Positions 1 to 64,000 of a stretch of 64,000 nt of DNA are shown here, piece by piece. This stretch comes from Candidatus Nitricoxidivorans perseverans. GTDB lineage: Bacteria > Pseudomonadota > Gammaproteobacteria > Burkholderiales > Rhodocyclaceae. The first letter of the stretch is position 1. Each line of letters begins with the position of its first letter. The position numbers and the translations under genes were made by a program. Under the pieces are notes generated by a model that did no database searches, had not been told where the DNA came from, and was given only the letters and a program-made list of their open reading frames with translations. The stretch covers positions 1-64,000 of the forward strand of contig CP107246.1 of the NCBI GenBank assembly GCA_030246985.1, given 5' to 3'.

Positions 1-1
1 T

Positions 2-118
2 GCCGACGATTCCCTTGCCATACCGCTGGCGCAGCTGGAGTCCATGTCAAAGGATCAGACACCCAGGAGGCTGTCGGCGACTGGCACTATTGGCTCGCCC
101 CAGGGCTACCAGTTCTAA
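2..118 (+). CDS. C-terminal fragment of an unidentified protein (runs in from the left)
   Basis: An open frame enters at the left edge and ends at a TAA at 116-118; the last residues read ..SMSKDQTPRRLSATGTIG.. and have protein-like composition. Only about 38 codons are visible, so no function can be given. The other two plus frames also stay open for some distance, so the choice of frame is uncertain. The following 190 bases up to the next gene show no supportable gene. Confidence 0.25.
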   Translation, partial: ADDSLAIPLAQLESMSKDQTPRRLSATGTIGSPQGYQF

Positions 119-309
119 GCGACGCAATAACGCTGCGCTGCAAGTCAGGATAAGCACCAAGTTTCTTGCGCAGCGGAACCCACGCTGAATTGTTCGAATA
201 ATTCCACCGAGCTCGTCATACCTCAAATAGTCTTCTGCGCACACCGAAACGTGCCGGTTTTGTGCGCTTATACCCCTCATTTTCGACTTGAATTTCGTAG
301 CATGGAGGA

Positions 310-594
310 ATGGAATCATCGAACCTCCCGCTGCTTCTGACGATCGGCCAAGCCGCTGCCCTCGTGGGCTTTGCGCCGAAGACATTGGCGAAATGGCTCT
401 ATGGTTATCGACCCGCACCGGTTGGGTGGCCCTCGCCGGTCAAGGCCGGGCGATCCGTCAGATATCGGCGTGTCGATATCGAGTCATGGGTTGACGGCCT
501 CGGAGGCTCCTCTTTGGGCGTCACGGAAACCATTACCCAAACCGCTTCACCGCCACGGCGCCGAGGCCGACCCAAAAAAGAAGCTGCGAAGTGA
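310..594 (+). CDS. Small AlpA/excisionase-like HTH DNA-binding protein
   Basis: A 94-residue protein with a helix-turn-helix near its N-terminus (LTIGQAAALVGFAPKTLAKW, about residues 10-29), then a wing-like segment with RSVRYRRVDIESWVD, the usual layout of AlpA/MerR-type excisionases and regulators. The tail is basic (RRRGRPKK). A GGAGGA box lies immediately before the ATG. Such proteins typically control excision or integrase expression on integrative elements, which fits the recombinase genes at 1484-2702. The stop overlaps a GTG start of the next frame (GTGA at 591-594), suggesting translational coupling to the following, now damaged, gene. Function as a regulator is inferred from family resemblance only. 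Confidence 0.6.
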   Translation: MESSNLPLLLTIGQAAALVGFAPKTLAKWLYGYRPAPVGWPSPVKAGRSVRYRRVDIESWVDGLGGSSLGVTETITQTASPPRRRGRPKKEAAK

Positions 595-1545
595 GGGCAT
601 CCCGCATTCCTCACCCGCTGGGCGGCCGCTTCATTCAGGTGTGGGAATGGCAGTCCGAACCATCGGGCGCGACGCAGCAATAGTCATGGCTGAAATCGAT
701 TTCCTGGATAGAGCCCAGGATGCGCCGGGCCGACCTGTTGCCTCGCGTGCACGCATCCTTGCTGACCTTGAGGGCTTGGTGGGGAGAAACTCCGTCGATA
801 ATGCCTTACGGATATTGGTCGAAGCCGGCTGGCTCAAGCGCCATGAGCGGCGAACGCTTGGGCCATTCAACATTCAGCGATCCTACGAGTTCTCCCTCGA
901 TGCCGCCGCGATAGCTGCCTCCCTCGGCCACAGCATGATGAACTCGGACTCTGGCGATCCCGACGTCCCGATTTCGGAAGGCCGGCAATCCCCAAATCGG
1001 GACCAGAGCCGAAACCCGATCAGGGAGCCCCTAGAAAGGAAGAAGAAGAGAAAGAAGCAGCAGCATCCAGCAAGCGTCAGATAGTTGCTGCTGCATCTGG
1101 CCACTCCACATCCATCCAAGGCAAGCGCCGTCGCAAGCGGCCGAGTGGCATCGTCACATGGGTCCCGGAGGATGAAGTAGAAGCCTTGCGAATCGAAGCG
1201 GTGGCGTCTCAAGAAGACATAGTGAAAGCCATAGCAAGGCTATGTCGCAATGAGAAGCAACCGGTGCCGGGTATGGTGGCCATTGAACTCGAACGCATGA
1301 CCGAAGAAGTTCAATTGGCGCAACTTCGATCCGAAACCGAGGACCGTCACCAGTTTGCGCTCAACGCAAAGCCAGCGGATGATGTATCGGCCTTTGAGAT
1401 CGGTATCAAGTTGATGCCCAGCGCCGTTCGCAGAGGGGTGCGGGCCCGCCGGTCCGGTGCGCAACAGGCATTGGATGGCGATACTATTTTGCGAAAGGAA
1501 CCGGCGGATCCTCTGCCCTCCCCAGCCAACTCCACAACACCTTGA
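591..1545 (+). pseudogene. Winged-helix-like accessory protein, probably broken by two frameshifts
   Basis: Three consecutive frames each look coding. 591-683 (GTG start overlapping the upstream stop) encodes ..RIPHPLGGRFIQVWEWQSEP.. and ends at TAG 681-683. The next frame continues ..MAEIDFLDRAQDAPGRPVAS.. with a winged-helix-like stretch (LVGRNSVDNALRILVEAGWL) to a stop at 1084. Near 1040 coding character moves to the third frame (KEEEKEAAASSKRQIVAAAS through ..GIVTWVPEDEVEALRIEA..), which ends at 1545. Each switch is -1. I read this as one decayed accessory gene of an integrative element, possibly involved in replication. An alternative is two separate short genes (start ATG 647 or 686 for the middle one, ATG 1186 for the last). 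Assembly error cannot be excluded. Confidence 0.4.
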
Positions 1546-1774
1546 GCGCGAGCCAGTAGGCATAGGCCGTCGTCGGCGCCAGATCCCGATGCGCCTTCCA
1601 GTAGGCGATGACCTGTCGCTTGCCGATCTGCGCCAGGCCGGTCAACCCAAATTGCGCCTGCATCCAGTCGACCATGATGACCAACCGGTCCACCTGCTGG
1701 CGCCGGTTGGTTTTCCCACCATGGGCGACATACACATGCGCCCGACGACGAACCTGATCAGCCAAGGTAGGCAT
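1484..1774 (-). CDS. Stand-alone tyrosine-recombinase core-binding-domain protein
   Basis: 96 residues, starting at the ATG complementary to 1772-1774, which overlaps the end of the recombinase gene by 17 bases. The pattern NRRQQVDRLVIMVDWMQAQF then ..KRQVIAYWKAHR..TAYAYWLALKVLWSWLGR resembles the helical N-terminal SAM-like domain that binds the core site in tyrosine recombinases, and parallels residues of the adjacent enzyme (..MADRWNLFVDYVREH.. ..VVIAYGQSLSDR..). It lacks any catalytic domain. It may be an accessory DNA-binding partner of the recombinase or the remnant of a second one. The reading is by eye; no profile search was possible. Confidence 0.5.
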   Translation of the reverse strand: MPTLADQVRRRAHVYVAHGGKTNRRQQVDRLVIMVDWMQAQFGLTGLAQIGKRQVIAYWKAHRDLAPTTAYAYWLALKVLWSWLGRAEDPPVPFAK

Positions 1775-2702
1775 TCGAGACGTCGACGCGGTTGTGGCCG
1801 AGTTCCTGGGCAATCTGGGCGCGCACCGCCTGATCTCGCTCTTTGGCCTCCGACACATGTATCTGGAGCTGGAGGGCCAGCCACTCGTGATGCGGATCGC
1901 CATGCGGGATGCCGGCCATGACCGGGCACTCGGCGCCCATCTCCCGTTTGTAGCGCAGGTAGGCATAGGTGTGGCGCTCTCGGTGAAACCGGATAGCCAG
2001 CGCCGTCGCGATCCGGTAGCAGTGGCGGCGGAACTCCGCATAGGTCATGTCCGGGGGAACCAGTGAGTGATGGCTTCCCTGGTAAGCTTTGGCCACGCGA
2101 AGGATTTGCGTCTGCGGGCTCGTGCAGATCGGGATCTCCCGCCGACGGCCCCCTTTCGTGCCATTGATGACCGGCAGTACCTGAGCGGCGATATATGCGT
2201 CGGCATCGCGCGCATCAAATTTCGCCGACTCCTCGAAGCGCAGTCCATAGGCCCGCTGCAACCGAAGCAGGATTTTGGTCAGCTTGTCGACGCTGGACAG
2301 CCAGTGGAAATGCTCGTTGGTGCTGACGAGCTGGCTATCCATGGCGATGCCGGTGCGTAACGGAATGCCGCAGTCGCGGGTGGGTGACACGGATACATGG
2401 CGATCGCCCCGGGCGATCTCGAGAACGCGGTTCACGGCACTGACATAATTCTGTGCGGTGGCCGGTTCCAGATCGCCATCATCGACCCGGTCCGACAGCG
2501 ACTGGCCATAGGCAATGACGACGTCGACCGTAATGATCTCCATGCGGCCGATGGCATGGTGTTCCCGGACATAGTCCACAAACAGATTCCAGCGATCCGC
2601 CATGGTGTCGATGCTCGAGAACGAGCGCATCCCTTCTTCGAGTGCGACGCGGCCGGCGGCCTTCATGTCGCGGGTACCAAGATCGAAGTTGCGGCTTCCC
2701 AT
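1758..2702 (-). CDS. Tyrosine recombinase / integrase
   Basis: 314 residues. An N-terminal helical core-binding domain (about 1-110) is followed by a catalytic domain with Arg in LRLQRAYGLRFEES, a candidate HxxR region around RFHRERHTYAYLRYKREM, and the C-terminal LGH..VSNAYLG motif carrying the nucleophilic Tyr just before the stop. These are the hallmarks of integrases that cut and rejoin DNA through a 3' phosphotyrosine; this type resembles the Integrase_1 domain family of integrative elements. The chosen ATG (complement of 2700-2702) has an AAGGAG box a few bases upstream, better than longer readings. It overlaps the small core-binding-domain gene downstream. It is probably the recombinase of the leftmost element, now separated from its partner site. 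Confidence 0.8.
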   Translation of the reverse strand: MGSRNFDLGTRDMKAAGRVALEEGMRSFSSIDTMADRWNLFVDYVREHHAIGRMEIITVDVVIAYGQSLSDRVDDGDLEPATAQNYVSAVNRVLEIARGDRHVSVSPTRDCGIPLRTGIAMDSQLVSTNEHFHWLSSVDKLTKILLRLQRAYGLRFEESAKFDARDADAYIAAQVLPVINGTKGGRRREIPICTSPQTQILRVAKAYQGSHHSLVPPDMTYAEFRRHCYRIATALAIRFHRERHTYAYLRYKREMGAECPVMAGIPHGDPHHEWLALQLQIHVSEAKERDQAVRAQIAQELGHNRVDVSNAYLG

Positions 2703-3620
2703 AGATATCTCCTTAATTGGCATGGGGTGGTGAATGAAGAAATTCGGGTACAACAAGTGATGCAGGTAAAACAGAGGTGGCGGACTGACCGCTATGAGGA
2801 ATTCCCGGGCCTGCCGCAAGACCGAAGTCGAGTGGTGAGTGTTGGTTTCACGCGCTGCGGGCGCGGATGCCGTGCAGGCAGGCCATGGGGAAGGCGCTGG
2901 CCAGGGGTGGCCAGCGGCATGTTGTATCCAGCGTCGTCGTCCTACGGGCTGCCGGTCGAGGCAGGCAGGCTCACCAGGCGTGAGCGAGCTGTAGGCCCAT
3001 CCTCGGTCGATGACGGGACAATTTATGGGGTGTCACGCGTTTTCACGCGGCATCGGCCTGTCGGAAACCCGCATTGCGCAAGGCTTCCGGGGTTACTTTC
3101 GCTGCCCGTCTCTGTTCAGAGGAGAAGCTTCAAAAATGCAGACGAGCGAACGCCCGGCTGCCTATCTACTGCACAGGGTTGCCCCTGACACTCTCAAGAT
3201 GCTGCTCAAATATCGCGCACGCCCTGCGCCGCGATTGTTCACGTGTTGCCTTAATGCTGATTATTTCCTCTCCCCAGCTAGGAAAGCCACGTCAAGGCTG
3301 CGGCGGGCACTGATGCGATGAGAATGGTAGCAATCGCGATCACGATTTTGGCGGCGAAAAAGAAACTTTTCGGGCGCAATTCGGAAATCGTAGAGAGCCG
3401 GCCTGTGGTGAAGTCGACTGGCGGTTCACTGCAGTTACTCGGTACCCAAGAAAATAGCCGATTTTGTGATGCGGCATCTCTGGCGGTCCACTGGAGGTCG
3501 ACTGAGCGAAGGTATGCCACTGGCCAAGCTCCTATCCAATTTCCGAGTTGGACGTGACCGCACACAGCCGTCATTTTTCGGTGCAAATCGTAAGAGAGAA
3601 CGCCGTGAATGGGAGACTTC
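2703..3620. other. Gene-poor junction between two mobile elements
   Basis: About 900 bases with no convincing coding region. Several open frames exist on both strands but none has a good start, ribosome site or recognisable motif. One leftward frame ending near 3278 has a hydrophobic run (KIVIAIATILIASVP) that could be the remnant of a signal peptide or membrane segment. The left boundary of the serine-recombinase element presumably lies here, but I could not identify its terminal repeat. Confidence 0.4.
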
Positions 3621-4079
3621 ATGCCACTCCGGCACTGCTCAATCTGCGGCCGATCGTTCCAGCCTCATCCTCAAGTCGCCAAGCAGTCAGTTTGCTCGGA
3701 TAAAGCGTGCCAGCGCGAACGAAAGCGTCGTTGGCAGCAGGCCAAACGTCTTGACGATCCCGATTACCACGATAACCAGACACGGTCTGCCAGGGCATGG
3801 GCGCAGCGAAATCCAGATTATTGGCACGACTATCGTGCTGGACACCCTGAATACGTCGAGCGTAATCGTGCCCAGCAAGGGCAACGCAATCGCCAAACCC
3901 GTGAAGGAATTGCAAAGATGGTCGCGTCATCAGCCGGAAAGCCCCTGCCAACAGGAACCTATCTCTTGCGTGTGGTCGCTCCCAGCGACGTTGCAAAGAT
4001 GGACGCGTGGATCGTTGAAATCACGGCCCTGTCAGTGCAAAACGAAGATCTGGCGGCTGATTGCAAAGAGATGACTTGA
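3621..4079 (+). CDS. Small zinc-finger protein of the serine-recombinase element
   Basis: 152 residues. The N-terminus has a Cys/His cluster typical of a small zinc ribbon (HCSICGRSF then CSDKACQRERKRRW), followed by a strongly basic, Arg/Tyr/Trp-rich segment (NPDYWHDYRAGHPEYVERNR), so nucleic-acid binding is likely. The ATG at 3621 is preferred over 3609 because a GGGAGA box lies 4-5 bases upstream. It precedes the recombinase by 165 bases on the same strand. Such ORFs commonly accompany recombinase-RepB gene sets, from general knowledge of these elements. Its function is not established; a role in transposition or its control is inferred from position. Confidence 0.6.
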   Translation: MPLRHCSICGRSFQPHPQVAKQSVCSDKACQRERKRRWQQAKRLDDPDYHDNQTRSARAWAQRNPDYWHDYRAGHPEYVERNRAQQGQRNRQTREGIAKMVASSAGKPLPTGTYLLRVVAPSDVAKMDAWIVEITALSVQNEDLAADCKEMT

Positions 4080-4244
4080 TCGCCGCCGAAGCCTGCTGCT
4101 GCTAACTTCCGTGCGAAATGCTCTCGACACGCCATTCTCGATGTCTCGTGCGATTCCGTGCCTTGAGTCGCCAGGCACGTTGGCGCGTCCTCGTTCGGCA
4201 AGTCGGGAGTCATGGTTCGATTTCAAGGACAAGGGCTCCCATGC

Positions 4245-5810
4245 ATGGACAGCAACGACACAAACAACAGCACGCCAATTCAGGGGTCCATATTCCGCGC
4301 CGCCGAGTATGTGCGGATGTCCACAGAGCACCAGCAGTACTCCACAGAGAATCAGGCCGACAAGATTCGCGAATACGCCGCCCGGCGTGGCATCGAAATC
4401 GTCAAGACCTATGCCGACGCAGGCAAGAGCGGGCTGCGTATCGACGGACGGGCGGCCTTGCAGCAGCTTATCAGCGACGTGCAAACCGGCGCTGCCGACT
4501 TTCAGGTCATTCTCGTTTACGACGTCAGTCGCTGGGGCCGCTTCCAGGATGCCGACGAATCCGCCTACTACGAGTACATCTGCAAGCGAAAAGGCATCCT
4601 GGTCACTTACGTTGCGGAGCAGTTCGAAAACGATGGCTCGCCGGTCTCGACCATCGTCAAAGGCGTCAAGCGGGCCATGGCCGGCGAGTACAGTCGGGAG
4701 CTGTCGGCCAAGGTATTTGCCGGCCAGTGCCGGCTGATCGAACTGGGTTACCGGCAAGGCGGCCCCGCTGGCTACGGCCTACGGCGCATCCTCATCGATC
4801 AGCAAGGTTCGATCAAAACCGAACTCACCCGCGGCGAGCACAAGAGCCTGCAAACGGATCGCGTCATCCTCATGCCTGGCCCTGAGGACGAGCAGCGCAC
4901 CATCAACTTGATCTATCAGTGGTTCATCAGCGAGGGCTTATCCGAATCCGGCATCGCCGGCCGCCTGAATGGCATGAAAGTACGCACCGACCTTGACCGC
5001 GAGTGGACGCGGACTACCGTGCAGGAAGTTCTGACCAACGAGAAATACATTGGCAACAACGTCTACAACCGGATCTCCTTCAAGCTCAAGAAAACCCGTG
5101 TCGTCAATCCGCCAGAAATGTGGATCCGCAAGGAAGGTGCCTTCGATCCCATTGTGTTGCCCGAGATGTTCTACACCGCCCAGGGCATCATGCGCGAACG
5201 GGCGCGGCGTTACACCGACGAGGAACTCATCGAGCGACTGCGCGAGCTTTACCAGAAGCACGGCTACCTCTCCGGCCTGATCATCAACGAAACGGAAGGT
5301 ATGCCCTCGGCCGCCATCTACGCCCACCGTTTCGACAGCCTGATCCGCGCCTATCAGAGGGTCGGCTATACCCCGGACCGAGATTACCGCTATCTGGAAA
5401 TCAACCGCCTTCTGCGTCAGTTACATCCACGTGTCGTCGCCGAGGCTGAAGCCGAGATTGCCGCTATCGGCGGCGCCGTCGTGCGCGATCCCGCCACCGA
5501 TCTCCTACGCGTCAATGATGAATTCAGTGTGTCGCTGATCCTGTCCCGCTGCCACACCTACGACAGCGGAAGCCGCCGCTGGAAGGTTCGTTTCGATACC
5601 AGCCTGCGGCCCGATATCACGGTCGCCATTCGGCTCGATCCGGAAAACCAAGTACCGCTGGACTACTACCTGTTGCCGCGGCTCGACTTTGGATCAGCGC
5701 GCATCAATCTCGCGGAACAGAACGCCATCGAGTTTGAGAGCTATCGTTTCGACACACTCGACTACCTCTACGGCATGGCTGGGCGAACCCGACTGCGGAG
5801 GGCTGCATGA
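4245..5810 (+). CDS. Large serine recombinase (resolvase/invertase family)
   Basis: 521 residues. The N-terminal resolvase fold begins at AAEYVRMSTEHQQYSTENQ, where the Ser of RMSTEHQ is the expected nucleophile. Next come conserved strands (VILVYDVSRWGRFQD) and the helix with GEYSRELS, then a recombinase domain with the typical WTRTTVQEVLTNEKYIGNN. No obvious CxxC zinc ribbon is visible in the C-terminal part, unlike many phage integrases. It is predicted to excise and integrate its element through a covalent 5' phosphoserine. The ATG at 4245 places the catalytic motif about 30 residues in, as in relatives; 4212 is an alternative. The stop overlaps the start of parB-like gene 1 (ATGA at 5807-5810), so the two are co-translated. 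Confidence 0.85.
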   Translation: MDSNDTNNSTPIQGSIFRAAEYVRMSTEHQQYSTENQADKIREYAARRGIEIVKTYADAGKSGLRIDGRAALQQLISDVQTGAADFQVILVYDVSRWGRFQDADESAYYEYICKRKGILVTYVAEQFENDGSPVSTIVKGVKRAMAGEYSRELSAKVFAGQCRLIELGYRQGGPAGYGLRRILIDQQGSIKTELTRGEHKSLQTDRVILMPGPEDEQRTINLIYQWFISEGLSESGIAGRLNGMKVRTDLDREWTRTTVQEVLTNEKYIGNNVYNRISFKLKKTRVVNPPEMWIRKEGAFDPIVLPEMFYTAQGIMRERARRYTDEELIERLRELYQKHGYLSGLIINETEGMPSAAIYAHRFDSLIRAYQRVGYTPDRDYRYLEINRLLRQLHPRVVAEAEAEIAAIGGAVVRDPATDLLRVNDEFSVSLILSRCHTYDSGSRRWKVRFDTSLRPDITVAIRLDPENQVPLDYYLLPRLDFGSARINLAEQNAIEFESYRFDTLDYLYGMAGRTRLRRAA

Positions 5811-6142
5811 CAGATAAGCTTTCAGCAGGCGAGATTCGGATGATTCCCCTCGACCGGGTTGACGTCCTGAATCCGCGACAACGCAATGCCAAAGTATTTG
5901 GTGACATCGTCGGCAACATCAAAGCGCTTGGCCTGAAGAAGCCGATTACGGTGACCCCGCGCACGACCGACGCCGGCGAACGGTTTCTCCTGGTTTGCGG
6001 CGAAGGGCGGTTGACTGCATTCCGCAACCTCGGCGAGACCGAGATTCCCGCCTTGGCCATCGACGTCAGCGACGAGGATGCGTTCCTCATGAGCCTCGCG
6101 GAAAACATTGCCCGGCGCCAGTGTCGTCCGCTGGAAATCCTG

Positions 6143-7548
6143 GGCTGTTCACGGATTTCCTACGGTAAACAAGCGTGCCGACGGTAATGCGGGCGGCATG
6201 CAGTTATAGAGGAACGAAGGCGTGTCCTCTGTGTTCAACTGGAAGATCTTGAGCTTGAGATACGCCATATCGCGGAAGCCTCGGGCACGGCGGCGCAGCA
6301 GGGCGATGGAGACGTTGCCGGCCTCCAGTCGCGCAGTGGTGATCGGATGAGCGGCGTAGGCGCAGATGCCGGAACGATGGGACTGCAAGGTCTTCACGAA
6401 CTTGGCAAGGCCCGTGATCTTGGCGGCCTTGGCCATGCCGCACCAGTCGTCAAGGCGCTCGGCCATGTCCGTCGGTGTGGCCGGCTGGTGCCACAGGCGC
6501 TGCAACTGCTCCTTGAGCGTGTAGAGGGAAGCCAGCGGTTGGTTCTGTGCCAGCAACAGGTCAAGCCGGCCCTGGTCAGTGTCCTTGAGGGTGCTGCGAT
6601 TGGAGAGCAGCAGCCACAGGCTGCCCTTGATCGCCTGCTGGCCGGTGAGGTCGCCCAGCGTCTTGGCCGCCTTGAACTCGGCGCGGCGGCAATCGCGGAT
6701 CACCTTGTTGAACATCTGCATGACGTGGAAGCGGTCGAAGACGATGGATGCCTGCGGCAGCGATTCGCGCACGGCGGCGATGTAGGCCGGCCCCATGTCG
6801 AGCGCGACGGCCTTGATGCCGGCAGCGCACTCCTGCGACAGGGCGTCGAGGAACTCGATCAGCACGGCGGACTCGCGCCCTTCCTTGACCCACAGGATGC
6901 GCCCGTAATGGGTGCCGGGCGACAGGTCATAGACCAGGGTGAAGTAGCTCTGTCCCTTGGCGCGGGCGACTTCATCGACGCCGAGGTAACGAATACCGGC
7001 AAGGGTTTGCGGCTGCGGAATTGGAATCGTCTCCGCCAGGTGTGCGCATTCGATGGCTTTCACCGAATCCCAGGACAGGCCGAAATGGCGCGCCACCGCC
7101 GAGATCGGCATGTGCCGGGCCAAGCCGGCGATCAGCCGCGCCAAGCGTTTCGTCACCCGCGCCTTGGGGCAGACAAACGGCAGTTGCTCCACGCGCACGT
7201 GGCCGGGCGACAGAAAGGTCTCGGCGTACTCGATCTCGACTTCGCAGGGCCAGCCGCCGATGGGTACGTCTCGCACCGTCCGCCGCAGCAGACGATTGAC
7301 CTGCCCACGCCGCCCCGTGCGGCTATCCACCGGCCGCCGGCGCCGGTCACGGTTGCAGATGACCCGCACCCGACCGCCCTCTTCATCGAATACAACGCTC
7401 TTGATCACTTGCCCCTCAAGCCCCAAAATCTTCGCCGGGATGACCGCTCCCATAATGTTGTACCTGCCCGAGTCCTGGAAACCCGCGTGGATACACCATC
7501 TCAGGGATGTCGGTCATCTCATTTACCGTAGGATTTGCCGGAAGAGCC
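6143..7548 (-). mobile_element. ISL3-family insertion sequence, copy 1
   Basis: 1406 bases bounded by imperfect inverted repeats: the left end begins GGCTGTTCACGG and the right end, read inward, begins GGCTCTTCCGGC; both continue into TCCTACGGTAAA. It is flanked by an 8-base direct repeat AAATCCTG at 6135-6142 and 7549-7556, the target duplication length known for ISL3 elements. Removing it restores parB-like gene 1 in frame. It differs from copy 2 only by one substitution (G at 7466, A in copy 2) and one A missing from the short A run near 7480, both upstream of the transposase gene. Confidence 0.95.
6149..7453 (-). CDS. ISL3-family transposase (copy 1)
   Basis: 434 residues and apparently intact. 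It carries the ISL3 DDE-type catalytic core: candidate acidic residues in GVDEVARAKG and ALDMGPAY, followed by FDRFHVMQMFNKV, the signature region of this family. An N-terminal DNA-binding part includes HFGLSWDSVKAIE, a helix-turn-helix. The gene fills the element: its stop lies six bases inside the left inverted repeat. The protein is identical to that of copy 2. It catalyses cut-and-paste movement of the IS and could act on both copies and on the DNA between them as a composite unit. Confidence 0.95.
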   Translation of the reverse strand: MGAVIPAKILGLEGQVIKSVVFDEEGGRVRVICNRDRRRRPVDSRTGRRGQVNRLLRRTVRDVPIGGWPCEVEIEYAETFLSPGHVRVEQLPFVCPKARVTKRLARLIAGLARHMPISAVARHFGLSWDSVKAIECAHLAETIPIPQPQTLAGIRYLGVDEVARAKGQSYFTLVYDLSPGTHYGRILWVKEGRESAVLIEFLDALSQECAAGIKAVALDMGPAYIAAVRESLPQASIVFDRFHVMQMFNKVIRDCRRAEFKAAKTLGDLTGQQAIKGSLWLLLSNRSTLKDTDQGRLDLLLAQNQPLASLYTLKEQLQRLWHQPATPTDMAERLDDWCGMAKAAKITGLAKFVKTLQSHRSGICAYAAHPITTARLEAGNVSIALLRRRARGFRDMAYLKLKIFQLNTEDTPSFLYNCMPPALPSARLFTVGNP

Positions 7549-8050
7549 AAATCCTGGCAGGCATTGCCCAACTCAAGGACAAGGGCTACACCCCCAAGCT
7601 CATCGCCGCCAAAACCGGACTGACGATGCAATACGTTCAAGGCATTCTCACGCTTCTCGAACACGGCGAGGAGCGGCTGCTGGTCGCCGTCGAGAAAGGC
7701 CTAATTCCGCTCAACGCAGCGCTCACCATTGTTGGTGCCGGCGACGACGATAAAGCGATTCAGGCGGCACTGCAGGAAGCCTACGAAACCGGCCAATTGC
7801 GCGGCAAACCATTGATGGAGGTGCGACGCATCATTGAGCGGCGGCAAACGCTGGGCCGATCGATGTCGCGAGGAACCTCGCGCAAGCGTGCCGAAACATC
7901 CACCACCGCTCTGGTTCGTACTTATCAGCGCGAGGTCGAGCGTCAGCAGCAAATCGTCAAGAAGGCCGAGATGGCACAGCAACGCCTGATATTTCTCATC
8001 GGCGCACTGCGACAACTGCTCGCCGACGAAGATTTCGTGAATCTCTTGCG

Positions 8051-9975
8051 CCCGACTTTGACACTTTCGAGGCACATTTCAGACCGACACCCATCAACCA
8101 TGCGGGTTTCCGAGCGTCGAATCGCAAAACGCCTAGATACATGGATTGTTGATTATCGCCCCGGAAGGCCGCTACGATACGGGCCATGTACCTACGCGAG
8201 AGCAAACAACGGCGAGCGGATGGCAGCGTCGTGACCTATCTGCAACTGGCGGAGAACGTCTGGGATGCCGCCAAGGGAAGGTCGCAAGCCAGCATCGTGC
8301 ATAACTGCGGGCGCGCCGACGATCCCGACGTTGTCGAGCGTCTGCGCAGGCTGGCCAAAAGCATCCTGCGCCGCTGCTCGCCGGAAGAGATCGTCGCTGC
8401 CGATGGCGACTGGCGCCTGATCTGCGCCTGGCCCTACGGCGACCTCTACGTCCTCGAAGCCATCTGGAAGCAACTCGGCATCGACGCCATCGTGCGACAG
8501 CAGGCCAGCCCGCGGCATCTCGGGTTCGACGTCGAGCGCGCCCTGTTCGCTCTGGTCGCCAATCGTGCCTGCGCGCCGGCCTCGAAACTCTATTGCCATG
8601 AACAGTGGCTCAAGGAAGACGCGCATATCGACGGGACGCAGGGATTGAAACTGCACCAGCTGTACCGCGCCATGGACTTCCTGGAAGCGAACAAGAACGC
8701 CATCGAGCACGCCATCTTCCACCGGGTGGCCGACCTGCTCAATCTCGACGTCGAGGTGATCTTCTACGACACCACCTCGCTGCACTTCGAGACCGATGAG
8801 GAAGACGAAGGCGACAAGAACGGAAACGTCCAGGGCAGCCAGGCGGCCGGCAAGAAAGTCTATGCCGCTCCTCGCAAGCGCGGCCACAGCAAGAACGGCC
8901 GCAGCGATGCGCCGCAGATCATCGTCGGTATGGCCGTCACCCGGGATGGCTTTCCGGTGCGTCACTGGGTCTTCCCCGGCAACACGGTCGATGTCACCAC
9001 CGTTGCCCGGGTCAAGGAAGACCTACGCGGCTGGCAACTCACGCGCTGCCTCTTCGTCGGCGATGCCGGCATGGTCTCGCAGGCCAACTTGCAGACCTTG
9101 TCCAAGGGCGGCGGCAAGTACCTGCTGGCGATGCCAATGCGCCGCGGCGACGAGGTCACCGAGGACGTGCTATCGCGACCGGGCCGCTATCGCACTGTCG
9201 CCGAGAATCTGGAGGTGAAGGAAGTCATCGTCGGCGAGGGCGAGCGGCGGCGACGCTATGCGGTCTGCTTCAATCCGCTGGAAGCCAAACGCCAGAAGGC
9301 ACATCGGGAGGAACTGCTGAACGAACTGGAGGCGGAACTGGCCAGCCTGTCCGATCTGGCCAAGGTGAGTCACACGAAACGGGTCTGCGCCTTGCGCAGC
9401 AGCGCCCGCTACGGGCGCTTGCTGAAGGAAACGAAGCGGGGCTTGGCGATTGATCGCCAGGCGGTCGCCGAACTGGAGCGTTTCGACGGCAAGTTCGTGG
9501 TGCATAGCAACGACGACACGCTCACGGCCGAGGACATGGCGCTGGGCTACAAACAGCAGCAGCGGGTGGAAGAGGCCTGGCGGACGATGAAGAGCGGATT
9601 GAAGATGCGTCCGGTGTTCCACTGGGCGCCCCACCGCATTCATGCCCACATCGCCATCACCGTTCTGTCGCTCTTGCTGGAGCGCACCATCGAGCACGCG
9701 TGTCAGGATACCTGGCGCACTATCCGGGATGACCTGAAGCGCATCCAGTTGGCGCTATTGTCCAGCCCCCACGGTCGTGTCTGGCAGGTGACCGAGCCTT
9801 CGCCGGATGCCGCTAACCGATTGAAGGCATTGAAAATAAAGCCGCCGAAGCCGATCCTGAATCTGGATTGACCGCCTTCCCCGCCTAGATACACACCGAT
9901 TTCGGCTGTCTCGCCGAATGCTTTGCGCCATGCGGCTTTCCGTGGGGCGTGTTACTTGGCGGTGTCAAAGTCGGG
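8051..9975 (+). mobile_element. IS1634-type (IS4 superfamily) insertion sequence
   Basis: 1925 bases with perfect 14-base terminal inverted repeats (CCCGACTTTGACAC at 8051-8064 and its complement at 9962-9975). It is flanked by a 5-base direct repeat TTGCG (8046-8050 and 9976-9980). Removing the element and one repeat joins NLLR to AEGLETLPK of parB-like gene 1 in frame. It contains one transposase gene on the + strand. The clean repeats and intact gene point to a recent insertion. Confidence 0.93.
8186..9871 (+). CDS. IS1634-family transposase
   Basis: 561 residues. It begins YLRESKQRRADGSVVTYLQL, the characteristic N-terminal module of the family, and has the DDE catalytic region with VIFYDTTSLHFE, IVGMAVTRDGFPVRHWVFPG and LFVGDAGMVSQANL. 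The C-terminal EEAWRTMKSGLKMRPVFHW segment supplies the expected YREK/E-like motif region. The frame is uninterrupted and occupies most of the IS. It catalyses transposition of its own element. Its length is normal for IS1634 relatives. It lies in the same orientation as the parB gene it disrupts. Confidence 0.93.
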   Translation: MYLRESKQRRADGSVVTYLQLAENVWDAAKGRSQASIVHNCGRADDPDVVERLRRLAKSILRRCSPEEIVAADGDWRLICAWPYGDLYVLEAIWKQLGIDAIVRQQASPRHLGFDVERALFALVANRACAPASKLYCHEQWLKEDAHIDGTQGLKLHQLYRAMDFLEANKNAIEHAIFHRVADLLNLDVEVIFYDTTSLHFETDEEDEGDKNGNVQGSQAAGKKVYAAPRKRGHSKNGRSDAPQIIVGMAVTRDGFPVRHWVFPGNTVDVTTVARVKEDLRGWQLTRCLFVGDAGMVSQANLQTLSKGGGKYLLAMPMRRGDEVTEDVLSRPGRYRTVAENLEVKEVIVGEGERRRRYAVCFNPLEAKRQKAHREELLNELEAELASLSDLAKVSHTKRVCALRSSARYGRLLKETKRGLAIDRQAVAELERFDGKFVVHSNDDTLTAEDMALGYKQQQRVEEAWRTMKSGLKMRPVFHWAPHRIHAHIAITVLSLLLERTIEHACQDTWRTIRDDLKRIQLALLSSPHGRVWQVTEPSPDAANRLKALKIKPPKPILNLD

Positions 9976-10190
9976 TTGCGTGCCGAAGGACTCGAAACCC
10001 TGCCGAAGTATCTTGCCGATCGTGTCTGGAGCAGTGGGGGCCGGACATGAGCAAGGTAGCGCTCGGGTTCGTTCCCGACACTCTGCGCGTCGCCCTGGAC
10101 AAGCTGCTCCCGTCTCGAAAAACACCGACCGGCTTGGTCACGTCGTACAAATATCGACAGATACTCGCGTCCATGGGCGAAATCGGTTTG

Positions 10191-11597
10191 GGCTGTTCAC
10201 GGATTTCCTACGGTAAACAAGCGTGCCGACGGTAATGCGGGCGGCATGCAGTTATAGAGGAACGAAGGCGTGTCCTCTGTGTTCAACTGGAAGATCTTGA
10301 GCTTGAGATACGCCATATCGCGGAAGCCTCGGGCACGGCGGCGCAGCAGGGCGATGGAGACGTTGCCGGCCTCCAGTCGCGCAGTGGTGATCGGATGAGC
10401 GGCGTAGGCGCAGATGCCGGAACGATGGGACTGCAAGGTCTTCACGAACTTGGCAAGGCCCGTGATCTTGGCGGCCTTGGCCATGCCGCACCAGTCGTCA
10501 AGGCGCTCGGCCATGTCCGTCGGTGTGGCCGGCTGGTGCCACAGGCGCTGCAACTGCTCCTTGAGCGTGTAGAGGGAAGCCAGCGGTTGGTTCTGTGCCA
10601 GCAACAGGTCAAGCCGGCCCTGGTCAGTGTCCTTGAGGGTGCTGCGATTGGAGAGCAGCAGCCACAGGCTGCCCTTGATCGCCTGCTGGCCGGTGAGGTC
10701 GCCCAGCGTCTTGGCCGCCTTGAACTCGGCGCGGCGGCAATCGCGGATCACCTTGTTGAACATCTGCATGACGTGGAAGCGGTCGAAGACGATGGATGCC
10801 TGCGGCAGCGATTCGCGCACGGCGGCGATGTAGGCCGGCCCCATGTCGAGCGCGACGGCCTTGATGCCGGCAGCGCACTCCTGCGACAGGGCGTCGAGGA
10901 ACTCGATCAGCACGGCGGACTCGCGCCCTTCCTTGACCCACAGGATGCGCCCGTAATGGGTGCCGGGCGACAGGTCATAGACCAGGGTGAAGTAGCTCTG
11001 TCCCTTGGCGCGGGCGACTTCATCGACGCCGAGGTAACGAATACCGGCAAGGGTTTGCGGCTGCGGAATTGGAATCGTCTCCGCCAGGTGTGCGCATTCG
11101 ATGGCTTTCACCGAATCCCAGGACAGGCCGAAATGGCGCGCCACCGCCGAGATCGGCATGTGCCGGGCCAAGCCGGCGATCAGCCGCGCCAAGCGTTTCG
11201 TCACCCGCGCCTTGGGGCAGACAAACGGCAGTTGCTCCACGCGCACGTGGCCGGGCGACAGAAAGGTCTCGGCGTACTCGATCTCGACTTCGCAGGGCCA
11301 GCCGCCGATGGGTACGTCTCGCACCGTCCGCCGCAGCAGACGATTGACCTGCCCACGCCGCCCCGTGCGGCTATCCACCGGCCGCCGGCGCCGGTCACGG
11401 TTGCAGATGACCCGCACCCGACCGCCCTCTTCATCGAATACAACGCTCTTGATCACTTGCCCCTCAAGCCCCAAAATCTTCGCCGGGATGACCGCTCCCA
11501 TAATGTTGTACCTACCCGAGTCCTGGAAAACCCGCGTGGATACACCATCTCAGGGATGTCGGTCATCTCATTTACCGTAGGATTTGCCGGAAGAGCC
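10191..11597 (-). mobile_element. ISL3-family insertion sequence, copy 2
   Basis: 1407 bases, nearly identical to the copy at 6143-7548 and in the same orientation. It has the same terminal inverted repeats and is flanked by its own 8-base duplication TCGGTTTG (10183-10190 and 11598-11605). The two copies lie in the two tandem parB-like genes and bracket the IS1634-type element, so they could behave as a composite transposon or recombine with loss of the 4 kb between them. Confidence 0.95.
10197..11501 (-). CDS. ISL3-family transposase (copy 2)
   Basis: 434 residues, the same protein as at 6149-7453, with the GVDEVARAKG and FDRFHVMQMF motif regions of the ISL3 DDE core. The frame is intact. 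The two bases that differ between the IS copies fall outside this gene, so both should make the same enzyme. Confidence 0.95.
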   Translation of the reverse strand: MGAVIPAKILGLEGQVIKSVVFDEEGGRVRVICNRDRRRRPVDSRTGRRGQVNRLLRRTVRDVPIGGWPCEVEIEYAETFLSPGHVRVEQLPFVCPKARVTKRLARLIAGLARHMPISAVARHFGLSWDSVKAIECAHLAETIPIPQPQTLAGIRYLGVDEVARAKGQSYFTLVYDLSPGTHYGRILWVKEGRESAVLIEFLDALSQECAAGIKAVALDMGPAYIAAVRESLPQASIVFDRFHVMQMFNKVIRDCRRAEFKAAKTLGDLTGQQAIKGSLWLLLSNRSTLKDTDQGRLDLLLAQNQPLASLYTLKEQLQRLWHQPATPTDMAERLDDWCGMAKAAKITGLAKFVKTLQSHRSGICAYAAHPITTARLEAGNVSIALLRRRARGFRDMAYLKLKIFQLNTEDTPSFLYNCMPPALPSARLFTVGNP

Positions 11598-12371
11598 TCG
11601 GTTTGATTGAGCCGCTCTCGGTGACGCCGGCGAACCCCGAAACCGGACAACATCTTTTGCTCGACGGCCACATCAGGCTGATAGCGCTTCGCGAACTGGG
11701 CCATACCGAAGCCACATGTCTGATTGCGAAGGACGACGAAAGCTATACCTACAACACCCGCGTTAACCGGATATCAACGATCCAGGAGCATTACATGATT
11801 CGCCGCGCCATCGATCGCGGCGTATCGCCGACCAAACTCGCCAAGACCTTGGGTATCGATGTCAGCCTGATCCACAAGAAGGCTTCGCTATTGGAGGGTA
11901 TTTGCGCCGAGGCCACCGAGCTGCTGCAGGATCGGCACTTCACCACCAACGTTTCCCGCGTCCTGCGGCAGATGAAGCCGATTCGCCAGGTCGAGTGCGT
12001 CGAACTGATGATTTCCGCGAATAATCTGACCACCACCTATGCGGACGCATTGTTGGCAGCAACACCGGCGGACATGCTGATCGAGGGCAAGAAACCCAAG
12101 AAGCGGGCCGGCATTACCCAGGAGCAGATGTCACGCATGGAGCGAGAAATGGCCAACGTGCAGGGGCAATACAAACTGGCGGAGCAAACCTTCGGTCAGG
12201 ACGTTCTCAATCTGGTGCTGGCGCGGGGCTACCTGGCCAAACTGCTTGAGAATAAGGCCGTGAACAGGTTTCTGAAGCAGCGGCATGCAGACGTGCTTGA
12301 GCAGTTCGAGAATATTGTCCAGGCAACGTCACTGGAGGCGTAACACCCGAATATTCGTGCTGTCGATCAAT

Positions 12372-12390
12372 AGGCTCGTCCAGTGAGCCT
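12372..12390 (+). terminator. Short hairpin after parB-like gene 2
   Basis: AGGCTC (12372-12377) pairs with GAGCCT (12385-12390) across a 7-base loop, 28 bases after the stop of parB-like gene 2. There is no clear U run afterwards, so it is at best a weak or Rho-assisted terminator separating the recombinase element from the BREX operon. Confidence 0.3.
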
Positions 12391-12463
12391 GTTGGGCCGG
12401 AAAATGCCTGTCCAGCCACACGCATTAAGAATATCCCGCCTAAACGACCTTGTTCGGATCTAA

Positions 12464-12507
12464 TCCAGTCTATTCGTATTTACTGGACGCTCTCGCTGTG
12501 CCATTAT
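12464..12507 (+). promoter_or_regulatory. Putative BREX operon promoter with overlapping inverted repeat
   Basis: TTTACT (12479-12484) and CATTAT (12502-12507) are spaced by exactly 17 bases and resemble sigma-70 -35 and -10 boxes. An inverted repeat TCCAGT (12464-12469) / ACTGGA (12482-12487) overlaps the -35 box, a natural place for a repressor. It lies 39 bases before the first BREX gene, and no other gap of comparable size interrupts the operon downstream. Confidence 0.45.
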
Positions 12508-12545
12508 GCGCAATTGTCGATGCATAACCACGGACGGGAAAACTC

Positions 12546-12746
12546 ATGTCAGATCGCTGGTTGTCAGTTGAAGAGATCGCTGAACACCTGGGAGTTAGCA
12601 AGGACACGGTATACGCTTGGATTTCAAAAAAAAGTATGCCGGCTCATCGCGTCGGGCGACTTTGGAAATTCCAGAAGGTCGAGGTCGATGTCTGGATCAA
12701 AGCCGGAGGTGCCAATGAAGAGCCTGTTAGCAGCGACGGCAAGTAA
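12546..12746 (+). CDS. Excisionase-like helix-turn-helix protein heading the BREX operon
   Basis: 66 residues, almost entirely one MerR/BldC-type HTH: LSVEEIAEHLGVSKDTVYAW, then the wing with HRVGRLWKFQKVEVDVWI. Proteins of this size bind DNA as dimers and act as local regulators or excision factors. It is the first gene of the operon, and its stop TAA overlaps the brxA ATG (TAATG at 12744-12748). The inverted repeat at 12464-12487 just upstream is a plausible operator, so I infer autoregulation of the BREX operon. It is not the WYL-type BrxR regulator known from some other BREX loci. Confidence 0.75.
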   Translation: MSDRWLSVEEIAEHLGVSKDTVYAWISKKSMPAHRVGRLWKFQKVEVDVWIKAGGANEEPVSSDGK

Positions 12747-13360
12747 TGGCCAGCTCGCGATACCGACTTTCATTTACTACCGGCGGCCTGTTCGCCCAAG
12801 AGTCAGCCATGGTGGCTGAGATCTATCTGCGCACGATGGACTGGCGGCAGACTCGCGATCAGGTTCGGGAAAAGAATCTCCTGCAGGTCAGGACGTCCGC
12901 CGCCGCGCTGCGAATTAGCAAGGAAGTGGTGGCCCGCCTCGAGCACCTTGCCATTCCGGAACTGCAGTGCATTATTGACGGCACAGTGCGGGAACGCGGT
13001 TACCTGCTCTGGACCGCAGCCTGTCTGCGTTATGAATTCATTCGGGAGTTCGCCGTCGAAGTGCTCCGCGAATATTTCGTTACGCTACGCCAGGTGCTGA
13101 GTCTCAAGGACTTCGACGCATTTTTCAACAGCAAAGCAATGTGGCACGATGAATTGGATGGCACAGCAGCATCAACGCAAAATAAGTTGCGCCAAAACCT
13201 GTTTCGAATGATGAGGGAGGCTGACCTGATCTCCCCCGAAAACCTGATTCAGCCGGCCATGCTTACACCCCGAATCGCGGCGATCCTCTCCGCCCGGAAG
13301 CGCGAAGCTTTTCTGATCTTTCCGCTGGCGGATTCCGATATCAATAGGTGGCTCCAATGA
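12746..13360 (+). CDS. brxA: BrxA (DUF1819), BREX-1 component
   Basis: 204 residues, the usual BrxA length, with the family's YRLSFTTGGLFAQESAMVAE opening and a helical body (RISKEVVARLEHL, LRYEFIREFAVEVLREYF). BrxA is an all-helical protein, reported to bind DNA, encoded first in most type 1 BREX loci. Here it overlaps the HTH gene upstream and brxB downstream (ATGA at 13357-13360). Identification rests on the opening motif, the length and the invariant brxA-brxB-brxC order. It presumably contributes to the BREX complex that methylates self DNA and blocks phage replication. Confidence 0.9.
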   Translation: MASSRYRLSFTTGGLFAQESAMVAEIYLRTMDWRQTRDQVREKNLLQVRTSAAALRISKEVVARLEHLAIPELQCIIDGTVRERGYLLWTAACLRYEFIREFAVEVLREYFVTLRQVLSLKDFDAFFNSKAMWHDELDGTAASTQNKLRQNLFRMMREADLISPENLIQPAMLTPRIAAILSARKREAFLIFPLADSDINRWLQ

Positions 13361-13968
13361 GTCGCACTATTGGGCAGCAGTCGATTGCCGATCGCTTTGA
13401 GCACCTGCTGCAGGTCGTGAGCAGCCCGCGCTTTCTAAGGATGGAGGGTCTTGGCAACGAGGTACCGTTCTTCATCTGCGACTACAAGCCGTCGGAATCG
13501 GTGGAAATGACCAGGATGCAGCGGCAGTTGGCCAATCGCCTGAACCAGCAGGGCGTGAGAATTCTTGAAATCAATATTTATGACTTGTCTATCGACCTTC
13601 TAAAACAAGCTGGAGATTGGGACTGGTATCTCGCAGAAGAAACAAACATACCCAAAGCCAAATTGCTTGAGGATCTCCAGTCGATTCTCGACGTTGAGAC
13701 GGTATTGGTGCCGGCGATGGCAGATCGAATGGCGCGAGAGGCATTCGACGTTCTATTTATTTCGGGTGTCGGCGAGGTATTTCCCTTCATCCGCTCCCAC
13801 AACGTACTCAACAACTTGCAGAAAGCCGCCAAGCTTCGGCCGACGGTGATGTTTTTTCCCGGCTGCTACTCCCACTCGGTGGAAACTGGTGCCTCGCTTG
13901 AGCTATTCGGTCGCCTGCGTGACGACAAGTACTACCGGGCCTTCAATATTTACGACTATCAGGTGTGA
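13357..13968 (+). CDS. brxB: BrxB (DUF1788), BREX-1 component
   Basis: 203 residues. It shows the DUF1788 features: RFEHLLQVVSSPRFLRMEGL near the start, PFFICDYKPSESVEM, ILEINIYDLSIDLL, VLFISGVGEVFPFIRSHNVL and the C-terminal TVMFFPGCYS. The start is the ATG overlapping the brxA stop. BrxB is a small core component of type 1 BREX, thought to bridge other components; its biochemical role is not settled. It lies directly upstream of brxC. Confidence 0.92.
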   Translation: MSRTIGQQSIADRFEHLLQVVSSPRFLRMEGLGNEVPFFICDYKPSESVEMTRMQRQLANRLNQQGVRILEINIYDLSIDLLKQAGDWDWYLAEETNIPKAKLLEDLQSILDVETVLVPAMADRMAREAFDVLFISGVGEVFPFIRSHNVLNNLQKAAKLRPTVMFFPGCYSHSVETGASLELFGRLRDDKYYRAFNIYDYQV

Positions 13969-13979
13969 GAACAGTGCAC

Positions 13980-16900
13980 ATGGAACTCAAAACCATATTC
14001 GAAAGGGACGTTAATCGTCCCATTGAAGGCGTCATCAAGGCAGACGACGAAGCTGGCCTGAAAAATGAGATTGAGGAATACGTCCTCACCAATGAAGTCG
14101 CCAAGCGCCTGGATTCGTTTCTCGATGCCTACAACAATTACCACGGTGCCAATGGCGTTTGGGTGTCTGGCTTTTTCGGGTCTGGCAAATCCCACCTGCT
14201 CAAGATACTGGCGCTAGTCCTGGAAAACCGGGTGGTTGACGGCGCGAACGCACTGGAGTTGTTTTTGCCGAAGATTCACGACGACAAGATCCTTGCTGCT
14301 GCGCTGGAAAAGGCAGTGGCGATTCCGTCAAAAAGCATTCTGTTCAACATAGATCAGAAAGCCGACGTCATCAGCAAAACCCAGAGCGATGCGCTCCTGG
14401 CGGTGTTCGTAAAGGTTTTCGACGAGACCTGCGGCTATTACGGCAAGCAACCCTACATCGCTCAATTCGAGCGCGAACTGGACCGGGATGGCCTGTTTGA
14501 TGACTTCAAGACGCAATTCAAGCAATTGTCGTCCAACGACTGGGATTGGGGCCGAGCTCGCCCAGCCCGTGTCGCCTCCTTCATCGATCAAGCCTTCAAC
14601 AAGGTAACCGGCCAGAACGTGAATGGCGTCCTGGATAAATTCCGACTCGATTACCGGCTCTCTATCGAAGATTTCGCCAATCACGTGCAAGCCTGGATCG
14701 ATAAGCAGGCACCGAACTTCCGCCTCAACTTCTTCGTTGATGAGGTAGGCCAGTACATCGCGGATAACACCAAGCTCATGACCAACCTGCAAACCGTCGC
14801 CGAAAGCCTGGCAACCAAGTGCAATGGCCGCGCCTGGATCATCGTTACCGCGCAGGAGGACATGAACGCTGTCGTTGGCGAAATGAGCAAGCAGCAAAGC
14901 AACGATTTCACCAAGATCCAGGCCCGCTTCAACAGTCGCATGAAGCTCACCAGCGCCGACGTCGCTGAAGTCATCCAGAAGCGACTGCTGCTCAAGAACG
15001 ATGCCGGCGCGCAGCAACTTGCTGCGGTCTACGCTCAGCAATCAAACAATTTCAAGACACTGTTCGACTTTGCCGATGGCGCCCAGACCTATCGCAACTT
15101 CAAGGATGCTGACCATTTTGTCAGTGCCTACCCGTTCATTCCTTACCAGTTCGCGCTGTTTCAGGTCGCCATCCAGGGCATCTCCCAACACAATGGCTTT
15201 GAGGGCAAGCATAGCTCGGTGGGCGAGCGATCCATGCTCGGCGTATTCCGCGAGGTCGCGATCGCCATTGCCGGCCGGCCCGTAGGACAGCTGGCCACTT
15301 TCGACCTGATGTTCGAAGGCATCCGTACATCGCTGAAAACCGGTATTCAAAGTGCGATCCGGCAGGCCGAGCAGCATTTGGGCGACCCGTTTGCCGTGCG
15401 CCTGCTCAAGGCATTGTTCCTCGTCAAATACGTCAAGGAATTCAAACCGACCCTGCGCAACCTGAGCGTCTTGATGCTCGACCGCTTCGACCAGGACATC
15501 CTGGCGCTGCGAAAAAGAATCGAAGCCGCGCTCAACCTACTTGAACAGCAAACCTACATTCAACGCAACGGAGAATTGTACGAATACCTGACCGACGAAG
15601 AAAAAGACATCGAGCAGGAAATTAAAAATACCGAGGTGGAATCCACCGATGTCATGGCCGAGCTGGAACGACTGGTGTTCGACCATGTCATCAAGCAGCG
15701 CAAGATCCGCTACGACAATGGTCAGGACTATCCTTATTCGCGCAAGATGGATGATCGCCTGCAGGGCCGCGAACACGAACTAGCGATCCACGTCGTCACC
15801 CCATTCAGCGAGAGCGCCGGCAACGACACCGTGCAACGGATGCAAAGCATGGGGCGCGACGAACTGCGTGTGGTATTGCCGGAGGATGAACGGCTGGTGC
15901 GTGACCTGCTGATGTACAAGCGCACCGAAAGATACATCCGACAGAATGTCTCGGTTGCGCAACAGGAAATCGTCAAGCGCATCCTTAACGACAAGGGCTT
16001 CCAGAACCGCGAGCGTCTGGTCGAAATCGAGAACCGCCTTCAGCTACTACTGGGGCAGGCCAAACTAATCATCAACAGCGGCGATGTCGAAGTCTCCGGT
16101 GACGACGGTCAGGCGCGCATCCTGCGAGGCTTTCACCAACTCATCGAATATAGCTATCCCAACTTGCGCATGCTGCGTGGCGTGACTTACAACGAAGGCG
16201 ACGTCGGCAATTACTTACGCCATTCGCAAGAAGGCCTGCTCGGCAACGATGCCACCAACCTGGGTGAACCCGAACAGGAGTTGCTCGCCTTTGTCCAGAG
16301 CAACGCCCGCGGCGGCGTGCGCACCACCTTGAAGAGCCTGCTCGAACGTTTCGAGCGCAAGCCTTACGGCTGGTACTACGCAGCCATTCTGTGCAATGTG
16401 GCCCTGCTGTGCGCACGCGGCAAGCTGGAACTGCGTAGCGACAGCAATGTGCTGGAGGACGACGCGCTGGAGCGCGCACTCCGCAACACCCACGGCCACA
16501 GCAATGTGGTGCTGGAGCCGCAAGTCGAATTCACGGCATCCCAGGTGCGTGCGCTCAAGGATTTTTATTCCGAATTCTTCGATGGCCCGGCCAAAGCCAC
16601 AGAAGCCAAGGCGTTGGCGCGAGAAACCGCGGAGGCCATCTCGGCCTTGCAGCATGAGCTGGCGGAACTCCACGCCCAGTCCGCACTGTTCCCGTTCCTC
16701 AACGCGCTCGCACCGGTGCTGCTCACCCTCAAGGAAGTCGCCGCCAAAAATACCAACTGGTTCCTCACCGAACTGCCCCAGCAGGAAGACGTGCTGTTTG
16801 AACTCAAGGAACAGCAAATCGACCCCTTGCGCAAATTCATGAATGGGCCGCAGAAAACCATATTTGAGGAGGCCAGCCGCGTAGTCCAGGAGCAGGAGGA

Positions 16901-17492
16901 CAATTTTGCCTACGTTCAGGGCGACGAGGCGGCGCAGATCAAGGCGGCGCTGACCGATCCCAATGGCTACAAGGGCAACCGCCTGCAACAGGTCAAAGGC
17001 GAGCTCGATATCCTGCAGCAGAAAATCGCCGACCAGCGTAACCGCGAGGCCATTGATGCCACGGCGGCCCTACGCGCACTGGAAGCCCGCCTGCGAGGTG
17101 AAGCCAAGTTTTCCGCCTTGTCGACCGACAGGCAAGCACAAATGGTGCAGCCTTTCCAACTTGCAGTGGAAAGCATCACGGGCCAGAAGCGCATCGCCAT
17201 GATCCGCGACCTTCGGCGGCGCTTTGAGGATCAGGACTACCCGCAACTTCTGGCACAACTTGAAAGCTGGTCGCGACCGGCCGAGCCGAAGCAGCCGACG
17301 CCGCCATCGGGGTCTTCAACTCTGCCAGTTGCTACACCGGCTACCCAGCCACAAATCGTCGCCGCCCGGTCCATTGCAGTTCCGTTTGACAAAGCCTGGC
17401 TCGCCGACGAGGCCGACCTCAACCGCTACCTGGATGCCCTGCGCCAAGCATGGCTCAATGAAATCAGCGCCGGCAAACGGGTGCAGATTTAG
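13980..17492 (+). CDS. brxC: BrxC, large BREX P-loop ATPase
   Basis: About 1170 residues, within the normal range for BrxC. The N-terminus (LKTIFERDVNRPIEGVIKAD) and the Walker A loop GFFGSGKSH at residues 64-72 identify it. Further conserved blocks include LNFFVDEVGQYIADN (Walker B-like) and RAWIIVTAQEDMNAVVGEM (sensor). The C-terminal half is rich in coiled coil, ending in a Pro/Gln linker and a short domain. BrxC is an ATPase essential for BREX defence. ATG 13980 is preferred because an AGGTGA box precedes it; a GTG at 13965 overlapping the brxB stop is an alternative. Confidence 0.93.
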   Translation: MELKTIFERDVNRPIEGVIKADDEAGLKNEIEEYVLTNEVAKRLDSFLDAYNNYHGANGVWVSGFFGSGKSHLLKILALVLENRVVDGANALELFLPKIHDDKILAAALEKAVAIPSKSILFNIDQKADVISKTQSDALLAVFVKVFDETCGYYGKQPYIAQFERELDRDGLFDDFKTQFKQLSSNDWDWGRARPARVASFIDQAFNKVTGQNVNGVLDKFRLDYRLSIEDFANHVQAWIDKQAPNFRLNFFVDEVGQYIADNTKLMTNLQTVAESLATKCNGRAWIIVTAQEDMNAVVGEMSKQQSNDFTKIQARFNSRMKLTSADVAEVIQKRLLLKNDAGAQQLAAVYAQQSNNFKTLFDFADGAQTYRNFKDADHFVSAYPFIPYQFALFQVAIQGISQHNGFEGKHSSVGERSMLGVFREVAIAIAGRPVGQLATFDLMFEGIRTSLKTGIQSAIRQAEQHLGDPFAVRLLKALFLVKYVKEFKPTLRNLSVLMLDRFDQDILALRKRIEAALNLLEQQTYIQRNGELYEYLTDEEKDIEQEIKNTEVESTDVMAELERLVFDHVIKQRKIRYDNGQDYPYSRKMDDRLQGREHELAIHVVTPFSESAGNDTVQRMQSMGRDELRVVLPEDERLVRDLLMYKRTERYIRQNVSVAQQEIVKRILNDKGFQNRERLVEIENRLQLLLGQAKLIINSGDVEVSGDDGQARILRGFHQLIEYSYPNLRMLRGVTYNEGDVGNYLRHSQEGLLGNDATNLGEPEQELLAFVQSNARGGVRTTLKSLLERFERKPYGWYYAAILCNVALLCARGKLELRSDSNVLEDDALERALRNTHGHSNVVLEPQVEFTASQVRALKDFYSEFFDGPAKATEAKALARETAEAISALQHELAELHAQSALFPFLNALAPVLLTLKEVAAKNTNWFLTELPQQEDVLFELKEQQIDPLRKFMNGPQKTIFEEASRVVQEQEDNFAYVQGDEAAQIKAALTDPNGYKGNRLQQVKGELDILQQKIADQRNREAIDATAALRALEARLRGEAKFSALSTDRQAQMVQPFQLAVESITGQKRIAMIRDLRRRFEDQDYPQLLAQLESWSRPAEPKQPTPPSGSSTLPVATPATQPQIVAARSIAVPFDKAWLADEADLNRYLDALRQAWLNEISAGKRVQI

Positions 17493-17504
17493 GAAATCTG
17501 TCCG

Positions 17505-18365
17505 ATGAAGATTGAAATTATTCAGCGAATGCAAAATCAACTGGACACGGTTGTCCAGATGGTTCCGGGCGAGAACGTCGAATTCTGGTTTGCCCGGGAT
17601 CTCCAGGAACCCCTTGGCTATGCCCGTTGGGAAAACTTCCTGACCGCCATCCGGCGAGCTATCGAATCTTGCGAATCAACAGGTTATAGCCCGGATGACC
17701 ATTTTCGTGGCGTCACGAAAATGGTCTCACTCGGCAGCGGTGCCGAGCGGCCCATCGAAGACTTCATGCTCACCCGCTACGCCTGCTACCTGATCGCCAT
17801 GAACGGCGATCCGCGCAAGGAGCCGATCGCCTTCGCCCAAAGCTACTTTGCAACACAGACCCGGAAGCAGGAAGTCATCGAAGAGCGCATGCGCTTGCAG
17901 GCACGCCTCGATGCGCGGGACCGCTTACGCGAGTCCGAAAAGGCATTGTCGCAAAACATTTACGAGCGCGGCGTCGACGATGCCGGGTTTGGTCGTATCC
18001 GCTCCAAGGGCGACACCGCGCTGTTCGGCGGTCACAGCACGCAGATGATGAAAGACAAGCTAGGCATCACAGCGACACGCCCACTCGCCGATTTCCTGCC
18101 CACCTTGACCATCGCTGCAAAGAATCTGGCGACGGAAATGACCAATCACAATGTTCAGCAAGAAGACCTGAAAGGCGAATCCGCCGTCACCGATGAGCAT
18201 GTGCAGAACAACCTCAGTGTGCGCGACATGCTGGGGCAACGGGGAATCCAGCCGGAACGACTTCCCGCCGAAGAGGACATCAAGAAGTTGGAACGCCGGG
18301 TCAAGTCCGACGAGAAAAAACTGGAGAAGCTATCCGGTAAGTTGCCCGCACCGAAAAGCGACTGA
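17505..18365 (+). CDS. dinD: DinD-like DNA-damage-inducible protein (BRO-N type)
   Basis: 286 residues. The N-terminal BRO-N-like domain contains VEFWFARDLQEPLGYARWENF and ITRYACYLIAMNGD-like motifs (here LTRYACYLIAMNGDPRKEPI), followed by the DinD body with YERGVDDAGFGRIRSKGD and a Lys/Glu-rich C-terminal helix. Chromosomal DinD is LexA-controlled and can inhibit RecA activity. Versions inside defence operons are common, but their role is unknown. An AGGAA box lies about 8 bases before the ATG, and the stop overlaps the pglX start. Being in the BREX operon, it may modulate recombination or DNA-damage signalling during infection; that is inference. Confidence 0.85.
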   Translation: MKIEIIQRMQNQLDTVVQMVPGENVEFWFARDLQEPLGYARWENFLTAIRRAIESCESTGYSPDDHFRGVTKMVSLGSGAERPIEDFMLTRYACYLIAMNGDPRKEPIAFAQSYFATQTRKQEVIEERMRLQARLDARDRLRESEKALSQNIYERGVDDAGFGRIRSKGDTALFGGHSTQMMKDKLGITATRPLADFLPTLTIAAKNLATEMTNHNVQQEDLKGESAVTDEHVQNNLSVRDMLGQRGIQPERLPAEEDIKKLERRVKSDEKKLEKLSGKLPAPKSD

Positions 18366-20173
18366 TGGAAACCACCAAACTACGTCGCTTCGCCCAATAC
18401 GCCCGCCGCACCCTGCTGGAGCTGGTCGAGACGCGGCTGCAACTCGTCATGCAGACTGAGAGCGTCGCCCGGCGCGAGAACGCCGATGCGGTCAAAAAAC
18501 TTGAAGAAGCAATCAAGCAATCTGGCCAGGAGCAGGTGATCGAGCGTGTGGCTTACACCTGGTTCAACCGCTTCTGCGCCTTGCGTTTCATGGATGTCAG
18601 CCGGTACACCCGCATCGGAGTGGTGTCGCCCACCGAAGGGCAGTTCCAGCCCGAGATTCTGGCTGAGGCCAAGATGGGCCACATCGACGAAGACATGGTA
18701 GCCGACAAGGCCCGCCAGAAAATTTCTGCGTTACTGGCCGGTAGAGTCCCCAGTCATGACCCACAGGGTGAAGCCTACCGCCTGCTGGTAGTCGCAGCCT
18801 GCAACGCCTGGCACAAGGCCATGCCATTTCTGTTCGAGCGCATCAACGACTACACCGAGCTACTGATGCCCGACGACCTGCTCTCGGGCAATTCCATTCT
18901 GGCCTACACCCGCGAGGCCATGACGCCCGATGCCTGCCAAGATGTCGAGGTTATTGGCTGGCTCTACCAGTTCTACATCTCCGAGAAAAAGGACGCAGTG
19001 TTCGAGGGGTTGAAGAAAAACCAGAAAATCACTCCGGAAAATATCCCGGCTGCCACGCAACTGTTCACTCCACACTGGATCGTGCGCTATCTGGTGGAAA
19101 ACGCCCTCGGTCGCCTGTGGCTGCTCAACCGCCCCGGTTCCCGGCTGGCGGAGAAAATGGAGTACTACATTCCCCCTGAGCAGCCCGAAACGGACTTTCT
19201 CAAGATCGGTAGTCCTGAAGAAATCAGGATTTGCGACCCGGCCTGCGGATCCGGCCACATGCTCACTTACACCTTCGACCTGCTGTACGCCATCTACGAG
19301 GAAGAGGGCTACGACTCGGCGGATATCCCGGAAAAGATTCTTACCCACAATCTCTATGGCATCGAGCTGGACGAACGTGCGGGTGAGTTGGCTGCATTTG
19401 CCCTGACCATGAAGGCTCGCGCCAAACAACGGCGCTTCTTCAATAAGGGAATCAAGCCAAATATCTGTGTGCTCGAAAAAGTTGCGTTCGACCGCGAAGA
19501 ACTGGACGAGTACATGAGCGCCGTTGGTCGAGACTTGTTCACCCATGGTCTGCGCGATACCCTGCAACAATTCAGTGAGGCCGACAACTTTGGTTCTTTG
19601 ATCGTGCCAAAGGTCGCCAGCGTATCCGATGTGCTGGCAGCGCTGGATGGCAAGGACATGGGCGGAAACCTATTCCTGGCCGATACCCATCAAAGGGTGC
19701 TAAAGGTGCTGCGCATGGCGGATTACCTCAGCCCGCGTTACGCCGTAGTCTTGGCCAATCCGCCCTACATGGGCGGCAAGGGCATGAATGGCCGGCTGAG
19801 CGCATGGGCCAAGGAGAGCTACCCTGACAGCAAGTCAGATCTGTTTGCCATGTTTATCGAGCGCAATCTGGATTTGGCTGTCAGAGGTGGCACCGTTGCC
19901 ATGATCACCATGCAAAGCTGGATGTTTCTTTCCTCATTCGAAGCACTTCGTACTCGCATACTCAATCAACGAACGATTTTGTCGATGGCGCATCTCGGTG
20001 CCAGGGCATTCGATAGCATCGGTGGTGAAGTGGTTTCCACCACTGCTTTCGTGCTGGAAAACGCACAGAAGCCTCACTACCGGGGAGCTTACATGCGGTT
20101 GGTGGACGGCAACTCGGAAGCCGAAAAGATGGCCATGCTGACCAAAGCTGTTGCGCAGGGCAGATCTACATGA
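18365..20173 (+). CDS. pglX: PglX N-terminal half: adenine-specific DNA methyltransferase (split)
   Basis: 602 residues. It has the BREX-1 PglX opening (TKLRRFAQYARRTLLELVET), the SAM-binding motif DPACGSGH at residues 291-298 and the catalytic NPPY at 465-468, typical of N6-adenine methyltransferases. Normal PglX is about 1200 residues; this one ends at YMRLVDGNSEAEKMAMLTKA..., where the intact protein would continue into its target-recognition half. That half is found 4.7 kb downstream (24904-26685), and 602 + 593 equals a full-length protein with nothing obvious missing. The stop overlaps the ATG of the ATPase gene (ATGA at 20170-20173). I infer that the two polypeptides assemble to a functional methyltransferase. 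Confidence 0.92.
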   Translation: METTKLRRFAQYARRTLLELVETRLQLVMQTESVARRENADAVKKLEEAIKQSGQEQVIERVAYTWFNRFCALRFMDVSRYTRIGVVSPTEGQFQPEILAEAKMGHIDEDMVADKARQKISALLAGRVPSHDPQGEAYRLLVVAACNAWHKAMPFLFERINDYTELLMPDDLLSGNSILAYTREAMTPDACQDVEVIGWLYQFYISEKKDAVFEGLKKNQKITPENIPAATQLFTPHWIVRYLVENALGRLWLLNRPGSRLAEKMEYYIPPEQPETDFLKIGSPEEIRICDPACGSGHMLTYTFDLLYAIYEEEGYDSADIPEKILTHNLYGIELDERAGELAAFALTMKARAKQRRFFNKGIKPNICVLEKVAFDREELDEYMSAVGRDLFTHGLRDTLQQFSEADNFGSLIVPKVASVSDVLAALDGKDMGGNLFLADTHQRVLKVLRMADYLSPRYAVVLANPPYMGGKGMNGRLSAWAKESYPDSKSDLFAMFIERNLDLAVRGGTVAMITMQSWMFLSSFEALRTRILNQRTILSMAHLGARAFDSIGGEVVSTTAFVLENAQKPHYRGAYMRLVDGNSEAEKMAMLTKAVAQGRST

Positions 20174-21321
20174 TTGACAGTCTCCACCTGAAAAACTTCG
20201 TTGCCTTCACCGACCTGACGATCGATTTCTCGTCTGGCATCAATATTATCGTTGGGGAAAACGGCACGGGTAAGACTCAGCTCCTCAAAGCCATCCTTGT
20301 CCTGTGTGCTCCAGCATCCCACGCACATGAAGAGGAGCAACCTGGCGCACAGCTGGCCCGCAAGCTGATCCGTCTATTTCACCCGCTAGGGGAAAATGTC
20401 GGAGAACTACGTCGTGCCGGTACTCGAGGCGAGGCGGTACTGAGTGCGATCTTTGCGCTGGACCAAAAAATCACCGCCAGATTCAGCGGCAATGCCACCG
20501 AAGTCAAAGTCAACAGGAGTGCTGGACAGGCCGTTCCCCCCGCCATATTTATCCCCACTAAAGAAGTGCTTTCTCTAGTACGCGGAATCACTGCCGAGCA
20601 ACCAGACCTTCCGACCATCGAGCGCATTTTTGACGACGGTTATCTCGATCTGGCCCAACTGCTTACAAAGGAAGGCATAGAAGATCTGGATAGCAAGGTT
20701 CAGCTCAATCCGCGTTTTGCCAGCATCGTGCCTCGCTTGGTTAACTTGATTGGCGGACGATATGAGCTTCACAACGGGCGGTTCTGTTTTCAAGCAGGCA
20801 CCTACGTAGAGAAACAGGGCAAGAGCAGTGCGGCGCAAAAGGCCGCGCAGAGTTTCCAGGATTCCAGCTTGCACTTCGTACCAGCAAAATCTCCGTTGTT
20901 ATCAAGCGGCATGACCGCCGAAGGTTTCCGCAAGATCGGTGTGCTGCAGCGCCTGCTTAGCAACGGCAGCCTCAACCCCGGAATTTCCGGCCCCCTGCTG
21001 TGGGACGAACCCGAATCCAACCTCAACCCCAAGCTGATGAAGGATTTGGTGCTCGCCCTGTTGGAACTGGCACGCAACGGCCAGCAAGTCGTCCTCGCCA
21101 CCCACGACTACGTGCTGCTCAAGTGGTTCGACCTGCTGATGGACAAGGGCGAGGGCGATCAGGTGCGCTTTCATGTACTGTCCCGCGACACGAAAACTGG
21201 AGAGGTTCTGCGTGACAGCATGGATGATTACCGTGCCATTGAACCGAATGCGATTGCTGATACCTTCAATGAACTCACGAAGGAACAAGTCGCCCGCAAG
21301 ATGGGGAGCTTGGGCAAATGA
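20170..21321 (+). CDS. OLD/SMC-like AAA ATPase inside split pglX
   Basis: 383 residues. Walker A is GENGTGKT at residues 29-36, preceded by the classic LKNFVAFTDLTIDF opening. An ABC-signature-like region (LSSGMTAEGFRKIGVLQRLL) precedes Walker B LLWDEPESNLNP (Asp279-Glu280), and a switch His sits in VVLATHDYVLL. These are the features of overcoming-lysogenisation/RecF-type ATPases, often the sensor or effector partner in defence systems. There is no TOPRIM nuclease; the nuclease function may lie in the next gene, which overlaps it (ATGA at 21318-21321). It belongs to the three-gene cassette that separates the pglX halves. Confidence 0.85.
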   Translation: MIDSLHLKNFVAFTDLTIDFSSGINIIVGENGTGKTQLLKAILVLCAPASHAHEEEQPGAQLARKLIRLFHPLGENVGELRRAGTRGEAVLSAIFALDQKITARFSGNATEVKVNRSAGQAVPPAIFIPTKEVLSLVRGITAEQPDLPTIERIFDDGYLDLAQLLTKEGIEDLDSKVQLNPRFASIVPRLVNLIGGRYELHNGRFCFQAGTYVEKQGKSSAAQKAAQSFQDSSLHFVPAKSPLLSSGMTAEGFRKIGVLQRLLSNGSLNPGISGPLLWDEPESNLNPKLMKDLVLALLELARNGQQVVLATHDYVLLKWFDLLMDKGEGDQVRFHVLSRDTKTGEVLRDSMDDYRAIEPNAIADTFNELTKEQVARKMGSLGK

Positions 21322-21863
21322 AGCTGCGCGAGCGAGACCTTGAAATCGACTTCACTAACGCCATTGACGCCCTCATCTTCGATCAGATGAAGGCGACTAT
21401 GCCGAATTACCACGGTATCGGCGAAATGCATCGTGTCGATTTTGTGGTGGAGCTGGCGGAAGCGATTCTGTTTGTCGAGGTCAAGGATCCCGGCAACCCC
21501 AAGGCGCAGGCTGAAGGGTTGGAAAAGTTCTATGGGGAATTGAAAGATGGCACCTTGGGCAACACCTTTGCTGCCAAATTCATTGATACCTTTTTGTATC
21601 GATGGGCTGAAGATCTGCTTCTCAAGCCAGTGCACTACATCAGTCTGGTGACGTTTGAAGACAGCGAACTCCTGCCGAATTTCTCAGACGAAATCGCCAA
21701 AAAGATTCCGCCAATGGGCAAATCGATGCCACGTTGGAAACGTCAGTTGGTAGAAAACTGCCAAGTATTCAATATTGAGCTGTGGAATCAAAGTTTCCCG
21801 AAATGGCCAGCTAGCCGTATCCAGCCCGGGGGCAGCGGAAGAAAAGTCAGGGAGGTCGCATGA
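21318..21863 (+). CDS. Unknown protein with a PD-(D/E)XK-like motif
   Basis: 181 residues, not recognised as a named family. Residues 40-58 read VDFVVELAEAILFVEVKDP: Asp41, then Glu54-Val-Lys56, the spacing and hydrophobic pattern of a PD-(D/E)XK nuclease core. An upstream Glu (GEMHRVD) completes a plausible metal site. The rest is predicted mixed alpha/beta, with a basic C-terminus (PGGSGRKVREVA). It is bracketed by the ATPase and the reverse transcriptase with 4-base overlaps on both sides, so it is probably a nuclease subunit working with one or both. The nuclease assignment is inference from the motif; the real activity could be different or lost. Confidence 0.55.
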   Translation: MKLRERDLEIDFTNAIDALIFDQMKATMPNYHGIGEMHRVDFVVELAEAILFVEVKDPGNPKAQAEGLEKFYGELKDGTLGNTFAAKFIDTFLYRWAEDLLLKPVHYISLVTFEDSELLPNFSDEIAKKIPPMGKSMPRWKRQLVENCQVFNIELWNQSFPKWPASRIQPGGSGRKVREVA

Positions 21864-24800
21864 TCTCTCTCGAAATGCTCGGCATGGCCTACCGAAAAGC
21901 CAAAGTTGATCTGTATTACTCGTCCCATGCCTCCCTGGATGCGATTGCTGACTACGAAGAAAACCTCCAAGCAAACCTTGCTGCACTGCTGGCTCGCATC
22001 AATGCGGAAGATGAATCCTGGGTGAAATCTTCAGATTTTGTCGGCACATGGACGCTCGCCACGAAGTCCGTTGATATGACCAGCTGGAAGCAGCTCAAAG
22101 AAGCGAGTCAAAACGGTTTGATATTTTCATCGCCGACAGATGAGTGGGAGCAGGCATGCACCGCGTTAGCGGCTCAAGAAAAGTACCAAAAACCAGATGC
22201 CGAATTCCGGCTGATGGCCAAATGCACTCTTGATTTTCATGTGTTATCCACGCTGTGGATGCTCGAAGTCGGCCATCTGTTCGATGCCAAGTTAACGAAA
22301 TCGGCTTATGGTAGCCGCCTGCGTCGAACGCAGGACAATAAGCAGATCAACGAACTTTCTCTCGGCACGTTCACACCCTATCTGAAGCCATTTCGGGATT
22401 GGCGCGATAACGGCATCACTGCCATGCGCACGGCCCTGAATGCCGGCAAGAAGATCATTGCGCTCACGGCTGATGTGACTTCGTTCTACCATGAACTCAA
22501 TCCGGGGTTCATGCTCGATCAGGCCTTCGTGAACGATGTGCTGGGGCTGGACCTCACCAAAGAACAGGCCAAGTTCAACAGTCTCTTTATCCATGCCTTG
22601 CAGGCTTGGGCAATGGGCACAGGTATGAAGAAGGGGCTTCCAGTTGGGTTGCCAGCATCCGCTGTCGTCGCCAATATCGCGCTGGTTGAGCTGGATCGCA
22701 TCATCGAGCAACAGATTGCCCCACTCTATTACGGCCGCTATGTTGACGACATTCTGCTGGTCATGGAAAACGGCGCGGGCATTCGTTCGACCGATCAATT
22801 ATGGGAATGGCTGTTTGCCCGTGCTGAAGGGAAGCTCATCTGGAGAAAGGGCCAGAAAGAGAACGAGAAAGTCATTTCGTTTCAGCCATCCTATCTGCAC
22901 CAAGGCGACAGCAAAAGCCAGATCCACTTTGCCAACGCGAAAAACAAGGTGTTCATGCTAGCCGATGAACCGGGCAAGACGCTGGTGGATGCTATTGCGC
23001 ACCAGATCCATGAGCGGGCCAGCGAATGGCGAGCCATGCCACGACTGCCGCGCTCCCCCAACCACGTCGGTACCGATCTACTGGCGGCGACACAAAGTGA
23101 TGGCGAAGCAGCCGACAACCTACGTAAGGCCGACGCCCTGACTATGCGTCGTGCCGGCTTTGCCATCAAGCTGCGTGACTTTGAAGCTTACGAGCGCGAC
23201 TTGCAACCCGATGCCTGGAAAGAACATCGTCGGGCCTTTTTTCGCGCATTCACCCAGCACGTGCTGGTGCTGCCGCAATTCTTCGATCTCGCCGTTTACC
23301 TGCCACGGGTGATTCGTCTGGCAACAGCCTGCGAAGACTTCGGCGACCTGCGCAAGATCATTGGTGCGCTTGAACAGATCTGCAAGCAAATCCAGGAGCA
23401 CTGCACCGTCAGTATCAAGGCTTGGCCTGACAATGCTGAGAAGCCGAATGCAGACAAGATGATCGCCCGTTGGCAGGAGCAGCTGCTCACGAGTATTCGT
23501 GAGAGCATCACCGCCGCATTCCCGCCTCACTTGTCCAAGACAGGTAAGCAGGCATGGGAAGAGCACATGGCGGATTACCACCCAACGATCGATTTTGTAG
23601 CCATGTTTTCCTGGCCGCTGTCGGTCAAAGGATTTCAAGCAAAGCAGGCGCGGTTGTTCTCGTTCGACCTTGCGCATATGCCATTCCGTTTTATCGGCCT
23701 GCCAGCCGAGATGGTGGCACAACGCGGCATTCCGGCCAAAAAGACTGTAACGAACTGCCACGAAGCATCTGAGCTACTGCCCAATACGGTATTGGAGGGC
23801 ACCCGGCAGCTCGCCAAATGGATCCGACTCAAGGGGCTACCGCATGGACTGCTGTTTGCAACGCGTCCCTTTAATCTGGCCGAACTGTTCATTCTGAACA
23901 AGGATGCCTATACCGAACAGGGGCAGGCGGCCATGCGGGCCGTAGTGCTGGCATTGCGTGGTTTCGGTCTCAACGAGAAGACTCCATGTTTCGATCAACA
24001 TGGCGTACTGCAGATTCCGGATGGAACCGTGTCTCGCAAACATGGCATCGCAGTATCGAGCTGGAAGACACGCCAAGACAGCTGGGCTGCCGCCGTTACC
24101 CGCTCGCCCGACCCGGATGCCGAACGCTATGCCCGGCTGAATCGCCTGCTGGATGGCGTAATCGCCGAGCCGAGGCACAGCCGTTATCTCATCCTGCCGG
24201 AATTGGCGCTGCCGGCACACTGGTTTATCCGCATCGCGCGCAAACTTCAAGGCCGGGGCATTTCGCTGATCACCGGCATTGAGTACTTGCATGCAGGCAA
24301 ATCTCGGGTGCGCAACCAAGTGTGGGCAGCGCTATCGCATGACGGTCTGGGTTTTCCATCCATCATGATCTATCGCCAGGATAAGCAACGCCCTGCATTG
24401 CACGAGGAGCTGGAGCTTCATCGATTGGCCGGCCGGAAAATGCAGCCAGCGGACAAGTGGACGAATGGCATTCCGCCGATCATCCAGCACGGCGACTTCC
24501 GCTTCGCCATGCTGGTGTGCAGCGAGCTGACCAACATCAGCTACCGCGCCGCCTTGCGCGGTAAAGTCGATGCCATTTTCGTTCCGGAATGGAACCAGGA
24601 CACAGACACCTTCCACTCGCTTGTTGAATCGGCTGCACTGGATGTGCATGCCTACATTATTCAGTGCAACGACCGGCAGTATGGGGATAGCCGAATCCGC
24701 GCGCCCTACAAGGACAGTTGGAAGCGCGATGTGCTGCGGGTCAAGGGAGGAATCACCGACTACTGCGTGATTGGTGAAATCGATGTGCTGGCCTTGCGAC

Positions 24801-24907
24801 GGTTCCAGAGCAGTTTCAGATCACCGACAGAACCGTTCAAGCCAGTGCCAGACGGATTTGAAATCAGTTATGGCCGCAAGGTGTTGCCGGCGGGAGAGAC
24901 AGAATGA
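21860..24907 (+). CDS. Reverse transcriptase-nitrilase fusion (DRT1/UG1-like)
   Basis: 1015 residues. The RT domain shows ALTADVTSFYHEL (Asp205, motif A), a GLPVGLPASAVVANIAL block (motif B) and RYVDDILLV (YVDD at 294-297, motif C). The C-terminal part is a carbon-nitrogen hydrolase domain: LILPELALPAHWF (Glu781), a Lys in the GRKMQPADKW region and FAMLVCSELTN (Cys887) form the expected Glu-Lys-Cys triad. RTs of the Unknown Group with a nitrilase C-terminus are known as defence-associated reverse transcriptases of type 1. A GGAGG box precedes the ATG. Both ends overlap neighbours by 4 bases, leaving no intergenic room for a retron-like non-coding RNA. What makes this example unusual is its place inside a split pglX. 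Confidence 0.9.
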   Translation: MISLEMLGMAYRKAKVDLYYSSHASLDAIADYEENLQANLAALLARINAEDESWVKSSDFVGTWTLATKSVDMTSWKQLKEASQNGLIFSSPTDEWEQACTALAAQEKYQKPDAEFRLMAKCTLDFHVLSTLWMLEVGHLFDAKLTKSAYGSRLRRTQDNKQINELSLGTFTPYLKPFRDWRDNGITAMRTALNAGKKIIALTADVTSFYHELNPGFMLDQAFVNDVLGLDLTKEQAKFNSLFIHALQAWAMGTGMKKGLPVGLPASAVVANIALVELDRIIEQQIAPLYYGRYVDDILLVMENGAGIRSTDQLWEWLFARAEGKLIWRKGQKENEKVISFQPSYLHQGDSKSQIHFANAKNKVFMLADEPGKTLVDAIAHQIHERASEWRAMPRLPRSPNHVGTDLLAATQSDGEAADNLRKADALTMRRAGFAIKLRDFEAYERDLQPDAWKEHRRAFFRAFTQHVLVLPQFFDLAVYLPRVIRLATACEDFGDLRKIIGALEQICKQIQEHCTVSIKAWPDNAEKPNADKMIARWQEQLLTSIRESITAAFPPHLSKTGKQAWEEHMADYHPTIDFVAMFSWPLSVKGFQAKQARLFSFDLAHMPFRFIGLPAEMVAQRGIPAKKTVTNCHEASELLPNTVLEGTRQLAKWIRLKGLPHGLLFATRPFNLAELFILNKDAYTEQGQAAMRAVVLALRGFGLNEKTPCFDQHGVLQIPDGTVSRKHGIAVSSWKTRQDSWAAAVTRSPDPDAERYARLNRLLDGVIAEPRHSRYLILPELALPAHWFIRIARKLQGRGISLITGIEYLHAGKSRVRNQVWAALSHDGLGFPSIMIYRQDKQRPALHEELELHRLAGRKMQPADKWTNGIPPIIQHGDFRFAMLVCSELTNISYRAALRGKVDAIFVPEWNQDTDTFHSLVESAALDVHAYIIQCNDRQYGDSRIRAPYKDSWKRDVLRVKGGITDYCVIGEIDVLALRRFQSSFRSPTEPFKPVPDGFEISYGRKVLPAGETE

Positions 24908-26685
24908 ATGAGATCAACAATAAGCAAACCGGGCAAGGCATGCAGCGGCATTTCTTCCACGCTTCAACGGCAGATTTTAATAAGGTTCCAGGGAGAGCAA
25001 TCGTCTATTGGGCGTCGGATTCGATTCTGAATATTTTCGATAAAAACCCATCTCTTTCTAAACAGATTGAAACAAGAGAAGGTCTGACAACTGGAAGCAA
25101 TAGTCTTTTTCTGAGGTTGTGGCATGAAGTATCCCTAAGAAAAATTGGCTTTCAAATACAAAACAACAACCAGGCACATAAGAGTGGGTGCCGATATTTT
25201 CCTTATGTCAAAGGAGGCGACTTCAGACGATGGTCGGGAAATTTTGAATATGTTGTTAACTGGTTCAATGACGGTGAGGAATTAAAGGCTTTTAAAGATC
25301 CAGCCACCGGTCGCGTACGATCACATAACTACAACGGGGATTACGCATTTAAGGCTGGATTCACTTGGTCTGGCATATCAAGCGGGACTTTTGCGGTTAG
25401 GAATGTCCCTTGTGGGTTTATGTTTGATGCGAAGGGGCCTATGGGTTTTTCGAATGAGCCCGAAAGGCAAGGGGAGCATCAGGCATTCTTGAATAGCGCT
25501 GTAACTAATCATCTATTGATGATGCTAGCCCCAACACTTGATTTCAAGCTTGGCCATGTGCTCAATCTGCCTACTGTAAAAAACATCCCTTGTAGCATCG
25601 AGCGCATAAGAAATTCGGCAGTTCAGATATCGTTGAGTGATTGGAATGCCAATGAAACATCGTGGAACTTCACTGAACTGCCTGTACTGCACACAAATTA
25701 CCGTCAGCCAAACCTCAAAACCACTTACTACAAGCTTCGTGATTCCTGGCGGAAAATAACTCAGGAGATGCAAGGCCTAGAGGAAGAAAACAACCGTATT
25801 TTTATCTATGCCTACGGCCTGAGGGATGAGTTGAGCTCTGAGGTCCCGCTGAGCGAGGTCACGCTAAACTGCAACCCGCACTATCGCTATGGCGGCGACA
25901 AGAATGAGGAAGAGCTTGAGGCCCAGCTACTCGCCGACACCATGCGTGAGCTCGTCTCCTATGCAGTGGGCTGCATGTTCGGCCGCTATGCTCTGGAAAA
26001 GCCAGGACTGATCCTTGCCAATCAGGGCGAAACGCTGGCGGACTACCTGCGCCAAGTGCCCGAACCGAGCTTTCCGGCGGACGACGACAACGTGATTCCG
26101 CTGCTTGATGATGACTGGTTCACCGATGACATCACGCTGCGCTTCCGCCAGTTTCTGCGTATAGCCTTCGGCGATGCGCACTACGAAGACAACCTAACCT
26201 TTATCGAGCAGGCGCTGAATGTGAAGGGCAAGCGCAACTACGGCCTGCGCGATTACTTCCTAGGCGAGTTTTACAACGATCACGTCAAGCGCTACAAAAA
26301 GCGCCCGATTTACTGGCTGTTCAGCAGCCCGAAAGGCAGTTTCAACGCGCTGATCTACCTGCACCGCTACCGCCCGGATACAGCCAGCGTCGTCCTGCAA
26401 TACCTGCGCGATTTCCGCAGCAAGTTGGTCAGCGAGCGCGATCATCAAGAGCAGATGAACATCAGCACCTCTGCCAGCCAGGGCGAGAAGACCAAGGCGC
26501 TGAAGCGGATCGAGGAACTGAAAAAGATCTTGGTCGAGCTGGACGACTACGAACGCGACACGCTCTACCCGCTGGCTACCCGGCAGGTCGCGCTTGATCT
26601 TGATGACGGTGTGAAGAGGAATTATGTCGAACTCGGCGCGGCCCTGAAGAAGATTCCGGGGCTGGATGCCAAGGATGAGGAGTGA
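24904..26685 (+). CDS. pglX: PglX C-terminal half: target-recognition and C-terminal domains (split)
   Basis: 593 residues. After a short new N-terminus (MNEINNKQTGQGMQR) it reads HFFHASTADFNKVPGRAIVY, matching where full-length PglX continues after its catalytic half. LTTGSNSLFLRLWHE, SGCRYFPYVKGGDFRRWSGN and the late block FLGEFYNDHVKRYKKRPIYW are typical of BREX PglX C-terminal regions. It has no methyltransferase motifs. A GGGAGA box stands about 7 bases before the ATG, which overlaps the RT stop. Roughly 24990-25780 (the target-recognition part) is visibly AT-rich (one 60-base line at 30% GC, another at 37%, against 53-57% after 26200). This suggests exchange of the recognition domain. 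Confidence 0.9.
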   Translation: MNEINNKQTGQGMQRHFFHASTADFNKVPGRAIVYWASDSILNIFDKNPSLSKQIETREGLTTGSNSLFLRLWHEVSLRKIGFQIQNNNQAHKSGCRYFPYVKGGDFRRWSGNFEYVVNWFNDGEELKAFKDPATGRVRSHNYNGDYAFKAGFTWSGISSGTFAVRNVPCGFMFDAKGPMGFSNEPERQGEHQAFLNSAVTNHLLMMLAPTLDFKLGHVLNLPTVKNIPCSIERIRNSAVQISLSDWNANETSWNFTELPVLHTNYRQPNLKTTYYKLRDSWRKITQEMQGLEEENNRIFIYAYGLRDELSSEVPLSEVTLNCNPHYRYGGDKNEEELEAQLLADTMRELVSYAVGCMFGRYALEKPGLILANQGETLADYLRQVPEPSFPADDDNVIPLLDDDWFTDDITLRFRQFLRIAFGDAHYEDNLTFIEQALNVKGKRNYGLRDYFLGEFYNDHVKRYKKRPIYWLFSSPKGSFNALIYLHRYRPDTASVVLQYLRDFRSKLVSERDHQEQMNISTSASQGEKTKALKRIEELKKILVELDDYERDTLYPLATRQVALDLDDGVKRNYVELGAALKKIPGLDAKDEE

Positions 26686-26692
26686 ATGTGGA

Positions 26693-27805
26693 ATGAATAC
26701 TCAAGCTGAAAATCCGCCGGAAGAGAAAATTGAGGACATTGAGGGAATAGGGAAGGACGAGGATGCCTCGTTCGGCGATTACCCTATTGATACCGTGCTG
26801 ATCCGCAATGAAAACCGCACTGTTCATGATGTTCTGCGAAGAATCGAAAAGGGAAGCTTCGTCATGGATCCCGACTTCCAGCGGGATTTCATTTGGCAGG
26901 AAGACAAGCAGAGCAAGTTGATCGAGTCCGTTCTGATGCGAATTCCCTTGCCGGTGTTCTACCTGGCAGAAAATTCCAAGGGGCAGATGGTGGTGGTGGA
27001 TGGCCTGCAGCGCCTGTCAACATTTCAACGCTTCGTCAAGAACGAATTTCGGCTCAAGCTTCCCGATCAACCTGAACTGAACAAGAAGAACTTTCAGGAT
27101 CTTTCGCCAAAACTTCAGAATCGCGTGGAGGACTGCAATCTGATTCTCTATGTGATCGATGCGAAGGTTCCGGCCCAGGCCTTGCTGGATATTTTCGAAC
27201 GCGTCAATAGCGGCCTTCCGCTCACGCGGCAGCAAATGCGCAATTGTTTGTACATGGGCCAGGCGACCCGCTTTCTCAAGGCGGAAGCCATTTCTCCGCT
27301 GTTTGTGCAAGCGACCGGTCGCAGTCTTGATCCGGCAACGATGAGAGATCGAGAACTCATCAATCGGTTTTGTGCCTTTCGGCTTTTAGGTCTTGATGAT
27401 TACCGTGGCGACATGGATGCTTTCCTGGCGCGAACGCTGGAATTCATGAATGCCCTTGAGGCTCCCAAGCTTGAAAAGTTGTCTTCTGAATTCAGAACGA
27501 GCCTGAAAAACAACGCAACGGTTTTTGGCAAACATGCTTTCCGAAAACACGCCCCGGGCCAGGATAGCCGCAACGTATTTAATGCTTCGCTTTGGGATGT
27601 GATGGCGACCGGTCTGTCTCGATATCCGGAACACTTGGTTGAGGCAAGGGCGGAACAGTTGAGAGCCGAGCTGCATCTCTTGCTGGAAGACCATGACTTT
27701 GTCGAATCCATCACTTTAGGCACTAACCAGGTCAATCGGGTCAAGTACCGATTTGCTCGTACGAAATCAATGTTTGAGGAGGTGTTCGGTGATCACGCAG
27801 ATTGA
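26693..27805 (+). CDS. DUF262 (GmrS-like, ParB-fold) protein
   Basis: 370 residues. After an acidic leader it shows the DUF262 signature: DPDFQRDFIWQEDKQSKLIE, SVLMRIPLPVFYLAE and VVVDGLQRLSTFQRF. The fold is ParB-like and, in GmrSD-type enzymes, the DGQQR-like motif (here DGLQR) supports nucleotide hydrolysis driving cleavage of modified phage DNA. There is no DUF1524 HNH domain in this chain, so it is a stand-alone N-domain. It starts 8 bases after the pglX-C stop and overlaps the following ATPase gene by 17 bases. It probably forms a unit with the next two genes; activity against modified DNA is inference. Confidence 0.82.
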   Translation: MNTQAENPPEEKIEDIEGIGKDEDASFGDYPIDTVLIRNENRTVHDVLRRIEKGSFVMDPDFQRDFIWQEDKQSKLIESVLMRIPLPVFYLAENSKGQMVVVDGLQRLSTFQRFVKNEFRLKLPDQPELNKKNFQDLSPKLQNRVEDCNLILYVIDAKVPAQALLDIFERVNSGLPLTRQQMRNCLYMGQATRFLKAEAISPLFVQATGRSLDPATMRDRELINRFCAFRLLGLDDYRGDMDAFLARTLEFMNALEAPKLEKLSSEFRTSLKNNATVFGKHAFRKHAPGQDSRNVFNASLWDVMATGLSRYPEHLVEARAEQLRAELHLLLEDHDFVESITLGTNQVNRVKYRFARTKSMFEEVFGDHAD

Positions 27806-28928
27806 TCTTCGGTACTTCAAGTGTTTTGAGCTGCTCAAGCTTCCGTTGGCGGACTTGACGCTTCTTTCTGGCTCCAATGCGTCAGGCAAATCGTCGATTT
27901 TGCAGGCCTTGGTCCTATTGCATCAAACCATGCGTGAGCATGAATGGTCGACAAGGCTTGTGTTGAACGGCGATGCGCTCAAGCTCGGCACGGTTGCCGA
28001 CGTGGTCGACAAAGTTCATGGGCGTCGTAAGGTCGAGATTGCTCTGACTGCTGACGGGAAACATTTTCGCTGGTTCTTTTCGGGAGAGCGCTCCGAGATG
28101 TCGTTTGCGGTCGACCGGGTTGAAGTCGGCAGCGTTGTAAATGATGCACCGTCAAAATTGCAATACCTGCTTCCCCATGCTGATGATGAAGCCGTCTCGA
28201 CGCTGGCTCGGAGTTTGCGCAGCCTGAGCTACATCACGGCTGAGCGAATTGGGCCGCGCGAGTTCTACCCATTGGAGGATCGACAAATCGCCACGGTCGT
28301 GGGACCTGCGGGCGAGCATGCGGTGAGCCTCCTGCATCTAGGCCGAGATGAGAAAGTGCTCGAGGGGTTGGTGTTGGATGGAGTGCCGATAACCCGACTG
28401 AGACAGGTCGAAGCCAGGATGAAGGTATTTTTCCCGGGTTGCGGTTTGGCGGTAGAGCAAGTACCTCGGGTCAATGCCGTCACACTCGGGCTGCGGACTT
28501 CCGATGACACCGATTTTCACCGTCCGATTCATGTTGGCTTTGGCTTGACTCAGGTCTTACCGATTGTTGTGGCTGCGCTCTCGGCAAGCAAAGGGGATCT
28601 ATTGCTGATTGAAAATCCGGAAGTGCATCTCCACCCTGCCGGGCAGGCACTTATGGGGCAATTCTTGGCCGACGTCGCACGCGCGGGCGTGCAGGTGATT
28701 GTCGAAACCCACAGTGACCACATTCTTAATGGCGTTCGCCGTGCCGTCAGATCACAACGACTGGAGCCTGAGCAGGTAGCGATCCACTTCTTCAGACCGC
28801 GGATTGCGGATGAAGCTCAGGCGATTAGTCCGCAACTGGACAAGTCCGGGAATATTGACGTTTGGCCGGAAGGATTTTTTGATCAGTTCGACAAGGATAT
28901 GAACCATTTCGCCGGATGGGGTGAGTGA
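27789..28928 (+). CDS. DUF3696-type AAA ATPase
   Basis: 379 residues from a GTG with a strong GAGGAGG box, inside the end of the DUF262 gene. ITQIDLRYFKCFELLKLPLA leads to Walker A GSNASGKSS. The region VGFGLTQVLPIVVAALSA is the ABC-signature part, LLLIENPEVHLHPAGQ is Walker B and VIVETHSDHILNGVRRAV the switch His. The C-terminal extension with VAIHFFRP and GNIDVWPEGFFDQFDKDM matches the DUF3696 tail. Such ATPases are frequently paired with DUF262 or nuclease genes in defence islands. The next gene overlaps its stop. A role as the ATP-driven sensor or motor of a small guest system is inferred. Confidence 0.85.
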   Translation: MITQIDLRYFKCFELLKLPLADLTLLSGSNASGKSSILQALVLLHQTMREHEWSTRLVLNGDALKLGTVADVVDKVHGRRKVEIALTADGKHFRWFFSGERSEMSFAVDRVEVGSVVNDAPSKLQYLLPHADDEAVSTLARSLRSLSYITAERIGPREFYPLEDRQIATVVGPAGEHAVSLLHLGRDEKVLEGLVLDGVPITRLRQVEARMKVFFPGCGLAVEQVPRVNAVTLGLRTSDDTDFHRPIHVGFGLTQVLPIVVAALSASKGDLLLIENPEVHLHPAGQALMGQFLADVARAGVQVIVETHSDHILNGVRRAVRSQRLEPEQVAIHFFRPRIADEAQAISPQLDKSGNIDVWPEGFFDQFDKDMNHFAGWGE

Positions 28929-29883
28929 CTTGGAACTCCTGGTCAACGATCTGTCCATTGGCGGGCAATTTCCTGATATTCCCTCGTTCCGAGCTGCTAT
29001 TAGTCGCGTGATGAACATGCGGACTATCGCGCGACAATTCGGGCGTGAATTGCACTGTCACAGAAATCTGACTCATGCCCAGGTGACCAGGGATCTGGCA
29101 ATGCCGCAGGCAATTCAGCGTTTGGAGCAGGCTGAAAAAAATGCTTTGATGCAGTGGCTTACTCGGCTTGGACCGTTTTGGGACGATGTACGCATGCATG
29201 GTCCTGACGATTACCTGGAATGTGCTGAGCAGGTGGTGACTGATACCGCCATCGGTGAAGCATCGTTTCGCTGTCTGCATGGGACCGATTATCATTTGGT
29301 CAGCCTGACTCCCTCCTCTTGGGAAAACTCGCCCCTGTCCGTCTGGTGGCGATGCGCCGGTGGCGATGATCTCAACGTTGAGGTTGCAAACCATATATCG
29401 CTGGAAGATCTCGAAGCCGCCTTACGTTTGGCGCCTGAGCCGATAGAGTCTTGGGAGCAGTTAGCCCGAGTATCACGTGCGCGGTTTCCCAATCTGATTT
29501 TCGCCACCGACAGCTTTGAGCCTCTTCGAGGCCTACCTTTTTCGCCAGGTGTGGTCCATAGAATCATTGAACGAATTGATGTTTTGGAACGCTTGCAATG
29601 CTGCTTTGATGAGAACGGAGAACGAACACCCGAGGGACATCGTTTGTATCAGGAACATTTCACCGGCAACAAAGCCTGGTTTTCAGATTCTTCCGATACC
29701 GAGATGAATGAGTTTCGGTCCGAGCTGACTTTTAAGCATCCTGAAATCGAGGGCGAAACTTTGTTTTGTACTATGCACGGCAAAGTGAAAACACCCCAAA
29801 TACGTATTCATTTTTCGTGGCCAGTCCGCGCAGACACGCCACTTTATGTTGTTTATGTCGGCCCCAAGATTACGAAGCGGTGA
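28921..29883 (+). CDS. Unknown third component of the DUF262-DUF3696 unit
   Basis: 320 residues from a GTG that overlaps the ATPase stop by 8 bases. I recognise no family. It is mixed alpha/beta and soluble, with acidic patches. Possible landmarks are RLGPFWDDVRMHGPDDYLE, a Glu-rich stretch ISLEDLEAALRLAPEPIESW, and a C-terminal beta-rich part ending IRIHFSWPVRADTPLYVVYV. No clear nuclease or nucleotide-binding motif can be seen. The tight overlap with the DUF3696 gene makes a three-protein system likely. Base composition resembles the two genes before it, suggesting they arrived together. Confidence 0.6.
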   Translation: MSDLELLVNDLSIGGQFPDIPSFRAAISRVMNMRTIARQFGRELHCHRNLTHAQVTRDLAMPQAIQRLEQAEKNALMQWLTRLGPFWDDVRMHGPDDYLECAEQVVTDTAIGEASFRCLHGTDYHLVSLTPSSWENSPLSVWWRCAGGDDLNVEVANHISLEDLEAALRLAPEPIESWEQLARVSRARFPNLIFATDSFEPLRGLPFSPGVVHRIIERIDVLERLQCCFDENGERTPEGHRLYQEHFTGNKAWFSDSSDTEMNEFRSELTFKHPEIEGETLFCTMHGKVKTPQIRIHFSWPVRADTPLYVVYVGPKITKR

Positions 29884-29908
29884 TCCACCGAAGGAATTGA
29901 CGAAGCCC

Positions 29909-31063
29909 ATGCCGTCCAATGTTGATACTGCCAAGCAGACCTTCGAGCACTTAGTCGGTGCCATCCGTCAGGTGCATGACGAGCTGACGGCACAGGCGAG
30001 CCGGGCCGTCAATGCCAGCCTCACCCTGCGCAACTGGATGATTGGTTTCCACGTGGAGGAGTACGAGCGCCGGGGCGTGGATCGTGCCGAGTATGGCGAC
30101 AAGTTGATGGACAGGCTGGCCGACAGCCTGACCCAAATTGGCGTGTCGCGTTGCGATCGGCGAGAAATCTACCGCTACCGCCAGTTCTATCTGGCCTATC
30201 CACAGATTGTGGAGTCAGTGACTCCACAATTGCAGCCGTTGATTGGACTACTGAATTTGGCTGGTGCAGATTCCCCACCCGCCGGCGCGCCGACGATTGT
30301 GGAGACGTCTCCACAATTCAAAATCGACGGCAAGACCTTGATTTCCAGGCTCTCGTTCTCGCATATCGCGGAGCTGCTCAACTTGGAAGACGCCACCAAG
30401 CGAAGTTTCTACGAGGTGGAGTGCATTCAGGGCAATTGGTCGGTACGCGAACTGAAGCGGCAGATCCACAGCCTCTACTATGAGCGCTCCGGCCTTTCGA
30501 CTGACAAGAAAAAGCTCTCCGAATTGGCCCGGCAAGGTGCGGAGCTGGCATCACCAGCCTTGGCGGTGCGTGACCCCTATGTGTTCGAGTTCTTGGGCCT
30601 GACGCCTCGGGAGGTCATGAGCGAGTCCCATTTGGAAGACAATCTCATCGGCAAGATCGAGGAATTTCTGCTGGAGCTGGGCCACGGCTTCTGTTTCGAG
30701 GCGCGGCAGAAGCGAATTCTGATTGGCGACGAACACTACTTCATTGATCTGGTCTTCTACCACCGCATCCTGAAATGCCATGTGTTGGTGGAACTGAAAC
30801 TGGCCGAGTTCAGTCATGAAAATATCGGCCAGCTCAATACCTATGTGAGCTGGTACAAGAAAAACATGATGCGGGAAGGCGATAACCCACCCATTGGCAT
30901 CCTGCTGTGCACCCACAAGAAGCATTCGCTGGCCGAGTTTGCGTTAGCCGGCATGGACAACCAGCTTTTCGTTTCCAAGTACCAGCTGGAGTTGCCCAAG
31001 CGCGAAGAAATCGAGCGCTTTCTTGCTGAAAAACTCAGAGAGGCTGGAGCTTCCGATGAGTGA
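29909..31063 (+). CDS. DUF1016 family PD-(D/E)XK nuclease (YhcG-like)
   Basis: 384 residues. The N-terminal DUF1016_N domain contains LTLRNWMIGFHVEEYERRG, followed by a helical DNA-binding-like middle (YRYRQFYLAYPQI). The C-terminal DUF1016 nuclease core has FIDLVFYHRILKCHVLVELK: Asp in FIDLVF and Glu-Leu-Lys provide the catalytic triad. The ATG at 29909 has an AAGGAA box upstream. It lies in the BREX operon just before pglZ, with which it overlaps (ATGAGTGA at 31056-31063). YhcG-like nucleases are frequent passengers of restriction and BREX loci; their exact contribution is unknown. It may add a cleavage activity to the system. Confidence 0.87.
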   Translation: MPSNVDTAKQTFEHLVGAIRQVHDELTAQASRAVNASLTLRNWMIGFHVEEYERRGVDRAEYGDKLMDRLADSLTQIGVSRCDRREIYRYRQFYLAYPQIVESVTPQLQPLIGLLNLAGADSPPAGAPTIVETSPQFKIDGKTLISRLSFSHIAELLNLEDATKRSFYEVECIQGNWSVRELKRQIHSLYYERSGLSTDKKKLSELARQGAELASPALAVRDPYVFEFLGLTPREVMSESHLEDNLIGKIEEFLLELGHGFCFEARQKRILIGDEHYFIDLVFYHRILKCHVLVELKLAEFSHENIGQLNTYVSWYKKNMMREGDNPPIGILLCTHKKHSLAEFALAGMDNQLFVSKYQLELPKREEIERFLAEKLREAGASDE

Positions 31064-33554
31064 GGGCAAGATAGGCCAGGCCCTGAGCCGGTTGTTCGAC
31101 AAGCACCGCATCGTCTTCTGGTACGACACCAAGCAAGAGTTGCGCGCCGACTATGTCGCTCTGGATATCCCGGGCGTCGAGAAGATCGAGTTGGCGAACA
31201 ACGAGTTTGGCATCAAGCACCTCATCCTGCGCCAGCAGCCGGACCAGAAATTCCTTCTCTATCGCGACGGTCCGCAACAGCCGGATTTGGAGAACTGGTT
31301 GCTGGACGTTCTACTGGCCCATGGCGAGTTCCGCACCGATCAGGTGGCATTGTGGCTGGCCGAGCTGGACCTTGGCCCTGCATTTGCTGAAGTAGTACAG
31401 GCTCACGCCGAATTCTTTGGCGCCAGCAAGCGTAAGGATGCGTTGAAACGCCTGCTCAAGAGCGACGATTCTGCCTCGACGATTCGCCTTAAGTTGCTGG
31501 CCGTGTGTGCCGGGACCGAACCACGGCTGGACGTGATACTGGAGGCTCTGCTCGCCGATTTGGCGGAAGGTACTGATGAGCGGATTCGGTTAATTGTCCG
31601 CTGCGGCTTGAGTAACTTCCTGTGGCAACAAATGTTGCGCAGCTACGGCTATCAATCCGCAACGCCGGGTCTGCGCGACTTCGTCATCGAACTATTCAAG
31701 TCCTGCTATGCGATGGGTACCAACGGCACATCCAAGCTTTCCGCCGAGGCGTTGGTCTTCCTGAAGCGATGGAAGGACAGCCGCCAGTATGCGGCCAGCT
31801 TTGAGGTGCTTTCCGAGCAATGCGCCGACGCGCTTGGCATTGAGCAGGATCTGGACCGGCGTGATTTTCGCGAGCTGTTGGAACTGGACTATTTCGAACT
31901 TATCGACCGCAAGACAATCACCGACTTGGTCCAGGGCGTGGCAACTCGCACTTTGGGCGCCGGCGATGTGGCCTTGTGGGTGCGCCAGCGCCGGCAGGGA
32001 CACTGGTATGCCCAATATGCCGACCTGTACAGCGCGGTTGAAGTCGCCGCAACCTTTATCCATACGCTGGAGGGCGCGCGACTGGAGATGACCTCGCTGG
32101 CGGATGGCGTGCAGAACTACGCACGCAGTTGGTTCAAGATCGACCAGATGTATCGCAAGTTCATTTTCCATACCCGAAAATCCGGGCTTTCGTCCTTGCT
32201 TGCCGCACTGAACACACAGGTGGAAAACCTGTACAGCAACAGCTATTTGGTCAAGCTCAACAACAACTGGCAGGTGTTCGTTGATGCGGCGACGCAATGG
32301 GATGCCACACCCATCCCGATGCAGCGGCACTTTTTTGGCCGTTGGGTGAAGCCTTTCATCGAGCGCAAGGGAAAAGTTTGCGTGCTGATTTCCGATGCCT
32401 TCCGCTATGAAATCGGTGAGGAGTTGCAAAGTCTGATGCGCCAGGAAGATCGCTTCGAGGCCGAACTGGAGCCGGCGCTCGCCATGTTGCCGAGCTATAC
32501 GCAGTTAGGCATGGCGGCATTGTTACCGAACACAACGCTGACCCTGCTGAACGATGAGACCGGGATGGCCTTGGTCGATGGCCAAAGTGCACAGGGCACA
32601 GCCAATCGGGGCAAGATACTGGCCTCCGTTGTTACGGCGGCTACTGCGATTCAGGCGGAAGAACTCATGCAGATGGGGCGCGACGAATCACGCGCCCTGG
32701 TGCGTGACAATGAGGTGATCTACGTTTATCACAACCTGATCGACAAGACAGGTGACACGCGGGATACCGAAGAGCGTGTGTTTGCGGCGGCCGAGGATAC
32801 GCTGCAAGAGCTGATTCGGATCATCAAGAAGCTGGCCAATGCCAACGCCAGCAACATACTGGTGACGGCAGATCACGGATTCCTCTACCAAAACCGGGTA
32901 TTGGAAGAAAGCGATTTCCTCGCATGCGAACCGGAAGGCGATGACATCTTTTATCGCAATCGTCGTTTCGTGCTGGGAACAGGGCTCCACAGCAGTGGCA
33001 GCTTCAAGACCTTCATGCCGGCACAACTGGGACTTGAGGGTACGGTCGAGGTACAAATTCCAAAGTCCATCAACCGCCTGCGCCAGAAAGGTTCCGGCAG
33101 CCGCTTTGTCCATGGCGGCGCGACCTTGCAGGAGGTGGTCATTCCGGTGCTGCGCATCAACAAGAAACGTCAGAGCGATGTTTCGCGGGTTGAAGTGGAG
33201 ATCATCAGCGGTGCAGGAAAAACCATTACCTCGGGGCAGGTCGCGGTTGTGCTTTATCAGGCACAGGCCGCAACGGATAAGTTGCAGGGTCGCAAGTTAC
33301 GCGGCGGCATCTATACGCAAGCCGGCGAACTGATTTCCGACCAGCATGAGCTGGCCTTTGACCTGACTTCGGACAACTCGAGGGAGCGAGAAATACCTGT
33401 GCGCTTCGTGTTAAGCCGCAAGGCTGATGAGGCCAACGGCCAGCAGGCGGTTCTTCGCCTCGAGGAGTTGGTGGATGGGACGTCGCATTACCGCGAGTAC
33501 AAGTCGCTGCGTTACACGATTCGCCGGTCGTTCACCAGCGACTTCGATTTCTGA
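31056..33554 (+). CDS. pglZ: PglZ, BREX-1 phosphatase-like component (type A)
   Basis: 832 residues, normal for BREX-1 PglZ. The N-terminus reads LSRLFDKHRIVFWYDTKQEL, a hallmark of this type. The alkaline-phosphatase-like core follows: KVCVLISDAFRYEIGEELQS with the metal-binding Asp and Arg, then MLPSYTQLGMAALLPNTTLT and ILVTADHGFLYQN with Asp-His ligands. A C-terminal beta domain ends in TIRRSFTSDFDF. PglZ is a core component found in all BREX types and is essential for defence. The start ATG overlaps the DUF1016 stop. brxL follows after 11 bases. Confidence 0.94.
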   Translation: MSEGKIGQALSRLFDKHRIVFWYDTKQELRADYVALDIPGVEKIELANNEFGIKHLILRQQPDQKFLLYRDGPQQPDLENWLLDVLLAHGEFRTDQVALWLAELDLGPAFAEVVQAHAEFFGASKRKDALKRLLKSDDSASTIRLKLLAVCAGTEPRLDVILEALLADLAEGTDERIRLIVRCGLSNFLWQQMLRSYGYQSATPGLRDFVIELFKSCYAMGTNGTSKLSAEALVFLKRWKDSRQYAASFEVLSEQCADALGIEQDLDRRDFRELLELDYFELIDRKTITDLVQGVATRTLGAGDVALWVRQRRQGHWYAQYADLYSAVEVAATFIHTLEGARLEMTSLADGVQNYARSWFKIDQMYRKFIFHTRKSGLSSLLAALNTQVENLYSNSYLVKLNNNWQVFVDAATQWDATPIPMQRHFFGRWVKPFIERKGKVCVLISDAFRYEIGEELQSLMRQEDRFEAELEPALAMLPSYTQLGMAALLPNTTLTLLNDETGMALVDGQSAQGTANRGKILASVVTAATAIQAEELMQMGRDESRALVRDNEVIYVYHNLIDKTGDTRDTEERVFAAAEDTLQELIRIIKKLANANASNILVTADHGFLYQNRVLEESDFLACEPEGDDIFYRNRRFVLGTGLHSSGSFKTFMPAQLGLEGTVEVQIPKSINRLRQKGSGSRFVHGGATLQEVVIPVLRINKKRQSDVSRVEVEIISGAGKTITSGQVAVVLYQAQAATDKLQGRKLRGGIYTQAGELISDQHELAFDLTSDNSREREIPVRFVLSRKADEANGQQAVLRLEELVDGTSHYREYKSLRYTIRRSFTSDFDF

Positions 33555-33565
33555 GGACAAGTTGA

Positions 33566-35692
33566 ATGGAAGCAGGAATGACCGTTGATGCCAGGGTGGG
33601 CACCGCGCTTGACGATAAGATCAACCAGCATTTTGCCGGCCTGGTGGTGCGCAAGGATCTGGTCAAGACCGTCAAAGGCAACGCGATCGTCCCGACTTAT
33701 GTTTTGGAGTATCTGCTCGGCCAGTATTGCGCGACCAATGACGAGGCGACCATTCAGACAGGGATCGAGACGGTAAAAGACATCCTCCGCCTGCACTACG
33801 TACATCGCAATGAGGCGGGATTGATCCGCTCGACCATCAAGGAGAAGGGCCGGCACAAGGTCATTGACCGCATCAGCGTGTCACTCAATGACAAGGCGGA
33901 TGTGTACGAGGCCGAATTTGCCAACTTGGGCATCAAGCAGGTGCTGATCGACTCCGCAACGATCAAGGCACACCCCAAGCTGCTGGTTGGCGGAGTCTGG
34001 TGCATTGCTGATGTTGAATATGAATTCTCTGAAGACAAGGGTGCTTCACCTTGGATCATGGCTTCTCTCAAGCCAATCCAGTTGTCCCAGTTCGACTTCG
34101 ACGGGTATGTAACTGCGCGTCGGCAGTTCACGACCGATGAGTGGATAGATCTGTTGATCCAGAGCATTGGTTTCAATCCGCAAATGTTTGGCCATCGCAA
34201 CAAGCTCTGCCAGTTGGTGCGGCTGATCCCATTCTGTGAGCGCAACTACAACCTGATCGAGCTCGGCCCAAAGGGTACTGGCAAATCGCATATCTATTCC
34301 GAGTTTTCGCCTCACGGAATATTGATCTCGGGCGGCGAAGTGACGGTGCCCAAGCTGTTCGTGAACAATTCGTCCGGCAAGTTGGGCCTGGTTGGGTATT
34401 GGGATGTCGTGGCGTTCGACGAGTTTGCTGGCAAGCAGAAGCGGGTGGACAAGGCGCTGGTGGACATCATGAAGAACTACATGGCCAACAAGTCTTTCTC
34501 ACGCGGGGTGGAGACGCTGGGAGCCGAGGCATCCATGGTTTTTGTCGGCAACACAGAGCATACGGTGCCGTATATGCTCAAGCACTCGGACCTGTTCGAC
34601 CCGCTGCCCGAGAAGTTCCACGATTCTGCGTTCCTTGACCGGGTTCATTACTACATCCCCGGATGGGAAGTGGACATCATCCGCGGCGAGATGTTTTCCA
34701 GCGGCTACGGCTTCGTCGTGGACTATCTTGCCGAAATTCTGCGTTCGCTGCGCAGCCACGATTTTTCGGACCGGTATCAGGCGCTTTTCACCTTGTCATC
34801 GGATATTTCGACACGCGATCGTGATGGCATTCACAAGACCTTTTCTGGCTTGATGAAGATTCTCTTCCCCCACGGCGAGGCAACGCCGGCGGAAATCGAG
34901 GAGGTACTGAAGTTCTCCATCGAGGGGCGCAAACGGGTTAAGGACCAGTTGCTGCGCATCGACACGACCTACGCCAAGGTTCGCTTTGCCTATGAGGATA
35001 AGTCGGGCAAGCAGCAGGCAGTCACCACACTGGAGGAAGACGAGTATGCCGGCGCCTACCACAAGGTAGTGATAGCCGAGCCGAACCAGGCCAGCGGTGC
35101 GGTGCCGGTAGATGCTGCTTCGCCAATGGAGACCGAACAGGTGCCAGCTTCGCCGGCAAGACCGATTCCGACGGAATCAGAACTTCGCGAACAGCACCTA
35201 GTTTGGCAGGAAAACCAGCGCGGCCTGACCTTCGACAAGCTGTTTGGCCCTTACCTAAAAGATGCACGACAAATCACGATCACCGATCCCTACATCCGAC
35301 TTTTCCACCAGGCTCGCAATCTCATGGAACTGATGGAAACGCTGGCAAGACTGAAGCCGGTAGAGGATGAAATGGCGGTCCACCTCGTGACGATCGAAGA
35401 TGACTTCAAGGGTGACCAGCAGAGAGACAACCTCCAGCGAATTGCCGACGCTTGTGCTGCGGTCGGCATCCGGTTTACTTGGGAATTTGACGCCAGTGGC
35501 ACCATCCATGCTCGACATATCGTCACCGATCATGGCTGGAAGATATTGCTCGACCGCGGCCTCGATGTATTTCAGCGATATGAGATGAACGATGCCTTCG
35601 ATTTCGCCAATAGGCTTCAGCAACATCGACAATGCAAGGCGTTCGAGGCGACGTTTATCAGGAATCGGGATGCCACTCGGGAGAGTAGCTAA
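33566..35692 (+). CDS. brxL: BrxL, Lon-like AAA+ BREX component
   Basis: 708 residues, slightly above the usual length. The N-terminal part is followed by the AAA+ module with Walker A GPKGTGKSH (from residue 234), VVAFDEFAGKQKRVDKALVD as Walker B, and a remnant Lon-like domain. The C-terminal block (LTFDKLFGPYLKDARQITIT, DPYIRLFHQARNLMELMETL, RHIVTDHGWKILLDRGLD) is a MIT_C/phospholipase-D-like fold typical of full-length BrxL. BrxL forms DNA-binding ring complexes and is the terminal gene of type 1 BREX. Its stop overlaps the start of a truncated fic gene (TAATG). Confidence 0.94.
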   Translation: MEAGMTVDARVGTALDDKINQHFAGLVVRKDLVKTVKGNAIVPTYVLEYLLGQYCATNDEATIQTGIETVKDILRLHYVHRNEAGLIRSTIKEKGRHKVIDRISVSLNDKADVYEAEFANLGIKQVLIDSATIKAHPKLLVGGVWCIADVEYEFSEDKGASPWIMASLKPIQLSQFDFDGYVTARRQFTTDEWIDLLIQSIGFNPQMFGHRNKLCQLVRLIPFCERNYNLIELGPKGTGKSHIYSEFSPHGILISGGEVTVPKLFVNNSSGKLGLVGYWDVVAFDEFAGKQKRVDKALVDIMKNYMANKSFSRGVETLGAEASMVFVGNTEHTVPYMLKHSDLFDPLPEKFHDSAFLDRVHYYIPGWEVDIIRGEMFSSGYGFVVDYLAEILRSLRSHDFSDRYQALFTLSSDISTRDRDGIHKTFSGLMKILFPHGEATPAEIEEVLKFSIEGRKRVKDQLLRIDTTYAKVRFAYEDKSGKQQAVTTLEEDEYAGAYHKVVIAEPNQASGAVPVDAASPMETEQVPASPARPIPTESELREQHLVWQENQRGLTFDKLFGPYLKDARQITITDPYIRLFHQARNLMELMETLARLKPVEDEMAVHLVTIEDDFKGDQQRDNLQRIADACAAVGIRFTWEFDASGTIHARHIVTDHGWKILLDRGLDVFQRYEMNDAFDFANRLQQHRQCKAFEATFIRNRDATRESS

Positions 35693-35847
35693 TGGCGAGC
35701 ACGCTAAAGCTTTTGCATGATGGCTCTCTATCCATCTCACCGGCCACAGCTTGGTATCTCGCGGATCTGGGCGAATTCCGCAGCAAGCAGGAGCTGCCCA
35801 CCTACCCTAACTTGGTTGCGAGTTTCTCAGCTTGCAAATGGGTGTAG
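35692..35847 (+). pseudogene. Truncated Fic family gene at the end of the BREX operon
   Basis: Only 51 codons. Residues 1-35 (..LLHDGSLSISPATAWYLADL.. then ..SKQEL) match the N-terminal region of Fic/DOC-type AMP-transferases often found after brxL. From about position 35797 the frame runs into the antisense of the integrase 3' end and stops at 35845. The HPFxxGNGR catalytic motif is lost. The break lies within about ten bases of the integrase stop, so it was made when the integrase end of the island was joined to this operon. Confidence 0.6.
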
Positions 35848-36842
35848 CGTTTCAACATCTGCAGAGTCTTGTGGCCGGATACCGCTGCCATTTCCAGCAC
35901 CGTGAAATCGCCCCGCTCCGCCAGGCGACTTAAGGCCTCGTGTCGTAGATCATGCCAGCAGTAATTCTCAATGCTGGCTCGGTTGCAGGCCCGCTCAAAG
36001 GCCTTGTATAAAGTCATCCGGCCCAACGGGATCACCTTGCCCTTGATCGCCTTCGGCAAGCCCTCCAGCGCCGCCATTGCCTTGCTTGACAGCGGCACCG
36101 CTCGCGGCTCCCCGGTCTTGATCATTTCGGGATTGAGCAGAAAGGCAATCCGGCGCTTTTTGTCGATCATGCGCCACTCCAACTGCAAGAGTTCACCCTG
36201 GCGCATGGCGGTTTCGACGGAGAGAGTTACAGCAGGGAGTAACCAGGGATTCCCCGACGCCGTGCATTGCACCACCAGTGCATCCCATTCATCGGCAGTA
36301 AGTCGGCGGTCTCTCGCTGTCGCGCCCTTCGGTTTGCGAACATTGGCCACCGGATTCCCGGCAGGCAGGGCAATGCCGAATTCCTTGACGGCGACATCGA
36401 GCATCTTGGACAGCAGATCGATTTCACCCTTGACGGTCGCTGGCGAAACGCACGGCGCCGTGGCCGGATCCTTCTTGTAGCGCGAATCCTTGTCCTTGAG
36501 ACGCTCGTCCCTGTATTTCTTGCCTATCACCGTGGGCGTGATTGCGGCAAGGGAATAGCTGCCAAGCCTGGAAACCAGTTGGCTCAACTTTCGTTCCCAC
36601 GCTTCGCCCCTGTAATGCTCCGGCGCGAAATCCTCTTTGAATTGCTTCGCGAGGTCTTTGAGTGTTGTCCGCTCCGCCAAGCTGGACGAAATAAAGCCGC
36701 CCTGCGCCATGCTAGCCTCGACCTGAAGCGCCCATGCCTCCGCCTCGGTCTTCGTCCTGAACGATTTTGACTCGGGAGGAAAGCCCCGCTTTCTGACTTT
36801 CGCCTGCCACCAGCCGGATACCCTTTGAGTGAATGTCGCCAT
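35802..36842 (-). CDS. Tyrosine integrase of the island at tRNA-Ser
   Basis: 346 residues. An N-terminal arm-type binding segment (TFTQRVSGWWQAKVRKRGFP) and a SAM-like core-binding domain are followed by the catalytic domain: SVETAMRQGELLQLEW (Arg), CWHDLRHEALSRL (HxxR), and VSGHKTLQMLKRYTHL with the nucleophilic Tyr. This is the shelfworthy set for site-specific integration into a tRNA 3' end. It is transcribed away from the tRNA-Ser fragment at 36939-37004, the usual arrangement beside an attachment site. Start ATG is the complement of 36840-36842; a TTG six bases upstream is an alternative. Confidence 0.92.
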   Translation of the reverse strand: MATFTQRVSGWWQAKVRKRGFPPESKSFRTKTEAEAWALQVEASMAQGGFISSSLAERTTLKDLAKQFKEDFAPEHYRGEAWERKLSQLVSRLGSYSLAAITPTVIGKKYRDERLKDKDSRYKKDPATAPCVSPATVKGEIDLLSKMLDVAVKEFGIALPAGNPVANVRKPKGATARDRRLTADEWDALVVQCTASGNPWLLPAVTLSVETAMRQGELLQLEWRMIDKKRRIAFLLNPEMIKTGEPRAVPLSSKAMAALEGLPKAIKGKVIPLGRMTLYKAFERACNRASIENYCWHDLRHEALSRLAERGDFTVLEMAAVSGHKTLQMLKRYTHLQAEKLATKLG

Positions 36843-36938
36843 GTCCAAGTGTCCCCGTTTTGTCCCCGTTATTGATTATGGAGATGGTAGATCACTCTTA
36901 AAGCCGCGTCAATACTGGTTTTACAAGAAGATAATTTA

Positions 36939-37004
36939 CGCCCCTGCTAAGGGCGCATCCGGGCAAAACCTGGATCCAGGGTTCGAATCCCTGCGTCTCC
37001 GCCA
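36939..37004 (+). tRNA. 3' fragment of tRNA-Ser(GCT), attachment-site remnant
   Basis: From the anticodon stem onward the sequence folds as tRNA-Ser: stem CGCCC/GGGCG (36939-36943, 36951-36955), loop CTGCTAA with anticodon GCT at 36946-36948, a long class II variable arm, T arm CAGGG-TTCGAAT-CCCTG (36977-36993), the acceptor 3' strand CGTCTCC, a discriminator G and CCA (37002-37004). The 5' acceptor strand and D arm are absent; the bases before 36939 are AT-rich and unrelated. It is therefore the part left on the chromosome side when the island entered the gene. The complete tRNA should stand at the island's other end, outside the window. Confidence 0.85.
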
Positions 37005-37017
37005 GTTATAGCAACTA

Positions 37018-37050
37018 AGCCCATGATTCTATGGGCTTTTTTGTTTTTTC
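37018..37050 (+). terminator. Intrinsic terminator after tRNA-Ser
   Basis: AAGCCCAT and ATGGGCTT pair around a short loop and are followed directly by TTTTTGTTTTTT. This is a textbook Rho-independent terminator, 14 bases downstream of the tRNA CCA. It probably belonged to the original tRNA-Ser gene. Between here and the IS at 37466 (about 415 bases) I see no supportable gene. Confidence 0.75.
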
Positions 37051-37465
37051 AGCATTACTGACTATCAAAATCACTATCGATTGATGGCTCGGTTGGAGAG
37101 TTGTACGCCGTCTCGCCAGCGCCGACTTTCTGCATTTTGCGAAACAGATTTACCGGTACCAGCCTGTTACTTGCGGCATGTCATCCTTTCCGGCACAATC
37201 CGCGCCAATATGTCACGGGCAACAGTTCCCGAAAACCATCCAGGAGTATGACGTGCAACACACGCGTATCCACACCGACAGATCACACAAGCGACAGCCC
37301 GTAGAGGCGATGTCCTTGCGTGCGTTGCCGCGCACGCTTGCTACGTTACCCGTTCGCCCGATGTGTGCGCGTCTGCCCAGTTTGAATACGAGCATGCTCA
37401 CATGCAGCACAACGGTTGGAACGAATACGCAACAAAAAGCATCCGGGAAGGAAATGGATAGCCTA

Positions 37466-38656
37466 GTATTAAAACCCATAAATAACGCAACATGTATTAT
37501 GCTGTCGCATACCCACCCCATGACGAGGAGCTGGCTATGCGACAGACTGAGCTGCATCTTACCGACGAGGATCGCGAGTTGATCGAATCGTACCGGACGA
37601 AAGGTCTGCGCCATGCCCGGGAAGTGAATCGGGCGCATGTTCTTTCGGCGCTGGATCGTGGCGTTCCGGAGTCCCAGATCACGACGGTCTTGGGCGTAGG
37701 GCGCACGGTGATCTGGCGAACGCGGGCAGCGTATCTGGAAGGCGGGGCGGAATACGCGGTGCGCGATGTGGCGCGCCCGGGCAAACCCGCCCAATACGGC
37801 GCGGATGTCGAAGCGCAGATTTCAGCCTTGGCCTGCTCATCGCCACCGGAGGGGGCCACGCGATGGACACTCGAATTGCTTGAACAGGCGGCGCATTCCT
37901 TGGCCGGTGTCGGACCGATCAGCCGCGAAACGATTCGCCGGCTGCTAAAAAAAACCGCATCAAGCCGTGGCGCAAGCTGATGTGGTGCGTCGGCAGACTG
38001 ACCGAAGAGTACCGGCAGCGGATGTACGATCTGCTCGATTTGTACGCCCGTCCGTTCCGATCGAGAGAACCGGTCGTTTGCCTGGACGAGAAGAGCAAGC
38101 AACTGCTGAAGGATTCGCGCCAACCCCTGCCGATCAAGCCTGGAACGCCCGTGCGACTGGATTACGAGTACGTTCGCGGCGGCACCTGCAACCTGTTCGT
38201 GGCGGTCGAACCCAAGGGCGGACGACGGACCGTGCAGATGACCGATCATCGGGCCAAAACGGATTTCGTCGCCTTCGTCCAGTACCTGCTCGAACAGGTC
38301 TATGCGAAGGCACGTCGCATTCACCTCGTGCTCGACAACCTCAACACGCATTTCCGCAAGTGCTTCGAGGAAGTGCTCGGAATCAGGGCGGCGAACAAAC
38401 TGCTGCGACGAGTCGTCTTTCACTACACGCCGAAGCACGCCAGCTGGCTGAACATGGCGGAAATCGAAATTGGCATCCTTGACCGCCAATGCCTCGATCG
38501 GCGCTTGCCTGACCGTGACGCACTCGCCAGTGAAGTCAATGCATGGCAACGACGCCGAAACAACGAGCGGCGATGCATCGAGTGGACGTTCTCTCGGCAA
38601 GACGCGGATCTGAAAATGGCTCGGCATTATGTTGCGTAATTAATGGGTCGTGATAC
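37466..38656 (+). mobile_element. IS630-family insertion sequence
   Basis: 1191 bases flanked by TA dinucleotides (37464-37465 and 38657-38658), the IS630/Tc1 target. Terminal inverted repeats are imperfect over about 28 bases; each contains ACCCAT and ACGCAACAT (left near 37474-37492, right near 38631-38646 as the complement). The transposase is encoded in two frames. The element lies in a spacer between the tRNA-Ser terminator and a hypothetical gene and disrupts no recognisable gene. Confidence 0.9.
37537..38639 (+). CDS. IS630-family transposase, made by -1 frameshifting
   Basis: The first frame (37537-37980) encodes the N-terminal paired HTH region (LTDEDRELIESYRTKGLRHA, VLGVGRTVIWRTRAAYLEGG). 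The catalytic DDE region (VVCLDEKSKQLLKDSRQPLP, IHLVLDNLNTHFRK, WLNMAEIEIGIL) is in the second frame, ending at 38639. The frames meet at a run of eight A (37947-37954). Slipping by -1 there continues ..RRLLKK into NRIKPWRKL and on through MWCVGRLTEEY. This is a known production mode for IS630-type enzymes. A GAGGAG box stands about 8 bases before the ATG at 37537. Without slippage the first protein ends at 37980. Confidence 0.88.
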
Positions 38657-38684
38657 TAGCCCGACAGACCGAAAGGTCTCAGGC

Positions 38685-38729
38685 CACGAGGCCCGGATGC
38701 TCCAAAAGGACTCCGGGCCTCGTGCTTTT
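38685..38729 (+). terminator. Perfect 13-bp hairpin upstream of a hypothetical gene
   Basis: CACGAGGCCCGGA (38685-38697) is perfectly complementary to TCCGGGCCTCGTG (38712-38724), with a 14-base loop, followed by CTTTT. It looks like an intrinsic terminator or attenuator, 35 bases before the next start codon. Confidence 0.6.
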
Positions 38730-38764
38730 CAAGGTCCCGGCCGTTTATAGACAAGGATGACATC

Positions 38765-39280
38765 ATGGGAATGTTCGATTACCTGAAGTGCAAATATCCA
38801 TTGCCTGATGCCGGCAACAACGATCTGGAGTACCAGACCAAGGACACGCCGGCACAGTTTCTGGACAACTACGAAATCCGCGCGGACGGCTCTTTGTGGC
38901 ACATGGACTACGATATCGAGGACAGGAGCGACCCGAATGCCGAGGGACTCGCTCGCTTGGTCGGCAGGCTAAGTCGCGTCAACGAGCGCTGGGAACCCGT
39001 GCCGTTTACTGGTGAGATCCGCTTTTACAGCTACGTCGGCGAAAACCAGTGCACCGAGTTTTCGGCTTACTTCGTGAACGGCATGCTGAACTTCCTGACG
39101 CCGATCGGAAAAGAACCTATGTCCGTGAAGACGCAAGTGAAGCTGCGTTCCGGCCGCGAAGCGGAAGTGGAACCGGCCAAGGGCATCCACGGCATGCTGC
39201 TGGTTTCCGGTGCGACGTTCCTGTGTAACAGAAATTGCTACAGCGAGTTATCATCAGTTGATACAATACGTCATGCGTGA
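38765..39280 (+). CDS. Conserved hypothetical protein (MGMFDYLKC family)
   Basis: 171 residues. The opening MGMFDYLKCKYPLPDAGNND is that of a widespread hypothetical family in proteobacteria and their phages. Further on are WHMDYDIEDRSDPNAEGLAR and a beta-rich middle (GEIRFYSYVGENQCTEFSAY), suggesting a small compact domain. No catalytic motif is evident. The C-terminal 30 residues look less conserved and overlap the toxin gene start by 8 bases, so the true gene may have been altered at its end. An AAGGATG box precedes the ATG. Function unknown. Confidence 0.65.
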   Translation: MGMFDYLKCKYPLPDAGNNDLEYQTKDTPAQFLDNYEIRADGSLWHMDYDIEDRSDPNAEGLARLVGRLSRVNERWEPVPFTGEIRFYSYVGENQCTEFSAYFVNGMLNFLTPIGKEPMSVKTQVKLRSGREAEVEPAKGIHGMLLVSGATFLCNRNCYSELSSVDTIRHA

Positions 39281-39638
39281 AGACCACGGAATAGCCAATC
39301 TGCTAGACCTGCACGATCAGATCATTGATCAGGATTGTGGTTATTGGGTGAAGATCGAGGCTTGGCGTGTCGAGGTAACTGCAGACGTGCCACACGGAAT
39401 TCGTTATTCCCTGACGCTCCACGAGCCTTACGGAAAGCGGATTCTGGGATATGACAACGCGCATGCAGTAAAGCCGCCGAAGAAGTTCAAGTATGCCGGG
39501 CAGCGACTGACCTACGATCACAAGCACCGGCATGTGAGCGACAAAGGCGTGCCCTACGAGTTTCAGGATGCACAACAACTCCTGATCGACTTTTTCAACG
39601 AAGTCGACCGGGTTCTGAAGGAGGCAAGACAGAAATGA
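39273..39638 (+). CDS. TumE-like toxin (DUF6516)
   Basis: 121 residues, compact and basic. It shows the pattern of DUF6516 toxins: RYSLTLHEPYGKRILGYDNA, AGQRLTYDHKHRHVSDKGVP and a C-terminal DAQQLLIDFFNEVDRVL. The stop overlaps the start of a small HTH gene (ATGA at 39635-39638), the usual toxin-then-antitoxin order for TumE/TumA systems. It would inhibit growth when not neutralised by the partner. The assignment rests on size, motif layout and the partner gene; the molecular target is not evident from the sequence. Confidence 0.75.
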   Translation: MREDHGIANLLDLHDQIIDQDCGYWVKIEAWRVEVTADVPHGIRYSLTLHEPYGKRILGYDNAHAVKPPKKFKYAGQRLTYDHKHRHVSDKGVPYEFQDAQQLLIDFFNEVDRVLKEARQK

Positions 39639-39982
39639 AAGCCATCGTGATCGGCATCATGCCGCAAGACAAAATTCGGGAGCGTGTCTTGTCGATTGCT
39701 CGCGGCGAACACAAGCCAAAGTCAGGCGAACCGAAAATCTGGTTCACCTCAATGCGTTCTCTTGCCGAAGTCTTGAGCGATGAGAATCGCGCGTTGCTTC
39801 AGGTGATCAAGGAGACGAATCCCCAATCCATAACATCTCTGGCTGAGGCGACCGGACGCAAGCCGGGCAATCTGTCGCGCACTCTCAAGACCATGTCGAA
39901 CTACGGCATCGTCGAAATGAGACGCGAGCGTAACCATGTGCGTCCGGTTGCCAAAGCGACCGAATTCAGGATTGTGGCCTGA
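39635..39982 (+). CDS. TumA-like antitoxin / HTH regulator
   Basis: 115 residues with a winged HTH of the MarR/HVO_A0114 type: SITSLAEATGRKPGNLSRTL then YGIVEMRRERNHVRPVAKAT as the wing. The N-terminal arm (IWFTSMRSLAEVLSDENRAL) is typical of these antitoxins. It follows and overlaps the toxin gene, so production is coupled. It is expected to bind and block the toxin and to repress the pair's promoter. The upstream region of the toxin lies inside the hypothetical gene, so the regulated promoter is not obvious. Confidence 0.78.
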   Translation: MKAIVIGIMPQDKIRERVLSIARGEHKPKSGEPKIWFTSMRSLAEVLSDENRALLQVIKETNPQSITSLAEATGRKPGNLSRTLKTMSNYGIVEMRRERNHVRPVAKATEFRIVA

Positions 39983-40097
39983 CACTCAATATATTTATAT
40001 TTAGATCAAATAGTTACGGTGTAGACGGTTTATGTTGGCATACCTTCTGCCCCGCCAGAATTTCTGGCAAAACCAGTCTCTGTCTCTGACTGGGCGA

Positions 40098-40132
40098 TAA
40101 CCCCGCCGAGTCCCGCGCTCCGTGGGGTTTTT
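40098..40132 (+). terminator. Intrinsic terminator-like hairpin after the toxin-antitoxin pair
   Basis: ACCCCGCCGAG...CTCCGTGGGGT folds into a GC stem and is followed by TTTTTCG. It lies in the 264-base gap between the antitoxin and the leftward DnrO-like gene, otherwise without a supportable gene. Confidence 0.55.
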
Positions 40133-40246
40133 CGTTTCTACCTGTTGACCTCGCTATCCCACATTCTCAGGAATCTGCGCTCTTAGACGCCAATTTTCTC
40201 GAAACCTGTTGACTACAAGCTTCTCGGTCGCGTCCCGCCCCTGCTT

Positions 40247-40726
40247 TCAGTGCGCGATTGGCTGGAAGCCTGGGTCGTCGAAATACTTGCCGTACTTGTC
40301 GAGCGCGCCGATAACCTTGACCGCACCGTCCATGCGCTTTGCCTGCCTCACCTTGCCCGCCATTTGCTCGGCGCCGGCGAGCATATCCGCGATGATAATG
40401 TGCAACTGCTCGTCTGCCTGGGTGCCGAGCTTGCAGTTGGCGACCATGTCGCCAACTGCACTCTCCACTTTCTTCGCCAGCCCCCCATAGGCCTTGGCCG
40501 ACAGCTTGTTCTCGTGAATCGCGTGCAGCGAGGACGCCATCGACTGGCGAATGTCACCCATGGCCTTGCGCAGCGGGACGTCCGTTTCCCATTTCTTGCC
40601 AGCGTTAAGCTGCAGGGTAGCAGAGGTCGTACCGTGACCATGGTCGTGTACTTCGTTCGCGGCAAACGATGGGCCGGTAGCGGCGAGGGTCAGCACGGTT
40701 AGCCCGGTAAGAAAGTGGGTTTTCAT
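40247..40726 (-). CDS. DnrO-like periplasmic protein
   Basis: 159 residues with a clear signal peptide (MKTHFLTGLTVLTLAATGPS then FAANE), so it is exported. The mature protein starts with a His-rich segment (NEVHDHGHG) and is otherwise helical (KAMGDIRQSMASSLHAIHEN, ESAVGDMVANCKL). The family is known in annotations as DnrO-like; its function is not established. The His-rich start could bind metal. It has a GGAGA box about 9 bases from the ATG. It is transcribed divergently from the redox operon at 40884, sharing about 157 bases of control region. A link to copper/haem or electron-transfer maturation is only a guess from position. Confidence 0.65.
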   Translation of the reverse strand: MKTHFLTGLTVLTLAATGPSFAANEVHDHGHGTTSATLQLNAGKKWETDVPLRKAMGDIRQSMASSLHAIHENKLSAKAYGGLAKKVESAVGDMVANCKLGTQADEQLHIIIADMLAGAEQMAGKVRQAKRMDGAVKVIGALDKYGKYFDDPGFQPIAH

Positions 40727-40883
40727 GGGTGTGATTCTCCAGAACGGATGATGGTTGATGGGAGCAGTCAATCGTCAGTGATTCTGACGACATCTTTGCT
40801 CCAGCCTGGCTTTATAGCGCATTGAATCTGAACGCCGGTTGATTAAGGGTTCCTTAAGCTGAACGTGAAAGACTGCCAGAATT

Positions 40884-42176
40884 ATGACGCCACCGGAAAT
40901 GACCTCTGCCTCCCTGCTGCTGTGGATCGTGTTGGGGATTACGCTGCAATTGGCCCTATGGCTTGCCATCAGCTTCTGGCGGCATTGGGGTGAGTATCAG
41001 GCGCTGCGCACAGACGCGGGGTCCGGCGGGGGAATGGTCGTTCCCGTTAAAGAGACTTTGCCTTCAGCATCCGAGCCGGCATCTGTAGCGGCGTGGAGTG
41101 GTTTCAGGAATTTTCGGGTTGATCGCAAGGAAATTGAGGACGGTGCACAATCCATCTGCTCGTTTTACCTAGTACCGGAAGACAAGCAGCCACTTCCGGC
41201 ATTCAAGCCAGGTCAATTTCTGACATTTCGTCTCGACGTACCTACGCATGACGGCAAGACAGAGCAGATCACTCGCTGCTATTCCTTGTCCGATGCCCCG
41301 CGCACGGGGTTTTACCGCGTCTCCATCAAGCGCGTACCCGCACCTGCCGGCAGCGCTTATGCACCGGGCCGCTCGTCGAATTACTTTCATGACCACATTC
41401 AGGTTGGTGACCAACTGCAAGTCCGCGCGCCTGGCGGTCACTTCCATATCGACTGCAGTGATGCACCGGTCGTCTTGATCGGTGGCGGCATCGGCATTAC
41501 CCCGGTGCTTTCCATGCTCAACTGGTGCGTGGCCGAGCAGCCTGGCCGGGAAGTCTGGCTTTACTACGGCGTTCGCAACAGCAGCGAACCCATCAAGCGG
41601 TCCCATCTCGAAGCGCTTGCTGCGACTTACCCGAACATCCATCTGCGGCTGTGCTTCAGTGATCCAATGCCGGGCGATCAACTTGGACGTGACTATCACC
41701 ACCAGGGGCGCGTGGATGTCGCGCTATTCAGGGCGGAACTCCCCCTCAAGCCCTACCACTTCTACATCTGCGGTCCGACACCGATGATGGAAAGCCTCGT
41801 CATAGGCTTGGAAGGCTGGGGTGTGCCGAAGAGCCGCATCCACTACGAAGCCTTTGGCCCAGCATCGATCAAGCGCTCGGAAAACACAACAGGCGTTGAA
41901 CCTGTGGTGGCAATACAAAGCGACATCGTCGTCACCTTTGCCAAATCTGGCAAACAGATTCCCTGGCAGCCAGGCACGGGGAGTTTGCTGGATTTTGCCG
42001 AAGCCAATGGAGTAAAGGTTGACTCCAGTTGTCGGGCGGGAAGTTGCGGATGCTGCCAAACGACGATCAAAACAGGAGAAGTGGCTTATGGTCATGCGCC
42101 AGACTTTGATCCCGAACCGGGTAACTGCCTGCTCTGCAGTTGCACCCCGAAGACCAGCGTGACGCTGGAGGCCTGA
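40884..42176 (+). CDS. Membrane-anchored flavin reductase with C-terminal 2Fe-2S ferredoxin domain
   Basis: 430 residues. One N-terminal transmembrane helix (LLLWIVLGITLQLALWLAIS) anchors the protein. A ferredoxin-reductase FAD domain follows (CYSLSDAP for FAD, FRLDVP), then the NAD-binding domain (VLIGGGIGITPVLSMLNW, FYICGPTPMMESL). The C-terminal plant-type ferredoxin has CRAGSCGCC (CX4CX2C) and a fourth Cys in NCLLCSC. It would pass electrons from NAD(P)H via FAD to the iron-sulfur centre and on to the membrane cytochromes encoded next, with one base between genes. Homologues include phenol- and toluene-monooxygenase reductases, but no oxygenase is present here. Confidence 0.9.
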   Translation: MTPPEMTSASLLLWIVLGITLQLALWLAISFWRHWGEYQALRTDAGSGGGMVVPVKETLPSASEPASVAAWSGFRNFRVDRKEIEDGAQSICSFYLVPEDKQPLPAFKPGQFLTFRLDVPTHDGKTEQITRCYSLSDAPRTGFYRVSIKRVPAPAGSAYAPGRSSNYFHDHIQVGDQLQVRAPGGHFHIDCSDAPVVLIGGGIGITPVLSMLNWCVAEQPGREVWLYYGVRNSSEPIKRSHLEALAATYPNIHLRLCFSDPMPGDQLGRDYHHQGRVDVALFRAELPLKPYHFYICGPTPMMESLVIGLEGWGVPKSRIHYEAFGPASIKRSENTTGVEPVVAIQSDIVVTFAKSGKQIPWQPGTGSLLDFAEANGVKVDSSCRAGSCGCCQTTIKTGEVAYGHAPDFDPEPGNCLLCSCTPKTSVTLEA

Positions 42177-42177
42177 A

Positions 42178-42768
42178 ATGACGACACCCGGCACCGCCTC
42201 GCTCTGGCGTAACCACATCCTGCCGTTCACGCTTCTGGTGACCCTGCTTGGTGTGGCGACGGTCATTGGCGACTATCTCCTTCATCGCCTCGATCTGGTC
42301 TGGGTGGGGCGCTATCTCGGCATCCCCGGAACCTTGCTGATCATCGGGTCGCTGGTCTACTCCCTGCGCAAACGGAAATACATCGCGACCGGCAACGTCA
42401 AAACCTGGCTCAGCATGCATGAGGTCGGGACGTGGCTCGGCTCCCTGATGGTGCTGATCCATGCGGGGATCCATTTCAATGCCATCCTGCCGTGGCTGGC
42501 TACGATCGCCATGGGTATCAACGTCATCAGCGGCATGGTCGGCAAGATGCTGCTGGCGCGTTCGCGCGAGCATATCCAGGCCCAGCGTGAGCATTACCAA
42601 CTGCGCGGCTTGTCCAAAGCGGAGGTCGAGCAGGCGCTGTTCTGGGAGTCGGTGACTTTCGATGCCATGACCAAGTGGCGCAAGGTGCACATACCGATCT
42701 TCATCGTCTTTGCTGTGCTGGCGCTGGGGCACATCATCAGCGTCTTCCTGTTCTGGGGGTGGCAATGA
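42178..42768 (+). CDS. Multi-span membrane protein, cytochrome b-like
   Basis: 196 residues with four or five hydrophobic segments (LPFTLLVTLLGVATVIGDYL, YLGIPGTLLIIGSLVY, GSLMVLIHAGIHFNAILPWL, IFIVFAVLALGHIISVFLFW). His residues at the membrane faces (MHEVG, LIHAGIHF, LGHIIS) could ligate two b-type haems as in ferric-reductase-like or cytochrome b proteins. It lies between the reductase and the eight-haem cytochrome c, overlapping the latter by 4 bases, so it is likely the transmembrane electron carrier of a three-protein conduit. Haem binding is inferred from the His pattern. Confidence 0.7.
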   Translation: MTTPGTASLWRNHILPFTLLVTLLGVATVIGDYLLHRLDLVWVGRYLGIPGTLLIIGSLVYSLRKRKYIATGNVKTWLSMHEVGTWLGSLMVLIHAGIHFNAILPWLATIAMGINVISGMVGKMLLARSREHIQAQREHYQLRGLSKAEVEQALFWESVTFDAMTKWRKVHIPIFIVFAVLALGHIISVFLFWGWQ

Positions 42769-43514
42769 GCAAGACCCTCAAACTCGTCCTGGCGGCCAAC
42801 CTGATTGTGCTGGCCATTCTGGCATTCGTTTATCCCCATTTGATGGTCGGACCCGGCAAGCTGATTCCCGGCCACAGCAAGCTCGAAACGGATTGCTTTG
42901 CCTGTCATGCCCCCTTTGTCGGTAGCGCCACCGATCGCTGCACGACCTGTCACAAGCCGGAAGAGATCGGCAAGTTGACGACGCTCGGGCAGTCGATCCA
43001 GAAGCCGCTGACCAGGACACCCTTCCATCAGGAGCTGCTCAAGCAGGATTGCCTTGCCTGCCACAGCGATCATGCCGGGGTGAAGCGTTTCCGTACTACA
43101 AGCCGGTTTAACCATGCTTTGCTCCAGGCGGACGCACGCAAGGAATGTCAGTCCTGTCACAAGTCACCCAAAGACTCGCTCCATCAGCAGATCACCGGGA
43201 ACTGCAGCCAGTGCCATACCCAGGAGAAATGGGTACCGGCGACCTTCGATCACGACAAGTATTTCATCCTGGACCGGGATCACAACGTGAAATGCGCGAC
43301 CTGCCACGAGCGCAACGACTACAGCCGCTATACCTGCTACGGCTGCCATGAGCACTCACCCGAGAAGATCCGGCGCGAGCATATCGAGGAAGGGGTTCGC
43401 GATTTCAAGAACTGTGTGGAATGCCACCGCAGTGCCGATGAACACGATATCCAGATGCCGGGACGTGGGCGAGAGCGCGAGAGAGGACATGGTCGGGAAC
43501 GAGATGATGACTGA
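42765..43514 (+). CDS. Eight-haem c-type cytochrome
   Basis: 249 residues with an N-terminal signal anchor (LKLVLAANLIVLAILAFVYP). It contains eight CxxCH haem-attachment motifs: CFACH, CTTCH, CLACH, CQSCH, CSQCH, CATCH, CYGCH and CVECH, consistent with the cytochrome c3/c7 type families. It would act in the periplasm or at the membrane face as an electron wire or reductase. The C-terminus is highly charged (GRERERGHGRERDDD). It is the last gene of the redox operon and slightly overlaps arfB. The electron acceptor is not evident: no active-site motif of nitrite, hydroxylamine or tetrathionate reductases can be seen by eye. Confidence 0.88.
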   Translation: MSKTLKLVLAANLIVLAILAFVYPHLMVGPGKLIPGHSKLETDCFACHAPFVGSATDRCTTCHKPEEIGKLTTLGQSIQKPLTRTPFHQELLKQDCLACHSDHAGVKRFRTTSRFNHALLQADARKECQSCHKSPKDSLHQQITGNCSQCHTQEKWVPATFDHDKYFILDRDHNVKCATCHERNDYSRYTCYGCHEHSPEKIRREHIEEGVRDFKNCVECHRSADEHDIQMPGRGRERERGHGRERDDD

Positions 43515-43920
43515 CCGTCGCTTCGCCATCCCGCCGGAAGAGGTCGAAATCACCGCGGTTCGCGCGCAGGGTGCCGGTGGGCAGAACATCAACAAGGTCG
43601 CGAACGCCGTGCATCTGCGCTTCGACATCGCGGCCTCGTCGTTGCCGCAGGCGATTCGCGAACGGCTCATGAGGCTCGGTGACCAGCGCATCAGCAAGGA
43701 TGGCGTGGTCGTCATCAAGGCGCAGGAATTCCGCAGCCTCGGAAAAAACCGCGCCGAAGCCCATCGCCGGCTGCAGGAACTGATCGACAGCGTCGCCGCG
43801 CTGCCAAAGAAACGCCGGCCGACCAAGCCGACCAGGGCTTCCGTCGCGAGGTGGCTCGAAGGCAAGGCGCAACGCGCAACGGTGAAAACGGGCCGGAGGA
43901 AAGTCGACGCCCGGTCATGA
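43504..43920 (+). CDS. arfB: ArfB, alternative ribosome-rescue peptidyl-tRNA hydrolase
   Basis: 138 residues, normal for this family. It contains the GGQ motif in VRAQGAGGQNINKVANAVHL, the release-factor-like catalytic loop that frees peptidyl-tRNA, and a basic C-terminal tail (KKRRPTKPTRASV..) that senses the empty mRNA channel of stalled ribosomes. Two in-frame ATGs (43504, 43507) are possible. It is probably a core housekeeping gene; the overlap of a few bases with the cytochrome gene may indicate read-through transcription from the redox operon. Confidence 0.92.
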   Translation: MMTDRRFAIPPEEVEITAVRAQGAGGQNINKVANAVHLRFDIAASSLPQAIRERLMRLGDQRISKDGVVVIKAQEFRSLGKNRAEAHRRLQELIDSVAALPKKRRPTKPTRASVARWLEGKAQRATVKTGRRKVDARS

Positions 43921-43963
43921 TCTCCCGCACTTGCGGCGACCGCCCTTCCGCCGGACATTGCTG

Positions 43964-43969
43964 TATAAT
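43964..43969 (+). promoter_or_regulatory. -10 box of the tRNA-Arg promoter
   Basis: A perfect TATAAT lies about 15 bases before tRNA-Arg, at a typical distance. The -35 region around 43941 is weak, not unusual for tRNA genes driven by strong discriminator context. Confidence 0.55.
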
Positions 43970-43983
43970 CCGCCACCTCAAAA

Positions 43984-44060
43984 GCGCCCGTAGCTCATCT
44001 GGATAGAGTACTTGGCTACGAACCAAGGGGTAGGGAGTTCGAATCTCTCCGGGCGCGCCA
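43984..44060 (+). tRNA. tRNA-Arg(ACG)
   Basis: The sequence folds into a complete cloverleaf: acceptor GCGCCCG/CGGGCGC, D arm GCTC..GAGT, anticodon stem CTTGG/CCAAG with loop CTACGAA (anticodon ACG), T arm GGGAG-TTCGAAT-CTCTC, and encoded CCA. The start may be off by one base. The 3' CCA is followed by a perfect palindrome. Confidence 0.95.
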
Positions 44061-44065
44061 AACAC

Positions 44066-44093
44066 AAAGGGCCTAGCGTACGCTAGGCCCTTT
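44066..44093. repeat. 28-bp perfect palindrome between two tRNA genes
   Basis: The 14 bases AAAGGGCCTAGCGT are followed by their exact reverse complement ACGCTAGGCCCTTT. As RNA it would make a strong hairpin with almost no loop; it may act as a terminator or processing signal after tRNA-Arg, or as a binding site. Confidence 0.7.
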
Positions 44094-44097
44094 CCGT

Positions 44098-44173
44098 GCC
44101 GGCATAGCTCAGTTGGTAGAGCAACCGCCTTGTAAGCGGTAGGTCACCAGTTCGAATCCGGTTGCCGGCACCA
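44098..44173 (+). tRNA. tRNA-Thr(TGT)
   Basis: Complete 76-base cloverleaf: acceptor GCCGGCA/TGCCGGC, anticodon stem ACCGC/GCGGT with loop CTTGTAA (anticodon TGT), T arm ACCAG-TTCGAAT-CCGGT and encoded CCA at 44171-44173. Confidence 0.96.
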
Positions 44174-44203
44174 CCTTCCGCACGTCGTCGGTAGAATGGC
44201 GGC

Positions 44204-46594
44204 ATGACAGATACCGTCGGCCGTTTCGAGATTCGACGCGAACTGGGCCGCGGCGCGCAGAGCGCCGTCTACCTTGCATGGGACCCGCAACTCCAGCGCG
44301 AGGTGGCGATCAAGACGCTGCATTTCACCTGCGCCGATCCCGAACGGAACGCCGTTCTGCTCGACGAGGCGCGCATGGTCAGCAAGCTGCGCCACGCCAA
44401 TGTGGTGCCGATCTTCGACGCCGGCGAGCAGGACGGCGATCCCTATCTGGTTTTCGAGTACGTCGAGGGGCGCAACCTGCTCGACGTGCTGGCGGAGGAC
44501 GGCCCGATGCCGCCGGCGCGCGCCGCCGACATCATGCGCCAGGTGGCCGATGCCCTGGCCCAGGCCCATGCGCTGGGCATCATCCACCGCGACCTGAAGC
44601 CCTCGAACATCATCCTCGACCGCCAAGGCGTGCCGAGGGTCATGGACTTCGGCATCGCCTCGCGGGTGCCGGAAGCGGGCCGCGAGGACGGCCGGGACCT
44701 GGTCGGCACGCCGTCCTACATGGCGCCGGAATACGTCACCCGGCGCGTCGTCGGCGAGAAGGCGGATGTCTTTGCCGCCGGCCTCGTGCTGCTGGAGATG
44801 CTGACCGGCAAGCGGGTCTTCCAGGGCGGCGGCGCCGAGGCGGTGCTTCGCCGCGTCGCCCACGAGGCGGTGGCGCTGCCCCGGGACGCGGGCATCGACG
44901 ACCGCCTCGGCGACATCATCCTCAAGGCCTGCGCTCCCGATCCGGCAATGCGCCTACCGACGGCGGCGCAAATGCGGCAGGCGCTGGAAGGCTACCTTGG
45001 CGCGAGCCTGGCGCCGCCCGCGGCCAATGAGGGCGGCGAGGCGGGCCCGCAGGGCACGCTCGAATTCCTGCTGCGGCGCATGCGCCACAAGTCCGATTTT
45101 CCGGCGTTGTCCGAATCGGTGTCGGCCATCAACAAGATGACCAACTCCGACCGCGAGAGCATCAACAAGCTTTCCAACACCATCCTCAGGGACTATGCGC
45201 TGACCAACAAAATCCTGCGCCTGGTGAACTCCGCCTACTACCGCCAGGCGGGCGGCGGCAACATCAGCACGGTGTCGCGGGCCGTGATCGTGCTCGGTTT
45301 CGACACCATCCGCAGCATCGCCATCACCGTGCTGCTCTTCGAGCACCTGCAGGACAAGGCCAACGCCCGCGAACTGAAGGAGGCCTTCCTGCGCGCCAAC
45401 CTGGCCGGCCTGCTGGGGCGCGACGCCAGCCGGAAATTCGCCGCCCGCGAGTCCGAGGAAGCCTTCATCTGCGCCCTCTTTCACGGCCTCGGCCAGCTGC
45501 TGGCCCGCTACTATTTCCCGGAGGAAGAGGAGGAAATCCGCAAGATCATGCAGCAGAAGCACGTTTCCGAGGAAGCGGCGGCGAGCCGGGTGCTGGGCAT
45601 CTCCTTCGAGGACCTGGGCATCGGCGTCGCGCGCACTTGGGGCTTCCCGGCGCTGATCGTCAACAGCATGCGCCGCCTGCCCGAGGGCAAGGTCAGGAAG
45701 CCGGTCACCCACGAGGAGGCGCTGCACGTGGTGGCCGGCTTTTCCAATGAGCTGTGTGACCGGATCGCGGGCAGCGCGCCGGAGGACCGGGCGCAGGTGG
45801 TGCAGGCGGTGATGGAACGGTTCTCCGTCAGCATGCAGATCACCGACCGGCAGTTGCAGGCGACCCTGGACAAGTCCCTGGACGAGTTGACGCAGGTGGC
45901 GTCCATCCTGCGGGTGAACCTCAAGCAGAGCGCTTTTGCCCGCCAGGCGCGGGCCTTTGCCGGCGGCAGGGAGGAAGCGAAAGCGGCGGCGGACGATGAC
46001 GAGGCGGTGACGCTGGCCAACACCCTGGGCGGAACGGCGATGCTCGGCGGCGGCGACGAGGCGGCGGCCGCCGTGCCGGAGAACGCCCAGAACGTCCTCG
46101 CCGCCGGCATTCAGGACATCAGCAATTCCCTGGTCGAGGACTTCTCCCTCAACGACCTGCTGCGCATCATCCTGGAGACCATGTACCGGGCCATGGGCTT
46201 CCAGCGGGTGCTGCTCTGCCTCAAGGACGGCAAGAGCCAGCAGATGACCGGCCGCTTCGGCTTCGGTCCCGACACCGGCGAGGTGGCGAAGCGGTTCCGC
46301 TTTCCGCTGGCCCACTCGGCGGACGTGTTCCACCTGGCCGTGGCGAAGGGCGTCGACATCATCATCGCCGACATCGACGACCCGAAGATCGCCGGCAGGA
46401 TTCCCGATTGGTATCGCCGGCAGGTGGCGGCGAAGACCTTCGTCCTCTTCCCTCTCAACCTGAAGGGCAATCCCGTCGCCATGATCTACTGTGACAAGGA
46501 GAAGGCCGGCAGCATCGCCATACCGGAGAACGAGCTGACGCTGCTCAAGACGCTGCGCAATCAGGCGCTGCTGGCGATCAAGCAGTCGGTCTAG
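44204..46594 (+). CDS. Ser/Thr protein kinase with HDOD and GAF domains
   Basis: 796 residues. The kinase domain (about 1-270) has the Gly loop GRGAQSAVYLAWD, VAIKTL (catalytic Lys), IHRDLKPSNIIL near residue 128, DFG and GTPSYMAPE. An HDOD domain follows (about 295-500; FPALSESVSAINKM, IVLGFDTIRSIAIT), then a GAF domain (about 625-790; LNDLLRIILETMYRAMGF). No extracellular part or membrane helix is visible, so it is cytoplasmic. HDOD domains are widespread signalling modules and GAF domains bind small ligands. It opens the signalling cluster and presumably integrates a small-molecule cue with phosphorylation; substrates are unknown. Confidence 0.92.
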   Translation: MTDTVGRFEIRRELGRGAQSAVYLAWDPQLQREVAIKTLHFTCADPERNAVLLDEARMVSKLRHANVVPIFDAGEQDGDPYLVFEYVEGRNLLDVLAEDGPMPPARAADIMRQVADALAQAHALGIIHRDLKPSNIILDRQGVPRVMDFGIASRVPEAGREDGRDLVGTPSYMAPEYVTRRVVGEKADVFAAGLVLLEMLTGKRVFQGGGAEAVLRRVAHEAVALPRDAGIDDRLGDIILKACAPDPAMRLPTAAQMRQALEGYLGASLAPPAANEGGEAGPQGTLEFLLRRMRHKSDFPALSESVSAINKMTNSDRESINKLSNTILRDYALTNKILRLVNSAYYRQAGGGNISTVSRAVIVLGFDTIRSIAITVLLFEHLQDKANARELKEAFLRANLAGLLGRDASRKFAARESEEAFICALFHGLGQLLARYYFPEEEEEIRKIMQQKHVSEEAAASRVLGISFEDLGIGVARTWGFPALIVNSMRRLPEGKVRKPVTHEEALHVVAGFSNELCDRIAGSAPEDRAQVVQAVMERFSVSMQITDRQLQATLDKSLDELTQVASILRVNLKQSAFARQARAFAGGREEAKAAADDDEAVTLANTLGGTAMLGGGDEAAAAVPENAQNVLAAGIQDISNSLVEDFSLNDLLRIILETMYRAMGFQRVLLCLKDGKSQQMTGRFGFGPDTGEVAKRFRFPLAHSADVFHLAVAKGVDIIIADIDDPKIAGRIPDWYRRQVAAKTFVLFPLNLKGNPVAMIYCDKEKAGSIAIPENELTLLKTLRNQALLAIKQSV

Positions 46595-46669
46595 TAAGAT
46601 TCCAAGAGTGCAGTGTGTCGTCGTGTGACCGACCGATCCGTCCGTACCGGAAGCCTTGAGAGGTTCGCC

Positions 46670-48172
46670 ATGAAGCCGATGAAACTATGGTTATGCCTGC
46701 TGGTTATGATGGCGGGGATGGCGGCGCCCGCCATAGCCAAGAACTATGCTCTGCTGTTCGGAAACTCGAACTACTCGATCGGGCGGTTGGACAACCCCGC
46801 CAACGACGCCCAGGACCTGGCCAACGTGCTGCGCTCGATCGGCTTCGACACGACCATCAGGCTCAACCAGGACGGCGACGGCATGAAGAACGCCATCCGC
46901 GAGTTCGGCGAGAAGCTCAAGAACAACGACGGCATCGCCCTGTTCTTCTTCGCCGGCCACGGCGTCCAGGTGAATGGCGAGAACTACCTGCTGCCGGTGG
47001 GCTTCCCGTTCAGAAACGAGCAGGAAGTCGAAAAGAACGCCGTCCAGGCCAACATGGTGCTGCGCTACATGGAGGACTCGAAGAACCGGGTCAACGTGGT
47101 CGTGCTCGACGCCTGCCGCAACAACCCGTTCATCAAGACCCGCTCGCTGAAGACGCGCGGCCTGGCGCCGATGGACGCACCCAGCGGCTCGCTGGTGGCC
47201 TTCTCCACCGCGCCGGGCACCGAGGCCTCCGACGGCTCCGGGCGCAACGGCCTCTACACCAAGCACCTGATGGCCAACATGAAGATGCCGGGCATGACCA
47301 TCGAGCAGGTGTTCAAGCGCACCCGCGAGGGTGTCGAAACCGAGTCGGAAAGGGAGATCGGCCGCAAGCAGAGTCCGCGCGAGGAGAGCAGCCTCAAGGG
47401 CGGCGACATGTACTTCGTGCCGCCGGTGGCGAAGGAGGCCGCCGCCGACCCGGCCGCGGTCGAGCTGGCCTACTGGAACTCCATCGCCAACAGCAGCAAC
47501 ACCGCCGACTTCGAGTCCTACCTCGCCCAGTATCCCAACGGCAAGTTCGTCGATCTGGCGAAAAACCGCCTGGCGGCGGCCAGGACGAAGGTGGCCAGCC
47601 GCAATGAGGCGCGCGCTGTCGGCGACGGCTCCGCCGCGTCGGCCCCTTCTTCCTCCGCGCCCTCCGTCCAGGAGGCGCCGCCGACCCGCGTGGCCATGGC
47701 CAAGTCCGGCGGCGGCATCGCCTCCACCTCCGGTTTCAGCTTCTCGCAGGGGGAGGGCGCGGTGAAGGCGGCCGAGTTCCTGTCCATCGCCTGCCGTGAC
47801 GCCATCCGCAACAAGCGGGTGCGGATCGAGGTGACGGAGAAGGGCAGGAGCGGCGCGCCTTTCCGGCAGGCGCTGGTCGACAAGCTTCAGTCCATCGGGG
47901 TGAAGGTGGCCGCCGCAGGCGGCGCGGCCGACCTCGTCGTCAAGGGCGTCATCGAGACTTCCGCCGGCACGAACCGGATGCTCGGCGTCAACGAAGTGGA
48001 CCTGGAGGCCGAATTCACGCTGCGCCTGCCCTCCGGCAAGACGCTCTCCGCCGCCTCCGCCTCCGGCGGCGCCTTCGCCGGCAACAGCATGAAGGGCGCG
48101 GCCAGGGATGTCTGGGAGGAGAAGAGCGAGGCGGTCGTCGGCAAGCTGTTCCAGGACTACTGCAACCAGTGA
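46670..48172 (+). CDS. Exported caspase-family (C14) protein
   Basis: 500 residues with a signal peptide (LWLCLLVMMAGMAAPAIA). The peptidase C14 domain follows at once: KNYALLFGNSNYSIGRLDNP, FFFAGHGVQVNGENYLLPV with catalytic His97, and VVLDACRNNPF with catalytic Cys149, so a protease with both catalytic residues intact. A Ser/Pro/Ala-rich linker (about residues 320-360) leads to a C-terminal beta-rich domain, ADLVVKGVIET..., perhaps a binding domain. Such metacaspase-like proteins usually cleave after Arg or Lys. Its periplasmic location and neighbouring kinase suggest a signalling-linked protease; the target is unknown. Confidence 0.87.
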   Translation: MKPMKLWLCLLVMMAGMAAPAIAKNYALLFGNSNYSIGRLDNPANDAQDLANVLRSIGFDTTIRLNQDGDGMKNAIREFGEKLKNNDGIALFFFAGHGVQVNGENYLLPVGFPFRNEQEVEKNAVQANMVLRYMEDSKNRVNVVVLDACRNNPFIKTRSLKTRGLAPMDAPSGSLVAFSTAPGTEASDGSGRNGLYTKHLMANMKMPGMTIEQVFKRTREGVETESEREIGRKQSPREESSLKGGDMYFVPPVAKEAAADPAAVELAYWNSIANSSNTADFESYLAQYPNGKFVDLAKNRLAAARTKVASRNEARAVGDGSAASAPSSSAPSVQEAPPTRVAMAKSGGGIASTSGFSFSQGEGAVKAAEFLSIACRDAIRNKRVRIEVTEKGRSGAPFRQALVDKLQSIGVKVAAAGGAADLVVKGVIETSAGTNRMLGVNEVDLEAEFTLRLPSGKTLSAASASGGAFAGNSMKGAARDVWEEKSEAVVGKLFQDYCNQ

Positions 48173-48706
48173 ACAAGGCCTTCATCAGGGAGTCCGATCC
48201 GGACGAAGAGGACCGCGAGGAGGCGGTCGCGCTGCCGCCAGGCACCCGGAACTACATGACCGCCGCGGGACACCGCCACATGAAGGAGGAACTTGCACGC
48301 CTAGTCAAGGTCGAGCGGCCGAATCTCGTGCAGGTGGTGTCCTGGGCCGCCGGCAACGGCGACCGTTCCGAGAACGGCGACTACATCTACGGCAAGAAGC
48401 GGCTGCGCGAGATCGACCGGCGCATCCGCTTCCTGATGAAGCGGCTGGACGGCGCCGTCGTCGTCGAGCCGGCCGAGCGCGAGAATACTGGCCAAGTTTT
48501 CTTCGGCGCCACGGTCACGATTGCGGATACGGATGGTCGCGAGGCCGTCTACCAGATCGTCGGCATCGACGAGGCCGATGCCGGCCAGGGGCGGATCAGC
48601 TGGGTGTCGCCGCTGGCCAGGGCCCTGCTGAAGGCGAGAGAAGGGGATGTGGTGCAATTCCGGAGTCCGGCCGGGCCGTGCGAAATGGAAATCGTCGAGG
48701 TCCGCT

Positions 48707-48714
<8 letters not shown>
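48169..48714 (+). CDS. greB: Transcription elongation factor GreB
   Basis: 181 residues from a GTG overlapping the caspase stop. The coiled-coil N-domain (MTAAGHRHMKEELARLV ... ERPNLVQVVSWAAGNGDRSE) carries the acidic GDRSENGDY tip that reaches the polymerase active site. The C-terminal FKBP-like domain has VFFGATVTIAD and ISWVSPLARALLKAREGD. GreB stimulates cleavage of backtracked transcripts. The acidic N-terminal extension (SDPDEEDREEA) and lack of the shorter GreA pattern favour GreB. It is a housekeeping gene enclosed within the signalling cluster. Confidence 0.92.
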
Positions 48715-51402
<2,688 letters not shown>

Positions 51403-51406
<4 letters not shown>

Positions 51407-52785
51407 GCGAACCCGAACAACCGAAACTCACCCTGCTGTTCGTCGACGACGAGGCCAGCATCCTGTCGTCGCTGCGCCGCCTGTTCCGGCAGCACGGGTA
51501 CAACATCCTGACCGCCGAGAGCGGGGCCCAGGGCCTGGAAGTCCTGGAGAAGGAAACCGTCGACCTCGTGGTGTCCGATATGCGCATGCCGGAGATGGAC
51601 GGCGCGAAGTTCCTCGAAGAGGTGCGCCTGCGCTGGCCGCACGTGGTGCGCATCCTGCTGACCGGCTACGCCGACGTCACCTCGACCATCGCCGCCATCA
51701 ACCGCGGCGAAATCTACCGCTACATCGCCAAGCCCTGGGACGACAACGACATCGTCCTGACGGTGCGCGAAGCGCTCGAGCACAAGCGCCTGGAATCCGA
51801 GAACCTCCGCCTGCTGGCCCTGACGCAGCGCCAGAACGAGGAGCTGAAGGAGCTCAACGCCAGCCTCGAGCAGAAGGTGGCCGAGCGCACGGCCGAGCTT
51901 CGGCAGACCCTGGCTTCCCTCGACCAGGCCCACAAGGAACTGAAGAAGGGCTTCATGGCGACGGTGCGGATATTCTCCGGCCTGATCGAACTGCGCGGCG
52001 GCAAGCTGGCCGGCCACTCGCGCCGCGTCGCCGAGCATGCCCGCGACCTGGCTCGCGCCCTTGGCCTGGACGAGGCCGAGCAGCAGGACGTGTTCCTGGC
52101 GGCGCTGCTGCACGACATCGGCAAGATCAGCCTGCCCGACGCCCTGCTGGAGCGGCCCTTCACCGCGCTGTCGCCGCAGGAGAAGGTCGACTTCATGCGC
52201 CACCCGGTCCGGGGGCAGCAGGTGCTGATGGGCGTCGAACAATTGATGGGTGCGGGCAGGCTCATCCGCCACCACCACGAAAGCATGGACGGCAGCGGCT
52301 ATCCCGACCGGCTGGCGGGGCTGGCGATTCCCATGGGCGCCCGCATCCTGGCCGTGGCCAACGACTACGACGCCCTGCAGATGGGAACACTGATCCTGCA
52401 AGCCCTCGGCCCGTCGCAGGCGCTGGAGTTCATCGTCAGGAACCGCGGCCATCGTTACGATCCGCGGGTGGTCGATGCGTTCAAGGATATCCTGCGGGAA
52501 GACATATCGGGAATGCCCGAGCGCGGCGCGGGCGCTTCGGTGCTGCGCAGCGCGGCCGAGGAGGATTCGCTGATCGCACGGCGGCGATTCAGAAGCGTGC
52601 CGATGACCTCGGATAGGCTGAAGGAGGGCATGGTGCTAAGCCGCGACCTCATGCATCACGAGGGCTACCTGCTGCTGTCGCAGGGGCATCGGCTCGACGA
52701 ATCGCTCATCAAGCAGTTGAAGGAAATCGAGGTGATCGGCGAGCGGCCGCTCACGGTGCATATCCGCATAGAGGAGAGGTCATGA
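51403..52785 (+). CDS. Response regulator with HD-GYP domain
   Basis: 460 residues. A receiver domain (Asp59 in VSDMRMPEMDG, KPWDDND) is joined by a coiled coil (LEQKVAERTAELRQTLASLD) to an HD-GYP domain: LLHDIGKISLPDALLERP and RHHHESMDGSGYPDRLAGLA, here with DGSGYP rather than the plain GYP. Such domains hydrolyse cyclic di-GMP. The C-terminal 80 residues form another small domain. It is the partner of the kinase immediately upstream. The receiver motif LLTGYADVTSTIAAINRGEI is nearly the same as in three other receivers of the cluster, implying duplication. Confidence 0.92.
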
Positions 52786-53360
52786 ACCGCATCATGCTCG
52801 TCGACGACGAGGAGGGCATCCTCAGGTCCCTGAGGCGCCTGCTCATCGCGACGCCGGTCAGCCACGGCGGTATTGTCTATCCCGTCGAAGTGGAGATCTT
52901 TTCATCGCCGCGGCAGGCGCTGGAACGGGCGCGGCACAAGGCCTTCGACCTGTTCCTGGTCGATTACCGCATGCCGGAGATGGATGGCGTCGCGCTGCTC
53001 AAGGCGATCCGCGATATCCAGCCCAATGCGGCGCGCATCATCCTGTCGGGCTATGCCGACCTCAATGGCCTGGTCGGCGCCATCAACGAGGCGCAGATAT
53101 ACCGCTTCCTCTCCAAGCCCTGGAACGACTATGAGCTGATCTCGACCATCGGCCAGGCGCTGGCTTACCGGCAACTGCTGGCGGAAAACGAGCGCCTCGC
53201 CGACCAGGCGCGCCTGGAGCAGGGGCGCCTGTCGCCCGAAGAGGCGGAGCGGAGGCGCCTGGAGACGCTGGAACCCGGCATTACCCGCGTGAATTGGGGA
53301 CCGGACGGTTCCGTGATCCTGGACGACGAGTTCCGGGATCCCTACAACGACGAATTTTGA
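52782..53360 (+). CDS. Receiver-domain response regulator
   Basis: 192 residues: one receiver domain (acidic pocket IMLVDDEEGIL, phospho-acceptor Asp61 in VDYRMPEMDG, then KPWNDYE) plus a C-terminal helix and an acidic tail (VILDDEFRDPYNDEF). No DNA-binding domain. It overlaps the stop of the HD-GYP gene and is probably a phosphorylation relay or a protein-protein output. Its sequence is of the same subfamily as the preceding receiver. Confidence 0.92.
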   Translation: MNRIMLVDDEEGILRSLRRLLIATPVSHGGIVYPVEVEIFSSPRQALERARHKAFDLFLVDYRMPEMDGVALLKAIRDIQPNAARIILSGYADLNGLVGAINEAQIYRFLSKPWNDYELISTIGQALAYRQLLAENERLADQARLEQGRLSPEEAERRRLETLEPGITRVNWGPDGSVILDDEFRDPYNDEF

Positions 53361-53376
53361 GAGCCTTCGATCACCG

Positions 53377-54033
53377 ATGCCGGACTTCGACGAAACCGGG
53401 AACAGGCTGACCTTCAAGCTGGTCTGGTACGGGCCGGCCCAGAGCGGCAAGACCACGAACCTCATGCGCCTGCACGACCTGCTGGCGCCCGAGTTGAAGG
53501 GGGAGATGATGACCCTGGAGACCCAGGGCGACCGCACGCTGTTCTTCGACCTGCTGCCGCTGGGCTTCCGGACGCCCTCGGGGCTCCTGGTCAAGCTCAA
53601 GCTGTTCACCGTGCCCGGCCAGGTGTCCCACGACGGCACGCGCAAGGCGGTGCTTTCGCGCGCCGACGGCGTCGTCTTCGTCGCCGATTCCCGGAAGACG
53701 CAGGAGATGAACAATGCCGAGTCCTTCCGGAACCTCGCCGACAACGCCGCCCGCGTCGGCCTCGATTTCCGGCGGCTGCCGATCGTGGTGCAGTTCAACA
53801 AGCGCGACCTGCCGGCCGTCGTGTCCGAGGACGAAGTGCGGGCGCGGTGGTCCGGCGCCGTCTCGTGGCCGCTGACGTTCGCCGTGGCGCTGACCGGCGA
53901 GGGCGTGCGTGAGACCTTCGATGCGCTTTTGCGCGCCGTGTTCCGGCGCTTCGACGCCGAGCTGACGCTGGCCTCGCGCCACGGGCTCGACGAGGCGGCC
54001 TTCGTGGCGGGTTTGCTGGGGCCGGCGGCGTGA
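53377..54033 (+). CDS. MglA-like small GTPase
   Basis: 218 residues. Walker A GPAQSGKTTNLMRLHDLL, switch region with FFDLLPLGFRTPSGLLVKLK, LFTVPGQVSHDGTRKAVLSR for motif G3, and the specificity motif QFNKRDLP (NKxD). It resembles the MglA family of Ras-like GTPases that set polarity for twitching or gliding motility. No MglB-type activating protein is seen next to it. The neighbouring kinase and the receiver-GspE fusion suggest that it may regulate pilus or secretion machinery; this is inferred from context. Confidence 0.87.
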   Translation: MPDFDETGNRLTFKLVWYGPAQSGKTTNLMRLHDLLAPELKGEMMTLETQGDRTLFFDLLPLGFRTPSGLLVKLKLFTVPGQVSHDGTRKAVLSRADGVVFVADSRKTQEMNNAESFRNLADNAARVGLDFRRLPIVVQFNKRDLPAVVSEDEVRARWSGAVSWPLTFAVALTGEGVRETFDALLRAVFRRFDAELTLASRHGLDEAAFVAGLLGPAA

Positions 54034-55223
54034 CCGAAGCCTTCGATCGCGAGTTTACGCTCGCCGAGCTGCTGCCGGCGGCGATGTTGGAGACGTTCGG
54101 GACGGCCGCCGCCAGCCTGCTTGACGCCGATTTTGCGATTCTCGATGCGGCCGGTACACCCCTCTGGGGCAGGGCGGCCGGCGATGCGCCGCGCGAGGCG
54201 TTGGTGCTGGAGCTGGAACCCGTCGCCCATCTCGCGGCCGCCGTGCCGCGGGACCGACTGCGCGCCGCCGCCGTTCTGCTGCGCCAGGTGCTTTCCGCGC
54301 GCGCCCGCTACCTGATGACCTGCGACCTGCATACCGACGCCATCGCCGCGGACTGGCAGACGCTGCTGGAGCGCAACCAGGCGCTGGCGGAATCGGAGGC
54401 CCGCTACAAGGCGCTTTCTGAAGAACTGGAACAGCGCGTCGAGGCGCAGGTTGCCCTGCTCGACGAGCGCCAGCGCCAGCTCTACCAGGCCGAGAAGCTG
54501 GCCTCCGTGGGCCAACTCGCCGCCGGAATGGCGCATGAGATCAACAACCCGATCGGCTTCGTGCGCAGCAACATCGCCAGCTTCGGCGGCTACATCGACA
54601 AGCTGCGCGCCCTGAAGGGCCGCCTGGGCGATGCGCCGGCGGCATGGAAGGAACTCGACCTCGATTTCGTGCTCGAGGACGGCGCCGACATCGTGAAGGA
54701 CAGCCTGGAGGGCATCGACCGCGTCGCGCGCATCGTGCGCGATCTCAAGGGCTTCTCCAACGTCGACAAGCCGGAAGAGGAAGTTGTCGACATCAACGAC
54801 GGCTTGCGCGAGGCGTGCAGCGTCTTTGCCGGGCAGCTGCCGCCGGGCGTCGCCCTGGAGCAGAACCTCGGGGCGTTGCCGCGCATCCTGTGCCTGCCGG
54901 GGCATCTCAACCAGGTCTTCCTCCACCTCATCGAGAACGCCGTGCAGGCCGTGGCCGATTCGGGCAAGCCAGGCACGGTGACGGTGTCGAGCCGGCCGGC
55001 GGAAGGCGGCGTCGGGATCGCCATCGCCGACACGGGGGTGGGCATGTCGGCCGCGCAGCAGGCCCGCGTCTTCGAGCCCTTCTACACCACACGCCCGGTC
55101 GGCAAGGGCACCGGCCTGGGGCTGACGGTGGTGCGCGACGTCGTCCAGGCGCACGGCGGCAAGGTCGCCCTCGACAGTCGGCCCGGCGCCGGCACTACCG
55201 TTACGATCTTTCTTCCCGCATGA
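54030..55223 (+). CDS. Soluble histidine kinase
   Basis: 397 residues from a GTG overlapping the GTPase stop. No transmembrane segment. An N-terminal sensor-like region (about 1-100) is followed by a coiled coil and HisKA domain (EKLASVGQLAAGMAHEINNP, His169). The HATPase has NQVFLHLIENAVQAV, DTGVGMSAAQQARVFEPFYT and GTGLGLTVVRDVVQ. Its stop overlaps the receiver-GspE gene that follows (ATGA at 55220-55223), so that receiver is its likely target. Confidence 0.92.
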   Translation: MTEAFDREFTLAELLPAAMLETFGTAAASLLDADFAILDAAGTPLWGRAAGDAPREALVLELEPVAHLAAAVPRDRLRAAAVLLRQVLSARARYLMTCDLHTDAIAADWQTLLERNQALAESEARYKALSEELEQRVEAQVALLDERQRQLYQAEKLASVGQLAAGMAHEINNPIGFVRSNIASFGGYIDKLRALKGRLGDAPAAWKELDLDFVLEDGADIVKDSLEGIDRVARIVRDLKGFSNVDKPEEEVVDINDGLREACSVFAGQLPPGVALEQNLGALPRILCLPGHLNQVFLHLIENAVQAVADSGKPGTVTVSSRPAEGGVGIAIADTGVGMSAAQQARVFEPFYTTRPVGKGTGLGLTVVRDVVQAHGGKVALDSRPGAGTTVTIFLPA

Positions 55224-57469
55224 ACGACTTTTCCTCCCTCTTCACCGGCCAGGCCTCGGCGGCCTCCTCAGTGGCCGCCGGCGCGGCCGACGCCGCGCCG
55301 GTGCGCTATCGCCTGCTGATCGTCGACGACGAGCTGGGCGTGCTCAAGGCGTTGACGCGCGCCTTCCGCCAGGAAAACTACGAGGTGGTCACGGCCGGCG
55401 ACGGCGCGGAGGGGCTGAGGCGGCTGGGCGAGGCGACGACGCACCTCGTCATCAGCGACTACATGATGCCGGTCATGAACGGCGCCCAGTTTCTGCGCGC
55501 CGTCAAGGAACGCTCGTCCGACACCATCCGCATCATGCTCACCGGCCATGCCGACACGGGCGCGGTGATGGGCGCCATCAACGAGGGGGCGGTTTACAAG
55601 TTCATCCTCAAGCCCTGGGACGACGACGACCTGCGCGTGACCGTCGCGCTGGCCCTGGAGCAGTTCGAGCTCGTCCGGAAGAACCGGGCGCTGAAACAGG
55701 AGAACGAGAAGAAAGGGAAGGAGATTTCCGCCCTTTCACGCCTGGCGGCCACCAACCGCAGCCAGCTGGGCATCGTCCTGCACAAGAAGAACCTCCTCAC
55801 CTCCACCCAGCTCCAGGAGCTGGTGCGCCTGCAGGAACAGCGCAAGGAGCCGCTCGTCAAACTGCTGCTCGAAAAGGAATGGGTGTCCGAGCGCGCCATC
55901 CGCAATGTCCTCAGGAAGGACATGCTGATCGAGGAGGTGCAGCTGCCGGAATTCCACGTCGACGCCGCCCTGGCCGAACTGATTCCCCGCAGCTTCTGCG
56001 AGCGCCAGCTGGTGGTGCCGCTCAAGCTCGAAGGCCGGCGCCTGATGCTGGCCATGGCCGATCCGCTCGACGCGGGCCTCATCGACGACGTGCGATTCAC
56101 CGCCGGCCTCGAACTGATCGTCGTCACCGCCGACGTGGCCGCCATCCACGCCAAGCTCGCCGAGTTGTACGGCGAGGAGGTGGACTTCAGGGAACTGGAG
56201 ACCCTGGTCGCCTCGCCCGATCCCTACGAGGGCATCGAGATCGTCCTCGAGGACGACGATGCGGCGAGCCTGGAGGATCTGCTGCGCGGCACGGAGGAGC
56301 CGCCGGCGATCCGGCTGGCCAACGCCATCATCATCGAGGCGATCCGCCTCGGCGCTTCCGACATCCACATCCAGCCGCGTACCAAGAGCGTGGTGGTGCG
56401 GCTGCGCATCGACGGCGTCCTCGTGGACAAGATACACATTCCGCACCAGCTGCACCAGTCGCTGGTGTCCCGCCTGAAGATCATGTCCGAGCTGGACATT
56501 TCGGAACGCCGCCGCCCGCAGGACGGCCGCATCACCGTCAAGACGCCGCTGCGCATCGTTGACCTGCGCGTGTCCACCCTGCCGACCATCAACGGCGAAA
56601 AGGTGGTGATGCGCATCCTCGACCGCAATTCGGCGGTGCTCAACCTCACCGCTCTGGGCTTCGCCGAGGTCGACCTGCCGAAGATCGCCAACATGGTGGC
56701 CAAGCCGCAGGGCATCATCCTCGCCACTGGGCCGACCGGCAGCGGCAAGACGTCGACGCTCTACTCCCTGCTCCAGCACGACGCCTCGCCGGACAAGAAC
56801 TACATCACCATCGAGGATCCCGTCGAGTACTACCTCGACATGGCCGGCCAGGTGCTCGTGCGCGAGAAGATCGGGCTCACCTTCCCGCTGGTGCTGCGGG
56901 CCATCCTGCGCCAGGATCCGGACGTGGTGCTGCTGGGCGAGATACGCGACTATGAGACGGCCGAGGTGGCCTTCCACGCGGCCCTGACCGGCCACCAGGT
57001 GTTCTCGACCCTGCACACCAATTCGGCGGTGGCGACCATCGCCCGCCTGTTCGACCTCGGCCTCAAGCCCTACGTGGTGGCGGCGGCGCTCGAGGGCATC
57101 ATCGCCCAGCGCCTGGTGCGGCGCATCTGCCCGCATTGCCGCGAGGAAGCGCCCATGGACGAGAAACTGCGACAGCGGCTGGGATTCGCCTTCGCCCGGC
57201 CGGATCTGCGCACTTTCAAGGGCAAGGGGTGTCCCCGCTGCAACGGCAGCGGCTACAGCCGCCGGGTCGGTCTCTACGAGGTGCTGACGCTCGACGACGT
57301 GCTGCGCGACCGCATCGGCGGCGGCGCCAGCATGCTGGACATCAGTCGCGTGGCGCGGCAGCAGGGGTTGCGCGTGCTGGCGCAGGACGCCGCCGACAAG
57401 GTGCATGCCGGCGAGACGACGCTGGAAGAAGTGCTGCGGGTGATCGGGCCGCAGTCGATGGGGGAATAG
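55220..57469 (+). CDS. Receiver domain fused to GspE/PilB-type secretion ATPase
   Basis: 749 residues. A receiver (about 30-150; LLIVDDELGVLKALTRAFRQ, phospho-acceptor Asp80 in ISDYMMPVMNG) leads through a coiled coil to an MshEN/T2SSE N-terminal domain (about 195-340) and the hexameric ATPase: IHIQPRTKSVVVRLRIDGVL, Walker A ATGPTGSGKTSTLYSLL, DPDVVLLGEIRDYETAEVAF and the His box HQVFSTLHTNSAVATIARLF. The zinc-binding cysteines CPHC..CPRC lie near the C-terminus. The enzyme should power pilus or type II secretion assembly; the fusion places it under direct phosphorylation control. No pilin or secretin genes are in the window. Confidence 0.92.
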   Translation: MNDFSSLFTGQASAASSVAAGAADAAPVRYRLLIVDDELGVLKALTRAFRQENYEVVTAGDGAEGLRRLGEATTHLVISDYMMPVMNGAQFLRAVKERSSDTIRIMLTGHADTGAVMGAINEGAVYKFILKPWDDDDLRVTVALALEQFELVRKNRALKQENEKKGKEISALSRLAATNRSQLGIVLHKKNLLTSTQLQELVRLQEQRKEPLVKLLLEKEWVSERAIRNVLRKDMLIEEVQLPEFHVDAALAELIPRSFCERQLVVPLKLEGRRLMLAMADPLDAGLIDDVRFTAGLELIVVTADVAAIHAKLAELYGEEVDFRELETLVASPDPYEGIEIVLEDDDAASLEDLLRGTEEPPAIRLANAIIIEAIRLGASDIHIQPRTKSVVVRLRIDGVLVDKIHIPHQLHQSLVSRLKIMSELDISERRRPQDGRITVKTPLRIVDLRVSTLPTINGEKVVMRILDRNSAVLNLTALGFAEVDLPKIANMVAKPQGIILATGPTGSGKTSTLYSLLQHDASPDKNYITIEDPVEYYLDMAGQVLVREKIGLTFPLVLRAILRQDPDVVLLGEIRDYETAEVAFHAALTGHQVFSTLHTNSAVATIARLFDLGLKPYVVAAALEGIIAQRLVRRICPHCREEAPMDEKLRQRLGFAFARPDLRTFKGKGCPRCNGSGYSRRVGLYEVLTLDDVLRDRIGGGASMLDISRVARQQGLRVLAQDAADKVHAGETTLEEVLRVIGPQSMGE

Positions 57470-57474
57470 GGGAT

Positions 57475-58398
<924 letters not shown>

Positions 58399-58404
58399 GT
58401 GGCC

Positions 58405-60528
58405 ATGAGCGAAGGCGCCATCCCGCCCGAACTGCTTCGGCTGTTCCATCTGGCGGCCGAGCAGAACGAGACGCCGATCGCGATCACCGATCGGAGCGGC
58501 CGCATCGTCTATGTCAATCCGGCCGAGGAACGGGTTACCGGCTATTCGGTGAAAGAGCTGATCGGCGCCACTCCGCGCATCCTTAAGTCCGGCCAGACGC
58601 CGCCGGAAGTCTATCGGGATCTCTGGGCGACCATCCTCGAAGGGCGAACCTGGGAAGGGGAGTTGATCAACCGGCGCAAGGATGGCGAGCTCTACGAGGA
58701 AGGGTTGCGCATCACGCCCCTGTGCGACGAAACGGGCCATGTCACCCATTTCTTCACCCTCGCACAGGATTTGTCGGCGCGCCGCGAAGCGGCAATGAAG
58801 ATCGAATATCTGTCCACCTTCGATCATCTGACGGGGCTGCCCAACCGGGATCATTTCATGACGAATCTGGTCGACTCCGTCAGGGAGGCGGCCGCGCACG
58901 GCCGCAGGTTGACGCTGCTGCACATCGACCTGGACCGCTTCAAGGCCTGCAACGATTCCCTCGGCGCTACCGTCGCCGACCGGCTGCTCGTCGCCATCGC
59001 GGAACGCCTCAAGGGCCTCGTGCGCCGCGACGACGTGCTGGCGCGGCTGGCCGGCGACGAGTTCGCCTTGTTGCTGTGGGATACCGCGCTGGATCCGGGG
59101 CGGACTGACGCCATCGGACGCATCAGGAATGCGATTTCCGAGCCGGTCGGCATCGACGGAAAGGAAGTCTCGCTCACCGCCAGCATCGGCGCCGCCCTGT
59201 ATCCCGGCGACGGCCATGACGGCGACAGCCTGCTGCGGTCGGCCAGCGCGGCCATGGTCGTCGCCAAGAAGGAAGGGGGCGATACCGTCCGCCACTCGAA
59301 GGACGCGCCGTCGGCGCAGGCCGGCATGGTGTCCCGTTTCGACCTGGCGACCCAGCTGCGGCGGGTGGCCGATCGCGACGAACTGCGGCTCCACTTCCAG
59401 CCGCAGATCAGCCTGGCCTCCGGCGAGATCGTCGGCGCCGAGGCGCTGCTGCGCTGGCAGCACCCGGAAAAGGGCCTGGTGCCGCCGGGCCACTTCATCC
59501 CGTTCGCCGAGGAGACCGGGATCATCGTACCCATCAGCGAGTGGGTGGTGCGCGCCGCCTGCCGGCAGGCTCGGGCGTGGCTGGACGAGGGGCTGCCGCC
59601 GCTGAAGATCGGCATCAACCTTTCCGTGCGCCATTTCCGCTATGGCGACCTGCCCGATACCATCGCATCGGCCCTGGCCGAGTCCGCCATCGAGGCGAGG
59701 CATGTCGAGCTGGAACTGACGGAGAGCGTCATGATGCACGACGCGGCGGGCGCCATCCGCATCGTGGATCGCCTCAAGAGCCTGGGCGTGCGCCTGTCGC
59801 TCGACGATTTCGGCACCGGTTACTCGTCGCTCGCCTACCTGTCGCGCTTCGCGATCGACCAGATCAAGATCGACCAGTCCTTCGTGCGCGACGTCACCAC
59901 CAATCCCGTCAACGCCTCCATCGTCAACGCCACCATCGCCATGGTCCACCAGCTTGGCAAGAGCGTCATCGCCGAGGGCGTCGAAACCGAGGGGCAGTTG
60001 AATTTCCTGCGCCGCCACGACTGCGACGAAATGCAGGGCTACTACTTCAGCAAACCCCTGCCGGCCGGCGAGTTCGCGGCCATGCTGCGCGACGGCCGTC
60101 GGCTGGATTTCGGCGCAAGGCCAGGCGGCGAGTCGTCGAAAACCCTGCTGTTGGTCGACGACGAGCCCAACATCCTCAATGCCTTGAAGCGGCTGTTCCG
60201 TCGCGAGGGCTACCGGGTGCTGTCCGCCGGCAGCGCCGCCGAGGCGCTCGACCTGCTGGCGCTGCAACCGGTGCAGGTGATCCTCTCCGACCAGCGCATG
60301 CCGGAAATGGGCGGCGTCGAGTTCCTCTCGCGGGTCAAGGATCTCTACCCGGATACCATCCGCATCGTCCTTTCCGGCTATTCCGAGATCAGCACCGTCA
60401 CGGACGCCATCAATCGCGGCGCCATCTGGAAATACTTCACCAAGCCCTGGGACGACGATGACCTGCGCGAGGAAATCCGCCGCGCCTTCCGGGCCGCCGC
60501 CGTCGCCGCCACGGGTACCACCCCTTGA
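58405..60528 (+). CDS. PAS-GGDEF-EAL protein with C-terminal receiver
   Basis: 707 residues. A PAS domain (about 15-130; TPIAITDRSGRIVYVNPAEE) precedes GGDEF with motif AGDEF (216-220, first Gly replaced by Ala), then EAL (EALLRWQHP, Glu346), DDFGTGYSSLAYLSRF and the later LELTESVMM. A receiver closes the protein (LLLVDDEPNILNALKRLFRR, Asp629 in SDQRMPEMGG). It could degrade cyclic di-GMP; cyclase activity is doubtful given the altered motif. The receiver, unusually C-terminal, would let the preceding kinase control it. ATG 58405 chosen; a GTG directly after the previous stop (58399) is possible. Confidence 0.9.
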   Translation: MSEGAIPPELLRLFHLAAEQNETPIAITDRSGRIVYVNPAEERVTGYSVKELIGATPRILKSGQTPPEVYRDLWATILEGRTWEGELINRRKDGELYEEGLRITPLCDETGHVTHFFTLAQDLSARREAAMKIEYLSTFDHLTGLPNRDHFMTNLVDSVREAAAHGRRLTLLHIDLDRFKACNDSLGATVADRLLVAIAERLKGLVRRDDVLARLAGDEFALLLWDTALDPGRTDAIGRIRNAISEPVGIDGKEVSLTASIGAALYPGDGHDGDSLLRSASAAMVVAKKEGGDTVRHSKDAPSAQAGMVSRFDLATQLRRVADRDELRLHFQPQISLASGEIVGAEALLRWQHPEKGLVPPGHFIPFAEETGIIVPISEWVVRAACRQARAWLDEGLPPLKIGINLSVRHFRYGDLPDTIASALAESAIEARHVELELTESVMMHDAAGAIRIVDRLKSLGVRLSLDDFGTGYSSLAYLSRFAIDQIKIDQSFVRDVTTNPVNASIVNATIAMVHQLGKSVIAEGVETEGQLNFLRRHDCDEMQGYYFSKPLPAGEFAAMLRDGRRLDFGARPGGESSKTLLLVDDEPNILNALKRLFRREGYRVLSAGSAAEALDLLALQPVQVILSDQRMPEMGGVEFLSRVKDLYPDTIRIVLSGYSEISTVTDAINRGAIWKYFTKPWDDDDLREEIRRAFRAAAVAATGTTP

Positions 60529-60583
60529 AATTGCGCCTGTCCGCCCCAGATAGGCCGATGGTTTTTCCAAGGAGACTTCCCAC

Positions 60584-62497
60584 ATGACCACGACTGCCGC
60601 CGCCCGCGAAACGATGGGTTTCCAGGCCGAGGTGAAGCAGCTGCTTCACCTGATGATCCATTCCCTCTACAGCAACCGCGAAATCTTCCTGCGCGAGCTG
60701 GTCTCGAACGCCTCCGACGCCTGCGACAAGCTGCGGTTCGAGTCCCTGCACAACGCCGCGCTGCTCGAAGGCGGCGGCGATTTCGCGATCCGTATCGGCT
60801 TCGACAAGGCGTCGCGCACGCTGACCATCGCCGACAATGGCGTCGGCATGAGCCGCGAAGAGGTCATCAATCACCTCGGCACCATCGCCAAGTCCGGCAC
60901 GCGCGAGTTCTTCTCGCGGCTCACCGGCGACCAGCAGAAGGACGCCCACCTGATCGGCCAGTTCGGCGTCGGCTTCTATTCGAGCTTCATCGTCGCCGAC
61001 AAGGTGACGGTGGAAACGCGCCGGGCCGGCCTCGCCGCCGACCAGGGCGTGCGCTGGGAATCGGACGGCTCCGGCGAGTTCACCGTCGAGATGGTCGAGC
61101 GGGCCGGCCGCGGCACCGAGATCACGCTGCACCTCAAGGAAGGCCAGGACGACCTGCTCTCCGGCTGGAAGCTGCGCCAGATCATCCGCAAGTATTCCGA
61201 CCACATCGTCCAGCCCATCCTCATGAAGAAGGAGGAATGGGACAAGGACAAGGGCGAGAACGTCGCCACGGGCGAGGACGAGACGGTCAACAAGGCCTCG
61301 GCCCTGTGGGCGCGCGCCCGGAACGAAATCACCGAGGACGAGTATAGGGAGTTTTACAAGCACGTCTCCCACGACTTCGAGGAACCGCTCACATGGACCC
61401 ACGCCCGCGTCGAGGGCAAGCAGGAATACACCCAGCTCCTCTACATCCCGGCGCACGCGCCCTTCGACCTGTGGGACCGCAACGCGCGGCACGGCGTCAA
61501 ACTCTACGTGCGCCGCGTATTCATCATGGACGACGCCGAGCAGCTCATGCCCATGTACCTGCGCTTCGTGCGCGGCGTGGTGGACAGCGCCGACCTGCCC
61601 CTCAACGTATCGCGCGAAATCCTCCAGGAAAGCAAGGACATCGAGGCCATCCGCAACGGCTGCGCGCGGCGCGTGCTCTCGATGCTGGAAGACCTGTCCG
61701 CCAACGATGCCGACAAGTTCTCGAAATTCTGGGGCGAGTTCGGCCGCGCCCTCAAGGAAGGCGTCGGCGAGGACTTCGCCAACAAGGAGAAGATCGCGAA
61801 GCTGCTGCGCTTCGCCTCGACCCATGCGGATACCCCGGATGAAACCGTGTCGCTGACCGACTACCTCGGCCGCATGAAACCCGAGCAGGACAAGATCTAC
61901 TACGTCACGGCCGAGACCTTCAACGCCGCGAAGAACAGCCCGCACCTCGAAATCTTCCGCAAGAAGGGCATCGAGGTGCTGCTGCTCTCCGACCGCGTGG
62001 ACGAATGGGTGGTCTCGCACCTGACCGAGTTCGACGGCAAGCCGCTCGTCTCCGTGGCCAAGGGCGACCTGGATTTGGGCAAACTCGAAGACGAGGCCGA
62101 GAAGCAGGAACAGGAGAAGGATGCCGGCGAATTCAGGGAACTGACCGACCGGATCGCCAGGTCGCTCGGCGAGCGCGTCAGGGAAGTGCGCGTCACCCAT
62201 CGCCTGACCGACAGCCCGGCCTGCCTCGTCGCCGGCGAGCACGACGTCTCCGGCAACCTCGCCCGCATCCTCAAGGCCGCCGGCCAGAAGGCGCCGGACA
62301 GCCGGCCCATCCTCGAAATCAACCCGAAGCACCCGGTGGTGCTGCGGCTGAAAACCGAGGACAAGAAATTCGACGACTGGGCCGCGGTGCTGTTCGACCA
62401 GTCCCTGCTCGCCGAAGGCGGCCAGCTCGACGACCCGGCCAGCTTCGTCAGGCGGGTCAACGACCTGATGCTGGCGATGAGCCTCGGCGGCGCCTGA
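60584..62497 (+). CDS. htpG: HtpG, bacterial Hsp90 chaperone
   Basis: 637 residues, normal for HtpG. The N-terminal ATPase includes [20 protein letters not shown], the [20 protein letters not shown] helix, [20 protein letters not shown] and [20 protein letters not shown]. The middle domain has [13 protein letters not shown] and [12 protein letters not shown], and the C-terminal dimerisation domain follows ([10 protein letters not shown].. [12 protein letters not shown]). It is a core heat-shock chaperone that refolds client proteins. An AAGGAG box lies about 10 bases before the ATG. Confidence 0.97.
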
Positions 62498-62615
62498 GGT
62501 CAAAAGTCGCCAGCCGCGACGGGTAATGATGATTTCCTCGCCGGCTTCGACAGGTATTGGGGCTGTCGCATTGGCTGCGACCGTGATCGACCATGGCTAT
62601 CAGAAGCAGGCACCG

Positions 62616-63131
62616 ATGGGAGGCATGTTCAACCCGCCGCATCCGGCCGCGATCCCGCTCAGGGGTCTGCCGCCCATCATCGATGAACGGGCACGGGTGT
62701 TGATCCTGGGCTCGTTTCCGTCGGAGGCCTCGCTGGCGGCGCGCCAGTATTACGCGCACCGGCAAAACCAATTCTGGAAAATTCTCGGCGCGGCGCTCGA
62801 CCGGCCGCTGACCGAGATGGATTACGCCGCGAAGCAGGCGGCGGTCAGGGCGGCGGGCGTCGCGATCTGGGACGTCTATGCGACCTGCGAGCGCGCAGGC
62901 AGCCTCGATTCCGCCATCCGGAATGCCGTGCCCAACGATTTCGGCCCGCTGCGAAAATCGACGCCGCGGCTTTCGCGCATCTGCTTCAATGGCGGCACGG
63001 CGGGCCGCTTCGCGCGGATCCTCGCGCCGCTTGGCATCGAAACCCTGATCCTGCCCTCGACCAGCCCGGCCAACGCGCGCTGGAGCTTCGAGCGCAAGCT
63101 GGCGGCGTGGCGGGAGGGTTTGGCGGTATAG
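62616..63131 (+). CDS. DNA-deoxyinosine / uracil-DNA-glycosylase family protein
   Basis: About 171 residues. The family features are LPPIIDERARVLILGSFPSE, SLAARQYYAHRQNQFWKILG, VAIWDVYATCERAGSLDSAI and FNGGTAGRFARILAPLGIET, then the LPSTSPANARWSFERKLAAW end. This is the MUG/TDG-like superfamily of glycosylases, which excise deaminated bases; the GSFPS motif corresponds to the water-activating loop. The start is uncertain: ATG 62616 and ATG 62625 are both plausible, and ATG 62526 would add a poorly conserved leader. The 118 bases after htpG hold no other gene. Confidence 0.87.
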   Translation: MGGMFNPPHPAAIPLRGLPPIIDERARVLILGSFPSEASLAARQYYAHRQNQFWKILGAALDRPLTEMDYAAKQAAVRAAGVAIWDVYATCERAGSLDSAIRNAVPNDFGPLRKSTPRLSRICFNGGTAGRFARILAPLGIETLILPSTSPANARWSFERKLAAWREGLAV

Positions 63132-63140
63132 TCGCGCTTC

Positions 63141-64000
63141 ATGAGCGCGCATGCCAGCCAGACTCAGAAGGACCGCCGCCTGACCCTGCCCGAGGTCGTC
63201 GATGCGCTTGTCGCCGACGGCCTGGTGGATGCTGCCGAGGCCGCGAAGTTCAAGCAGGAGCGCCGCTACTTCAAGGGCGACATGCATCCGCTGACGGTGA
63301 TCGCCGAGCAGCGATGGAAGTCGCTCCTGCCGCCGCACCGCACGCTCGACCTGGACGCGCTGGCCCAGTGGCTGGCCGGATGGGCGGGCCTCGACTATCT
63401 CCATATCGACCCCCTCAAGATCAATTTCACGGCGGTCACCGAGGTGATGTCGAACGCCTACGCGACGCGCTTCCGCATCCTGCCGGTGGAGGTGAAGCCG
63501 AACGAGGTCGTCATCGCCACGGCGGAGCCTTTCCAGCGCGGATGGGAGGCGGAGCTCGCGCCGATCCTGAAGAAGTCGATCCGGCGCGTCATCAGCAACC
63601 CGGACGACATCGCGCGCTACCAGGTGGAGTTCTACAACCTGGCGAAGTCGGTCAAGGGGGCGATGAGCCGCGGCGATGTTTCAGGCGGCATCTCCAATTT
63701 CGAGCAGCTCGTCGAGATGGGCAAGGCGAAGGGCCAGCTCGACGCCAACGACCAGCACATCGTCCTCATCGTCGACTGGCTCTGGCAGTACGCCTTCGAG
63801 CAGCGCGCCAGCGACATCCACGTCGAGCCGCGCCGCGACCTGGGCGTGGTGCGGTTCCGCATCGACGGCGTGCTGCATCAGGTCTATCAGATCCCGATGC
63901 CGGTGCTCAACGCGATGACGAGCCGCGTCAAGATCCTCGGCCGCATGGACGTGGTGGAGAAGCGCCGCCCGCAGGACGGCCGCATCAAGACCCGCATGCC
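63141..64000 (+). CDS. GspE/PulE-type ATPase, 5' part (window ends inside it)
   Basis: The frame is open from ATG 63141 to the edge, giving about 286 residues. The N-domain reads KDRRLTLPEVVDALVADGLV and the T2SSE N-terminal part follows. Then come RASDIHVEPRRDLGVVRFRI, DGVLHQVYQIPMPVLNAMTS and KRRPQDGRIKTRM, the start of the ATPase fold; Walker A lies beyond the window. It is the second GspE/PilB-type enzyme within 8 kb. The start follows the glycosylase stop by 9 bases. It should power a type II secretion or type IV pilus machine. Confidence 0.88.
   Translation, partial: MSAHASQTQKDRRLTLPEVVDALVADGLVDAAEAAKFKQERRYFKGDMHPLTVIAEQRWKSLLPPHRTLDLDALAQWLAGWAGLDYLHIDPLKINFTAVTEVMSNAYATRFRILPVEVKPNEVVIATAEPFQRGWEAELAPILKKSIRRVISNPDDIARYQVEFYNLAKSVKGAMSRGDVSGGISNFEQLVEMGKAKGQLDANDQHIVLIVDWLWQYAFEQRASDIHVEPRRDLGVVRFRIDGVLHQVYQIPMPVLNAMTSRVKILGRMDVVEKRRPQDGRIKTRM

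Follow-up and report, generated by a model that had tools for sequence, protein, structure and literature searches.

A guest of three genes in the type 1 BREX operon of Candidatus Nitricoxidivorans perseverans is, judged by its sequences, a copy of the Menshen (nsnABC) antiphage system of the PIN-like/RelE-like type, known also as ptuXYZ. In the mechanism that we favor and consider fairly probable, NsnA and NsnB would sense infection and release NsnC, an effector of the RelE type. The initial annotation of the window (the whole stretch analyzed, positions 1 to 64,000 of contig CP107246.1) had raised the possibility of a distinct restriction or sensing system with a third protein of unknown family; neither the distinctness nor the unknown family survives, since family models and the literature already cover the trio. 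All three proteins match PADLOC family models nearly full length and far beyond chance (NsnA, E 1.5e-115; NsnB, E 8.7e-105; NsnC, E 2.9e-124), in the same order and orientation as Menshen; the NsnA model alone is unspecific, with matches in 5 of 14 control genomes, and the NsnC model has none in the same 14. No Pfam family matches NsnC (subfamily PDLC03896) with an E of 0.1 or below, and within PADLOC it matches NsnC models only.

Menshen is traced to Millman et al. (2022) in a review whose account of the system states that phage resistance requires the DUF262 gene (PMC10952713). The ptuXYZ architecture, as described independently by Gerdes (2025; PMC11980606), consists of a DUF262 protein without DUF1524, a PtuA-like ATPase, and a third protein that is PIN-like at its N-terminus and YoeB-like at its C-terminus; the trio has the first two, and its third protein is modeled with a similar pair of domains, at modest Z. 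The antiphage label is taken here from family identity. What sets the present copy apart is its place inside a BREX operon: the section of PMC11980606 that describes ptuXYZ mentions no nesting in BREX or R-M operons, and the name Menshen occurs 0 times in that paper. Also, while the account in PMC10952713 predicts an OLD nuclease with a TOPRIM domain, the trio here matches no TOPRIM family in Pfam.

The trio and its host operon

The trio spans exactly 26693-29883, from the ATG of nsnA to the stop codon of nsnC, on the + strand between pglX and pglZ, and the genes are as tightly overlapping as the initial annotation had them. nsnA (26693..27805, 370 aa) starts at the ATG at 26693, leaving a 7-nt gap after the pglX stop (26685). 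The nsnB frame opens with a TTG at 27753, and if the GTG at 27789 is the start (27789..28928, 379 aa), the gene overlaps nsnA by 17 nt; nsnC (28921..29883, 320 aa), a two-domain putative effector that also starts with GTG, overlaps nsnB by 8 nt.

The host operon is BREX: the type 1 set is recognized within one operon by PADLOC and Pfam, all on the + strand. It comprises brxA (12746..13360; PADLOC, 3.8e-74), brxB (13348..13968; 8.2e-65), brxC (13965..17492; E 0), a pglX split into two genes, pglZ (31023..33554; PADLOC, E 0; PF08665), and brxL with a C-terminal PLD-like domain (33566..35692; PADLOC, E 0; PF13337, PF16565). The N-terminal half of pglX, with the methyltransferase domain (18365..20173), matches positions 1-593 of 607 of a PglX model (3e-280), and the C-terminal half, directly upstream of nsnA (24904..26685), matches positions 618-1173 of 1174 (9.6e-203). 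The operon hosts other guests besides the trio: Bro-N/PDC-S13, HEC-02A/B, RT-nitrilase, and, between nsnC and pglZ, a DUF1016/YhcG PD-(D/E)XK nuclease (PDC-S02; 29846..31063, + strand; PF06250, 1.6e-55; PF17761, 7.6e-27). By eye, the ATG at 29909 is a likelier start for this last ORF than the listed 29846.

Protein architectures and proposed mode of action

NsnA carries a DUF262/GmrS-like ParB-fold domain (approximately residues 35-186) with a DGLQR motif, followed by an all-helical C-terminal domain; PF03235 (DUF262, E 3.9e-24) is the sole Pfam family that it matches with an E of 0.1 or below. The lack of the usual HNH part, already remarked upon in the initial annotation, is confirmed: DUF1524/HNH has no Pfam match at this threshold in any of the three proteins, and residues 37-366 of the NsnA model (AF2, pLDDT 79.3) align to BrxU 7p9k (Z 9.4) along BrxU chain residues 1-419 only. 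BrxU is also the top Foldseek match (E 1.4e-3), with further resemblance to SspE (Z 7.6) and ParB (Z 5-6); as modeled, NsnA resembles a BrxU stripped of the HNH part.

NsnB is an OLD/PtuA-type ABC ATPase with DUF3696 at the C-terminus. Pfam bears out the DUF3696 ATPase of the initial annotation, with PF13175 and PF13304 (AAA_15/AAA_21) alongside PF12476 (DUF3696, E 3.8e-13); phmmer matches OLD 6p74 (3.4e-8) and PtuA-named chains (best E 1.3e-4), and PADLOC PtuA models match from 3.1e-12. The ATPase thus resembles PtuA of Septu (PtuA-PtuB), but the trio, unlike Septu, contains no HNH nuclease family by Pfam. Nucleotide-binding motifs are conserved in both NsnA and NsnB: DG-QR is kept in 38 of 39 NsnA rows, while G28, N30, G33, and K34 of NsnB are found in 39 of 40 rows and E278 and H308 in 40 of 40 (38-40 of 40 for the Walker A motif with E278 and H308); these counts contain repeats, since L020 and L021 are contigs of loci L041 and L048.

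In NsnC, the AF2 model (pLDDT 92.8) combines a Rossmann/PIN-like domain with a RelE/YoeB/ParE-like domain. The N-terminal domain (residues 1-178; 28921..29454, + strand) aligns by VIA to Chp1 (3tix, Z 6.2) and to mixed Rossmann-like folds; the homologous PtuZ is described as having a PIN-like fold without catalytic residues (PMC11980606), and the NsnC domain is probably non-catalytic. The C-terminal domain (residues 186-320; 29476..29880, + strand) appears RelE/YoeB/ParE-like (BECR) by structure matches and conservation. Among the 50 structures listed for NsnC, 28 match residues 188-320, all of them RelE/YoeB/YafQ/ParE/HigB-type entries or, for Cami1, its RelE-like part, with some of the family assignments presumptive; their Z-scores are modest (3.4-6.1; YoeB 2a6r, 5.8), and every VIA Z for NsnC is below 8. 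H286, K288, and R295 are invariant in 24 of 24 NsnC rows.

For the C-terminal half, the resemblance to RelE is one of structure only. The alignment of this half against 26 ParE/RelE-family sequences (29 stretches less 3 dropped for unclean reading) gave nothing in hhalign (Prob 0.4); Foldseek returned no PDB match to the NsnC model with E <=0.001; the NsnC profile found two chance-level matches among PDB sequences; and the 24 aligned members yielded one weak Pfam match, Thioredoxin_12. No TOPRIM or HNH entry was recognized among the 50 listed structures, a list that in itself rules out nothing. Searches of viral material were likewise negative: no NsnC among 50,697 phage records, 33 pattern matches in viral contigs of which none was confirmed, and no viral structure matching the model with E <=0.001.

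How might these parts work together? In the favored model, the trio is carried in the type 1 BREX operon as a transcriptionally coupled guest. NsnA, through its NTP-binding DUF262 domain, would detect some cue from the phage, probably DNA that is modified or foreign in another way; NsnB, the ATPase, would keep NsnC inactive and, upon the cue, free or activate it; and the RelE-like domain of NsnC would cleave mRNA or block another RelE/ParE-type target, shutting the cell down ahead of phage release. Some RelE-fold proteins are gyrase inhibitors, not RNases. BREX would take unmodified DNA, leaving the trio as a second layer against phages that escape BREX.

Close to the reading of the initial annotation is a type IV-like scheme that has NsnA recognizing and cutting modified phage DNA, with NsnB as a motor or switch and NsnC as an accessory. 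GmrSD, BrxU, and SspE sense modification through their DUF262 half in the accounts of PMC10952713 and PMC11411939; the alignment of NsnA to BrxU covers both the sensor and the helical domains; and TgvAB, a DUF262 pair inside a type I R-M operon, is described as acting against modified phages (PMC11411939). GmrSD, BrxU, and TgvAB share the DUF262 sensor domain with the trio and, like it, are also found within operons of BREX or of type I R-M. In addition, the homologous PtuX is called a putative nuclease in PMC11980606, which would shift the effector step to NsnA, and an OLD nuclease is mentioned for Menshen in PMC10952713. However, neither DUF1524/HNH nor any other nuclease family is found by Pfam in NsnA or NsnB, the BrxU alignment stops at chain residue 419, and the trio has ATPase and RelE-like partners instead of the HNH/DUF1524 match. 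Since the sole toxin-like domain found, a conserved one, sits in NsnC, an effector of the RelE type is likelier than restriction by DNA cutting, and the type IV-like scheme as a whole appears unlikely.

Distribution, nesting, and alternative roles

Is the trio tied to BREX, or even to itself? A genome scan filtered on one peptide pattern reduced 83 stretches to 25 confirmed loci, which are a sample given this single filter and amount to 24 distinct loci, as L044 and plasmid locus L008 repeat the L043 region. The genes are not independent of each other: nsnA, nsnB, and nsnC adjoin, co-oriented and in the order A-B-C, in 24 of 25 loci (3 of the 24 damaged or cut), the exception, L045, being a short NsnC alone. 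They form one conserved system, as the initial annotation supposed, although NsnA-NsnB pairs are also seen together with a third gene that has diverged or is another gene altogether, and a single NsnB-like gene has no DUF262 neighbor. The survey outside BREX that it had called for places 24 of the 25 genome loci there, as far as the flanking DNA shows, and others on plasmids, where the trio stands alone at L007 and L009; an obligatory BREX link is rejected, and the guest status within BREX is upheld. Because A, B, and C stay together in 24 of 25 loci and only 1 of 25 lies in BREX, the trio is an autonomous cassette. A distant blastn search of E. coli genomes with the trio DNA found none.

If the cassette is autonomous, why is it found inside restriction operons? 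The window and L024 have it nested in BREX, L041 in a type I R-M operon (hsdM-hsdS-nsnABC-hsdR), and L048 in an SNF2-methylase-ResIII operon, and these copies fall in three separate clades of a tree built from 20 of the 25 loci plus the window (left out were the repeat L044 and L029, L030, L045, and L047, each of which lacks a protein or has one that is cut or broken). At five further loci of the 25, restriction genes are no more than one ORF away. Nesting in three separate lineages leaves room for a guard role, in which the trio would watch BREX or R-M function, for example for phage anti-restriction proteins, and kill the cell upon a block of that function, in the manner of PARIS, which is described as sensing Ocr (PMC12839542). 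NsnB matches the PADLOC AriA model of PARIS (AriA-AriB) at 5.8e-27 (by phmmer, AriA gives E 0.047 only), and both systems pair an ATPase with a toxic effector, in the trio a putative one; the trio, however, has an extra DUF262 protein, and none of the sequence models for TOPRIM or AriB matches NsnC.

The guard reading has to accommodate the stand-alone plasmid copies and the 15 of 25 genome loci at which no restriction gene adjoins the trio, an upper bound since neighbors were classified partially (by phmmer with single sequences against proteins of the window, L020, and L021, by Pfam on 50 chosen neighbors, and by eye, with L030, L033, L036, and L047 near contig ends). Moreover, defense genes cluster generally, and nesting may serve co-expression and co-transfer only. 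We consider such guarding quite improbable for the trio; its more pointed form, a portable guard that repeatedly enters unlike restriction operons and fires a RelE-type toxin when a phage blocks the host operon, is doubtful to nearly the same degree. Least probable by our estimate is an addiction module, in which NsnC would be a RelE-type toxin held by NsnA and NsnB, mainly stabilizing an island or plasmid: the RelE-like domain and the copies on plasmids or beside recombinase or integrase genes fit it, but two large NTP-binding partners are atypical as antitoxins, and the family is reported to be antiphage in the review's account (PMC10952713).

In the favored sense-and-release model, what was an “unknown protein” becomes a probable effector of the RelE type, and the evidence suggests that Menshen, ptuXYZ, and the BREX guest are one module. 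Were the portable guard true, anti-restriction proteins would turn suicidal for the phage. With a single cassette nested in restriction operons of three different kinds, it becomes testable whether embedded defenses depend on their hosts in function or are simply inherited along with them.

The trio and its host operon

The three tightly overlapping genes that the initial annotation placed at 26693-29883 lie exactly there, all on the + strand: nsnA (26693-27805), nsnB (27789-28928) and nsnC (28921-29883), with overlaps of 17 nt (nsnA/nsnB) and 8 nt (nsnB/nsnC). They are, as proposed, guests in a BREX operon, whose recognised genes include brxA (starting at 12746), brxB (13348), brxC (13965), pglZ (31023) and brxL (33566-35692); the BrxL C-terminal PLD-like domain (PF16565) is also present in BrxL of a sister BREX locus, L024. 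The nsnA start is 7 nt from the preceding stop, and between 12300 and 31500 a sigma-70 consensus scan, of a kind that misses other promoter types, finds one forward site only, at 12948; given this lone site and the little room for a promoter of its own, the trio is probably cotranscribed with the operon.

Other guests are a Bro-N domain protein (PDC-S13; 17505-18365) between brxC and pglX, a DUF1016/YhcG nuclease, and HEC-02A, HEC-02B and a reverse transcriptase with a nitrilase-like part (1015 aa, 21860-24907; PADLOC RT_UG5-nitrilase, E 0), which are inserted between two halves of PglX with 4-nt overlaps as joints. The last is a defence-associated reverse transcriptase. The PglX halves (N, 602 aa, 18365-20173; C, 593 aa, 24904-26685) jointly span the whole protein. 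When 274 genomes of the class were searched with the C-half, seven matched besides the window's own: the three strong and intact ones sit in open frames of 1177, 1179 and 1166 aa, another strong one is fragmented with stops, and the remainder are weak. L024 PglX (2421-6503) is likewise one frame, of 1360 aa, with ~150 additional residues inside the N-half; since the strong intact relatives are all single-frame, a two-gene PglX is unusual among the relatives seen. The guests of L024 are unlike those of the window: Schlafen/AlbA_2 (811-2331) in the brxC-pglX gap and Shedu (6493-7779) before the trio.

The G+C content is 58-63% in the first 12 kb, 52-59% at 12-36 kb and 64-69% beyond 44 kb. This lower-G+C operon, bracketed by a RepB-like partition gene (11603-12343) before brxA and an integrase gene (35802-36848, - strand) just after brxL, suggests a mobile island.

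A Menshen-type module and its predicted parts

The trio is not the unnamed system it was first thought to be: PADLOC models assign NsnA, NsnB and NsnC, the names of Menshen components, to the three proteins. Of 14 control genomes, 5 match the NsnA model by itself and none matches the NsnC model. The architecture has been published under the name ptuXYZ (PMC11980606): a PtuA-like ATPase accompanied by a DUF262 protein that lacks DUF1524 and by a third protein of PIN-like/YoeB-like type. Menshen includes a DUF262 gene (PMC10952713). The word Menshen is absent from PMC11980606; from the matching architectures we infer that the two are one module. The fit is not perfect, however: PMC10952713 mentions a predicted OLD nuclease/TOPRIM for Menshen, whereas a Pfam search found no TOPRIM family in the trio proteins.

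The NsnA model (pLDDT 79.3; below 50 in residues 1-34 and two short loops) has BrxU as its top Foldseek match (E 1.4e-3). In the structural alignment with BrxU (Z 9.4, 271 aligned residues, model 37-366 on chain 1-419) an rmsd of 16.5 implies that the domains are differently oriented; SspE, ParB and sulfiredoxin align to the ParB-like part. The DG-QR motif is conserved in 38 of 39 rows, and a Pfam search detects no nuclease domain, bearing out the remark that the usual HNH part is missing. On this fold, the retained motif and the Pfam result, NsnA looks like a GmrS-like sensor lacking the cutting part. NsnB combines AAA_15/AAA_21 with DUF3696 (Pfam); phmmer matches it to OLD (3.4e-8), PtuA (from 1.3e-4) and, marginally, AriA chains (0.047), and the PADLOC AriA model matches at 5.8e-27. 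Of its 40 aligned rows, all conserve E278 and H308, 39 keep G28, N30, G33 and K34, and 38 keep S35.

What is NsnC? The window protein has no Pfam family, and one of 24 aligned members has a weak match (Thioredoxin_12, E 0.0036). Its model is confident (pLDDT 92.8, pTM 0.77); Foldseek gives no PDB or viral-model match at E <= 0.001, and VIA divides the protein into two parts. Residues 1-174 account for 22 of the 50 listed entries, a mixture of Rossmann-like folds with Chp1 (3tix, Z 6.2) in first place, the matched part of which is presumably PIN-like. Residues 188-320 account for the other 28, all RelE/ParE/HigB-type toxins, their complexes or Cami1: YafQ 9lew at the top (Z 6.1, rmsd 3.6, 89 aligned), ParDE 6x0a (5.9), YoeB 2a6r (5.8), RelBE 4fxe (5.5), HigBA 5ifg (4.1) and Cami1 8phj (3.4); with all Z values <8 for both parts, each match alone is weak. 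H286, G287, K288, R295, Y312 and G314 are invariant in the 24 rows, H297 and K316 almost so, and to our eye they resemble the RelE pattern, K-x-K ... YRLVY ... GKR. Profile-profile comparison of the C-terminal alignment with 26 ParE/RelE-type sequences found nothing. The RelE-type assignment of this part draws on the consistency of the matches, which cover the toxin domain almost completely, and on the published PtuZ assignment (PMC11980606).

Our best reading of this domain content and conservation is an abortive system in which NsnA would be the sensor of a putative cue, NsnB the ATPase switch and NsnC the RelE-type effector, acting in a presumed complex on a presumed target.

Occurrence outside BREX and the third gene

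The trio, which the initial annotation proposed seeking outside BREX, does occur there: NsnC is found in 3 of 72,556 plasmid records, each time preceded by nsnA and nsnB. Among 369 genomes of the window's class, 5 match the NsnC model, two of them strongly besides the window's own. A single scan of the genome_contigs collection, run with the NsnC alignment behind a pattern filter, turned up 25 loci, of which L043 and L044 are repeats of one another; at 24 the trio genes are direct neighbours in one orientation, including the damaged L029, where an opposite-strand Mutator-type transposase gene interrupts nsnB (7541-10002) 3' of an Eco57I-type methylase and ResIII helicase, L030, in which the contig end truncates nsnA, and L047, in which nsnC is spread over two frames close to a contig end. 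The remaining locus, L045, has a short NsnC-like gene only (9971-10744) after type I R-M genes, with no nsnA or nsnB found across 20.7 kb; it may be a remnant or a solitary form.

Ten further plasmid regions were picked from NsnB matches. Nine carry the DUF262-ATPase pair followed by an open frame (cut by the record end in L016); the L015 ATPase has no DUF262 neighbour. When the nine third proteins and that of L023 were compared with the NsnC profile, five (L011, L017, L023, L010 and L012) matched at E <0.01 in this ten-sequence search; as the other half did not, the third gene is the variable part of the system. The third proteins of L016 (5053-5721) and L018 (4954-5676), with a weak NsnC-profile match (E 0.024) or none, show an H-D-R-Y-type motif by eye, a hint of alternative effectors. 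Between the window and L024, identity is 82% for NsnA, 84% for NsnB and 67% for NsnC, which by this measure is the faster-changing protein in this close clade.

Nesting in restriction operons

The trio is nested between restriction-operon genes in the window and at 3 of the 25 loci: L024 (pglX - Shedu - trio - pglZ - brxL), L041 (hsdM-hsdS-trio-hsdR) and L048 (SNF2 helicase - methylase - 284 aa - trio - ResIII helicase). At five more (L029, L038, L042, L045, L047) it is <=1 ORF from type I or Eco57I/ResIII genes, and two have related neighbours: a PLD-SNF2 helicase directly 3' of the trio (L032) and HEPN-DUF499 on the other strand (L036). By partial annotation, restriction neighbours were not seen at the remaining 15. 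Among these 15, a SNF2-methylase pair lies ~4 kb downstream of the trio in L043/L044, and a PD-(D/E)XK protein adjoins it in L026.

A tree of 21 trios puts the BREX pair in one group, L041 in another and L048 in a third (support 0.98-1.0), each with non-nested relatives; the window and L024 are sisters and so count once, and the simplest account is three origins of nesting within this sample. That the window's Menshen lineage guards its host restriction operon is improbable. An experimental precedent for embedding is TgvAB, DUF262 genes within a type I R-M operon of V. cholerae that are active against modified-DNA phages (PMC11411939). A 2026 BREX survey reports that OLD-ATPase modules are frequent at BREX loci and proposes a backup-effector role for them (PMC12839542); the window locus fits this picture.
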